Source of the DNA: Aptenodytes patagonicus
Taxonomy: Eukaryota > Chordata > Aves > Sphenisciformes > Spheniscidae
NCBI RefSeq assembly: GCF_965638725.1
Contig: NC_134949.1
Location: forward strand, 82,366,017 to 82,430,016
DNA length: 64,000 bases
Direction of reading: 5' to 3'
A model generated the notes under the pieces. It saw nothing but the letters and a program-made list of their open reading frames with translations. It searched no databases and was not told the DNA's origin. This document shows positions 1 to 64,000 of the stretch, piece after piece (positions within the stretch are counted from its first letter, which is position 1; each line of letters opens with the position of its first letter). A program made the translations under genes and the position numbers.

Positions 1-2159
1 TTCTAGTATCACCATTCAGATCAAGAAAAAAATTCGGAAGTCTCAAAATATATACTCCTGCCCCAAAAAATAGTTTAAAAAAGCAAAATTGAAAAGTCAT
101 AAGAATTGGAAAACAAAATGTACAGTTGAATCCTAGTTGATTAAATGCTTAAATGCTGGCAGAATACCCATTACTTTGACGTGTACAATGTCTCGGCCAT
201 CTTTCCACCACTGGTAACATGTTAAACATTTAAACAACTGGTGAAAATAAATGATGTATGAAGAACTCTGATGGACAGACCAGAAAGACAGACTTCTGAT
301 ATGTTTGCACTACAGTTTTCACCACCTCTTAAGGTCATGCAGAAAACAAGAGAAAAGTAAGAAAACTGAAATTTCTTCCACTAACAGCCAGAAACATTCC
401 CTCTTGTGTACCAGCTCTTCCAGCTGTCCTTTCCTCTGATTCCATGCCAAGAGGCTGTATCTAAACTCCTGAGCTCCCAAACCATCAATTAAAACCTTAA
501 CAGTCCTGCATATGACGAGACATTTTTCCAATGAGAAACCCTTCTGAAGAAGATAAACACTACTGACAAGGCTAGTTCAAGAACTTCAAAGCAAATGACA
601 GACTAACAGCCCTGGTGGCTGTACTATTAAAATTGTGAGATTTCAGCAAACAGAAATAAACAAACTAACTACACCTAGTGTGCTTTTGGTAGCTTTTACA
701 TGAAAAATATAGGAGGAAGAGCTTATCAGGAAGGGGAAAAATTCATGTTCAACCTAGAGACCAGTGACAAGATGAATTCCTTAGGATTCTGTTCAGGGAC
801 TTGCCCTGGTCAACATTTTTATCAGTGTTCCAGAAGAGGAAATGAAATGTACCTCATCGAGTCCACACATGACACCAAACCAGGGGTTCAGTCAATAAAC
901 CTGAGGGCAGAGCCACTGGTTAGAGGTGCCTGGACAGGCTAAGGAACAAGCCTGCAGGAATCTCACAAAACACAACATGAACAAATGTCAAGTCCTGCAC
1001 ATAGTGTGGGGCAGGCCCAAACCCACATCGGATGAAGACTGCCCGTATCTTGGGCTGCCTCCCCTGTAGCCCTGACAGCATGTGAAGGGCAGTGATGGTT
1101 TCCTTTTGCCAGACTACACCTGGGGTGGTGCACACAGATGGGTCCCCAGGGCACAGCACAGAGGTGACAGACCGGAGGGAGCTTGGCAGAGGGCAAAAGC
1201 AGCATGAGGACAACCCTGACCCAGCATGAGCTGGGACAGATGCCACTGCCCTAATGGCGGGGGAAGCCCTGCCCCTACTGCCCACCATGTGTTCCACTTG
1301 CCCCAAAATCCTGTACATCTTCCAGTCACCTCGTCTGTTCCCTTCACCTATTTCTGCCCCCAGGGGTTGCTGTTTTGTAAAACACCGTACACCGCTTTTT
1401 CACAGACTGCCCTGTGACTGGCTGATAGGACCACTTGCCCCTTCCTGTCTACATCAGAAAGGCACCAAAGCAGGACGCTCCTGCCTATGATATACTTGGG
1501 GAAAATTAACTTAAATTATTGGCAGTTAAAATAGATTTGGATAGTGAGGAAAAAAGAAAACTAAAACACCTCCCCCCCCCCTTCCTTTCCCAGGCTCAAC
1601 TCCTCTCCTTCATTCCCAGCTCCTCTACCTTCCTCCCTCACACGTGCCCCGAGCAGTGCAGGGGGATGGGGAATGGGGGGGTTGTCATCAGTCCACAACA
1701 CTTTGTCTCTGCCCCGCCTTCCTCCTCCTCACACTGTTCCCCTGCTCCAGTGTGGGTCCTTCCACAGGCTGCAGTCCTTCAGAATAAACCTGCTCCAGCG
1801 TGATCTCTCCAGAGGCTGCAGGGGAATTTCTGCTCTGGAACTTGGAGCACCTCGTCCCCCTCTTCCTGCTCCTCTCACCTTGGTGCTTGCAGGGCTTGTT
1901 TCTCACACTTTTTTCCCCCTCTTGCCTCACAGCCTATGCTGTGCTTTTGGCCTTTCCTAAATGTGTTTTCAGCCTTTCCTAAATGTGTTTTCCCAGAGGC
2001 ACCCCACCCGTGGCTGAGGGGCTCAGTTGTGCCCTGCAGCCGGTCCATTGGAGCTGGCTGGAACCAGCTGTGTCTGGCATGGGGCAGCCCCAGCCTCTCC
2101 CCACAGAGACCACCCCTGCAGTCACCCCTGCCAGCACCTGGACACCAAAACCCGATACA
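1..2159. other. No supportable gene
   Basis: Several short open frames on both strands, with no splice sites or homology that I could support. The stretch 960-2150 is richer in C and G, with a long pyrimidine-rich part at 1560-1930. Confidence 0.5.
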
Positions 2160-2420
2160 ACACTATAAAATATGGAATATAGAACATAGAAACTAAATAT
2201 AAATATACATATAAATATAGATATAAGGGAAGATACAAATAGGCGTAATATGTTACTTACTTACTCATAGATGCACTTTATATATATACACACACTATAG
2301 AGTATATATATTTATATCTGTTTATATAGCATATATACACACATGTAGATAAATAAATTATATATAACATATATCAGAAAAAGCATAGGCATACAGTGTA
2401 TAAAACATGCTAAGAGCTAA
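2160..2420. repeat. AT-rich low-complexity tract with TATA repeats
   Basis: Long runs of TATATA, AAATATA and ACACAC variants, probably a degraded microsatellite. Confidence 0.8.
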
Positions 2421-2977
2421 TGAAATGAATAATTAATATTTAAATGTGAATAGAAAGTTCATTAACACAAGTAAAAGGCAGGTTCAGCGCCCCCCGCTTT
2501 ACAAGGTAGCTGAACAAGCACAAACATGTATGGTCTGGGGGAATTCCACAAGGGTGGGGGGCACCAGCACACTGGGGGGACAGGAACAAGTTGGAGGATG
2601 CCTAAGGACTGCCCCCTGCGCAGCCCCCTCTGTGTGGAAAGCAGAGACCTGTCCTGTGAGCTGCACCAAGAGACCCCCGTGTCCAGCCCCAGACAGCCAG
2701 GATGGCCGTGGCCACCCCATGTAATTGGGGCAGTTGCTGGGCTCGGCACGGCGCTGCGTGGCTTGGGCAATGCTGACTGTGAAAATGGGAACCCCTAACC
2801 GAATGGGGCCGGGTCTCATGACACAGGACATCATACTTTATGTATGCCACAATGTCCTTCAACATCCGTTACAAATGAAACCCAATCACAATGATGCAAT
2901 GCAAATCTTGCAAACAGCTTGCAGTGTTGATGGTATAGGAAGGATGAACTTTGATTTTGCCCGTCCTAGAATATTAC

Positions 2978-5900
2978 TTTGGGTTTTCCAAAAGGCAAGA
3001 AAGTATGTTTTTCTCCTCCAGCAAAGCTGAATAATGCTCCAATTCTCTTGATTATGGGATTCAGTTTAATTACCACTGGATCAACTCCTCTGTGAACATT
3101 TTCTGCTCCAATAAGTAGAAAGAGAGAGAAAGACAGATTTATCCCCAAAGTTCCTGATAACATAGTGACTCGTGTTGAGGAGCTTTGCGGCATTCACTCT
3201 ACAAACCATCACAACAATAAACACTAGTGACTAAAACTTCTGTGAATAGAAATAGGACATGAATTAGTTCCTCACATCCAAGCCCCAAAGGCCAGAACAG
3301 TAAGTCTAGATCAGGTACAGCAGATATAAGAAATGAAGCATGCTCTTCGGGCCAAATTCACTACTTAGAAGTCAGTATAATCATACTGATTAATTATTTA
3401 CATACAATATCCATTAACACTAAATTTTTAGTAGCCTAAATAAAATGGTGCCAGTTTTGAATTCCAAATGGGATTCACCTTTTACTAATAAAAAGCTGAA
3501 AGTTACCAGAGTCATTAAGGTAACTGATATTTTATGCTTCCTAACAAAGTAATTGGCTGTCAGGGAGCAGTGAGAGTGACACTGCTCCATTAACGTCAGG
3601 CAGCAAGGGTAACAACAGCACAGGCAAGGCCATCCCCTAACTCACCAGGATGCAGATTTGCAATACCTAAGGAGGGCTGAGGTGGCAAGAGCAACCAACT
3701 CCATCAGCCCTTCAGTGATTTGTCACACAAGGTGAGATAGGGAGGCAGGTCCAGCATCCATTCAAGAAGCCCAGGCAAGAACAGCAAGGGACATGACTGT
3801 AACATAGGTCCAAGGTCTGTCCAAGAGACAGGGACTGGTACAAGACTGGAGACAAAGCTACCTACAACACAGATTCAGGTTTAGCACTTGCAAAGAACTA
3901 CTTGTGTATGGAAATACCCAGAATACCTGTTTGTCTCAGATGGAAGGTAGACTGAGCCAATATTCTTTATGCAGCACATTCAAACCACAACTAGAACCAG
4001 GGAAAACTGGAGAATGCTAATATCAATGGACACACAAGGGTCCTTCAGCTTTCCTTTTCCTCTCGTAGGAATGCTTCAGATTTTTAGACTGCCTCAGGAT
4101 CCCCAGGAACACTGAACAGAGGATAATGAACACTGAAAACAATTCTCATTCACATAACTGATATGCTTGGTCCAGTCATTCACATACTGCAAGTCAACTG
4201 CATGTACATGCTAACACAGGCAAAGAGAGACAGTTGTTTCTCAGCTGCCACACAGACAACAGCTGACTTTGTTCAAGCCTAAAATTGGATTTGAAGATAC
4301 AAAAAAATCCTGCTTAATATCTGAAGTCAAAGGGAAAGCATGATGCAAGAGAAACTGAAGCAAACAAACTTCTTACCAGAAAGGTTAGGGTTTTTTTTTA
4401 AAAAAAAGGATAAAATCCCCACCTTTTTTTGTGGTTGTTTCTTGAAAACAACATAGAGTCCAAATTCAGCATATGACCCTTTTTAATAAAACTGGATAAT
4501 CAAACATTACATAACGCAAAAATCTATACACTTTTGCAGACAAAAGAATAGGAGTCTTTACTTCAACAATATCAAGCAGCTAAGTTAGCATGTTTATAGT
4601 TAATATTTCAATGCTTGCCAAGGCATTCAAGCATGGCCAGCAGGTTGAGGGAAGTAAGCCCTCTCCTCTGCTCAGCACTAGTGAGACTGTGCTGGGAGGG
4701 CTGGGCCCCAGTTTGGGCTCCCCAGTGTCTACAGGCAGCAACAGCAAGGAGTGACTCTGTTAGAGGGTCCCCAGGATGAGGCCAGGCCTGGAGCAGATGA
4801 CCTGCATGGGAAGGCCAACAGCACTTCCCGTGACACAGGAGCAGCCTTTCTCTCTGGCAAGGAATATGGCCCACAGGAACAGTCCCCAGGAAAGCAGCCC
4901 TCAGCCCATCAGCCCCCTGCCCTTCCATAGTGGGGCAACCTCCACTCCACAACCTCGCTTGCGGTAGAACCAGCTATGTCCCGCCCCTCGGGGTGGGGAC
5001 CAAGCCATGCATGAAATTGTAATGGTCTCCTGATGTCACCAGTGGTCTAACTGAAGCCATTTCCAGACTGTTACAAGAAAGGCCTCCAGTGGTGGTGGGA
5101 GACCGCCACAGGGATCTTGGTGTCCCTTCCTGCTCAGCAAGGGTTTCTGGCAGCTATGAGTCAGATGGGGTGACTGTGGGAGAGGAGAAAGGACACACAG
5201 AGGAGGAGGAGCAAGGTGGGGAAAACCACAAGGGACAAACGAGCTTCCCTCCTCCAAACAGCAGCAGCCCTGCAGCCCATCTAAGACAACTCACCCCAAG
5301 ACAAGCTGCTGGTTTTGGATGAGCTGGAGGGGTAGCCACTGTCACGACATGTCACCATGGCTGAGGTCCCCCCAAGAAGAGGAAGCAACAGATGACCCTG
5401 CAAGACGGCCATCACCTCTCCTCCGCACCAGCCTGGGCACAGCTCCCTCAGCAAGCCCACCATGGCTCAGTCAGTATCTACTTGCAAGGCTGAGCATACT
5501 GTGCAGCAGTGGCAAAGGCTCTCCGATGGCTCTTGTCCACTGCCAGAACTGGGACAGGGATATCACCTGGATGACAGCTATTGCTCCTACTCCTCTTGCA
5601 TCCCTTTAGGGGTCATTCAGGGAGGACAATGCACCTAGCACAGGCCTTGGACATTCACTGGAAACCATGATCATCTCACCTGACTTTCCTTCACCACCAC
5701 CTCTAGCTAATTTCTCCATTTCTCTCCATCACTTAATGACAACTCCATTTCTTTAGCATCCTCCCCCTGCATAGGTTTCTGACACCTATTAGCACTTTTA
5801 AAAGTTCTCTACCAATTACTTACGGTTACAGTATAATTACTGCGTAGTTACTGGAGTTAGTCAAAGTACACATACTTTATAGTTGTTGTTTTCTATAAAG

Positions 5901-8900
5901 CAGAAAACCAAATCTGCACAGGGCAATTCTGTGTTATGCTCATCTCAGGAATTTGTGTGATTACATTCTGTTCTTAGGTTATTTTTAACTATTTCTGTCA
6001 GCTACAGGTATGGAAGTTATTTAGTTGAACTCTTAGTCTCCCTTCAGACCTTGTTTAAGTGATGGGTAGCAAATGGTACATCTCTAATACGCTGAAACAG
6101 TAGCTACCTTGGTGAGAGAGTTTACAGCGGCAGCCCAGGCACTTCATGTGTAAGTTTAGTTACTACAGAAACAATTAAAGCTGTGGGCTTTTTGTAAATC
6201 AGTACTGTGAAATGGAAGGGAAAAAGATCATCTAGATAGATGTATTTTTAAAATTTTTTGGGGGATGAGCTTGCAAAGATAATGGCTCCTCTCTGTTTAC
6301 TCTGAACTGTGAGCTCTGCTGGGATAAGAACAGCTATCCACCGCTACGTATTTTGCTTCAGGTATTACTGTAAAGTAGGTTTTCAGATGCTTTCAGGTAA
6401 GTGTGGTACCTTAATATTGTAAGATGATAACTAAAAAGAAAATAGCACTAATGCTTATCATATAAGTTTGAGGTTTCTACAGAAGTAAAAGTCTAACCAG
6501 TCTAAATTATTTGATTGGCAAAACTTAGGGATTCAGAAACAGAACCCTTGAAAATCAGACATGCAATTCCACTATGCATGCTACAGGAAACAGGAAGCAA
6601 TAATAAATGCCATTCTTTCCAGCTTTGTAAATGATAACTCACAAGGAATTAGACAGAAAGCTGATGTTTATTATAATGCTTAAAGGTAATTCTCTATAGT
6701 ACTTTTTTGTTTTCATCACCTTAATAAACATTTTAAATTGTTTTCATTATCTCTATCTAGCCAATTTATTTCAGTACAAATCAAAATTTAGGATTTAAAA
6801 CATTACTCCTATCTAACACAAAACAGAAAATGGTCTTCCTTTTTTTCTTTTAAAAATATAATGGGAATATAATAGAAAAGGAACTGTATAAATTAAGTAA
6901 TAATAATAATTAAGTAATAATTAAGTAAAGTCCATGTGAAGGATGACTTACCATGCCATATAATGGGTGGCAAAATCAATAGCCCAGCTCAAGTGCATCT
7001 ACACCAATGCACGCAGCATGGGCGGCAAGCAGGAGGAGCTGGAAGCCATTGTGCAGCGGGAGAGGTATGACTTAGTCGCCACCACAGAAACATGGTGGGG
7101 TGACTCTCACGATTGGAGTGCTGCAATAGATGGCTATAAACTCTTCAGAAGGGACAGGCGAGGAAGGAGAGGCGGTGGGGTGGCCCTGTATGTTAGGGAG
7201 TGTTTCGATTGTCTAGAGCTCAATGATTGTGATGATGATACGATTGAGTGTTTATGGGTAAGGATGAGGGGGAAGGCCAACAAGGCAGATATCCTGCTGG
7301 GAGTCTGTTATAGACCACCCAACCAGGATGAACGGGCGGATGAAGCATTCTACAAGCGGCTGGCAGAAGTCTCACAATCGCTAGCCCTTGTTCTCGTGGG
7401 GGACTTCAACTTCCCGGACGTCTGCTGGAAATACAACACGGCAGAGAGGAAACGGTCTAGGAGGTTCCTGGAGTGTGTGGAAGACAACTTCCTGACACAG
7501 CTGGTAAGTGAGCCTACCAGGGGAGGTGCCTCGCTCGACCTGCTGTTTACAAACAGAGAAGGACTGGTGGGAGATGTGGTGGTCGGAGGCCGTCTTGGGC
7601 TTAGCGACCATGAAATGGTAGAATTCTCCATTCTTGGTGAAGTAAGGAGGGGGGCCAGCAAAACTGCAACCATGGACTTCCGGAGGGCGGACTTTGGCCT
7701 GTTCAGGACGCTGGTTGAGAGAGTCCCTTGGGAGACAGTCCTGAAGGGCAAAGGGGTCCAGGAAGGCTGGACGATCTTCAAGAAGGAAGTCTTAAAGGCG
7801 CAGGAGCAGGCTGTCCCCATACGCCATAAGAAGAATGGGCAGGGAAGACGACCGGCCTGGCTGAACGGGGAGCTTTTGCTGGGACTCAGGAAAAAAAGGA
7901 GAGTTCACCACTTGTGGAAGAAGGGGCAGGCAACTCAAGAAGAGTACAGGGATCTCGTTAGGTCATGCAGAGGAAATGAGAAAGGCAAAAGCCCAGCTAG
8001 AACGCAATCTGGCTGCTGTCATTAAAGACAACAAAAAATGTTTTTACAAATATATTAATGACAAGAAGAGAGCCAAGGAGAATCTCCATCCTTTATTGGA
8101 TGTGGGGGGGAACACTGTCACTGAGGATGAGGAAAAGGCTGAGGTACTCAATGCCTTCTTTGCCTCAGTCTTTAACAGGCAGACCAGTTATCCTCAGGGT
8201 ACTCGGCCCCCCGAGCTGGAAGACAGGGACGGCGAGCAGGATGAACCCCCCATAATCCAAGAGGAAGCAGTCAACGACCTGCTACGCCACCTGGACGCTC
8301 ACAGGTCTATAGGGCCAGATGGGATCCACCCGAGAGTGCTGAGGGAGCTGGCGGAGGAGCTCGCCAAGCCGCTCTCCATCATTTATCAGCAGTCCTGGTT
8401 AACGGGGGAGGTCCCGGACGACTGGAGGCTTGCCAATGTGACGCCCATCTACAAGAAGGGCCGGAAGGAGGATCCGGGGAACTACAGGCCTGTCAGCCTG
8501 ACCTCGGTGCCGGGGAAGATGATGGAGCGGTTCATCTTGAGGGCACTCACAAGGCATGAGCAGGACAACCAGGGGATCAGGCTCAGCCAGCACGGGTTCA
8601 TGACAGGCCGGTCCTGCTTCTATAGGTCTCCTTCTATGACCAGGTGACCCACCTAGTGGATGAGGGAAAGGCTGTGGATGTGGTCTACCTGGACTTCAGC
8701 AAGGCCTTTGACACTGTCTCCCACAGCATTCTCCTAGAGAAGCTGGTCTGGATTCTAAGCTCACGGCTTAGACAGGTGGACTCTTCGCTGGGTGAAAAAC
8801 TGGCTGGACGGCCGGGCCCAGAGAGTTGTGGTGAATGGAGTTAAATCCAGTTGGCAGCCGGTCATGAGCGGTGTTCCCCAGGGCTCAGTATTGGGGCCGG

Positions 8901-11900
8901 TCTTGTTCAATATCTTTATCGATGATCTGGATGAGGGGATCGAGTGCACCCTCACTAAGTTTGCAGACGACACCAAGTTGGGTGGGAGTGTTGATCTGCT
9001 CGAGGGTAGGAAGGCTCTGCAGAGGGACCTGGACAGGCTGGATTGATGGGCCGAGGCCAATTGTATGAGGTTCAACAAGGCCAAGTGCCGGGCCCTGCAC
9101 TTCGGCCACAACAACCCCATGCAGCGCTACAGGCTTGGGGAAGAGTGGCTGGAAAGCTGCCTGGCGGAAACGGACCTGGGGGTGCTGGTTGACAGCCGGC
9201 TGAACATGAGCCGGCAGTGTGCCCAGGTGGCCAAGAAGGCCAATGGCACCCTGGCCTGTATCAGAAATACTGTGGCCAGCAGGAGTAGGGAAGTGATCGT
9301 CCCCCTGTACTTGGCACTGGTGAGGCCGCACCTCGAACACTGTGTTCAGTTTTGGGCCCCTCACTACAAGAAGGACGTCAGGGTGCTGGAGCGTGTCCAG
9401 AGAAGGGCAATGAAGCTGGTGAGGGGTCTGGAGAACAAGTCTGATGAGGAGCGGCTGAGGGAACTGGGGTTGTTTAGCCTGCAGAAAAGGAGGCTGAGGG
9501 GAGACCTCATCGCTCTCTCTAACTGCCTGAAAGGAGGTTGTAGTGAGGTGGGTGTCAGTCTCTTCTCCCAAGTAACTAGCAATAGGACGAGAGGAAACAG
9601 CCTCAAGTTGCGCCAGGGGAGATTTAGATTGGACATGAGGAAAAATTTCTTTACTGAAAGAGTGGTTAAACATTGGAACAGGCTGCCCAGGGAAGTGGTT
9701 GAGTCCCCATCCCTGGAGGTATTTAAAAGACGTGTAGATGAGGTGCTTAGGGACATGGTTTAGTGGGCCTGGTGGTGTTGGGTTGACGGTTGGACTTGAT
9801 GATCTTAGAGGTCTTTTCCAACCTTAATGATTCTATGATTCTATGATTCTATGATTCTATGATTCTATGATAATAGAAGAATGATTAAGAAAACCAGTCT
9901 CATAAATTGCAATGTTTGTGAGCTCTTCTTGCAGGTAGCTTTTTTTCCAGTGCTCAGTTGCTACTACAAATCACAGTAAATACGTGGTCAATTCCCAGTC
10001 CAACTTATCTGGAGCTGCCAATGGACCCTGTTATCAGCACCCTGCTCTGCCCACTCTATTTGGGTGCTGTGGATTAAAACAGGCACCCTGTTGGTGAGGA
10101 CACTGTCCCTGCTTATGGTGGGGTCAGTCTCTGCTCCTGGTTCACTCCCTCTCATGGAGTAGCCCTGACCTTGCTGCACCCTGACAAACCCATAGGAAAG
10201 AGCAGCAGAAAGAGATTGTTATGCAGAGTCACAGGAAGAAACGGTCATCACATACCACCCCAACCCCCCACAATGCCCATCATCTTTATGGAAGAATTTT
10301 GATGGATTGAGTGTAACCTGTGCTGAATATACAAAAAGTTGAAACCAGAGATGGGGGAGGATGGGGGTTTAATGTGTTTGATTGATTGTGGTGGTCTCTT
10401 TTTTCAATAACTGAATCGGTGATGAGAAGTTTGTGTTGTTTGGCAACAAATTCCTCAGAATTCCCTGGCTCAAGACTGTTCTGCCTGTGACTTCAGGCTC
10501 CTAGCCAGATTGTTGGGGTGTTGTCCTGGGAGGTGGAAGATGTGGGTATGAATCTCCTCAGCCTCAGAAGGGTGTTAAGCCCAAGCACATGCTTTAGCTC
10601 CGAAGCAGAAGCAGCAGGAGCTAGTCATTAGCATCAAGTAGAAAGACTGGGCCAAACATAGGGGAATGATTTTAGGCACCTAGTTGTAAGAAGGTGGCTT
10701 CAGACTGTAAAACCTCTTCTTACCTAGGCATACAGTTCAAGGCTGTTGGTTCTATCCCAAGGGTCTGACATCTTGATCTACTGGTAGAATTAATAAATAA
10801 ATAAAAATTATACTGCATTGATTTCCAAAGGTTCCAACTGTTTCCAAAACAGTTCAGGTTTTTTTCTGAAAACTGCTCAAAGGAGACTAAGTCACCTACA
10901 GAAGCAAGCTTTTTGAGATTGCTACCTAACCCCTCAATCTTCCGGATGCCTTCAGTAAACCTCTCCTGACACCCAGCCACTATGTGGTTCTCTTGAACTC
11001 TGTTCCTGAGTATGCCCTGCATTGGCCTTGTCTTAACTGAGAGCCAGCTGGTAAAGGCCTAAGATTCAGCAGCACTGTAAAAGAACAAGCCAAACGTGTG
11101 CTGCCAGGAGTAAAGGCAAGAAGGAGCCAATGGGGAAACACGTTTATCATGCTTACTGAAAAATAAATTCTGATTTCTGTGAATCTCTCGTATTCGGGAA
11201 GCTGTTTCACCACTTTTGATGGTGTTAACGAAGAAAAATAGGTTTGTGGTGGGCATCTTAATGATTTCTAGTTCTTCATTAATGGCAAATACCCGGGGCT
11301 GAAATGGCTTTAGAAAAAATAAGGCTGAAAGGGAAAAGAGATCCAGATAACACATCCTAGTCAAGGCTAGCAGCGCTTTTAGCACAGGACAGATCTTAGC
11401 CACGTTCTTATTATTTACTCAGTTACACAGCCTGTCACCCAATCCTGCTAATTCTTTCACTTCAACATACACAAGTGGCCGAGCATATTATTCAGCAGTT
11501 TTACTTCCAGCCCCAAATGTTTATCTCTTTGAAAATGGTGGTATGTATAAGGGGTACATACCTGTTCAAGAGAGAGATCTGTCCAAGTCATAATAAAACT
11601 GATCTATTGCTTTAATGAGCCGCTACGCTGACCAAAGATAAGCCAGCCAGCAGAGGGGGCAAAAGTCCCACTTTCTTCCCATAAGCAGTATTACTGGAGA
11701 GTGATACTCCAAAAAAAAGAAAACCAGAGCAAAGCGTTGAGACACTGAAACACAAGCCAGCCTTTGTCAAATGGAAAAGAGCAAGTTGATAAGGAGTTTA
11801 CAGCGTAAGTGTATTGCCAGCGTCCAACACTAGAAGAGTATAGGCATGGGAATATGCAAATCTTTAGCCCTTCCTTAACGCAGTAGCACTGCTTTCCATG

Positions 11901-12639
11901 TAAAGAAAATGCAGATATAAAAGTAAGGTAACCAGGGTTGTAAGATTCCCCTTTTCTTCTTACGTTTAATATGAGAGGAGTATATTAGTACACAGAAGCC
12001 CTCACAGGCACTGAATGCCCCACTCGGTTGGATGCTGTGCTCCATCAGGCAGTTTATCCAGACAGCTTTTACTTCCAATTAGCAATCCCAGTACTGCAGT
12101 GAGATCAGGACAGTGTCAAAAGCATACAGAACTTGGATCTCTTGAAGCTCAGACCATCCTCCAGTCAATAGTCATGGGCACACAGGAACTTTGCTGGTCC
12201 CTGAAATAACCACATCAAACAACTCAAGCATAAATTTACCAAGCACTTCTTGAAACTAGTCTGTCTGTTGATTCTCATCTTTTTTATGAGACTGGTGTTC
12301 CACTCCTACCGCTATTACAGATCTTATTGCTAGGCAAAATGCATGTATAAAGGTATGGAAAGCTTCCTCTGAGTACAGCCCCTTAATTTCTTCCAGATCC
12401 CTGCCAGTTACCTCCTTTCAAAATCTCTTTGTCTTCTTTTACTGCCCTCACTAGTAATAAATAAAAAGCCAGGGGTAATTCACATTCTAAATATTGCCTA
12501 TCAAGATACTGAGGATGACAGTGCACTTCACACCTTTTCTCCTTTTCCACTCTAAGTTAAACAGAGAAAAGAACTGGATATTCTTACATAACCTGCAGAT
12601 ATTATCACTACATCTTCAACCACATCTCCTGTTAGGCCT
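2978..12639 (-). CDS. Gene Y: five consecutive in-phase exons of an unrecognised protein
   Basis: I do not recognise the protein. Exons in transcript order: 12639-12593, 12093-12006, 11693-11633, 11298-11157 and 3102-2978. Phases chain without conflict (2>1, 1>2, 2>0, 0>1, 1>0). Acceptors are good (TTACTTTTTCAG, CTGATCTCACTGCAG, TCACTCTCCAG, AAGCCATTTCAG, TACTTATTGGAGCAG), as are donors, notably TTTTTCA|GTAAGC and CCCAAA|GTAATA. Peptides include [73 protein letters not shown] and [19 protein letters not shown]. No stop appears in 154 codons. The last intron contains the large CR1. The gene lies downstream of the KCNQ1-like first exon on the same strand, so it is either nested in that gene's intron 1 or shows that gene to be broken. 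Start and end are not in view. Confidence 0.52.
3103..6966. other. Intron of gene Y; nothing beyond a CR1 fragment
   Basis: Lies between two in-phase gene Y exons, if that model holds. Apart from the CR1 fragment near 4.6 kb, I see only GC-richer sequence at 4.6-5.6 kb with chance frames, then AT-rich sequence up to the CR1. Confidence 0.5.
4630..4750 (+). mobile_element. CR1 fragment (RT C-terminal region)
   Basis: Resembles the CR1 ORF2 stretch for GGCCAGCAGG, then CTCAGCACT-GTGAG and GGGCTCCCCAGT, in order and orientation. It is short and diverged, with uncertain ends. Confidence 0.5.
6967..9763 (+). pseudogene. CR1 ORF2 (endonuclease-reverse transcriptase), disrupted
   Basis: A bifunctional endonuclease/reverse transcriptase frame in segments 6967-8025, 7976-8647, 8644-8844, 8792-9046 and 9065-9763. 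Three frame changes and one stop codon separate them. The segments keep a high level of intact sequence, so the copy is comparatively recent, but it cannot encode a full protein. Confidence 0.9.
6968..9871 (+). mobile_element. CR1 LINE, 5'-truncated at ORF2, nearly complete ORF2
   Basis: Non-LTR retrotransposon of the avian CR1 family. ORF2 begins at 6967. The endonuclease domain is intact, with [23 protein letters not shown] and SDHEMVEF. Reverse-transcriptase blocks follow: [45 protein letters not shown] and the catalytic FADD. The frame is broken near 8000, near 8617 and near 8770, and by TGA at 9044. The C-terminal domain is open to 9763. The element ends in the diagnostic repeat of ATTCTATG. 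ORF1 and the 5' UTR are absent. It sits in an intron of gene Y in the antisense direction. Confidence 0.95.
9829..9871 (+). repeat. CR1 3' tail, (ATTCTATG)n
   Basis: About five copies of the 8-base unit at the 3' end of the CR1. This is the hallmark of CR1 integration in birds. Confidence 0.95.
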
Positions 12640-13159
12640 CTGAAAAAGTAACCAAATTTGTAAACCTCAAACAAGAGGTTTACAAAAAGAGGTTTACAAA
12701 AAAGCTGAGAAAAAGGTGATGCAAAGTGCCAAGATGTATGTGCATAAGGATGTATAAGGGAGGACAATCGGTGCCATTTATTTACTAAGGGATCCAGAAC
12801 TGTCCAAAGGCTGCTAATACAGCCTGCAAGTTTTGTAACTTCCAGCTAATTGTTGCATCCCTCTTGTATTTATGTGTTGAGACTCACTCTCTCTCTCTCT
12901 TTTTCCATTTCCAAAACACACATTAAATTCACTTAATTTATAGCACTATATGTTCTTGCCAGTGAGTGTCACTCCTTCCCAGTGAATAACAAAGGCATCA
13001 TTTTGCTAGCACAGGATAGGCTAGACATTCTACGGATAAAGTATCATGTCCTCACATAAAATGCATTTATTTGAAAGGTAGAATCACTGCTGATCACTTT
13101 TGGTCATAAAAGATCAAGACTTGCTTTTTGCAAGAGGGGGAGGGTTAGCTTCAGAGCAC

Positions 13160-13282
13160 CTGGATATATTCCCGTCTCAATAATCTCCTTTCCCAAATTC
13201 AAATCGTAATGTAAAACCCTCCTGGTAATGTCAAGCAGCAAGTTTTTTTCTTTGTACACTACACTATTAACAACTTCAAGCA
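13160..13282 (-). CDS. Gene Y candidate exon (VLEVVNSVVYKEK)
   Basis: A 123-base open segment with coding-like composition: VLEVVNSVVYKEKNLLLDIT then RRVLHYDLNLGKEIIETGIY. Acceptor GGCACTTCAG, donor ATCCAG|GTGCTC. It leaves in phase 1, whereas the next exon needs phase 2, so one exon may be missing between them. Confidence 0.35.
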
Positions 13283-13860
13283 CTGAAGTGCCCACATCTA
13301 GTGACCGTGTTTGTCACTTCTGTCAACTGCATGACACAACAAAATGATACCTACAAAGCGTATGAAAGTTAAAGCTATCGGTGAAGACACGCTTGAGACT
13401 GGCATTCAGAGCAAGGCAGGCAAGGATGGTATCAGCTCTAAGCAGTACTAGACTACCATACTGTGTTATTCCAAGACAGCTCAAAGTAGGGATGGATGGG
13501 CTCGAGACTTGACCTTGATTCCAAAAAATGATAAATTATTACAGCCTGTTTACTGGAACCTGGAAGAATAACAAGCCTGGCATAGAAATGTTAGGTAATG
13601 TCAGAAAGCCTGATATTCAGCTTGAATGCCAGAAAGCACAAGGAGACTTTAGCAACTAACATCATGATGGGGAAATGAGTGGTTTCTTTGTCCAAGTGAT
13701 AAAAAGCCATGCTAAGCAGTGGCAAAAGCAACTGAACCATAAGCATGAGGGCAGCTCACACGAGGCGAGTACAGATTAAGTTGCAGTGAGGACAAAGTCA
13801 AAGATAACTGCAGACTAACGACTGAGTAAGGGCAGCAGGTTCCTCACAATTACCAACAGC

Positions 13861-13900
13861 AAGAACAGCAACAAAAAAAAACAAACAAACAAACAAAAAG
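13861..13900 (+). repeat. A-rich (CAAA)n simple repeat
   Basis: AACAAAAAAAAACAAACAAA and continuing CAAA units. Intronic or intergenic simple repeat. Confidence 0.7.
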
Positions 13901-14777
13901 CAAGTAAGCTCAGTTCAAAGGCAGTTCACCTAGTCAACCAGCAAGCCATGAACTGACAGTAAGGATGTTGTTCCAGCAATCTCTAATCACAGCAAAGCTC
14001 TGGCACAGAAGGTTTAGAAAAGAAGACTACAATAATTTGTCTGGAATTAGAGACACGTGCTGCAGGTATCGGTCTGTTGCACTGCTCAGCAGCAAACTGC
14101 AGTGGCAGCATCCTTGCAAGTAGTTTGTCACCGGAGAAAGCTGTTCTCTTCTTATTGAACCCACCTTGGCTGAAAGATACAGCCGTCAAGTGTCCTCAGT
14201 TGTAAATCCTAAACCAATCTCAGTGATTTTTCCATTTTATGTGATGGGAAGACCATACTTACTTTCCAGTTAGGCAATTTATGTGGGGAGAAAAAAAGTG
14301 TTAATAGACATTAAAACTGCTAATAATTACCCAGACAATTGTCAAGGCCATGTGAGGCCCATGTCAGGGCACTGATCTCAGCCTGTCCCAGTCCCCGAGG
14401 AGAGGCCCAATGCCTGGGGCTGGGACTGCCCTGGCTGTCCCCCTGTCCTGCCCTGCTCCCTGGCTGGTGTTGTGTGATGGGTTCTGGCTGCAAGGTCCTG
14501 CCCTGCTGGCCCTGGGGAGCGCCTGATGCTTCCCAAGCCCTGGGGAAGCCTCCGGCCCCCGCAGAGCCCTGACAGCATCCACCCATTCCTCGCCAGGCAG
14601 GAGAGGACTAACTGCTCCTACTGATCCCCTTTCTGCACTGTAACACTCTGTTACTGCTTCCATGTGAAGCTTTCAAATTGCACTGAAACAGGTACTTTTG
14701 TAGAATTGTTTTTAAATCCACTGTCCTATACTGAAGCCTTTCGGTGAGCTATGAAACTGTGCTTACTGAATGCTCAC

Positions 14778-14822
14778 CTGCTGTTTTAGGCTGCAGCTGC
14801 TATTTATTACACCAAAGGTGAA
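14778..14822 (-). CDS. Gene Y candidate exon (45 bases)
   Basis: Exactly 15 codons, FTFGVINSSCSLKQQ, phase 0 to 0; the other two frames contain stops. Acceptor TCGGAAAACTCAG, strong donor CAGCAG|GTGAGC. Confidence 0.3.
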
Positions 14823-15331
14823 CTGAGTTTTCCGAAGTGAGTAACAACAAAATGCTACGGAAGTGAAGGCGTGATCTGGGGTTGATCGTGTCCTCCTAGT
14901 TCCAAAATATCTCATGGATTAATGAGGAGCCTTTTCCTAGGTTGCCTGGCAGAATCGGTACTATTAGATACCAGAACCTAGAAATCACTTTTCACAGCTG
15001 TGATTTTACCATAATGTAGGTTAGTCTAAGGTTTTTCTTGCTGAACAGCTGTTTTAATTGTTGACTACACCAACTGTACTGGTACCTAAGGATTTAGTAT
15101 TTTAAAAAAACATCTGAAGAGTACATGCAACCCTTTCTAATAAAAAAAAATAGAAACTACCATGCACACACAGGAGAGAAAAGCCTTACATAGCAATCTT
15201 ATGGAAGCCTTTATAAAAATACTGCTTCTTTAGCTACCGCTGGATTAAGGCATTTCTAAAATAGGTTGTAGCCCACAGCAGGAATGTGTTTTCCTTCACA
15301 CACAAAACCTGAGTGACTGCAGCGCATCTAC

Positions 15332-15398
15332 CTCTTGAGCTGAATTACGGAACATATTACCAGCATATCACCTAGACTGCTGAATACCATTTTGCTTC
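15332..15398 (-). CDS. Gene Y candidate exon (weak)
   Basis: A 67-base open segment between TTTCTCTCACTAATACATCAG and AAGAG|GTAGAT. It encodes SKMVFSSLGDMLVICSVIQL. Splice sites are good, but the phase does not fit the next candidate, so it is kept only as a possibility. Confidence 0.25.
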
Positions 15399-17933
15399 CT
15401 GATGTATTAGTGAGAGAAAGCACAAATCCCATGATCTGACGCAGTTTTGCCAATACTGCATGACTGCTAACGTGATTATTCATTCAAAATGAGAATATTT
15501 TGGGGAGTATGAGACAGACAAATATGTTATAAATCAAGCCTGACTTAAGAAGATTCTTAAGAAATTAAGAGTGGGGCTCAGACTGAAGAAAGCAGCTTGG
15601 GACTGTTCAGATCTCAGTTCATTATGAAGGGAAAAAGGGCAAAAAGGAAAAGAAGAGATATGCCAGTTTTAGTTTTTGTAACCTGCTTAAGATGGTCTGC
15701 TTATATACAAGAAAAGGGTTCCCACCATGATGAATTTCCATTCAGAACTATTATTTGATGCTTTTTACAGCTTTCTAAGCATGTAATACGCACTTGGTCA
15801 AAGGATTGGAGCACTGTATTTTCCTCTATATGAAGGGAGAGTAATTCCTGGCAAAGGGCTATGATGGAGGATTACAGGGGGAAGCTAATGTGTAAAATGG
15901 CCGTGGCAAAATAAAATCTCTGACTGAAGTGCCTCAAGCTGTCAATTGGGATTTTGCTCACTTGATAATTTCTTGTGCTTCTGTCATCTTGTTTTGATGA
16001 TAAAGATTCTTTTCTGTTCATGGTGTGTTTTTCTCATCTCATTTCCTTCCACAGTTTTTGCAGCTAAAACGGCTATTCTCTACAGAGACAGTGAATTCTG
16101 GACACCATTTTAGATGCCAAACAGGAGACAACAGTAACCCGTTTTGCAGGTAATACCTGCAGCTCACTTTAATTTCTGTTATAACCATAAATGGTCATCA
16201 CTTCTAAAAATTAAGATTATAGGATAAATTATTACATTTAATATTGCAAATAGTAACATATTTTGATATATTTAATTTTTTATTGAGACTAAAATATCAT
16301 AAACATTAACAACACTTGGAGGGTTCTTTATCTTCTTATTTTTTAGTTTTTAGAGTTAAAACAGTGAAAGCTAAAAATATATATAATCAAATTTAAACAG
16401 CTGTACTGTTAATATCATATTGATTCTAGGAATCAGTACAACTAAGAAAGACGTAAAACAGATTCAGATTTTTATCTTGAATATCGAGATAAAATAAAGG
16501 TAAAAATCCCAAAATAGAACCATTGAAAGCGGTATTAATTGTAAACAATGTGGATGATGAACACAAACACACTCAAATATATCAAAATAAAGTTAAGCTT
16601 CCTACTAGCAAAGGCAAAGGCATCTTGAGAAGCAGATGGCGTTTATTGCTTTCTGTATCCAAAGGTCAATTTTCGTGCTCATGAGAGCTCATACTCAAAT
16701 TAAATGCTCTGTATTTTTACATACCATAAAAGAGAAAAGCGAGAATTACCTGTTGTAATTCCTGATGTGTTAAAAAAAGAATTAAAAATTAAAATGTCTT
16801 TTGCCTGTGTGTTGCAATGACTATTTCAGAAGTTGTAAAACCTGCTGATTCCTTGACAGCAGAATTTGCTCCTGACTTCAGCTCTGCTCCGTAACCTCCC
16901 GCTTGAAGACATAACCTTAAAAATAATACCACCCTTCCCTACCACCAACTGACCAGCACGTTTCTTGCACTCTATATTCCCTGTGCTGTCCCACAGAACC
17001 ATATAGAGGAGCCAGAGCTACACGCCAGGTTGCAGGGAAAGCTGGCAGAACAGAGCAACAGTGAAGGCTAAGGGAGCCCACAAGACCATGGACTGATGCG
17101 GGAGTACAAGCTTTCTCCTTGCTCTGTGCAGAGCAAAGTGAGATTCTCAGCCAGCACTCAGACAACAGCAGGATGACTTACATGAGCTCAGTGATAGTAG
17201 CTTGAGAAAAGGAGAAAAGCAGGATACAAGCCTGAAAAATAATCCCTAACTATGGATATGAACAGCTTCAGCAACAGTGCCATTTTTGCAGCAGTGTTCT
17301 ACAGTCCTTTTTATGTGGAACAAACCACTATGCATTGACAAAAACTGTATTTTATGGTCCATTACATTTCAGGTATCACTGGGAAAATACTGTACAAAAT
17401 TATCTACATTTCATTCTTTCCATGAATAACATAAAGGGAAAAAAATTGTTCAGCAGGCATATACAGCATTTCTTATTACACAGAAGATCTAGAATACAGA
17501 AACAAGTATTTTTTCTAGTGTGCATAATCTCAATAAAAAGCTCTTTCCAGTACTATCTATCAGCTGAAAGTGGTGAACAAACAAGACTCAGTTCTACTGC
17601 TCAGGCATACACTTAACGTGGTAATTTTCTGTTGGCTTCCTCCAGGCTCTGTGACAGTTTTATACCATCCAGTTTTGAGTCAGAACCTGTCAGAAGACAG
17701 GTTCCTCTGAGTGCAAGAGGTGCCTCGAACCAAGGCCTTCCCAATACCAAGAGCTCCTTTTTGATCACAACTCCCCAAGATGCTGGAAACCTCCCCCAGT
17801 AGCGATACTTTACATTTCAAACACATCTGTTCTTCCTTTTTCCAAGTAATCCCAAACAGAGGACCTAGACCTGAGACGCTCTAATAATCTTCCTGTACAG
17901 CCTGTGGGCTGCTGCAGTCTGCCATCTCTTGTG
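15399..17933. other. No supportable gene
   Basis: AT-rich sequence. Two tiny segments flanked by good minus-strand splice motifs (near 16750 and 17178) are too short to accept as exons. Confidence 0.5.
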
Positions 17934-18587
17934 TGTTGCGGATGGAGCAAGACTGCACTTCACTCGTAAGAGAAAAGCAACAATACACTTCCTTGATAGA
18001 AACCAGTGAGTTAAAGTTCAATGGTAAATGCAACAGTGGTTTAACAAGATTCAATGGCAAGGTACACTTGATTATTTACTGCATAGAGGACAGGGTCAGA
18101 CAAAACTGTCAGGGAGACCCTCCCGTTGAGTCATGAGGTTCAGAAAGGACCCCCCTGCTTTCTAAACTCCTTCTCAGAGAGGGGTCTAGGTGCGGCTGGA
18201 TCCAATCCTAGTCCCAGACTTGGTCAATGGTTTATGTCTAAAGGATTATATATGCGCAATCAATCCTTTATATCACTTAGCTAAGATTTCAAAGTTTAGC
18301 ATGCTATTAGTCACTTACCGAGGATCTGTTGCGGCAAGGAATCTCTCAACCTCGAGGAGTAACCTTGAGAGTCGTCCCTACTCAAGAGGAGATCCCCCTG
18401 TGCAGCCCGCTGCCCTGCAGGAGAGCTCGAGGGGCCCTGGGCTGTCCACTATTTATAGAGTAAGGTGATTGACTTATAGTCATATTTGCATATCAGCCAG
18501 TCGTTTGACTCACTGCTCCAGGCAGCCCTTGGCTACTGTGTTGCCATCCGTCCCCAAAGTCCAGGTAACCTGGGTGCAGCCACAACA
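17934..18587 (-). mobile_element. Avian ERV LTR, minus strand (654 bp)
   Basis: Bounded on the minus strand by TGTTG and CAACA, a perfect terminal inverted repeat. It has a TATA box CTCTATAAATAG at 18460-18449 and, about 130 bases further along the minus strand, a near-consensus splice donor CCTCG|GTAAGTGAC (18319/18318). No clear target-site duplication was found. GC-rich sequence continues to about 18660 and may be a remnant of the internal region. Family not named; the assignment rests on structure and general resemblance. Confidence 0.6.
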
Positions 18588-21217
18588 ACCCCCACGGGGG
18601 GTCATTGCTTACGCAGGGCAGGGGGGGGCACACCGCCACTCCGTGAGGACGGAAAAGCCTGCTGAAGTGAGTGGGAATGGCAAGTACCTAATTACTACTC
18701 CTCACAACCAACATGAAAGTAGATCTTCCCATTCTTTACTTGAAGTGTTTAGAAATTGAACTTGAAACAGATAAGGGATAGTTTCTGGTACTATCAGCCA
18801 GAGTCAGATAGACTGAAGATGGCAAAAATAACAGGAGCATTTTAAGGTAGATATAAAAACATATGCAAAAAACAAAATGGTACTGTTCCAGAGAGTGATC
18901 TTGCACTACATAATTTCCCTTTCACTTAGCACAGGTAGCAGTTCATGGGTGGACACAACCTCAGTGTGAAGAAGTTGTGACTGCTCTCCCTTCTCACTGG
19001 GTATGTGTGTCCTGCAGGGGGAAGCAGGAAAGGGCTGGAGCTGAGACCCTTGAGGTGCCACTCAGGACCCATGGTTTACATAGCAGCCCCAGAGACAGGT
19101 TTTAGCCATTGCTGGCGATGCCCCTGCCATAGCAGTGGAGCTGTTCATACTCTCAGTGCACACCACAAGCTGTTGGAAAGAAGCCATGGGGTTGAGCTGG
19201 GTGAGTAAGTGGTATCTGTGTTATGACAAAAGTGCTGGAGACAAGTAGGGGAAACAAAGCTCAAGTCCTCCCTGCACCCCAGGTAAATCCACTCTCATAG
19301 AAACAAACAATCTTTTTGCACTTTTTTCTCTAATGCAGTGGAACAGCATTTCCTTCTCCCTCTGATATCTTTAAACCAGCACTGAGCGCATACTGCCTTT
19401 GTATTTTTTTAAGGTTACTATCTCTGTCATTGAGCCATGCACCAGAATGCAGGTTAGTTTTGACAAGTCTAACCTTAAACATAAATGGCTTAATTAATTG
19501 CCAACTGATCTGCAGAATCCAACAAGCTACAGCTCTGTTGCCTCTTGGGCAATCAGGAAACCTCCCTGTGGATTGCTCCTAACAGCCTCTGGGATGGTAG
19601 ATACAGCTCTAACCAATGACCTTTTTAAACATACTGGAGGAAAAAACCTTGGGTGAGTGCCAAACTCCCTATAAAGAGCAGAACAATAGTTGAATATGTG
19701 GTACTACATACAAACCTTTAGCAAGACTCACCACTAAATACCACTGGTTTGTCTTTAGGTCTCACTTCACGTTTTGGTTTGAGAAACAAGCTGTTCCTCA
19801 AAATGCAATAGCAAAGTCTACCAGTGTTAACTTGTCAACAAGTGACAACCAGATCCTGGGTCTCCCTAAATATTTCTGATTAGATTTCTGGGATACTTAT
19901 AGGTAGGGTAAGTGGATGGGTGTGAGTTTTATGTTGTTGGCTTGGGGTGAAAGTATTTAAAGCTTGTCATATGACAATTTCCCTTTCCCCACCAGCTGCC
20001 AGTTTGGCTTTCGCATGTTCTCTGTTATCCATATTCTCTCCTGCAAAGGGCAGTTCTCTGTGCTGCAAGGGGGTGAAAACAGGTTGTGATTGTTTACTTG
20101 CTTCCAAGTAGCTATTTACATCAACAGAGAACAGTCTCATTTGTTGGCGGCTGTTCAGTTCCTAAAGGGAAGGAGGTGATAAGGAGGAGACATAAAAAAT
20201 TACCGACTAGTAGAGTTGGTCTACTCTTTCCTATACGAAAAGAACTGAGGAGCTGCTTTCTGGTATTTTGTAGTCCTCTCTGAGTTTTCCTGTGATTCCC
20301 AAGGATGTCAAGCCATGGTTTGAGCTATTACTTCAACAAATACTGTTTTCCTTTTCTACCATATAGCTGCTAAAAACAGAGTATTTCCTCTCAAAACACC
20401 TGGCTTTCTTTTCCTTCAATTTTTTACTGTTTTGAAGACAGAAACTTACCCCCAATCATCTATTTGCAGACTTTTCCTCACTCTCTCTTTAAAAAGAAAA
20501 AAGAAAAAAAAGGTTTTACTTATCAGAGGAAAGAGGATTATCTGAGAATTTCTCATTTGGTTTTGGATTCTCACTTAACGCAGTTCACATCAACAGAAGA
20601 TGGAGGTGCCATGCTTTCCCAAGAGAGGTCTTGCTAACATACACTAAATTTTAGTATTTCTTGATTTCTCCTAAATTCCTTAAGCCTCATGCATACAAAA
20701 AAATACAACTGCTTTTTCATCAATGTTTTTAAACCATCATCCTTAAATCTGTTTCATGCATTAACAAATTTAAATAGGCAGTACTGGTGCATTGGGCAGT
20801 TGATCAACTGGGGTTAAAGGTTACAAATGAGTGCCTCTCTGTGCCCTGATCTTCCTAAACATTGCTTCATTTTGGAGAGTAGCTAGTGCAACTGTAAACA
20901 TGTTTCTGTTGTTATTGTAGTCAGGGACAAACTCTGTTTAACAGATTAATTGGCCATGAGCATGCTCTACTGAAGCCTACAAACACTTGACACTAGTAGG
21001 TTAACTACAACACTGAGAGCAAAATGATGTCAAGTACTTTATCAAGGGTGAACTCTTTCAAGGTCGTGCTATAACAATCTCATTTTCCATGGAAGACAAA
21101 CTTAATGAAAGCTCTTAAAGGAGAAGTATTAATCATTCCTCCTTTTAAGTTTTGCATCAAATAATGCCATTTCTAGCAAAGACTATCTGTTCATGTGGTT
21201 TTTTGTGTTTATTTCCT
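18588..21217. other. No supportable gene
   Basis: Unique-looking non-coding sequence between two LTRs. The open frames lack acceptor/donor pairs. Confidence 0.5.
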
Positions 21218-21807
21218 TGTTGTGGTTTAACCCCAGCTGGCAACTAAGCACCACACAGCCGCTTTCACTACACCCCCGGTGGGATGGGGGAGAGAATCAG
21301 AAGAGTAAAAGTGAGAACACTTATGGGTTGAGATAAAAACAGTTTAATAATTGAAACAAAATATAATAGTAATAATAAATTGTGATGAAAAGGAAAATAA
21401 CAAAAAGAGAGAGAAATAAAACCCAAGAAAGACAAGTGATGCAAATGAAAAACAATTGCTCACCGCTAACTGACCGATGCCCAGCCAGTCCCTGAGCAGC
21501 AGCCCCCCCTGGCCAGCTTTCCCCTAGTTTATATACTGAGCATGATGTCACACGGTATGGAATGTCCCTTTGGCCAGTTTGGGTCAGCTGTCCTGGCTGT
21601 GCCCCCTCCCAGCTTCTTGTGCACCTCCAGCCCTCTCAGTCGGCAGAGCATGGGAAGCTGAAAAGTCCTTGACTTAGTGCAAGCACTACTTAGCAACTAC
21701 TAAAACATTGGTGTGTTATCAACATTACTCTCGTACTAAATCCGAAACACAGCACTGCACCAGCTACTAGGAAGAAAATTAACTCTATCCCAGCCGAAAC
21801 CAGGACA
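21218..21807 (-). mobile_element. Solo LTR of an avian ERV (ERVL-like), minus strand
   Basis: On the minus strand it starts TGTCCTGGTTTCGGCTGGGA and ends GGTTAAACCACAACA, with a TATATAAA box about two-fifths of the way in. It is the same family as the plus-strand LTR at 44262. No internal ERV sequence adjoins it, so it is a solo LTR. No clear target-site duplication is left. Confidence 0.88.
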
Positions 21808-23935
21808 GTACTGCAGATAAGTGTACTTGAAGTGTTGATACATGAGATGCTTGTGGGAATGTTATCTCTTGAACAACAAAAAGGGATGGGTGAGGAGGGG
21901 AAAAACTTATAAACTGGTAGACAGAGATATACTCCTTGGCAACCAAATACAATGTAGTAGCTTTGTGGCCTTTTGGTCTTGCCAAACTTAATTGACTCTG
22001 CAAAGTTGTGAAAACATTTTTAGAAAAATGCGAGCTCTATAGTGAAAGAAAATCAACAAAAATATAGAAAAGCTATTGAATCCTATGCTCTGTAGTATTT
22101 AGATGGCTTGATCATGGGTCACTGATGTGTTTAACACAACCAGACATGTCTTTCCCCTGCTGTGCTCCTTCCTCAAAACTGAGCTGCTGTGACTGACTTC
22201 ACTATATGAAAACCCTTCAGCTAGATAATTGCAAATGGCTTATATAGGTCTCCAGTTTAAATTATACCCAAAACCTTTTCTTTTTTATTTCTTAGATAAT
22301 TTTTTTATCCTATCTACTGTTTGCTCCAACAAGATGTGAAGCCAAACTGTTCTGTTCTACTAACACACTAGGACAGAAGAAATCCAGTTGCTTCAGCTGG
22401 AGTTAAATTACAAGAAAGAGAGATTGCATTGAGGGCAATATGTCCAAGTCAATCAGTGCACAACTACACCCAATGGAGCTTCAGCTTTTTTCTTGATGAT
22501 AAAGTTGTCCAGCGGAGACCGGTAGCTTTAAGACAGCCTGTTGTTAGGGAGAATAAATGAGTTTAGCCAACAGAAAGTTCTCTGAGGGGCTCCAGAGGCA
22601 TGGGCTGCTCTTTATTTTAAGTGGTTATTTTGTGGCAGGAAAATTAAGGAGAGCATTTCCATTTTTTCATGCTATAAAAGTACAAGGGATTCTCATTCCT
22701 AAGTGCATGAAACACTTCACTTTCTTCTAAATGGGATTGTACTGTCTTATGTTGAATAGCCATGTGCTTCTATAAAACATTCCTGCTGGTCTGAATAAAA
22801 TCTCATTCCTGGTGCTTACATATTTTTATTATCCAAAGAAGTTTCTGACCAAGTCAAAGAGAAGGTTGTCCAGGTGCCTTTGTAGGCAAGTTTGATGACC
22901 CTCAGTTCTCTCATAGATCTATTTCCAGGCTCCTGAGGCTTGATGTTTTCTCAAAAGGTCTTGTGCTTGTACACATGTGTTCATACACAAATTGGAGTTG
23001 GTTGGAAATTTTGGTAAAGGAACAATTTTTTCTGTTGAAAATACCAATACGTTAAAATTAGAAGGTAGTCTGGGAATGTGTTGGTTTCAGCAGAACTGGT
23101 AAAGATCAGACAGGTTTTAATGGAAGCTTGCCTAGCTTTGGACTCACAGGCAGCCTGCCTGGCAGGGAGTTTGGGCATATCTGACTTTCTGCTTTGCCTC
23201 CGAATAAAATATTTTCAGGGATTTGAAGCCTTCAACCAAAGGAAAATTCCACCTATAGCATGGGTATAACTCAAGATATCTGTTTTCAGGTGTTTTTTCA
23301 GCTCATTCTAGGTTGCATCCAGAAATGCCCGATAGCCCAATTGCATGTAACATGAAGCTGTCCAGCTGGCTCCAATCAGAAGTAACTAGCTAGTATTTCT
23401 ACAACACCTAGAAAATTTAAAAAGTAATTTACAAATACACACACTACTATTCTGTATTTTTCTTGAGACCTTTCACCTGCATATGTCTAAATTATCACAA
23501 ACCAGTTTGAATCAATAGCTAATACCAATGCTGTTCAAATCACAGCACGAGCCACGCATCATACAAGATCTCCCACTTCAAACCAGCTTTCTGAATCAAC
23601 TGCCCAAACATATGTTATTTTTAAAACATCCACAGCTCCTATTGAGCTCCTATATGAGCACTTCACATTTTCAAAGTATTTAACAACCTGACATATTTGC
23701 TGCTCTTTAAAGAGCACTAAGATTTGGATTTTGCTTTTTCTCTGAGTTTAGCTGGTGCTAGTCCAGAACTTACAAATTACATTCATACATCCATTACAAT
23801 TGCCAGACGCACTGATCTTACAGAAACCTTTTTTCAGAGCCCTGCCATTCCTAGGATTTAAGCTCCCTGATTCAGTTGAGTGCATGTATCTTCCACTAAC
23901 ATCTGTGCTGCTATGTTTGTCTTTTTTGCTCTTAC
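21808..23935. other. No supportable gene
   Basis: Non-coding. A minus-strand frame at 22981-23178 has no usable borders. Confidence 0.45.
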
Positions 23936-24134
23936 CTCCATACGTCTTGTTACCAGAATGTCTGGATGTCCTCTCCTTCCCTGGGCACAGGAATCAAGCT
24001 TCCATTTTGATTCTGTATCACTAAGACTTTCTAGAAGAGACCTAATCAGTTCTTTAAACATTGACAGAAACAGTTCATTATCATGACTTCATGATCAGTG
24101 TTCATGGTTCCGATACATTTACCATCGACCTTGA
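23936..24134 (-). CDS. Gene Y candidate exon c, apparently frameshifted
   Basis: Excellent borders: acceptor TTTTTTTGTCTCACAG and donor ATGGAG|GTAAGA. Entered in phase 1, it reads VKVDGKCIGTMNTDHEVM, then meets a stop. A neighbouring frame, open from about the same point to the donor, reads NELFLSMFKELIRSLLESL and so on to VTRRME. The two halves would be continuous if one base were missing around 24070-24080. This may be an assembly error, a polymorphism or gene decay. Confidence 0.4.
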
Positions 24135-24401
24135 CTGTGAGACAAAAAAATCAGTAGGTTTCGGCATGTGAACTATGACACATCTCCACAGGGACAGGAA
24201 ATTGCTACCACCATTTACAAAGTAACACCAACCTCTTTGAAGTACTCACATTAATTAATGTTTCTTAGGTTCAGTATCAAAAAAAAAAAGGAAAGAATAA
24301 ATGTATATAATGATGCTGCGCAGATACATCCAATAATTAAGTTAATGCCAGCTTGATTATCATGAAGACATCTGAAACGCTTTTCTTCTTGAATTTGATA
24401 C

Positions 24402-24473
24402 CATGTGGAGCCCACAAGTTAGTGAGCAATTGTAATGTTGACATCAAGGAATATCTTTTTATTTTGCTGGTTT
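24402..24473 (-). CDS. Gene Y candidate exon b
   Basis: A 72-base exon, phase 1 to 1, after TGCTCTGTTCTTACAG and before CACATG|GTATCA. It encodes TSKIKRYSLMSTLQLLTNLW and then APH. It joins in frame to candidates a and c. Confidence 0.4.
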
Positions 24474-26779
24474 CTGTAAGAACAGAGCATTTTTCCACAA
24501 AGGCGTAACCAAATTCCATCAATAGCACCATATCAACACCACACTACAGTATTTGTTTTCACTATAGAAACAAATGGTTTCACTATAGAAACAACATTAG
24601 CCTGTGGGGACATTAATGCATATTCATTGCACAGTCTATTACAAAATTGAGCTTCTAGAATAAGACAGATTGAATTTCTTACATAAATGATGGAAAAAGT
24701 CATCAATAACTTCAAAAAATGAAAATAAAATTTACGTAGCCTGTGGCTTTGTGCCCTGTGGTTAGGTTATTCTGTGCCTAAAGCAAAGTACACTCAGATC
24801 AAAGTTCTTCCTTAGGAACTTTTGTAACATCTCTCTCCTGAAAAGACTCTTTGGTGCCAAACAATCTAATTGAGCTCGAAGTGAAGTGTTTTCATTTTTG
24901 GGGTTATTAATTTATTTCTCCTCTACCCAAATGCTTATTTTAACAAAACGTGAAGAAACTTAATATCTCTGACATGTCTCATCCTCTGTCAATATTAGTT
25001 GAAACTTGCCAACTGGCTCAAAAGTTTTCGGTAAGGCACTTTCAGACAGATGCACTCAGACAGCGTGGTTGCATAAACCTCATTTCCTTAGGAAAAGAGG
25101 CTAAAAAAATTTATAACTGTCCCCATGTATTTTTAGAACAGCCCAATCTTGGGACTTTACCGAATCCTAAAGATAATTCTGTTTAATATTAGTGCACTTC
25201 CATTAGCAACTTAAGCCATTCCACCATATCATCCAGTTGAACATGCAACCCTAAGCAGTAAGAAGAACGTTCCACTTCAGTAAAATTCATAGTTCTTGAG
25301 TTTCTTCCCTTTAATATTGCTCATCTTCTGGTACCTGAAGTTCATCATCATAGACGAGACATCAGCTTAGTACCTCTGTGTAGCTAGTATATAGACAAAA
25401 AGTAGCTACTGCAGTTCTAAATTGGAAAACTTGTCAGTTCAATTTCTGTATAAAATGTCCAAATAAGTAACTATTATGCTGGCAAGAAACACCCTGAACC
25501 CAATAATAATAATAAAAAGCCCTAACTTACCCTTATGCAAGTACATCATGTCCAGACCTAAGCTTTGACATCAAGGTCAAAGCCAGAATCTCAAAAGTAG
25601 TCATATGCTTATAATTACTCTGAACTTTAGTTGTTGCTCATGTTGGTCATATTACAATCACATCATTGGAAAAAGCAAAATATCTTCTTGCATTCTAGAG
25701 ATAATTGTGGGAAGGACAGAAATGGGAATTTGATGGTCCCTTTGAGGGGGAGTTATAAATAATGGGCTATAGGCTCCATTTACAGATAAAAACAGACACA
25801 GGAGAATACTATGCTAACTTACTTGCTATGTATATTTAGTTTCACTAACTGAGAGCTGCTACACCTGAAGAACCAAAAGATATGCAGGCACGTGCCCCAC
25901 AGTCATTAAAAGGAACCACTAGACCCTTATATTTTTGCCTTTTAATGTTCTTTACATCAGCAGCAGTTGTATGCCAAACAAAAATGGAGTATCAGCCAGA
26001 ATGGTGGCTCTTAACTTCTTCAGTTGCATTAACAGAGCATGATTACAGCATTTCTTACATGAAGCTGAGGGAAGTAAAAGTTTGAAGAGCAACAATAATA
26101 AAAGAAAATTGCAATTTTTAATCTGTTCCAATAATCTGAACTCTCTTTTTGTATTACTTATGGTGACACAGCCTTTGGTACATAGAATATTTTCTAAAGG
26201 AAAAAAAATTTTAGCTGGCCAGCCACCATTTTACAAACATGTTCTTGATCTTCTGTACTTTCCTCCCAAAGTTATAAGTTAGCAACTTTATTGATATTGC
26301 CATATTTTTGTAAGGAGCACACACTTTTAAATTACTCAACAGTAATTCCTTAGATGAGTTCTTTTCAACAAGCTGCCAGGAACAAGTATGTGTGTGTGCA
26401 TGTGTGCCTCTACAAAGAAGCTGTGGGAGTCAGTATGAAGGAGAAGAGGTGTAACAAAGCAAAATTAGGGCATGTTTTCGTATGCAACTGAGCCAACACC
26501 ACAGTTCCCTGGTAGCAAAAAGGAAAGCTCTCCCTCATCCCATTCCAGTCTTGGCCAACTGGTTAATACTGGTTCCAGCACCATCAGACCATTTGTTGAC
26601 ATGCTGTAACCCCTTAAGGTATCAAAAGCTACTCACTTTCTTGCTGGGCTAGATTTCTGCCATTACAGTGAGTTGACTTAGCTTAGGAGGGCTACAGTGA
26701 GTGCCAGAAGCAGCACGCATTATGCAGGAGAAATGTGTGGCCAGGAGAGAAGAAGGGAAGGTGAGAGAGTGAACCTTAC

Positions 26780-26848
26780 CCTTTTGGTATTGGTAAACCA
26801 TTATGTCAGCTCTTGTGAAACCATACTCTAGGGAGGATGTTCTCCTAT
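26780..26848 (-). CDS. Gene Y candidate exon a
   Basis: A 69-base open segment between TCTTGACTGCATGGGAAAG and the strong donor AAAAGG|GTAAGG. It encodes RTSSLEYGFTRADIMVYQYQ, phase 1 to 1, which joins in frame to candidate exon b. A second AG five bases downstream makes the 5' border uncertain. Confidence 0.35.
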
Positions 26849-29800
26849 CTTTCCCATGCAGTCAAGAGAAAGACAGACAGCATCCCCTAGGAATGATTCA
26901 AAGAAATAGCCATTATTCTCTCTGAGTCACCGTTTGGAGGAGTTATTTCCCCATAAATCATAAGGGAGCCTGGAGAGCAGACTTTGTTGCTAGGCAAACT
27001 CTGCATTTGTGAAATGTTTCGCAGTCAAACCAGGTGGTCTGCAGTACTTGCCAGATAATTTGCAGTGTTACTTTGCAATTATTTCATACAATTTTATATG
27101 AAATTTAACAGGTGATTATAATCCACTAGGAGCACTAAGAGAACAATAGTGGACAGTACTTCAAGACGCTGAATGTGTATTACTAACTTGACAGAAGACC
27201 ATCCACTTATTCCTGCTGGGCTACGTTTCTGCTGGATTAATAAGTTGAACTGGCTCAGTGATCCAAGGATATCCAAGGAGCTGGCAGGAGCAAACTGAAT
27301 GGATGGGGCAGATAAGGGGAGCAGAACTGGAGGTGGTCTGTTAGCAATGGGCTGTTAGATCGGCTCACCCCATCCCATGGGAAGTTATGGGATATAAAGA
27401 TTGGTCTAACTTTTAAATGAGAACAAGGTCCAACACTCATTTAACAAGTGGCCAAACCAGCACAAAGTAACCTGGAACAGCTGCAAGTTCTCACTTAAAC
27501 TTTCACAGTGTTACACGACAAGAAAGTGGCAGGCCTGAGAACACAATCTAACAGTCCCTCTCATGGGCCTCCCTCTCGCCTTAGACTTGCCTCCCTTTTC
27601 AACCAGCCTGTGGTTTCTCTACTGACTGCCAGCGAGCCTTCCAGCTGTGCTAACTCCAGCAGTGATGCTGACATCCGTTTGCTAAGAACTGGACTGAGAC
27701 CAACAGCTCCTTTTGTATCTCCCCACAGTCATTACTTCTTCACTATTGACTTGGACAAGATTCAAACCAGTTGCCTACGGGTGAAAGGTTCCTTCTCCTG
27801 TCATGAATTCCACGCTCCCTCTTCCCCCTAGCTTCCAGCTGTCATCTCCTACCCTTTTTTCCTCCCAGTGGCTCTCTCTGAGCTTCTTGACCATTTTCAG
27901 CTGTCCCGCAGTTCCAGCTCCTTGTGCCTATCCAGCCTTCTGATCTCCAAAAGCTGCTAGTCCTTGTTTCTTTGTCCTTCCTGCTTAAGTCTGCTTCTCT
28001 TTGTCTCAAGCTAGCCTGCTCTTGTATTGCTTTTCCTCCAGTTTCAGCAGTCTCAGTTTCTACAACAATCCAATCTAGCTTTCTGTCTCTTGGTCCCAGG
28101 TTTTCCTCTGGCCCTGTTTCACCAGACTCAGCGTAGCCATTTGTTCTGCTTCCTCACTTCTTAGTCCAAGTGCTACCCACCTAGGTTCCCTCTAAGCTTC
28201 TGGCTTTTAACTAAAAATAAATCAGCTACCCAGCCAACAGCAGCTGAAGAGACGAAAATTAGAAGTCACTGGATGCTCCAGAGAAATGGAAAAGATAGGA
28301 CAAGGAGGTTGGACTACAGTGAGTAAAAACAACAGGGTGTATCCAAGGGTAAAAGGTACGATGGATCCACCTTGCTTGCTGAGGTATATGGCCAGTTAGC
28401 CTCAGCAAAAACTCAGTTGTTTTTTTGCTGGGACCTGAGCTGGTGCAGCTGTGCAGCACAGGGCTCAACTGACGTAGACACAGCCTTAGGCTGACACAAG
28501 GTGGCCTCTATCACTCACACTCAGAACAAATGAACATCCAACAGCAAGCAGTTACCTCTTCTCCCTGAAAACAGGTGAAACCATACTGCTCTCCTGTTAT
28601 CAGTCACCACTTGTGTGTATGGGTGCACATATAGTGATCCTTTTCTTTCAATAGGCTTGAGTTGCACCTTCCTACTTCTGGTTTTGTGCCTCTACAAACA
28701 TGGCAGAAAAGCCCAACCACCTCCACCCTTTGCCTATGGCAAAGGTGGCCTGCAAAGACTTGGCAGTGGAACATTCCCCACCAAAATTACATTTTAGCAC
28801 TTCGAGCACAGACATTGGATCCTGTTTTTGGTTTGTTATCATTGCTACCTAGTGACTAAATGGGGGTCAATAATCTTATCAGGAAAACTGTCTGGCTTCA
28901 CCCCTCCCCGCTCAGTTCACATGTATGTGAACACAATATTTTATCTAAATGAACACAATAGTCTAGACTATAATTGAGCCATTCCAGTTGTAATTAAATA
29001 TATATGTTTCAGAAATGTAAACTCATCACATGAATAAGGCTCCACTCACAACTAAATGATTTAAATGTGTGGATTTGCCAAGTAACTTCATTACCATACA
29101 TAACTCATCACCAATACATATTGTAGTACTCATTCAAAAGATAAAATATGAGGATTATACCCTAATATCTTGACATGTGGGTGTGATTTAAACAAGGGCA
29201 TAGTTGAGCTTAGAAATCAAATTCAAGACAGGCACGCACTTCTTTTTCTGGACTGAGGACCATATGGCAAACAGCTGGACCCTAACATATATTGATACCC
29301 AGTACCCTGAGGCTCTTACATAGCCACAATAACTGGTTGGTTGGGATCAATGTATTGGTATTGCGTGTCACAGCTGTTTCTCAATCCCTCACCTCTAACT
29401 TGTCCTCTACCCTGTTCTTGGGGATTTCAGGAGTTAAGTATTTCATGGGACTTCCAGTGAAGCTGAAAATTACCTAAGCGAGAAGGTTTTCAGGACTGGG
29501 AGGGGGAATTCTCAAGCAAACCCACTCACACCTTCAAACATTTTATTTTGAAACCACGATTTTAGCTTCAAATAACTCCACTAAAATAACACTAATTCCA
29601 GATTTAATTAGAAAAGGGAATTATTTTTGCCTAACACACATTATAAAGTTCCTTAAGTTTACTCCCTTAAAAGAAACTTGAAGTATCAGGCACACTACAG
29701 ATGTTACACAAGATGAGATTATCTTGGTAATTTCAGAATGCAGGAGGAAGGTTACCTCCTGGAACACTTACTGTTCCCTCATTTTGCCTGTTTTCTGGAA

Positions 29801-31795
29801 AGTTATGTTCTTTCTAGCAGAACTGGCTCCAGATCAGAACAGACTCCAGTCCCTCTTGGATAGAAACTTCCCACAAGTTTGTACATGAGTTATGTGGTCT
29901 TTGCGGCATATGAAGGACAATGAAGGGACGCTGCATATCCAGGTCCCCCAGGCTACACAGATATCAGCTACATACTTGGAAGATTGGATTTGTTATGAAA
30001 ATAGTCATCATCATCTGATCAACTCTACATAAGTTACCCCAAACCCACAGATCTAACATGAGAAACTTTTTTTAAAATAAATTACAGCTTATTCTCATTA
30101 TAAAATTAATTATATTTTAGATTAGAACTTTATTGCTTTAACAATGTTTAACTTTAATGATACTTAATGTTGTATAGTATGTTCTTTCCAAACCAGAAAC
30201 TTGTTACATAAGTGAACACACCATGTAGTTATTGTGATAATTATTAGTACAAATATACTTAGGACAAAATGCTGGCCAAAAACTACGTTTAAAAGTTTTG
30301 CTTTCAGGCAATCTCAAAGGAAAAGCTTTTAAAAAGAGGTCAATTCACATATTCTTTCATTTAAGTTAGGAACACTTGTACTGTTAAAAAAAAAAGAAGA
30401 GTTTTCTGTTAGTAATACCAATATTTAGTCCAATTTTCTAGTATGGCAGGTGTGTGTGTATATATATAGATTTTTAATTTTTTTTTTTTTTTATTTAAAT
30501 GCCCACTGCTGAATGTAAGTACACATTAAAGGTCAAACTTAGTCTGAGGTAAAAGCAACACAGATGATGAAACAAATGCATTTTAGCAAAATTAGTAAGT
30601 CCTAACCTGAAATAGGCTTAAATCATGACTATTCACATATTTAAATCTACACAAATTACATCTGTTTAAGCCTTAGGAATTATTATATACTATAAGCATA
30701 GTCCTTGAAAGAGGCCCTATCCTTTTACTTGGTAAAATTTCATGAATGAAAAAAACCTTTTAAAAAATCCATATATGATTTTGAGGGGTGAAAGGAAGCA
30801 AATAGTAATAAGACCATCTATTTTATGTCAGATAGAAGCATTATGATTCATTCTTATAATTACCATATCTTTCTCTGGGCAGTTCCTGACTGCAGTAACT
30901 GATAATAGTTTTTCCAAAATGCAGTCAGGCCATAGAAAAGTTCATCTGAGACAAACAGAATAATTGCAAAACTCTGCATTTCTTCAGGATATATGCTAAT
31001 TCTATAATAAAAGCAAGGACTTTTGGCTCAGTTTACATTCACTATAGCCAGTAAAACTTCCTCTTGCCTCTGTGAGAGCACAATTGGGCCTTTTCTACAG
31101 CTAAGATGACAAATCATCATTCTTTTAAGCAGCATTCAAAATAGTAATTGAGGTCCTGCTAAACCTGACAGATACCATAAGCAGCTAAAAGAAAACAGTA
31201 GCAGCTGTATTAATATATTAACCACTGTTTTACAAGGGTAAATGGAAGCCTTAATTTCCTCCTTGCATGTACTACACACATGGCATAATGAGAGACTTTG
31301 TACTCATGTGTTCACAACTGTAAATTAATTCAAATTAGTAATGTTATGACTATATGTTTGTCCAACAAATTACTTGTTTTGGCACTTCAGCATGTGCAAA
31401 ATGGACTTATAAAAATGTGACATATCTGATCACAGCTGAACCTTCCACATCTCATGCTAAAAACTGCAGTGTCTGAAGCTGGAGCAATGTAAAGCAGCTA
31501 AGGCAGCAATAAAAACTGCCATGAGCATATAGGACTTCCCCTCAGAAATATCAAATATACAGTGTGCATCTTCAAAGACAAATATCAAGTGAAGAATAAA
31601 AAGCCCTCCTCTGGAAGTGTTAATGGATATAGCGGCTGATCCTTTGAGAAACTGGCTTCTCCATTGCTTTCAATGGGATTACTCATGCAACAGGTTTTCA
31701 GCCCAGGAGCTCAAGTACTATGATTTCTGGCTGATTAAGTGGACAGTTTCAGATTTTTCTTACACCAAAGATTATGTGAAAATGTAGGTACTTAC
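26849..31795. other. Presumed intron 1 of the KCNQ1-like gene; no accepted exon
   Basis: Includes a pyrimidine-rich stretch (27540-28200). Exon-like splice signals near 28550 and 29750 bound only segments of 9-25 bases. No Kv7 S1 coding block was found. Confidence 0.5.
30454..30495 (+). repeat. TG/TA repeat followed by poly-T
   Basis: TGTGTGTGTATATATATAGA and then a run of about 15 T. Simple repeat. Confidence 0.75.
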
Positions 31796-32178
31796 ACAGT
31801 AAAATGATAGATAAAACACTTCCATCCACTGGGCCTCTCCAGGAAGTTGTAGACATCTCTCTGCGTACTAGTTTTAGTTAAATAATGGCTATGGAAACAC
31901 TTTGTTGTACAGGCCCTGCGGACTTCACTTTCTGTCAAGGCTGCAGCCTTTGTGCCTTCCTCAGGGTTACGGGGAATCCCGGATCCATTATTCACCAGGG
32001 TTTCTGGATCCAGCGCCACAGAAGAATACTGCATATTGCTTAGGTTCCCCCTGACTTCCAGCAACGCTGCAGATTTCCTATTTCCATTCAGACTGCTAAG
32101 CTGGGAAGAGGAGCCTTGAACCTGTCCACAGTGGTTATACATCTGGTGCCCAACAGTTTCTCCGCTATCACAGGACAT
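31796..32178 (-). CDS. KCNQ1-like (Kv7.1-type) potassium channel, first coding exon only
   Basis: Voltage-gated K+ channel alpha subunit of the Kv7 family, N-terminal cytoplasmic part. The exon opens after the acceptor GTTGTTACAG (32181-32180), ATG at 32178, and encodes 127 codons plus two bases. The last 18 or so residues, [18 protein letters not shown], are nearly identical to the pre-S1 segment of KCNQ1; other Kv7 members differ here. The donor ACTGT|GTAAGT splits a valine codon after its second base, as at the end of KCNQ1 exon 1 (codon 129 in human, 128 here). Residues 1-105 do not match mammalian KCNQ1 apart from a possible VALDP/VSLDP similarity. S1-S6 and the pore are not in the window; I looked for an exon 2 with the FSVLSTIEQY block and found none. 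It could be the sole expressed start of a long gene, as KCNQ1 intron 1 is large, or an orphan remnant. Confidence 0.85.
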
Positions 32179-32179
32179 T

Positions 32180-33986
32180 CTGTAACAACGCACAAGTATT
32201 ACTAACCCTGATCAATATTTAAAATCATGAAGAAGGTACAGTATGTCCTGCCTGCCCAGGGTGTTCTCCAGCAGCTGATAAGATGACTTTCTGCGGTTAT
32301 CACGGAGCTTCTCTGTGACACAAGTGTGAGCTGTCAGCCTGTCACCTGCTGTCACCCACAGCCTCTGAAATTAAATCAGAAAAAAATGTATTGGACAATG
32401 ACACATGCTAGGCACCAGAAGTAACAGGAGGCCGGGAAAGGAAAGATGTTAAGACTTCTGTAGGAAGGAAGAAAATTACAATTCAAAGTTACATTTGTTA
32501 AGAAGGAAGCCTAAAACTATTTAAATCGTGCAACAGCAGCAGAGTTGTCTTGAGAGATGATCCTATGATATTATTTTAAGCTGAGCAGTTCTTGAAGTGT
32601 CCCGATTAGAAGGGGAACTGTGAAAATTTCCTGGAAGTTATAAACTTGCTGTTGCCTGAAACACACTAGATTGAGGTTTTGAACTTCAACATCTACACCT
32701 CAAGAGATCTTATCTAGGCTGTCAGTGCTACAGAAAGATTTTAAGACTTGAATAAATTATTTCAGTCACCTCATGGGATCTGATCTTGCAGTCCACAGTA
32801 CTCAGGAACAATTTTTCTCAAGTCTAAAAATGAGGATGTCATTAATGATAACTGTCACTAGGAGGTTAATATTGTTAGAAGGGAGAAGATCAAAGACTCC
32901 TGGCCTGATTCTTGATTTTCTTCAAGCCATTTAATGTTTGCTGATAACTTTGCTACTCTCAAGCAAGTACCTAGAGAAAACAGAATTAAAAATAAGACTC
33001 TTATAGATCAATATATATTTCATGGGGCAGACTTAAATTGCTGCTAATACATAGATACTTAGCAGCAATATTAATCATTTTGTGAGACTGAGAGCAGCTT
33101 TCTGAAGTGTCATTTTTTGTGCTGCCTCATTTCTTACATGCTACCATGAAGAGCTTCCTTATTTAAAATGCTTAGCTAAAATGAAAAAATGAAAATATGA
33201 TGAAAATATGAGAATATTAAAAGTATCATAAGAGGTGACTTTAACTTCAAAGCACTGCTAATGTTAATGTCAAAATTATGTCTGTAATGTCATATTGTAA
33301 TGTACTGTTATTCGCAATATAAATCCCACACACCTAGGAGTTGCAGCTGACTGCTCCGCTGTCAGAAGAGGCTCACACCCACATTTTGAGTTACTTTAGC
33401 CTCAGCAGAATAGAGTAATTTAGAGAGAGAATTTCAGCCTTTACCCCCTCTTTCTAAATAAAGCTTATTTTTTGGTGTTGCTTAAAGATCCTCATGTGTA
33501 GTGGATGAACTACCATTGTAGTACACCTGAACAGAGCCCTCTAAGTTATTCCACAAAATATTTACACGCAGTACTGGACTTGTTACAACATGCTCATTGC
33601 TTAACACTGTTCATGGTAAGGCAGACTGATGCATTTCTACATTAGTCCTATAGCAGATAGAGAAATACTTCCTTTCCCTCATCAGTTCTCTTAACACTGA
33701 AAAGCTGTAGGGACCAAACAATAAAGTTAAAACACAAAGACTTTCATCCCAGCCAATCTACAAGAACATAAGAAACACCTATCAGAAGTACACTCCCTCC
33801 GTATCATTCATTTTAGGGGGCTGAGGCTACCTAGACAAGTGCTTGTAGCAAAGGCTGGCTACCCAGCAGTTGCAAAGAGAGCCACCTGAAACACACTTGC
33901 TAGCCTGCTTAATCAAAACAGGAGATCCCACACAGCCAGACACAAAGCACAGAAAAACCTGAAACCAGCTGGCAAACAGTACCTAC
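32180..33986 (-). other. Intron between the non-coding and coding first exons of the KCNQ1-like gene
   Basis: Bounded by GTAGGT at its start and GTTGTTACAG at its end on the minus strand. No other feature seen. Confidence 0.55.
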
Positions 33987-34110
33987 CTTCTCTCATCACA
34001 TGTCCTTCTACTCCTTCTCGTTGCTGCTCCCTCAGCTCCACACAGCAGACTCCCTGGATAGGTGCAGGGGAAGGAGCTGCTGCCTGACTCTGCCCCCAGC
34101 TTATCAAGTC
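33987..34110 (-). other. Non-coding first exon of the KCNQ1-like gene (5' end approximate)
   Basis: Lies between the TATA-like element and the strong donor GAGAAG|GTAGGTAC. It carries two upstream ATGs: one is an immediate ATG-TGA (34001-33996). The second (33996) would read across the splice junction, out of frame, past the real start codon for about 34 codons. Both could lower translation of the main frame. Confidence 0.5.
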
Positions 34111-34135
34111 CCACCCTGAGCAAGGCAGGGTCCCT

Positions 34136-34157
34136 CCCTTTTATCTGCCTTATATGG
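34136..34157 (-). promoter_or_regulatory. CArG box plus TATA-like element upstream of the KCNQ1-like gene
   Basis: CCTTATATGG at 34148-34157 is an exact CC(A/T)6GG serum-response-factor site. Directly downstream on the minus strand, AGATAAAAGG at 34145-34136 is a TATA-like box. A start site near 34110 would give a first exon ending at the donor GAGAAG|GTAGGT (33987). CArG boxes are typical of muscle and immediate-early promoters. SRF control of this gene is an inference from position only. Confidence 0.5.
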
Positions 34158-34989
34158 CTGCCCTTGCAAAAGGCAGAGAAAGAACTGGGGAGCAGTTTTG
34201 ACGATTTCAGAGAGGAGTTACTTGTGCTTCTTCCTGTTGTCAAAACTAGCAATCACAAGCAACAGCTTAATTTTGCTGAGGATCATCCTCCTTTCCCTCC
34301 CAGTCCTTTTCTTATCTGCATACACTTAATTGCAATGGGTTAAGAGTGGCATTTCCTTACTTCACATCTTTTAAAAATGTGAATTAGGTGTTGCTTGTAG
34401 CTAGCTGGAGGCTCTGCAGCAGCCTTTCATATTGAGTAAGTCTAAACAGGCAGCTTCAGTTGTTTGTTTTTTTTCCATTGAAGTTTTGGCAAAACCAAAA
34501 GCAGCACTTCATTATGTTACATTAAGTAATGGAAAATCAGAGTTCTCTATTGTTGTTGCCTTTCTGAACTACTGCTCTTTTTTTTTTTTTTTTAACTAAT
34601 TTGGGAGAAAGAGAATCCCAAACATAACCATTCCGGCATCAAATTCCTCATTTTATTGTTGAACTTTCTAATCAGGAAGGAGAAAGTGACTACTGCTATT
34701 TCTCTCTTTTTTTCCCTTTTGTAACAGAAAATAGACTATTGTCTGAAATGCCAGCATTACGAACATGAACTGTTTCCCACTTTTCCACAGTCATGTGGCC
34801 GAGAATGAAACAGAGGTAACCATTTTCTGGCAGTGGGGGGATGTTGCCATTTTACATGGTCTTCAACTTTTATCATAATTGTTCATGGGGCTGAGTCCTC
34901 TCATTCCTTGGAAAGATTATCGCAGAAAGTTACTTTCTTAGTTTCCCAGTTATATTTCCATACCACTGAAAAAAAGCATTCTTAGTTCC

Positions 34990-34995
34990 TTTATT
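34990..34995 (-). terminator. Polyadenylation signal AATAAA of gene X
   Basis: TTTATT on the plus strand reads AATAAA on the minus strand, about 45 bases downstream of the gene X stop codon. This gives a very short 3' UTR and leaves about 0.8 kb before the promoter of the next minus-strand gene. Confidence 0.5.
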
Positions 34996-35038
34996 TTTCT
35001 GATAAATATACTCTGATCAGTCGTACATTTTTAATTCT

Positions 35039-35321
35039 CTAAAAATCAGCTCCGCCAGAACGTTGTCCTTGGATGCTGTGTGGCTCTCTGTTTACACTGT
35101 ACACAGAATTGAATACAGTATCCCAGACAGTGCTGTAGGTGAACCGTTGAGAAGGAATAATACCTGGTTGGAGCCACAGAACTCCTTCTCCAGGATTTTG
35201 TTCATGCTTCTTCCTTGAAATGCCTTCTGCATCAATTAATACCTTCTCCGCTGTATTAACTTTTCCAGGCAGTAATTTTCTAAATGCAAAAATTGTTGAC
35301 TGTTCTCCCATCTGACCTCTC
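35039..35321 (-). CDS. Gene X terminal exon with TAG stop
   Basis: Starts after AATTATATTCAG in phase 2 and runs 93 codons to TAG at 35041-35039. It includes FAFRKLLPGKVNTAEKVL, WLQPGIIPSQRFTYSTVW and a Gly/Ser/Arg-rich end. An AATAAA signal lies about 45 bases past the stop. The composition is clearly coding-like. Confidence 0.65.
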
Positions 35322-38300
35322 CTGAATATAATTGTTCAAGCTCTAAATAACTAGCCAAAGTATGTAGGAAAAAAGCATTTCCAAAAAAATTTAACTATAA
35401 TTATCTTGGATATTTTAAGGTTTAAAATCTGCTTACTTTGAGGGAAAAGTAGCACCCAGCTTTATTGCAAACATAGAAATGCAACATAATAGCAGCAGGT
35501 CTGAAGCCACTGCAGAAATAGAACTCATAGCATCTGACTCCTATTTCTTGATCAGGGAAAACACAATAATTTAATGTTAAGATTTTATTAGACTGAACTG
35601 TGGAAAACATGTCCTTCACACACCCCCAAACATAGTATATCACATCTTGGGGCCTAACCCTCAAAAGGCAATTAGTCACCTAACTAATTTATGACTTATG
35701 TGAAATGGAAATGCATGATTTCAGGAATGTCTAACTGCTGAAGTTTTCACTGGTAAAATTACATATGCATATAATGCCCTGCAACTGCATATATACAAAA
35801 GTATGGCTTTTATGACTGGGCTCACTTCTCATCTCATGTTTAATCCTGGAGTGCCTGATGCAGCCCACATGCTCAGAGCATGTCTACCCCACACTGACAG
35901 CGCTGTATTTAGCACTAGGCACAGCAAACAGGATAATTTATAACCGAAAGGCCAGGATGGGGAGGCACAGGGAAATGTCTGGGTTTGAGATGGAGATTTG
36001 AACCCTTTTTGACAAGGAGACACTTCTCAGGAGGCTACCCTAAAAACAGGACTAAACCCATTTTCCATTGATAGCACCATCACTGACTCCTCCAGGGGTT
36101 GTATTTTAGAAGAAAGGCATTAATCAGTCATGCAAGAAACATAAAGGAATAATATGGAACCCACACGCTAGAAAAGATTTTGGATGGTAAATAACAGATG
36201 AGACTTGAGAAACATTCCTGCACTCCTCTGTTCATTTCAAATTCCATTCTCAGGACCTAAGCTTTCTGCATGCAGTGCTCTGAAACATCCACTTTGGGTT
36301 TGTGAATTCCACTTCCAGAACCGGGTCCCTAAAAATTAGACCTTGCTGAGTGCCATGTACCATTCTGGCTTAGCTACTGAGTCTTTTTTTAGCAATAATC
36401 ATGCTGGGGCACAAATTCACCATGCTGTGTGGCTTGAACTGGTTGTGCCGAGGCTGCCTGTAAGGGGAAAATGCCAATCCCTGCTTTTTGCTTGACCTTC
36501 CCAGTGTGGTGAGCCAATGGTCTTACAATGGACTGTAAACCAAAGCTTACTGTGGGTAATCAGGGATCTTGGAACAGGGTATAGGCTTGAGCCCCAAGTT
36601 CACACTAACAGTACTCTCTGCACTTTTTATTTTTGAGCTGCTGACTGAAGATGTCCTTTCTAGCAAATATGTTATAGTTCAGTTGACTGTAGCGCACTTT
36701 GCAATCCATGTAAAGTGCACTGTGAATACCATTATTCTTCCTCGCAAGGACATGCTGAAGATAAATTAAGATTATCAGGACTTCTGGACTATGATATTGG
36801 TTAGCAGAGTGTGACACTGGGCTTCCACTCACTCCCAAAAGCTTGACATGTAAAATACATTGTAGCATTTTATCACATGGGGAATGAGCTGAAGTGCTAA
36901 TTGCCTTTTATGCATGTAGGCACTGATCCATTATTTTAGTATTAATATAGATAGTCTACAAGGTTGACTGCTTTACCCAAGGTAGCACCTAACAATTCTG
37001 TAAATCTCTCAATTCCATGATGGAACTGCTGTAGAAAATTAAGATTAATTCCTTCAGTTATGCAGATTTTTCCTCTGTGTTCAAACTGAAAATAAAATGT
37101 GTTACTGGACAGAAAATGCAATTTCTTCCAAGAAATGCCTGAACTTAGTAACAGCTGTGATGTGAATAAAATGTCAGTCTCCTATAAACTAAGCTAGATT
37201 TTATACTTCAAGACATGGTTGTTATGCTGACTCTAATTAAACAAATTCTATCCACCTGGTGGAAATAGTAATGAATTAATTTACATTATCATTATAGAGG
37301 GAACTAGTAGCAACTTCCAGATCGGTTTGTCTGTACCCACCAAACCCATCCTTTTAATTCTTTGAAATTTCATCAAAATTGCAAGCATACAGACTGAAAT
37401 TTTCTTTTGGAAGTCTCTGTCTAATTCTGCTTTTGACTGGTTAAAAAGCTGTTCAGCAACCTTCGACCATAAAGACAGGAAAAAATAGCTAGCTCTTTTA
37501 AAATAAAAAACACTGGCAACAGACATATAGCAATCCCAAACTGAAACCAACTATATGTTATTTCACCTTTTGCTTATTCCGTTTCATTAATCTCTTCTGT
37601 CACCCCAACCATCCACTGTATCCAGGCAAACTCTGCTGTTCCATGCAATGAAAAGGGAAGAAGTGCTGGTTGCAGTGGCAGATACAATAATGCTATTAAA
37701 TGTTCCATGCTAAAGCACTGGGCAACATGGCAAAGATGCAACCCAAAGGGAAGGGTGAGAAGGATATCGATGTAAAGTATCTGTTGATGAAAAGAGTGCC
37801 TTCGTTTGAAGGATGCGGTTTTCAGCCTGGAAATAATAAAAGCACTGTATACACCCAATGGTATTGCCCACAGCTGCGGTTCCTGTGGCTGTCCTCAGCT
37901 TATAGGAATGACAAGAGGGGGAAAGTGCAACGGCTTGTATATTGAAAGCACACTTCGATTTATCCCCTTCCAGAGCGCGTTCAATGGCAAGCACTGGATT
38001 CAGCACCCTGGAGAGTGCACAGAGACCCCGCCCAGCGAGCCCCCACCTCGCCTCCCAGCCCGGCACGCCCTGAAAATTACGTATAACCACCAGCAGTTAA
38101 CTACGAGGGAACCTTAATCGTGTTAAACTCCCACAGAAATGTACAAAGCATTTGATGTGCAGAAAAGCTCCCAGATCACGCCCCCCACAAGCGAGCAAGG
38201 TGCATGTATGAGGTTTTCTTCAGTTAGTCCTGGTAAAAGAAGGGAACTCTTGTTTTCAAAACGGTTCTTCAGACTAGGTTGGTGGGAAAACCGGGCCAGC

Positions 38301-41300
38301 ATCTGGACTAACACTTGTGAGCTCCTGTCCTTATTTCTATTTACTCTCAAATCAGTGATTTACATCATTAAAGAGCTATGGGCTAGCATGTCTTTATACG
38401 AGGTGAGTGCATCTGTGGGATGTTGAATGTCGCTATGGGAAGCATCTCTGACGCAAAGAAATGCGCGTGTGAAGTGCGTACCAAGACAGCACGGGACGGT
38501 ACAGGTAGCAGCACTGTGAGTAAAGGAGAACAGTGCTCCCAAATGTTGACCCTGTAAAATGCTTAAATGTTTTGTGCAATTCATTATTTCAAAAGATGGC
38601 ACCATTTATGAATACTAAAAACTGAAATGGAAATTCCAAAAACTTGTTCTTTAAATTGGTGCTATCTGGTGGTCATTCAGGGCTATGTGTGAAATCATCA
38701 CTTTGTCAGAGAGGTCAGGCAGAAGATGGACATGAGCCATTCCGATCAGGGGAGACCCCCCCATCTCTTCAAGCAGTATCAGACAGTCTGCTACCTGCCC
38801 TCCACAATCGGCCACAACAGGCAACTCCCTGTTCCACTTAGCTTTCAACCAAATTTAGTAACAATAAATCCATTCAAAGGCCAGCTGGGGCACCTACAAT
38901 AGCAGTGCACGATGCCTTACAAGCTCTCTGTCCAGGGAGAACAGATACAAACAGTTAAGCTTTCCACCCACCGAGATGAAACGCAGGAACAAAATGTCGC
39001 CTGTCTCCCTTTGGACTAGTATTATGAACAACTTGTCTTTTAAGGGAACATTTCCAAAGCAGACTTAAAAACTTTAGAGGTCATTGGTTATAAACAGCAG
39101 ATAAATCCTTACATTATGAAGATATGAGAAGAGTGAATGCCTCCTAAGATTATACATTTTACCTCTTTATCTTGCTAAATTTGTAATTGCTGTATGGTTC
39201 AGGATGAGCAGAGATGAGCAACAGAAATAATTATTTTTATTCATTGTTAACCCTTTGCTTTTGTGCAATTTCTCTTGTATGTCACCAGTTAAGTAAAACA
39301 TCTGTTTCTAAGTCAACACTGTCCTTATTTCACAAAAGACCTTATTTATTAATTACCTTAAAGACCTTAGATATTAATTACCCTTAGACGAGCATATTAT
39401 TTCTAGGCAAGATTTCATATTCCTCATACCTGAAAGGAGGAATGCTGTGGTAGGAATGAATCTAGCTGTCCATCTGTTCTCACGCAAAACATCAGAATTT
39501 TCAGAATCTTTATTTCTGAGTCTTTCTCTCATTTTTATGAGTTCTGCTGGGTCAACAGCAGTCCAATGCTCATCTCTTAATAAAAGCACACATTTTCATT
39601 TTTTTCTACTTCACTTTCAGCAAGGATGTCATGTGTTCAGCTTATCTTTTTTTTGGTTTTTGTGTGGAAAAATCTCACATAAGCAAATTACTTGCGTGGC
39701 TTAACTATCGTTCCACAGTCTTTCAGGATAAATTTCACTTTTCCATGAAGAATACATATTCTGTGCCTCAGTCTCTTAGCTTGGTATCTTGTGGCTACTT
39801 TATGTTGTCTCCCGCTACAAGGAGCAGGGCGATAAAAGCTGGAGAATCAGGGGAAAGAGTTGACAAAGGAGTATGTTTTCCTCTGTAGGAAGGAACTATG
39901 AAAAGTATTCAGTTCCATGACTTCTGCACCATAGTTCAGCCAAGTTTCAAGTGCACTAATTTCTATTAGACAGATGCTGTGTCAATGCCATTGTGGGCTG
40001 TACGTGCTACGGAAGCGTACCTCACTCTTATTTGCACAGAGCAGTGATCTGTTTGGTTAATAGTTGTTTAGTAAAGACAACGTTGGGCCCAGCAAAACAA
40101 GATCTGATATTCAGGAGTTCGAGAGATCCATAGCAGAAAGGAAGTAACTCTGGGATGTCATGGCTTCAGGCATCATTGTTCTTGACCTCATTGGGCACAG
40201 CAATAACCATGCACTGTGATGAAACAAATGTGACAAAGTATGCAACCTTGCTAATTATACCGTCATTTCAGCAGGCTTTTGGAAAGAAAGGAATTGTTGA
40301 ATTGAAATATTGAGAATAAGGAGAAGTTTATATAATGAGAGTGCATTTTCTAACGTCTAACGTGGCATTATATGCCGATTAAGAAAATTTTGTTTATTGA
40401 AAGCCAGCGTCATAGGGTCCTGATCCTGTTTGCCATTTTAGGCGCTATTGTAAATCAAGCAATAATTATAATGCTTTCCATGAGAGTTATTTTTTACAAT
40501 GCTGAAGCCAAATTCTGCTGATCTCATGTTATTCTACCTCGACACTGGAGAACAGCTTGGTGTGCGGTTTAAGGTGTGCTTGGTCTTTTAAGTTTAGTGC
40601 TCTTTACTAGGTCAGCAGAATTCTTAAACTAATTATAATCATAGTATACATTCATAGAAACCCATAGTATTTTTAATACCTGGATAAATAAGAATAAAAA
40701 CACTAAATAAATTGTACGAACTAAAATAAACTGCTACCACATAGGGCAAAGTATCTGTTGATATGCTTATGTTGCATAAAAGGAAGGCAAAATTACTGCT
40801 TGAAATATCGTACCTATTCTAATTGATGAAGAGGTATCAGATAGCAGTCATGGAGAGCCTTCAAATAATAAGAGACAATGTAAGTTCTTGTACAGTGAAC
40901 CTCAACTGTTACTTGATTCCTATCTTCAATTATATTAAGTGTCCTAGCATTGTTTTATTGGGTTTGTTTAAATCATTAGTGATGCATTGGAGGAGAAAGA
41001 TACTGCTATTGGTACTGAGGTTGTAACAGAATACCATTAGAAGTGGATGCTTATTACAAGTATATTTGAAAAGATTGACCAAAATATAAGTATTGCTTCA
41101 GGAGAGACTTTTTACACAGGAGCTGTGTGTTATAACTGAAGAAAGAGTTTGGAAAGATGACAATGATCCTTTAAGGATAAGTGCAGTTGTACATTTTTAC
41201 ATCTACATGTATGAGTTTAAAAAGTCAATTAAGACATTCTGTTAATTTTAGTTAAAGATTACCATAAAGCTTTTTTCTGTAGGTTGTAGGCTCTTTTATA

Positions 41301-44300
41301 CAACATATAATTGATTATCAAGCTGATATTAAAGAGAAGTAAACTAAACTTGAAATTCTTAATGTAACGGGTCCACGTTACCTTCTCTTTCTGTACTAAT
41401 CTGGAGTCTGAGGCAGTAATTCTTCTGAAATGATACACCTCATTCCCAAAACGGAGAATATCCTCATCGAGAAATCTCCTATTTCTTACTTCCACCTCCT
41501 GTAATTTTTTAAGACAACTATTACTCTCTCTGGTAGTTCTAAATTCTTTACTGCTTCTAGAGTATGTAACATGCAGTGCACATGTGCAACATGACCAGAA
41601 AGTCAGGCTTCGGTATTCACAATCTATTCTGCATAGATTTAAAGAGCACAATCACCGAGAGACTGGCCAAGTGCCTTCCCACTGTCTTCCAAGCAATTAA
41701 ATTCACCCAGGCTGACTTAGCTTTAGTACAGGCAGAAAGGTATATAGCTACGTGGTAATTACCGTGCCACTGCTCTGTGCACTCAGAATGTTAACCAGGG
41801 GTGGCATTCGGTCATAGAAGCAAATTCGCTCTTTCACCAATAAATTTTTGCTTATTGAAAGATCAATGTGAAATTGAATCTGACTGGGAAAATTACAGAG
41901 GAACCATAATCTTTTAGCTACAATTGACAAAGAAGACAAAGCCCTTGTAAATGTTGGCTTCTTCACTAAAAGGACGGGAAAAGAAATCACAAAAATGGAA
42001 AGAGGAAGGAAAACAGTAGTAACATAATCTATGATTTAACTATATACAGTGAACATGCATTTATCTAACTTCTCCAATACCTTTCTGCTTATCTGAGTTG
42101 CTAAATAACATGTCTGTTCTTCTTCCCCATATACCATTTTTATGCAAAATCGTAGTTTTGAATAAAAATGAAGTGGCTTCAGTTGTACTGTAACTGGAAA
42201 TGCTTTTCAAAATATGTGCACATCTCAAAATAAAGGAATAACACTTGTATGCTACACAAGTATACAAAGAATGTGTCCTGAGGTAAATTTGTAAGGCCAT
42301 TCTATAGGTCTGTTGATTTAAAGTGAATATACTTGTAAGTGGATCGCCATAGCAGTAGTGTTATGAATATGTTTAATCTGAACTAGTTTCTCTGTGATAG
42401 AATTAAGCTAGTGCTGCTGAAAAAGCCATTCAGATGAAGTGTTTAATTATAAAAAGACAGATTACACTATTTTTATTTTTTTTTTTAGATTTCTGGAAAA
42501 GCTTGCTGGGATGAAAAATGATTAAATAAAAAAAGACCACAGACATGTATTAATTGAACAGTAACACTGCCAAAAATAGTTGTAAGTGACATCTATAATA
42601 AAAAGAAACAAAATATTTTATCTGTGTAGCAATTTTAGTAACTAGTGATGGTGCATAAAAAACTGAAAAATACTGTATTTGTATTGCATTCTTGGGTTTG
42701 CCTCATGGTCACTTGTAGGAAAACTGGATCTTTATTATCTGCATCTATTTCTCCTTTTTTTCTTTCACTTTTCAATTTTCAAAATAACATTATTTTCTCA
42801 AGTATTATGGAGCTAATAACGAGAAAAATGGACTTATGTCCTCACAGAGAAATAAGCAAAAAGAATAGAGGAAATACTGAAGAACTAAAATATGTCATGC
42901 AAACACCATATAATTCAAACCCAGGAAAGAATAAGAAATATGTTATTTTAAACAGTTTCCTTTGCACCTACTAATAATAGTGCTGGCAGGTTTTTCTCTG
43001 CTTTTCTTTTGTAAGAACTCAGCTCTGACTATGTGGACTGGATTTTTTTAGGTATACATCTGTTGGAGAAGCCAGACAAGATGGAATGGAGAAAGAGTCC
43101 TGATGGAAGATTTTGAGCAAACCTTGGTGGCTGCAGAGATCCTTCTCATTCTAGTGCATTTCCTAGCCCATTCATATTATTCTCTATTCCTGTAGCATCA
43201 GTGGTTTACAAACAAGTGATAACACATGGTGATGAATCAGCTGAATATGATGAGTTCAGCAAAGACACTCTGGATCTGAGGCACTTCAGTCCAGTTTTGT
43301 CCACCTTTTGGAAATCTGGGACTGTGTTTAGCTTGGTTGAGTCAAAGAAATCTAAGCAAAGAAATCTGTGATAAGACACAATTTGATCAATTTAAAAGTA
43401 GCTGTAGAAAAGAGGCTGCCTCGACAGTAAGTATTCTGAAGGAGGTTGCGATTCTTGAGAGCTGTTTTCTCTAGCAACTAGAACATCCCATAAATGTTTC
43501 TTAAAAAAAACCCTTCTGAAGTAGACAACTGCATGTTCACTTTCTCAAGTAAAATCTAACACGAGCAGCAGTGTGTTGAACATGGACCATTCTACTGAAA
43601 GCTGAAATTTAAACAGTAATTGTGACTAACTGGATTCTTTGTAGGAGAAGCATGAAAAATTTGAAGAGGATTTTAAAATAAATTGGTCACTTTTCATACT
43701 GCAACCCAACATGTGCAAGTGGCCCACGCTGAAGTCATGAAACAGGAACTCCTAGCTAACATATAACACCTGCAGCTGGATTTTGTTCTGTTACCGACAC
43801 TACATGCTTTCAACAAGACATCTCTTCTTATGTTACTGTGCTGGTTTTGGCTGGGATAGAGTTCATTTTCTTCATAGTAGCTAGTATGAGTTGCATGTTG
43901 TAGGAATTACTATAGCAGGAACCACCTGAACCAGTGGAGGACAAGCCTTACAAGAAGCAGTGCAAGTGCAGCAGTGACCCGACCTGAGCTGCCTTTCGTG
44001 CCCAGTAACTGCAGGCAACACACCACCTCTCCTGTCCTGAGTGACCACCATAACAGATGGAGCTCAAAGTCATGGACTGAATGAACTCAGTGGACATTTT
44101 GCAGACATTTGTGGACATTTTACAGGAGTGGCCCGCAGACTAGGGGAATGATATCTGTGTATTATATCAAAGGAGGGAAGGGTGGTGGTGGTTAATGAGG
44201 ATGCATTGGATAGTGTGGGACCTGAGCATGACGGAAATGGTATGGAATAAGGGGTGGAGAATGTGCTGGTTTTGGCTGGGATAGAGTTAATTTTCTTCAT

Positions 44301-45190
44301 AGTAGCTAGTATGGGGCTATGTTTTGGATTTGTGCTGAAAACAGTGTTGATAACACAGGGATGTTTTCGTCGCTGCTGAGCAGTGCTGACACAGAGTCAA
44401 GGCCTTTTCTGCTTCTCACACCACCCCACCAGCGAGTAGGCTGGGGGTGCACAAGAAGCTGGGAGGGGACACAGCTGGGGCAGCTGACCCCAACTGACCA
44501 AAGGGGTATTCCATGCCATACGATGTCATGCTCAGCATATAAAGCTGGGGGAAGAAGGAGGAATGGGGGGGACGTTCGGAGTGATGGCGTTTGTCTTCCC
44601 AAGTAACCGTTATGCGTGATGGAGCCCTGCTGTCCTGGAGATGGCTGAACACCTGCCTGCCGATGGGAAGCAGTGAATTAATTCCTTATTTTCCTTCACT
44701 TGTGTGCACAGCTTTTGCTTTACTTATTGAACTGTCTTTATCTCAACCCACGAGTTTTCTCACTTTTACTCTTCCGATTCTGTCCCCCATCCCACCAGGG
44801 GGGAGTGAGTGAGCGGCTGTGTGGGGCTCAGTTGTTGGCTGGGGTTAAACCACTACAGTTAACCTAATGTGGAAAATAAGATAAAATTCAGAGTGTCTTC
44901 CAAGTAAGAACGTTCTAGTGAGAATATACATCAGGACTTCAGAAAGTCAGTAAGGCTGCCTGAGTCATCGTTTAGTATTTGTAAAATTCACTAAATATAT
45001 TAAGCATTAAGATTTATTAAACTTTACTTATTAACACCGTTCTCCATTTCGTGTTCATGTGCATGAACTGACTTGCAAGATTTCTGTCATGAGGATATAG
45101 ATAGGAGCATAGGCGTGCATAAACATAGAGCGTTTCTCTCAATCTTGACAATGACACATCACTGTGAAGGCAACAGGGTGTGTCTGACAT
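35039..45190 (-). CDS. Gene X: unrecognised multi-exon protein-coding gene, head-to-head with MRPS35
   Basis: I do not recognise this protein. Exons in transcript order: 45193-45073 (ATG at 45190), 43601-43541, 42193-42081, 41917-41763, 41498-41382, then a gap, then 39575-39430, 38307-38189, 37460-37341, 35540-35437 and 35321-35039 with a TAG stop. All borders are AG/GT. Phases agree (1, 2, 1, 0, 0 in the first block and 1, 0, 0, 2 in the second). The first block leaves in phase 0 but the exon at 39575 needs phase 2, so at least one exon between them is missing from the model; 39814-39692 is a candidate. The visible product is about 445 residues. Marker peptides: FHIDLSISKNLLVKERICFY, RFLDEDILRFGNEVYHF, ELIKMRERLRNKDSENSDV, SLLLPGLTEENLIHAPC. 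There is no convincing signal peptide; one hydrophobic stretch (DLLLLCCISMFAI) lies near the C-terminus. An ERV sits in its first coding intron. Alternative: a decayed gene, although the frames are open. Confidence 0.62.
35437..35540 (-). CDS. Gene X penultimate exon
   Basis: A 104-base exon, phase 0 to 2. It ends at a strong donor, CTCAAA|GTAAGC, and follows a TGTGTTTTCCCTGATC tract. It encodes ESDAMSSISAVASDLLLLCC and onward, including the one hydrophobic stretch of the model. A competing AG lies six bases upstream of the chosen acceptor. Confidence 0.48.
37341..37460 (-). CDS. Gene X internal exon (VAEQLFNQSKAEL)
   Basis: A 120-base exon, phase 0 to 0. It encodes VAEQLFNQSKAELDRDFQKK followed by ISVCMLAILMKFQRIKRMGL, which looks like an amphipathic helix. 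The acceptor lies after a TTTTTTCCTGTCTTTATGG tract; donor GTTTG|GTGGGT. Confidence 0.58.
38189..38307 (-). CDS. Gene X internal exon (VQMLARFSHQPS)
   Basis: A 119-base exon in phase 1, out phase 0. It encodes VQMLARFSHQPSLKNRFENK and then SSLLLPGLTEENLIHAPCSL. The acceptor CACAAGTGTTAG follows a pyrimidine-poor tract, and the donor GCTT|GTGGGG is weak. It is supported mainly by phase agreement on both sides. Confidence 0.52.
39430..39575 (-). CDS. Gene X internal exon (DEHWTAVDPAEL)
   Basis: A 146-base exon that starts in phase 2 and leaves in phase 1 at TTTCAG|GTATGA. It encodes DEHWTAVDPAELIKMRERLR and ends TARFIPTTAFLLS. The acceptor TTTATTAAG is only fair; the donor is good. Confidence 0.6.
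39692..39814 (-). CDS. Optional gene X exon (uncertain)
   Basis: A pyrimidine-rich acceptor (CCTGCTCCTTGTAG) and the donor CGCAA|GTAATT bound a 123-base open segment, GRQHKVATRYQAKRLRH and onward, strongly basic. It would run from phase 2 to phase 2 and so joins correctly to exon 39575-39430. It does not join to exon 41498-41382, which leaves in phase 0. Either another exon lies between or this segment is a chance frame. Confidence 0.25.
41382..41498 (-). CDS. Gene X coding exon 5
   Basis: A 117-base exon, phase 0 to 0. It is charged, with EVEVRNRRFLDEDILRFGNE followed by VYHFRRITASDSRLVQKEK. Acceptor AAAATTACAG, donor GAGAAG|GTAACG. Confidence 0.65.
41763..41917 (-). CDS. Gene X coding exon 4
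   Basis: A 155-base exon in phase 1, out phase 0. It encodes RLWFLCNFPSQIQFHIDL and continues through CFYDRMPPLVNILSAQSSGT. Acceptor TTTGTCAATTGTAG, donor GCACG|GTAATT. Its amino-acid composition is convincingly protein-like. Confidence 0.65.
42081..42193 (-). CDS. Gene X coding exon 3
   Basis: A 113-base exon in phase 2, out phase 1. It includes TTILHKNGIWGRRTDMLF. Acceptor GCATTTCCAG, donor GAAAG|GTATTG. Confidence 0.58.
43541..43601 (-). CDS. Gene X coding exon 2
   Basis: A 61-base exon that starts in phase 1 and encodes TFSRMVHVQHTAARVRFYLR. Acceptor TTTAAATTTCAG, donor AGAAA|GTGAAC, leaving in phase 2. The pyrimidine tract is weak, so confidence is modest. The ERV lies just upstream in the preceding intron. 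Confidence 0.45.
43837..44857 (+). mobile_element. Internally deleted ERV with truncated 5' LTR and complete 3' LTR
   Basis: Starts with about 55 bases of LTR (TGTGCTGGTTTTGGCTGGGA), then about 370 bases of internal sequence, then a full LTR. The flanks GTTAC (43832-43836) and GTTAA (44858-44862) look like a 5-base target-site duplication with one change. No gag, pol or env frame remains. It lies in the first coding intron of gene X, antisense to that gene. Confidence 0.85.
44262..44857 (+). mobile_element. 3' LTR of the deleted ERV (596 bp)
   Basis: Begins TGTGCTGG after a purine-rich AAGGGGTGGAGAA tract and ends CCACTACA. The TATA box CATATAAAG is at 44536-44544. Same family as the LTR at 21218-21807. 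Confidence 0.88.
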
Positions 45191-45193
45191 ATT
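45073..45193 (-). CDS. Gene X coding exon 1
   Basis: An excellent acceptor, TCTTCATTTTCAG, is followed three bases later by ATG. Thirty-nine codons (MSDTPCCLHSDVSLSRLRET and so on) end in phase 1 at GCAA|GTCAGT. Confidence 0.55.
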
Positions 45194-46060
45194 CTGAAAA
45201 TGAAGATGCAGGTTTTTTTTTAAATGGAAAAGCAGTTATTATTTATAAGGGATATTTCTGAACATGATATTCAGAGCAATTTTGTATATCCCATGTATAT
45301 AGCATGAAGAATATATACTTGCTGTCTCCATAGGTGTGTCCAGGCATCTTACTACTAGTAACATTCAATTTTGTATTTCAGGATAGATTCAACCTCTCCG
45401 GGCACTCAAGCCCAAATCCTCACTTGGATGCCTAGCTCTCTTTGATCTCTGGACATTTTAGCTTCAGAATTAACTTATTGAGACTTTGAAGATTTATAGA
45501 ATTCAACTAATTAATCTTAGTTTGGAGCAAGTATCAGACACTGCTATGAAGAATTTCAGCACATCTTGTTTTGACCTTTTTTCCACCCGGTGTTAAGAAT
45601 GGGATGCATATTCCACAATTCAAAATTTGTAAAATTAACAAAAATCTTATGGGAAGTCTGTAAGTGAAAGGTATATATTGTAATTAGCATTAGCAATTAA
45701 GCACTATCCATCATTTGTAAGAGCGCATTCTGACCAACAATTGTGTTGAAATGGATTAAGTCATTGTGAGATGCTATATTGATAATGAAAAGGTAAACTG
45801 CATTTCGAGTACGTTGGAATTTGAGACAAATAGATGAAAGCCAGGAACTCTGACTATGGCCCGGGATACAAGTATCTTACTACAAACCCCCCTACCAGAT
45901 CTGCACCTAACAGGTTCCGAGCAGCGGTAAGAAGCCGAAATTGTAAGAAAAGCAGCACTATCTAGTCTAGATTTACACGCATGACAGCACTAACATTTTG
46001 TTTCGGTATGACAGGAACCCATTTGCGTTTTGCTGAAGAAATCCACAGAGCTTCGCTTAC

Positions 46061-46260
46061 AGGGGTCGCTGAAAGAGCCTGTCCCTGTTTTGGGGATACA
46101 AAGAGCACGCGGGGACTGAGAAGTTACATTTTTACATGTGAGAGGAAGAAACTGACTTCGGGAAAAAGCCACCGGCAGAAATCCCTATCCCACGGCCACA
46201 GCCCCGGCCAGGCCCGGAGGCCGGCTGCGCTCCAAAGGCCCGCCTCGGAGTTACAGACGC
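46061..46260 (-). other. Putative 5'-UTR exon of gene X (5' end uncertain)
   Basis: On the minus strand the CpG island runs into the donor CCCCT|GTAAGCG at 46060-46059. The segment contains a minimal upstream ATG-TAA. The first coding exon of gene X starts about 0.9 kb further along, right after an acceptor, so a non-coding exon here is expected. The upstream limit is a guess. Confidence 0.4.
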
Positions 46261-46900
46261 TAAGATGGCGGAGGCACGACGCAGGAGCAGGGCACTTTCT
46301 GAGCACTATCCCTCGCCACTCCCCACTCCTCCCTCGCCCTCCGGCCCCCTCCCAAGGGCAGTAAGATCACTGCCGGCGCTTTCTCCCGCCCCGGGCGCCT
46401 CAGTCGGCTCCGCACCTCCCCTCGACGGCCCTGGCGCTCCCCGCTCCCCGCTTGTGGGCGGGGAACCGCGACTATTCGCCTTTCCAACTGGCTTGGCCCG
46501 CGCGGCTTCCGTCCTGCCGGGAGGTTAGGGGGGGGACTGCGCGCGGTAGGTCTCGAAGATGGCGCCCGTCAGTGTGGCGGTGGTGGCCGGTGCGGGTCAC
46601 TGGGCCGTGCTTTCCCGGTGCTGCGGGAGGGTCGTGGTGGCGCGTCTCTTCGGGGGCGCGGCTTACTCCTCCGTGCCTGCGGTGGACAGCAGGGAAGGCC
46701 AGCAGAGGCAAGGTGAGAGCGGTCCGGCCCGCTCTGAGGTGGTGGCGGGGGCAGGCGTGCAGCCGTCCGGGGGCGGGGGACTCGGGCTGCGCCCGGCTCC
46801 GGGCTGGGGTGGCCTGCGAGCGGGCGGGGGGCTCAGGCCCGTGTCCCTCCTCCCTTCCCGGCTCCAAGTGGCTCTGAAAAAGAGACTTTGTTTTGCAACT
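46170..46900. promoter_or_regulatory. CpG-island promoter, probably bidirectional (MRPS35 right, gene X left)
   Basis: The only sustained GC- and CpG-rich stretch in the window, without an obvious TATA box. It contains two YY1-type AAGATGGCG motifs, at 46262-46275 (followed by GAGGC) and at the MRPS35 start codon (46557 onward). Such motifs are common near the start sites of TATA-less mitochondrial-protein genes. On the minus strand, a sequence leading from this island reaches a good splice donor, CCCCT|GTAAGCG, with exon edge at 46061, which suggests a non-coding first exon of the leftward gene. Bidirectionality is inferred from gene arrangement. Confidence 0.75.
46559..46712 (+). CDS. MRPS35: MRPS35 exon 1
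   Basis: The start codon is at 46559. The exon encodes the presumed mitochondrial presequence (51 codons plus one base) and ends at the donor AAG|GTGAGA. The exon is GC-rich and lies within the CpG island. Confidence 0.88.
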
Positions 46901-49900
46901 GTTTGCTGGAGAGCTTTTGGTAAAAATAATAATAATAAAAAAAACTTTACGGCGTAGGATACAGATTTTAGCAGTGTAAATACTGTGAAGAGTCTGAAGA
47001 AAGAAGTGAGCAAATTGGTGCTTGCTAGACAGATTTTCAGCTCAGGATTATAGTGGTACAGTGGACTTGCAGTGCATTGCCTGGTTTTAGGTATTCCAAA
47101 TGAGAATCACTGTTTCCTAAGGGATGTGTGCTCATGTTAAACATTTGATGTCCTGCCTGGCCTCAAGCTGAGCTGTTCAGGCTGTTCCGAGTGCAAATGG
47201 AACACTTGGTCAGGGTTGTGCCAACAAGGCTGGGTGGGCATTTGTCATCTACAGATTCAGGAGCAGGCTAGGTTGCTGAAAGGGCCTTCAAGTGATGTCT
47301 GATATTGCAGCCCATGGCAGGAGTAAAAGGTGTCCTGACCCGAAATTGTAGATGTTTGTAACAGAAATAATAAGATTGGTATGAATGAAGCGTGTCTGTC
47401 TGTGAAAGCACCGCAAAAATGGCAGATCAGGGGATAAAAGAATGCTGTATATTAGCTGTTGCAGAGCCCCATATGTATTCTTCAGTTTAAATTTTTATAT
47501 AGCAAGAAGAGAAAGAACAGAATTAGGTCCATAAAATATGTAGATAAGACAAAAGAACTGTGAAATTCACAAGTTTTCCCGAGGCTTATGTGGGGTAAGG
47601 TTGTAAGATGAATGAGGCAAACAGAACCCAAACATCCACTTCTAAGTCCCATTCAGTGTTTTTTTGCTAAATGTACACTGTATCGTAATGTGGCAACAAT
47701 TAAAAAACAAACAAACCCCAAGCTCAAACAGGACACTTGAAAAATAAATGTCATCAGGTTCACCTTCATTTGTCTGACTGTTATAAAGGCCACGTTGGTT
47801 TGGTGTTGGTTTTTTTTTCGGGGGGGGGGGAGAGTTGAAAGTAATTAAATTAGAGTTTGAGGAGGGAGAGGAAATGAAGACAAGAAAGTGAAGATCTCTG
47901 TTTAGATTGAAAATCTAGTGGTATTTGGTATCTTCATGCATCCCAGGACTTTAGCCCTGAAGTCAGTTGGCTAAAAAGTTGAGCCAAATGGTGGCTCAGG
48001 ACTGCTAAAAGGGAGTAAACTCTTTCTGTTGCATCTTCTCTGGGACTTATCAATAAGCCAGATCAGCATGGTAAAATGGCAGAAAACAAACCCATCAGTT
48101 TGTTTCTCATCCCCAGCTCAGGAAGAAAAACAGTTCGATGTGCTAACTGTTTATACAGAGGTTAGATGAGCTTGAGAGTAGCACAGAACGGGGTGTGATG
48201 TGCTGTCAGAAGGAAGGGATGGAGCCATGGGATGCTCCTTTTAGTAGTAGTGAACTGTTAGGTTTAGCTGTCTTGTACTGCTGGTGGAGAGTGATTTGTG
48301 ACTTAACAGTTGTGAGGGAAAGAGAAAAGGAAGCACAGTTATGAAGGCAAAAGTGTACTTTCACTCATCTAATTTTTCTTTCCTCCTGCATCAAGCTGGA
48401 ATAAATGGTGCTAGCAAAAATGCGTTTAGGCATGTAAACACTAAATTATTGTTAACATGTTTCTAGGATAGACCCAGATGAAATGGCTTCCAAGCTTTTT
48501 TTTTATCTTAAGTTTCAAAAACTAAAGGAGCAATCTGCAGCATGAGTATGTGATCTTCCCCTTCTTCCATGTAAAGACTGGGAAATACAAGTGTGTATTG
48601 TCTTTGTAAAGGGAAAAAAGGCATACAGGATTATGCTGCTTTTTTTTTTTTCCCCCACAAAACCATATAATAGTTTGTATTGAAAAATGTTTCTTTTTCT
48701 TTCAGTTTCAACAAGGAGAAGAGGCAGGACACCGCCTTTTATAAGATCAGTAAGTACTGAAACTGTTTGCAGTTAACTCCGAGGTGTTTGAAAAAGTTTT
48801 CAAAGCTATATGTCTTAACAGGAACCCCTTCTGCGTTCAAAACCTGGTGAAACAATCCACTGTGACTATTCCAGAACCTGCACCTAGCTTCTTTAATCTC
48901 CCAGCTATTTTCAGTCTGTGTTGTCATAAAGGCAAAAACTTTAACAACAACAAGCTAACAGTTAGCTTGTATTGACACCATGTGCTGCAGGTCTTAAAAG
49001 TTGCATTTAAAATAAAAGCAGACATTTTAATGTTGTTTTCATTAAGAGTTTACAGGATTCGTAGTGGTTGCTTTCTGGCGTAATTAAAAAATCTGATACT
49101 GTGCATAAGAGAAATTGTTCTTGCACAGTAGAATTAAAACTGATATCTGAACACCTAATCACTGAGAATTTTCTTACTTATTTCACACATAAATTTCAAA
49201 AGTAGTATGTTATGTGTTATGATTTTTAAAGGCAAATAGTAAAGGTGGACCTGGCATGTATTAAATTTTTGTTTAACTTCCAAGAGCAGATTTAATGATA
49301 CACCAAAGCAGTCAGATCAGCTGACTGCATATGTCCATTTGTCTTTTACCCTTCTAAATTAAAAATTAAGGTTTTGGGGAAAGAAACAGTGACTTGATTT
49401 TTTTTTTTAAGACCATTTGTCTGAAACCTTGGTCAGTTATTGGAGGATATAAGCTATTTCTGCAATATAGTAATACATAGCTCCTATACTGGAATTTCTA
49501 TAGCAAGTAATTTCAGAGTTATTAATACCTATTTTTTTTAATATGAACTTGTTCAGACTTTCAGAATTCCAGAATTTTAAAACTCATTTTCTTGCCCCCC
49601 ACCAAATGCTTAGGCACTTTAGGAAATAGAGTTTGCAATTAAATACTGATTTCATTCCCCTTCCTCCCCCTGCTGATTTATCACAATGCAAGAAGATAGT
49701 AAGTTCTTCTTTCTAAACATTTTTGAAATAAAATGCAGTTGAAGATTGGGAAAGGCCTGCTACCCAAGCTTTGAGGGGCTATCTTTTAAAAATTCCTATA
49801 CAAATGAGTACTAACTTTTGATGTAAAGCTGTCTTGAAATTTCTAGCTGTGGGAATTTATTCCTGAAATAACTTGTTGTGTGTGTTGCTCCTGCTTTGTT

Positions 49901-52900
49901 TCACAAAACAGTGTATCTTCCATCAAACTTTTATAATTTTCAATTTATTAGCATGCACCTCCCAGAACTGAGAGGATGACTGTTGATCAGGACTGGAGCA
50001 GTGTTTATCCAACAGCAGCTGCATTTAAACCTGCCTCTGTGCCTCTCCCAATTCGAATGGGTTACCCAGTGAAGAGAGGAGTACCTCCGCCAAAAGAAGG
50101 CAACTTAGAACTTATAAAGGTAAGATGCATTCCATTAGTGTGTGATAACTTTTGAAATCATTATTCACTAAGACTGCACTGCTTTGATTGCAATATTTGT
50201 ATTGGATACTGTTTTCTGTTATTAAATAGGATAATATTCTATTTCATTTCTAAATTAAATGGTAACAAATACAAATGAACCAAATCAGGAGACATTTTTA
50301 GGATTATCATGCCTGTGACTTTTCTAATGGGGCTTAACTTAAGTCTTGCACTAAATCAGACTTGAGAAGAGTCTTCTTATCTGAATATTTTATTAAGCAT
50401 ATTGTACTACCTTAACAAATGTTAAAAGTGTAATCGGATTTCAGTAATGCCCCTTTATTTATGAACAAACAAAAAGCTATTATTTTAGTAACTCTTAATA
50501 TGTCTGTTTCAGATTCCCAATTTTTTACATCTTACTCCTCCTGCAATTAAGAAACACTGTGCAGCTCTTAAAGGTGAGGGGTTTTTTTGTTTTGTTGTTT
50601 TTTTTTTTTTCTTTTTTCTGTTTTTAAAAAACATCTCTCGGAGTTTTAAGACGATGCAAAATGTAACTGTGTTTGAAGTAGGTGAGACATGGTCCACCTC
50701 TGAAGCTGGTTATTTGTCAGGGTTTGGCTAGTATTGTATGCTTTCTTGTTGCTGCATTGAGTCGTACAGGTAGTAGGCAGATATGTCTTAAGAGGTTTTC
50801 AGCACACCAGTAAGACTTTAATTTTACCTTTCCATTAGGCCCTGCTTGTAAATTTATAGTTTAGTGTCTTAAGGAAGATGAGTGATGAATGTGATTCAGT
50901 TCTCAGAAGATTATCTGTGATTAAACGAGGGTTTAATCAGCAGCCGTTCTGGCATGCATTTTAAAAAACTGCTATTAATAAATGAAACCCTCTGTAAGAG
51001 CAAAGTCTGCTGGGGAGATAAAGGATCTAATGAAGACCAAGAGCGTCTCTGCCAGCCAGCAAGCCAATAAAGAGAACCTAATGAGGAGGTTAGCCCAAAA
51101 AGAAGTGGAGGCACAAGGGGACAGTGAGGAGATAGAATCATAGAATCATTTAGGTTGGAAAAGACTCTTAAGATCATCGAGTCCAAATGTTAACCGAACA
51201 CTGCCAAGTCCACCACTAAACCATGTCCCTAAGCACCACGTCTACGTGTCTTTTAAATACCTCCAGGGATGGTGACTCAGCCGCTTCCCTGGGCAGCCTG
51301 TTCCAATGCTTGACAACCCTTTCGGTGAAGAAATTTTTCCTAATATCCAATCTGAACCTTCCCTGGTGCAACTTGAAGCCATTTCCTCTCGTCCTGTCGC
51401 TTGTTACTCGGGAACAGAGATCGACACCCACTTCATTACAACCTCCTTTCAGGTAGTTGTAGAGAGCGATAAAGTCTCCCCTCAGTCTGTATGATAAGAG
51501 GTAAGAGGCCTGTCTTGAGTTGCCTGTATACAAATGCATGCAGCATAGGAAACAGGAGGAATTAGAAGTCTGAGGAGTCACAGAAATGCAGAGAGAAAGC
51601 TTACATGACTGAGGTGCAGGCAGGGATGATGCAGAGGAGGAGCTGACCTGTACCCAAAAGAACAGCTCAGATGCAGAGCTTTGCTATGAGATGTGTAGCA
51701 AGCTGGTTGAGAGTTTAAGAGTAGGGATCAGAGGAGAAGCTGAGAAGGTTGTGTTGGTGGACATCTGCCACAGACTACCTGGTGAAGAAGAGGAAGTGGA
51801 TGAACAGCTGAAAAAAGCCTCACAACTGCAAGCTTTGGTTTTCATGGGGAACTGCAGTCATCAACATCTGCTTGACAGGTGACAGGATGGGATGGAAGCA
51901 GTTTAGGAGATTTCTGGAGTGCGTTGCAGATAATTTCGTGATGAAGACATCAGATGCTGGACAAACTGTCTATGGGAAGGTGCTGTGTTGCATGTGCTAC
52001 TTGCAAGTATGCAAGAACTGGTTGGAGATGTCAAGGTTGCTGGCAGCCTTGGTTGTGAAAAGAAGATTGTGGAGTTTAAGATCTTGAGAGAAGTGAGGAA
52101 TGCAAGTAGTGTATTGAAGGCAATTTCTCGCTGCAGACGATCGATGAGTTGACTAGGAGGCATGCTCTCTTAGATTTGTTGTTCAGAAACGAGGAAGAAC
52201 TCGTCAAGTATGTGACGGTTAGGGGCATCCTTGCTAACAGTGTCCATGAAACTGTGGTGGTTAAAATCCTGAGAGAAGTGAGCAAGACAGACAGGGGAAC
52301 TAGAGCCTGGACTTCAGGAGAGTGATTTTGGTTTATTTGGGAATCTGCTTGGCAGATCTCACAGGGTACTCTCCTGGGGAGCAAAGTGGTCCACGAGAGC
52401 TGGTGGATGTTTAAGTTCAGCCTCCTTAAAAGAGCAAGAATGGTCCATTCCAGTGTACAGAAATTTGAGCAAGTATGGCAGAAGGACAGCATGGGTATGC
52501 ATGGAACTCTTGAGTGACCTGAAATGCAAAAGGAAGTACACAGAAAGTGGAAGCAGGTAAAGACTACCGGGAGGAACAGGAGATTTTTGCCTGACCATCT
52601 TCAAGAATGGCAAGAAAGAAGATGCAGGGAACTGCAGGTCAGCCAGCCTCACCACATTCCCTGGAAGATTGAGGCAAACCTTCCTGGAAGCCATTTCCAA
52701 GCATGTGAAAACATGCTTTATAACAACCTGGATAATGGTAGGGAGCACAACCTCAGCAGGTCTTCAGATAGTAATGAATTGGGGGGGAACAAGTGGTACA
52801 CTGGAGAGCAGAGCTGTCATTCAGAGGGATGTCAACGCACATGAAAAAATCCTCTGCAAGGACCCTCATGAAGTTAAACAAAGGCAACTGCAAAGTCCTG

Positions 52901-55900
52901 CATCTGGGATGGAATAACCCATGCAGCAGTACAGGTGGGTGGGATGGGGGGGTGGCAAACAGCTAGAAAGAAGCTATGCAGAAAAGGCCATTTGGAGACT
53001 GGTGGTTATTTGAAAGTTGAACATGAGTCATCAGTGTGCCCTTGTGGCAAGGAAGGCTAACCGCATACTGGGTTGTATTGATGAGAGTGTAGCCACCACG
53101 TTCAGGAAATTAATTCTTGCCCCTTTATTGAGTGTTGCATCCAGTTCTGGGGTCCCCAGTACAAGAAGGACGTGGACCTGTTAGAGGAGGGCCACACAAG
53201 TGACCAGAGGGCTGGAATACCTCTCCTGTGAAGAAGGGCTGAGAAAGTTGGGATTGTTCAGCCTGGAGAAGAGAAGGCTCTTAGGGGACCTTATTCACCT
53301 TTCAATATATAAAGGGGGCTTATATGAAAGATGAGGAGAGACTTTTCACCAGGGCCTGTAGTGACAGGACAAGGGGCAACGGTTTTAAACTGGAGGAGGC
53401 TAGATAATTAGATTGGACATAAGGAAAACATTTTTTTATGATGAGGGTGGTGAGACACTGTAAGAGCTTGCCCAGAGGAGCTGTGGATGCCCCATCATTG
53501 GAAGTATTCAGGGTCAGGTTGGATGGGCCTTTGAGCAGCCCAATCTAGTGAAAGATGTCCCTGCCCGTGGCAGGGTGGTTGGACGAGGTGATCTTTGAAG
53601 GTCGCTTCCAACCCAAACCATTCTATGACTCTATTTGGCAGTTGTGAGACTACATCTGGAGTATTGTATCCTGTTTTGGGGAACTCAGTACAAAGAAAGA
53701 TATTGAAATACTGGAGCAAGTCTAACAGAGACCCTGCCGTTATCTAAATGAGTATGGTTTCTATAAATAGTACTTTTAAAAAGGTATATTGCAATAAATT
53801 TGGAAAAAAAACCCAACCAACAGGTATTACTTGGATTGTTTTCTCTTTATTATACAGATTTCTGCACTGAATGGCCAAGTGCTTTGGACAGTGATGAGAA
53901 ATGTGAACGGCATTTTCCTATTGAAATTGAAACAGTAGATTATGTTTCTGCAGGGACATCTATTCGTAATCCCAAAGCAAGAGTGGTGACTTTAAGAGTA
54001 AGTAGTATTTTTGGTAAACAGCCTTTGTTTCAAAAATTCAAATGTTTGGCTTTCTTTTAAAAACATGTGCAGGTATGATATGTTGTAAGGAAATGAGAGA
54101 AGTGGTTTACTGAATGTCTGAATAAAAAGCAGTGGATTTCCTTAAGTATATTGCAGCATGTTAGAACTGAGGTTGTGAGGTTATGGATATGTAGTTATAA
54201 ATGAAGACTAAGCTCCGATATAAACAAAATAGTGTACCTTCTGAAGAATCTACTTATAGAAAAGGCAGTAAGTGCCTTTGTACTCAGTGTCTTGCTTAGA
54301 CTCTCTCATTGCTAATTTATAGACCCTAGAAGTGCACAAGTGTTGAAAGCTAGGTCATATGAATGCGGCACTATTAGTAAGTATTGAGTTGGCAGACCTC
54401 CAGGTATCAGTGTGTATGCAGTAGGGGCAGCAGCCTTCTGATCATAGGGTCATGCGTTACTTGAGGTTGAAAGGGAGCTCAGGAGTTTTCCAGTCTGACC
54501 TTCTGCTCAAAGTAAGGTAGGTATGAGATCAGACGAGGTTACTTGGAACTTTATCCAGTTGGGTCTTGAAAACCTTCAGGGCTGGAGATAGCACAACCTC
54601 TATGGTCAACCCGTTCCTGCTTGCCTGTCTTCATGGTAGTGAAGTTAAGATTGTGCTGTGGCTTTTGAACATGCCTTTTGAGATGAGATTTGAGCCTATC
54701 TGAAGAGCAGCAGCAGTGATGGGGTCAGTGATAGTTGTGTTCTTACTCTGTCAGTATAGAAGTTAAAATACTGCATGGTACCACATGCTCATAACACCTA
54801 TACAATATCTAATCATGGCAACTTTGAACAGTAGTAGTTCATTTTGTCTGTAGGAGTCTCCACTTTCCCTTTATGTTGTAAAACCTTTTGGGTTGAAATT
54901 TAATTTGGTCTGTGTGCCGGTTTTGGCTGGGGTAGACAGTCTGTCATTGATGTAAATATGCATTTCACACCACTGTTAGCAGTAACTTCACCATCCCCTT
55001 GTAGTCATTACATACTAGAGTTTAGCCTTTTGTCTCCTAATTCAGATACGTGGTCAAGAGCAAGTTTTCACAAATTTGTATGCATTAGAAATAAAAGGAT
55101 ATAGAGGGTATCTATGAGAATAGAAGCCTCTGACTTCATGCTGGGTTGCGACTGTGTGCAGGAGGAGGCACACATTGGACCCCCCTTGCTCCCATATTCA
55201 CTTGTCTCGGATGGAGTAATACTGACATTTGCAGGTCAGTACTGAGCATGGTGTCACGGGTAGGGGGAAGAGCACAGCTGCTCAAACAGCCTTGAGTCTC
55301 CTCCCAGTAAAAACAGCAGGTGGTGAGTGTATGTAAATTTCCTGCTTTCTAAATCATGTAAAACATTGAGATATAAATGTCTTCTCTTAGATGTGGCTGT
55401 TGAGATACAAGCTGTTAGACTAGGGGTCAGCTATGCTGCAGTGGAGAGGATAATTCAAAATGGTACAAAAATAGAACAATTATCCACATGCTTTTTCAGT
55501 TACTGGTGTTCTGATCCCAGACTTCATTAATAAATGCTTTCTCTGATTAATCCTCTGACAACAAAATCTGCCTAGGGAGGGGGAAGAGAAGATTTAAAGG
55601 TGAAAACAGATGGCACTGGGTCAGATAGCGGTTAAGTTTGTATCAGTGAGAGAGCATTTACTGTGCGTTGTGTTACAGACGATGATAAACTCTCTGGTGG
55701 ATCTTCATGATAAGATTTCCTTTTTTAAATATTGCTTAAAAGTTAAACCTTTCTAATCTTAATTAAAAAATTATGCCTTTCTTCTACCAGGTATCATACT
55801 GGAGATGCTAATTTTTCATCTCTTGTAGCCTAATGCCAGTGTTTCTTGTCACTAAATTTATCCTAGTCTATTCCCAAGTGGAATTGTCCACATTGTGCCA

Positions 55901-58900
55901 GACAACATAGTACCACAGGATGTAAAATGAGATTTTTCTTTTTTTAAATCAACTGCTGTTCTTTGTGGAGCTCTAACTTTTCTAAAATTCAACATAAAAT
56001 AGTCTGCAGCATTCCAGCTAACAATTATAAGCTGTCCAATTGCTATCCCATTTTGAAGCAAGTAGCCATTAAATATTTGTCACTTTAAAGTGACTTTGGA
56101 TTAATAAGAACATCTTTATTGTGATCCTGTAATATAGGAAACAGACCAGATAGCTTTTTAGTTTCTATAGGAAAAGCAAGTCATGTGGAATAAAATCATA
56201 GCTCTCTAACAGTAAATTTTGAATGACCACACTGTATGAAGGCAGCATGATACAACTATGATAATGCCATCCTTTTAAGACAGTGCAAAAAGTACAATGA
56301 AATTGTTTTGCATTGTTGGTTAAAGCAAGCTAATGCTGGACACCTGGGCTGGAGTATCCCATTAAGTTCAGACAGTCATGGTTATAAAGTGCTTACATGC
56401 ACTAGCAGTTGTATGCTTGCCAGAGAGTTGTGTCCAAAACCCTTTAGAGTTTGGAGCATTCTTTCTTTCTGTGAGTGTTAGAGAAGGACAGTGTTAAGAA
56501 AATGTGTTTTACAAAAAGGTGTTTCTCATCAATTTGGGTGAGCATTGCCAGGCAGCAGTGAGGGTAGGCCGTTCTGTAAGGGAAGGTGATCCGGGGGCAG
56601 TAAGGCAGGCAGGGGCAGTGACCTCCCCAAAAAGGGTGCAGCTACTACCTGAGCAAGGTGAGCAGGACAGGCCTGGTAACGGTAACCTTGTCCATCCAAC
56701 AGCCCAGTAATCACCTGAAAAGTTCATAATGATAAGGCGAGTTTGAGGTCAAAGCGGGAAGAGAAGTCAGTGGATCAGGATCAGGTCTGGTGACAGTAAC
56801 TAGGATCAGTCAATGGTCTGGTGATTGTCAAGCCAGTCCATAGCGATGCAGTAGGTGAGGTCAAGCCGGGAAGTCAAGGATGTATGTCGGGGTTGGGTCA
56901 GTGTGGGCCATGGCTAGGCACAGACATAGCTGCGTTGTGGCTCAGGCAGAGACCAAGGCTGAGTGCCTCAGCTTAGATGCAGCTTCTCAGTAAAGCTGGG
57001 GCAGGCCCATCTTCTCATAGCTCGTTTTTTTTTGTCACCACTGATTGAAGGCTATGTGGCTGCACTGTATGGAAGGGCACTGTATGTAAGGAAGCCTTGA
57101 CCCTTAGAAGGGGTTGCTGTGTGCGTAGGGAGCTTTTTTTTTTCAGCTTGACCATTGCCTTAAAGACTGGATGCACCTAATAGGTCTGCTAGAATTAGAC
57201 TTGACAAAATGTGAGCTAGGGAGCAAAGCTAGGTGAGCTCCTGCTTACCAATATTACAGGCATGCATAGTAATGAGCATGTAATTCCTTAAAAAGGAGAC
57301 ATTTTTCATATAATCTGTGGAGTAGTGAATATTAGGGGTTTTTTTCAAGATTAGAAGTTCCAGTATTGAAACACTGTTGTCTCCTCCCTTGTCACATTTA
57401 GGTTTAGTTCTTCAGTTTTCTATTTTTAGTAGTAGGGTTTTTTCTTTTCAGGTAGTACTTTTTTCCCTGATATTTATTTGAGCTTCTAATTTCTTTTAGT
57501 CTTTCAACTTTTGTTAGTTTTTCTGATGCAGGTTTCTTGATTTTTGAACAGTTCTTTAGTACAGCAATGACACAGTAGAAAGAACACAGAGGAAAAACAA
57601 ACAGTGGGCAAACGAGTAAGAGACTGCTATTATGTCTTCATCTTTTTAATATTCCTCAGCAACTCCCACTTAATAGAAACTTATGTTTCCAACACCATAT
57701 ATCTTTAGACTGTTAAGGTTCACAGCCGCCTTATTTGCTATTGTGTAAACAGATAGCTAAAACCAGCTTGCTTTACTTTTCATACTTCTTTATTGCATAT
57801 AGAAACTAGCTTCAGACTAACTTTGTAGAGGTTTTTTTTAAATAAGTACTAGTTATTTGTTGTATATCTTATGTTTGTGGGTTTTCTGGTATTGAAACAG
57901 AAGACAAGCCATTCACACTATTGTTTGATGAATTATGTGAGATCGGACAGTTCTGGTCCATTATATTGTTATCTGTGCGCATCTTTGCATACTTCTATTA
58001 ATCTCCCAGTAATGACTTTAAGAATACTGATTTGATGTCTCTTGAACTGACATCTTTCCTCCTCTTTTGGATGCTTGTCATAAATATCTTTGATATATCT
58101 TGGTATTAAACTTACTGATCTGTATTTGAAAAAAAAAAAATCTTAAAGATTTATTTTTCCGTATGAAGTACACGTGAATATGAAATACAGCTACAAACTA
58201 AACTGACAGCTCTTTTTTCCTCTGAAAAAAAGTTTGAGTAGAAATATTCTCCCCCAGCCCCTCTGGTATTTGGATAAAGAAATTTATTGTTTGAATATTC
58301 AGATTATACTTGCCTTGTGTTAAGACTTCTGACGTGATACAATCAGAAGAAATTCTGCAAATGCATACTTAATAGCTATCCTTTTAATTCTTGATAAAAG
58401 ATGTGCCTAACTATCTCAAAATATTTTCAGGGTGCAGAGATTTGATTTATCCAAGTAATTAAAGGTGTTTTCTCTTGTACTTGAAGGTTAAACTTTCTCA
58501 CCTGAATTTGGATGACCATGCAAAGAAGAAGCTCATTAAACTTGTAGGAGAACGGTACTGTAAGGATACAGATATGCTCACAATTACAATGGACAGGTAC
58601 GGTTACAAGAAGGAAAAAAATGCCTGTAGCAATGGTCACAGTATAGAAAGGGCTGGGTGTCTTCCAGTAATATCAATTATTGTCTTAGTAAATTATTATA
58701 TTTTTAAGGCTAAAATATGACTTGAGAAAAATAGATAAGATACTCCTGTTATTAACTGTTAAAATTGTAATGGACAAATCACATAAGGTCAAACCTAATA
58801 TATGTTAAATATTGCTAGTTATTGAAGCTCTGTATTTAGAAGTCTCATTTGTTATTTTAAAGTAGTTGTCATGTTTCCCAAATGGGTTCTGTTAGTTTTA

Positions 58901-60378
58901 ACAATGGTCTGAAGAGTTTCAGGCAAGAAAAATGGGGATATCGGTGACCAGACATTTCTCAATGTTTTGGTGTTCTAGATATAAACAAATCACTAGTTAT
59001 TTACAGTTATGTTCAGAAGGCTGCATGGGAGAAATGTGTTCTCTGTGTTCAATTCTGAAGACTGTAAGAGAATACATATGTATTCCTAAATTCACAATAC
59101 ACTTTAATTCACAGCTGCTTTCAGTGGTAGGAAAAACATTATTGGTAGTCTTTTCTGTTTGCATGTTTTTATTAGAATTCATTTTCCCCTCTTAAATTTC
59201 CTGTCCTTTGGTAGGAAATACTGTTTTATTTCTACATAAAGTAAGTACAAATTGGATAAAATTGTGCATATCTTTTTCGACAAGACTTGGAAATCTGGGT
59301 AGTTTACTGGGACCACTTGTGCTACCAACAGTTTTCATTTCCCTGGCAAGACTTATTCTGTGGCTAAAACATCAGTATAGCTGAAAGGAGCTTACCCTCT
59401 AAGGCATCTGTGAATGGTCTCATGCTGTGTTCCAGAAGAAACTCTTAATGTGCCTGCTGATATTTCACTTTATTTTTAGTAAATTCTAAGGCCTAAGCTC
59501 TGAGCGGTATCCATTTCTTTAATACAGGATTTTCCAGGCTGTTTCACTAGGAAAGAAGTAAGAGTCAAAAGCTTGAGTCCTTTTTAAATTTATTTGCTAG
59601 AATAGTCATAGTCCGTAGTCATTCAGATGAGTGTTTTTAGAGTGCCTCAGATGCAGTCTCGCACGATTCAATTTGTTCCGCATCAAAAAGCGGGGGGTGA
59701 AGGAGCCTGCAGGAAGAGGTGAGTGTGAGAAAGAGACAGGAGGTTATGGGTGATCAGCATGAGGAAGAGATTAATTTGCAGGACTGTGTCTTATCACAAC
59801 AAATTTTACTGGTGATCCTGTTTGGACTTACAGCTACATTGACTTAAACTTTTCGTGTTGAATTGTTGGCTAGATCTTCTGTTCTGAACTGTATTTCATG
59901 GCCGTTTTCACCAGTCATCCTCCTCCCTTCAGGTCTGGAGGAAAAAACCAAAAATTAAGATTTTAAGGGAGTTCAGACTAAAGTATGTTTGATTCCACTT
60001 TGGCACAGAGGACAAAGAAGTTTTTAATGTTTCCTGAAGTTCTGTAAATTCTTGCATTATGTACATTTTCCTGCTGACCTGCAGATGCCCGTTCTTCCAT
60101 GTCCTTAATACTTATGCTTTCATGATGTTGTTCTTGATTGTGTGTAATTCAGAAACGCATGTGAATCAAACACACATTTCCCTAAGATTCCCTACATTAC
60201 AAGTAATGGTAAGTTACCATTACATCGATGGTAAGCTTAACATTTTATTCAAAAGGATATTACAGTGGCTTGATTTCAAAAAGACTAGCTTTGTTTATGA
60301 ATTTTCAGGTGTCCACTAAGAAGACAGAACTACGATTATGGCATACACCTCCTCACAGTTTTGTACCATGAATCTTGG
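46559..60378 (+). CDS. MRPS35: MRPS35 (mS35), mitochondrial ribosomal small-subunit protein, exons 1-7, 3'-incomplete
   Basis: Structural protein of the mitochondrial 28S small ribosomal subunit (mS35). Seven exons: 46559-46712, 48706-48749, 49952-50119, 50513-50573, 53858-53997, 58487-58596 and 60309-60378. All have GT/AG borders and together give exactly 249 codons with no stop. The match to vertebrate MRPS35 is strong from exon 3 onward, for example [41 protein letters not shown] and LYHESW. The first ~50 residues are Ala/Val/Arg-rich with almost no acidic residues, as expected of a mitochondrial targeting peptide, and are poorly conserved. The start ATG at 46559 lies in the CpG island in a GAAGATGGCG context. 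Human MRPS35 is about 323 residues, so roughly 75 C-terminal residues are missing. I found no last exon between 60379 and 64000, so it should lie to the right. Confidence 0.96.
48706..48749 (+). CDS. MRPS35: MRPS35 exon 2
   Basis: A 44-base exon between a pyrimidine-rich TTTCTTTCAG acceptor and an ATCA|GTAAGT donor. It enters in phase 1 and leaves in phase 0, joining exons 1 and 3 in frame. The peptide is basic (STRRRGR), so the targeting region probably continues here. Confidence 0.82.
49952..50119 (+). CDS. MRPS35: MRPS35 exon 3
   Basis: Fifty-six codons in phase 0, from HAPPRTERM to EGNLELIK. Start of the strongly conserved mS35 core: the VDQDW motif and MGYPVKRGV match mammalian MRPS35 closely. 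Acceptor TTATTAG, donor AAAG|GTAAGA. Confidence 0.97.
50513..50573 (+). CDS. MRPS35: MRPS35 exon 4
   Basis: A 61-base exon encoding [20 protein letters not shown] plus the first base of the next codon. Acceptor TGTTTCAG, donor AAAG|GTGAGG. Nearly identical to the mammalian protein over this stretch. Confidence 0.97.
51132..51489 (-). mobile_element. CR1 3' fragment, minus strand, in MRPS35 intron 4
   Basis: Reads on the minus strand as the C-terminal end of CR1 ORF2 ([28 protein letters not shown]) followed by the 3' UTR and an ATTCTATG end. It has few breaks, so it is younger than the neighbouring plus-strand CR1. Confidence 0.93.
51490..53639 (+). mobile_element. Old, degraded CR1 in MRPS35 intron 4
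   Basis: Starts with a diverged match to the CR1 ORF2 beginning (near 51515) and keeps recognisable blocks across the element, including TTCTGGGGTCCCCAGTACAAG near 53145-53165. It ends in CCATTCTATGACTCTAT. Stops and indels occur throughout. The opposite-strand CR1 abuts its left end. The sequence at 50985-51131 may be more of the same element. Confidence 0.8.
53640..53750 (+). mobile_element. CR1 fragment (second copy)
   Basis: GTTGTGAGACTACATCTGGA followed by a GTACAAAGAAAGATATTG-type stretch repeats an internal CR1 ORF2 region already seen upstream. It is therefore a separate short insertion or duplication. Confidence 0.6.
53858..53997 (+). CDS. MRPS35: MRPS35 exon 5
   Basis: A 140-base exon that starts in phase 1 and encodes [16 protein letters not shown] through ARVVTLR, with conserved HFPIEI in the middle. 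Donor AAGA|GTAAGT. It follows a CR1-filled intron of about 3.3 kb. Confidence 0.97.
54436..54660 (-). mobile_element. CR1 3' fragment, minus strand, in MRPS35 intron 5
   Basis: Begins near ATCATAGGGTCATG, then GGTTGAAAGGGAGCTC and CCTTCTGCTCAAAG, the reverse-orientation CR1 3' UTR pattern, through the ORF2 end. Moderately diverged. Confidence 0.8.
54913..54945 (+). mobile_element. Possible LTR start fragment
   Basis: TGTGCCGGTTTTGGCTGGGG matches the first ~20 bases of the ERV LTR family above, then the likeness stops. It could be a truncated LTR or chance. Confidence 0.3.
56669..56885 (+). repeat. Two diverged copies of a ~114-base tandem unit in MRPS35 intron 5
   Basis: A unit starting AGG(C/T)CTGGT(A/G)AC-GTAAC and containing G-GGTCAA-GC-GGGAAG recurs from 56669 and from 56783. 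The copies have drifted; further copies may precede 56669. Confidence 0.5.
58487..58596 (+). CDS. MRPS35: MRPS35 exon 6
   Basis: A 110-base exon encoding [18 protein letters not shown] and then LVGERYC, the most conserved block of mS35. It leaves in phase 2 at ACAG|GTACGG. Confidence 0.97.
60309..60378 (+). CDS. MRPS35: MRPS35 exon 7
   Basis: A 70-base exon encoding [20 protein letters not shown] and then ESW. Acceptor TTTTCAG, donor TTGG|GTAAGC. It ends in phase 0 after codon 249. The next exon should begin near the conserved NTEEWE region and is outside the window. Confidence 0.96.
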
Positions 60379-63300
60379 GTAAGCAATTGTGAATAACTCA
60401 CACTCTCTTGTAACTTACAAGAAGTTCCATGACTGTGTGCAGCTTAAAGTAAATTATCTTGGAATCTTTTCCTCTTCCACCTCACTTTTCTTCAAATTCA
60501 GCCAAGATAAGTTGCTTATGTTTGAGTCTTATTCCCCAGTCAACTTAAGAGTGCATTTCTTTAACTTCACAAGTGCTATTCTGTTGTTTGTATACATAGT
60601 TTGCCCCTTTTCAGAAGTTCTCTAGTTTTTGACCTTAATAAGAGATTCTTTCCCAATACTTTTTCTCACAACAATGAGCCTAAAACTGACCCTGAGCCTA
60701 GCAGAAAACACCTTAATTCTCAGGATTCCTAAACGTACCTTTAGTTTGGTAGCATGCTGGCATGCTGGGCTGCCTAGGCACAGTATTCAAATATGAACTG
60801 AGAGCATCCAGAGAAATGGTGTACTCTGTGATTATCACCTATTATTGATGCATTTTTAACAGTGACCATGTTTAAAGATGAAAACAAGTCTATTCCAAAA
60901 AAGCAGAGGGGCGTGTTACTGGCTTTAAAGCTATGAAAACTAACATACAACACAGTATCTACATTTTGCCTGATTCCAAACTCTTACCTGTTACTTAGAA
61001 ATTGTCTTTTCTTGGGCTCTTCCTGGGCTGCGGTAAACCATGGCTGTAATTTGGAAGTACTCTGCTTCTTAAATGCTCTCTCACAAATCTTTCCTCAAGC
61101 TGGAAGGAGTGAGGACTTAGGCTGCTTTTCTGAGCTCCCTTTTGCTCAGAAAAGGGACATCCTCCCCACCTTCTGTTAGTTTTAGGATTTCATTGCATCA
61201 GAGTTAGTGTCCTGAAAAATATATAAAATTATTGTAACTCTTTAGATAAATATTTCTACCAAAGCAAGTGTAATGTAAACTTTTCTATAATCATTCAGGA
61301 TATGGCGTATTTGGAATTTTTCCCAGTAGTTTGTTTTGTTAAATGGTTATACATGTGAAATACCCAGTGTAAATGTATTAAAGATACTATTCCAATTTAT
61401 TGATAATTGACTACAATTCTTAAATAGTCCTCTAAATATAAGAAGATCTCTTTAGACCTCAGATCTTTCTTTGACAGTGAATTCTTCAGACTTGTCTCCC
61501 CTATTTTTGTGGTTAATCGTGTTGGTTATAAGTATCGCCTTCAACAATTTTACAGCCATTTTTTACAGAAAACAAGTTAGCAGTCTGAAATGAAATTATT
61601 GTTGAAAACCCATAGTTATGTTTTGGATAACTTAACTTTGTTTAAATGTAATATGTTATTAGTCACATTGCTTGAGACAGACAGTGAAAGCCTTCATCAT
61701 CAGTATATTTCCACAGATGTACTCTTTTAAATAAGTTGTAGATGAGTAGCTACCAAAATTCACGTTTATTGTTTTCAATTGTTCTATAGTATTTACATTA
61801 AATCTCTATATTTAGCACTTTTATGAATTTCAGTGTTCTTGATTTTGATCGTTGCAGAGATGACATAAAAAACATAATAAGGAGGATGAGCTATATTTCC
61901 CTTTCACTGGAAGTTGCCTTGAAGGATATGTTTTGTGATTGTAGAGTGCATCAAATTAAATTCATCTTATACTAATATCTTAAAAGATACATTTACTTTA
62001 GATTTCAAGTGCTTTGTACACATGGATATTTTTGTCCCCAACAGCATTACATTGCATTACAAATCTTAAATTAATGACAGGTCAGTTTCCAGTATTAAGC
62101 AATGACGAGAGCTAGACACTACTCCATTAATTCCAGACGAACACTACATCTGTCCTTTGCTCTAGCATTACTTAGTGATGGAAGACAGGGCTATACAATA
62201 CTGCTATGTGAGTGTTCAGTGTGTATTGAATATGCACAAGTCTCTTGCCCTTTTACTACCTTTCAACTTCCATGTTAATATTTGATGAGTTTGTCAATAA
62301 GTTGTAATTGTCTTTGATTTCCATGAAAAATTAATGGTCTCCTGAGACATGTTTTTTTATTTTGTGTGACATGTTTTGTTTTGTGTTTTGTTTCCCATGA
62401 TCAGTGGTAATGCCTTTTAATAACTTGCTGAAAGATATTTTGGACACATTTTGTAAACCATAAGCAAACAATGTGTGGTTTATTTTAATTTGTACTAACT
62501 TTAATATTGGAGGGGGATGGACGGGAACTGGCCTTCCATGTAGACAGTAACATCAATCCTGTTTACAGAACTAATTGCAAGATTTGATGACTTTCCCAGC
62601 AGAGTAGTGCCACACTGTGTTTTCATGCATGTGCGTGATGGAATTCAATAAAAAGATGAGGGCAGTGTTCCATTCTTGCTAAGTGAAGGGAAAGCTGGCT
62701 GCATGTAAATTTTGCCCTCAATCCTGAAAACTTTGCCTACTATCTCTCTAAACATGGCATAACTCTATAATTTATGTTAATAACTGGATTACTGAATTTT
62801 GTGAACCAGCAAGCATGTGAATATATATAAAAGGAAAAATTGTGTGCAGATATACACCGGGAAATGTAATTTCAAACGTAATTATATTTTAATTGCCAGT
62901 GATGCATAATTCTTTTATTACAGTTACGAATTAGAGCATCCAAGTAGTTTAGGAATCTGAAACCTTTTTAAAAGAATGACTGTTCTTTGTGGTTTTGTTG
63001 GGTATGTAGTGAACTATGTGCTATGAAGCTCTGTTGTGAAGAGATGCATTTCCAGCAGAAGGTTATTCTTAAAGTAATGGGTATGAAGAGTTTAATTCTG
63101 GTTCGTCTGTCTATGCATGCTTAGAAGACAAAATTTACCACTGTGTCAACAGTAGCCTCTGTATTACAAATTTTCTTGTATACTTTTCCAGTCTTGGCTT
63201 CAATAAAAACCCAGGGCATCCACTGCTCACTAATTCTATTGCAATTAGACGGCTCAGGTGGAATTAGTTTGCAAGAATCCTTGTTGTAATGGAGTTACAG

Positions 63301-64000
63301 TTGAAATGTGCAACAAGTGTGTGCAGACAAAATAGAAAGGAAAGAGGGAGGATTACCAACAGTTGATACAGGTATTGCTCTACCTCAAGGCTCTGAATAT
63401 GTTGTTAAGAATGGATTTCTTTCTTGGATTGCGATGTGGGGAAGAGGGTTTGTTTGCATTTAAATAAATGAATAAAAGTTTATCCAAATCAAATTTGGCA
63501 AACTGGTTTCTGAGAGGTACCACAGCCAAAGCGAAGGAAGCATGTTGATAGGTTAATGCACTGACTAGCATTTTTGTCTCTAACCTGCTAGCAATCAATG
63601 GATGATGCAGGAAGGCACACTAGCCAAATTGTGAAAGGCTTTGAAGATATGTTGGAGGATTGAACCTGGTATAGAGAAGCTTTCAGAGAAGTTCAGGTGT
63701 TTTTTATAACCATGTGTGTAAGAGCTCCCTTTTTTGAATGCATGGGGAAATAAGAAAAAGGAAGGAATTGAAAGGAAGGAACAACTTTACTTTTCTAATT
63801 TTTTTTTTTTTTTTGTAGAAGGAATAAATGAATGTCTGTTTTGTTTTGGTTTTGTGAGTGTTAGAGGAAGCATAGTTTCTACACTGTGGGAGGGGGGGAC
63901 AGGGGAAAAGAATTGTCAGACTGTTGATAGATGGTCAGAGTAAAGAGTTAAGATGAAGAAGCTGACAAAGGTGGCAGGAGTTCAAAAAGCTACATTCATG
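60379..64000 (+). other. MRPS35: MRPS35 intron 7 (incomplete)
   Basis: Begins with the donor GTAAGC. No exon matching the conserved C-terminal NTEEWE-type sequence of MRPS35 is present, so the intron runs past the right edge. AT-rich with poly-T near 63800. Confidence 0.8.

Follow-up and report, generated by a model that had tools for sequence, protein, structure and literature searches.

KCNQ1L, a probable second Kv7.1-type gene of jawed vertebrates, beside MRPS35 in Aptenodytes patagonicus

KCNQ1L among the described Kv7 genes

A second Kv7.1-type gene was described in zebra finch by Lovell, Carleton & Mello (2013, BMC Genomics 14:470; PMC3711925), who named it KCNQ1L. The available portions of their article report counterparts in chicken, lizard, frog and fish, the flanking genes MRPS35 and CDKN1B, and absence in mammals (mouse and human). 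They also give a finch cDNA clone for the gene (FE721111) and no brain signal, a finch model that is partial and spans gaps, and no chicken model because of gaps. The duplication is said there to have 'likely occurred in fish', and the main text does not use the words 'whole genome duplication'. The gene whose first coding exon we analysed, in a window of 64 kb (the whole stretch of DNA under analysis) from Aptenodytes patagonicus, has in common with the published gene, as far as those portions describe it, its MRPS35 neighbour, its presence in birds, its standing as a second Kv7.1-type gene and its absence in mouse and human. It is another bird's copy of an already-described gene, and the novelty implied by a sequence-only reading of this DNA did not hold, the gene having been known as KCNQ1L since 2013; the names of the listed exon matches indicate that it is annotated as KCNQ1-like in many birds. 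To this, our analysis adds a tree with fish KCNQ1 proteins that favours an origin before the cartilaginous fishes split off, polarised residue differences, a contrast of rates in birds, and a confusion of names in fishes.

Two zebrafish genes bear on the same question. Lovell et al. (PMC3711925, in part) identify fish KCNQ1L with ENSDARG00000088397, the chromosome 25 'kcnq1' for which the available text of Wu et al. 2014 (PMC4016485) reports no transcript. Primers for a zebrafish Kv7.1b gene, kcnq1b, were used for RT-PCR on 2-day embryos and the products were cloned, according to the accessible part of PMC5659376. Because the forward primer given there codes CFLYHFL, as found in the KCNQ1L proteins of pike and saury (P0117, P0121), kcnq1b is probably KCNQ1L, a name that does not occur in that text. 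One zebrafish Kv7.1 transcript was used in PMC12756865, as far as its available portion indicates. A literature search of partial coverage, judged mostly from listings, found only Lovell et al. 2013 on KCNQ1L or its origin; the available parts of PMC10991444 and PMC2483723 added nothing on the gene, and PMC2427030 makes no mention of CDKN1B or of paralog or duplication terms.

KCNQ1 (Kv7.1) and KCNQ1L are alike in the VYNFLERP motif, the S4 segment, the selectivity filter, the TTL of S5 and the KCNE3-facing residues of S1, and unlike in their N-termini. The M-channel subunits KCNQ2-5 share the Kv7 architecture with KCNQ1L, but carry TAW in S5, where KCNQ1L has TTL, and a different assembly domain (PMC2597720, in the part available). 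The KCNQ1-like protein of Calonectris borealis scored 801 bits against solved KCNQ1 and about 470 bits or less against KCNQ2-5 chains. These scores, together with the TTL in S5, ruled out membership of KCNQ2-5.

The first coding exon and its surroundings

The first coding exon of KCNQ1L occupies 31796..32179 on the minus strand, as delimited by its open reading frame, its splice sites, a match to KCNQ1 in the PDB and whole-exon orthologues. A single untranslated base precedes the ATG (32178-32176), from which the frame is open to 31796, giving 383 coding bases, or 127 codons plus 2 bases; with the split valine codon of the phase-2 donor included, the exon codes for 128 residues, comprising the cytoplasmic N-terminus and the entry to S1. 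The donor GTAAGT (31790..31795, minus strand), read from the sequence, follows ...TTTACTGT, and the junction reads GTAAGTAC / GTAAGTACC from 31795 downward. The intact KCNQ1-type exon was thus present as it had been described beforehand. Human KCNQ1 exon 1, which we take to hold 386 coding bases, presumably ends in the same donor phase. At its 3' end the exon carries the KCNQ1 S1-entry motif, of the type VYNFLERP[TS]GWKCF.YHF, and its final 28-31 residues align with KCNQ1 chains of solved structure in the PDB (best E 1.5e-8). The N-terminus had been called quite different from that of KCNQ1, and in our alignment it does differ from KCNQ1 N-termini and aligns with the KCNQ1-like family. Chance could be excluded as the source of the open frame because the whole exon matches KCNQ1-like proteins of other birds, the best listed match being Calonectris borealis "KCNQ1-like" (94% identical across the whole exon, E 1.2e-72). 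A Pfam search with the exon alone returned 0 families, and an Rfam search of the 64-kb window at gathering scores returned 0 matches.

Directly before the A-ATG, at 32180..32189 on the minus strand, stands the splice acceptor-like sequence GTTGTTACAG, read from the sequence; since this acceptor-like TTGTTACAG stops one base short of the ATG, a putative non-coding first exon may lie upstream. No coding exon was found in 32180-34157. Consensus sites mark a candidate 5' non-coding exon and promoter at 33987..34157 (minus strand), with a TATA-like CATATAAGG near 34155-34147 and a donor-like GTAGGTA after 33987, and these sites could belong to the 5' non-coding exon of KCNQ1L. Splicing of this candidate to 32179 would bring with it short upstream ATGs, one of which opens a frame that overlaps the main KCNQ1L start, out of frame.

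When the 64-kb window was searched by tblastn with human KCNQ1, exon 1 alone was matched, the nine other matches having E values of at least 1.2, and no further KCNQ1 exon was found in 1-31795, the 31.8 kb to the left of exon 1. Exons 2 onward, if present, therefore lie to the left of the window. KCNQ1 genes typically have a long first intron. Also to the left of exon 1, long reverse-transcriptase-like open reading frames at 6964-9871 on the plus strand are followed by a (ATGATTCT)n tail; we take this to be a CR1-type LINE of birds, and it presumably sits in KCNQ1L intron 1.

MRPS35 was located on the plus strand at 46559..60378, by tblastn with human MRPS35 together with the list of open reading frames. 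Five plus-strand, exon-sized matches (49958-50122, 50510-50575, 53857-54000, about 58457-58597 and about 60283-60378) bear out the earlier statement that this gene adjoins the KCNQ1-like exon. Its candidate start codon at 46559 comes from the list of open reading frames, the first exon lying outside the tblastn matches, and the CpG observed/expected ratio around it is 0.79 (46300-46900). The two genes are divergent neighbours, arranged head to head with start codons about 14.4 kb apart, and KCNQ1L is transcribed leftwards, away from MRPS35. Within the 64-kb window there was no convincing match to PTHLH or to CDKN1B (best E 0.25); CDKN1B would sit beyond the left edge. Inside MRPS35, at 51219-51683 on the minus strand, there is a second, shorter fragment with protein letters like those of the element at 6964-9871.

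Relatives and age of the duplication

The exon was searched against 5.8 billion proteins, giving 373 candidates, 138 of them at E <= 1, and the best 120 of these 138 were listed. The listed relatives come from birds, Alligator, turtles, Sphenodon (tuatara), lizards, snakes, a caecilian, newts and frogs, and, among fishes, from coelacanth, ray-finned fishes, sharks, rays and a chimaera; the protein P0090 matches two Callorhinchus entries without a difference, over 352 and 388 residues. The idea that the gene was kept in birds was therefore correct, but retention is not specific to birds. Its proposed absence from the human side also stood, as there is no mammal name among the best 120 of the 138 relatives, and Lovell et al. 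report absence in mouse and human in the available part of their article (PMC3711925). Of the 120 listed relatives, 115 have S at residue 214 and 112 have L at residue 378, the rest being unmatched or having another letter. Identity to the window exon is 77-79% in emu and ostrich vs 63-66% in songbirds (Passer, Prinia, Aphelocoma, Serinus), and 46-47% in the snakes Naja, Thamnophis and Ahaetulla, values that point to faster change of KCNQ1L exon 1 in the songbird (P0051, P0052, P0055, P0056) and snake (P0094-P0096) lines.

Searches for KCNQ1 itself used a Xenopus KCNQ1 protein (6611 proteins at E <= 1e-20, best 120 listed) and a masked KCNQ1 stretch (1735 proteins at E <= 1e-10, best 120 listed). 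In several species both genes were recovered, on contigs of differing size: Falco biarmicus (P0014/P0153), Rissa tridactyla (P0007/P0181), Rhinatrema (P0072/P0145) and gar (P0099/P0245), and likewise Tyto alba, Varanus, Pelodytes, Pseudophryne and Lissotriton.

These data bear on two other accounts of the exon. Beyond the close resemblance of its last 30 residues to KCNQ1, nothing was found to favour the locus being the only KCNQ1 of the species, moved next to MRPS35. To this account we give next to no credence, because birds, lizards, amphibians and gar have both genes in the same species, KCNQ1 and KCNQ1L form two supported groups in trees, and the N-terminus of the exon fits the KCNQ1-like family. 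The proposal that birds retain, next to MRPS35, a second Kv7.1 gene that human lacks is upheld. Alternatively, the remainder of KCNQ1L could be lost or broken in this bird, with the exon surviving alone or as part of a pseudogene. Such decay would be compatible with the 31.8 kb to its left, where no other KCNQ1 exon was matched, with the faster evolution of the gene in birds, and with the codon at the position of human G108, which is AGA, arginine, in place of a glycine that is nearly invariant elsewhere (among the 120 listed relatives, G in 112 and R in 2, Indicator and Melanerpes, with 6 unmatched by the motif); polymorphism, convergent change or relaxed constraint are suggested as explanations of this arginine. 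Loss within birds is also conceivable in view of the galliforms (chicken, quail, turkey), none of which was seen among the 120 listed relatives, where ducks, geese and ratites are found; their absence from the listing reflects either loss or concealment within 90% clusters. Against a remnant stand the 127 open codons, the intact donor and the acceptor-like site, together with the model lengths in the eleven closest listed relatives, 609-658 residues in all but P0010 (436), and a long first intron is in any case the rule in KCNQ1. We consider a remnant very improbable, and place at roughly 0.93 the probability that the window exon opens the coding sequence of KCNQ1L, a second Kv7.1-type gene of jawed vertebrates that encodes a channel subunit.

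For the age of the duplication we built trees whose rows were hand-chosen proteins of relatives, the window exon being aligned separately, outside the trees. A 70-protein tree held 46 of the 120 listed KCNQ1L and 22 of the 120 listed KCNQ1 proteins, with human KCNQ1 and KCNQ2, and with KCNQ2 as outgroup the KCNQ1 and KCNQ1L groups were modestly supported (SH-aLRT 84 and 58). Removal of three fast teleosts, of the Amia and Sphenodon KCNQ1L and of seven extra birds left a 58-protein tree, again with the KCNQ2 outgroup, that separated KCNQ1 from KCNQ1L at 100/100. An ostracod and fish KCNQ1 were added because the KCNQ2-only outgroup gave a long branch and left the root undecided. The resulting 42-protein tree comprised 25 KCNQ1L proteins, 16 KCNQ1 proteins (including gar, alligator gar and bowfin) and the ostracod KCNQ1 as outgroup, on a branch that is itself long (about 1.7); KCNQ1 formed one group (100/99), as did KCNQ1L including six cartilaginous fishes (95/99). 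A repeat with the same rows plus two cartilaginous fishes (eight in total), N-termini removed and aligned from VYNFLERP onward, gave the two groups at 99/98. Each group includes ray-finned fishes and tetrapods in the 42-protein and repeat trees, and by these protein trees the duplication clearly predates the divergence of ray-finned from lobe-finned fishes.

Whether it also preceded the cartilaginous-fish split is less firmly indicated. A duplication later than 2R, after that split and before ray-finned and lobe-finned fishes parted, was compatible with the data under the KCNQ2 outgroup (58-protein tree, AU p 0.239) and borderline in the ostracod repeat (AU p 0.051); no cartilaginous-fish KCNQ1 appeared among the best 120 matches of each search, and the phrase of Lovell et al., in the part of PMC3711925 available, is readable in this sense. 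Cartilaginous fishes, on the other hand, fall inside KCNQ1L in the best 70-, 58- and 42-protein trees, and the later date was weakly rejected in the last (AU p 0.031). The N-terminal motif YS.V.L...VNNGSGIP argues in the same direction, since the shark Chiloscyllium carries it in our alignment along with gar, Polypterus, pike, coelacanth and the window exon; the motif has decayed in Anolis, snakes and sparrow, and Narcine lacks its first half. We regard the later date as unlikely, and an origin before the cartilaginous-fish split as probable, favoured but not settled. A 2R ohnolog origin, as had been proposed, fits the trees best, but the part of the proposal that depends on cartilaginous fishes is held up by placements of moderate strength. 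The duplication would then belong to one of the two genome doublings of early vertebrates, an assignment proposed from trees of jawed-vertebrate proteins and an outgroup, in which cartilaginous fishes are represented only by the proteins that group with KCNQ1L. The gene pairs that we assume to link 11p15 and 12p agree with such an origin, as does the pairing of CDKN1C, which we take to lie beside KCNQ1, with CDKN1B beside KCNQ1L.

Channel residues, rates and proposed function

Residues that serve Kv7.1 channels were compared in the relatives' proteins, the window holding exon 1 only. In 46 KCNQ1L orthologues the S4 residues R228, R231, Q234, R237, H240 and R243 and the filter T312-D317 (TIGYGD) are identical throughout (46/46). 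S5 reads TTL, not the retigabine TAW, in all 45 orthologues with letters there, a distinction drawn in the available part of PMC2597720. Of the seven KCNE3-facing S1 residues listed in the accessible portion of PMC9671499, six are present in 46/46 and the seventh, I138, in 43/46. At 23 positions 13 tetrapod KCNQ1 proteins are separated from 25 KCNQ1L proteins (each letter in at least 85%), and here the ostracod KCNQ1 agrees with KCNQ1L at 10, with KCNQ1 at 4 and with neither of them at 9. Gar KCNQ1 retains S214, where tetrapod KCNQ1 has C214. Judged from the states of this one outgroup, C214 and some other distinctive residues of tetrapod KCNQ1 therefore look like changes of KCNQ1's own.

Among seven birds of the 70-protein tree, KCNQ1L divergence exceeded that of KCNQ1 in 21/21 pairs, with means of 0.185 vs 0.056 (3.3 times); without the long Indicator branch the ratio was 2.8 times, in 15/15 pairs. 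This faster evolution could reflect relaxed constraint. On the strength of the kept working residues and the bird rate contrast, KCNQ1L would be expected to be voltage-gated and KCNE-responsive, under looser constraint than KCNQ1.

In the mechanism that we propose, exon 1 would be spliced to exons 2 onward to encode a pore-forming potassium-channel subunit, four of which would assemble via the C-terminal domain. The S4 helix would sense voltage and the TIGYGD filter would pass potassium, with calmodulin on the IQ helix, and single-span KCNE proteins could dock on S1. Intact downstream exons in this bird, as well as expression, assembly, conduction and KCNE regulation, are predicted from the relatives. 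A more far-reaching reading, which we advance tentatively and rate at somewhat below even odds, is that KCNQ1L may be a working, KCNE-regulated Kv7.1 channel, closer than KCNQ1 to the invertebrate KCNQ1 state, that would co-assemble with KCNQ1 and share or divide IKs and epithelial roles with it in non-mammalian jawed vertebrates. Mammals, having lost KCNQ1L, would then possess just one Kv7.1 gene and no backup for KCNQ1-dependent heart rhythm and hearing.

If KCNQ1L conducts, animals used as models of long-QT may have a second source of slow potassium current that is absent in humans. Studies of Kv7.1 in birds, reptiles and fishes have two genes to reckon with, which database names blur. The KCNQ1L proteins of gar (P0099) and of sharks (P0086, P0088, P0091, P0104) are publicly named KCNQ1, those of rays (P0113, P0115, P0119) are named KCNQ1-like, and the true KCNQ1 of gar (P0245) is named KCNQ1.1.
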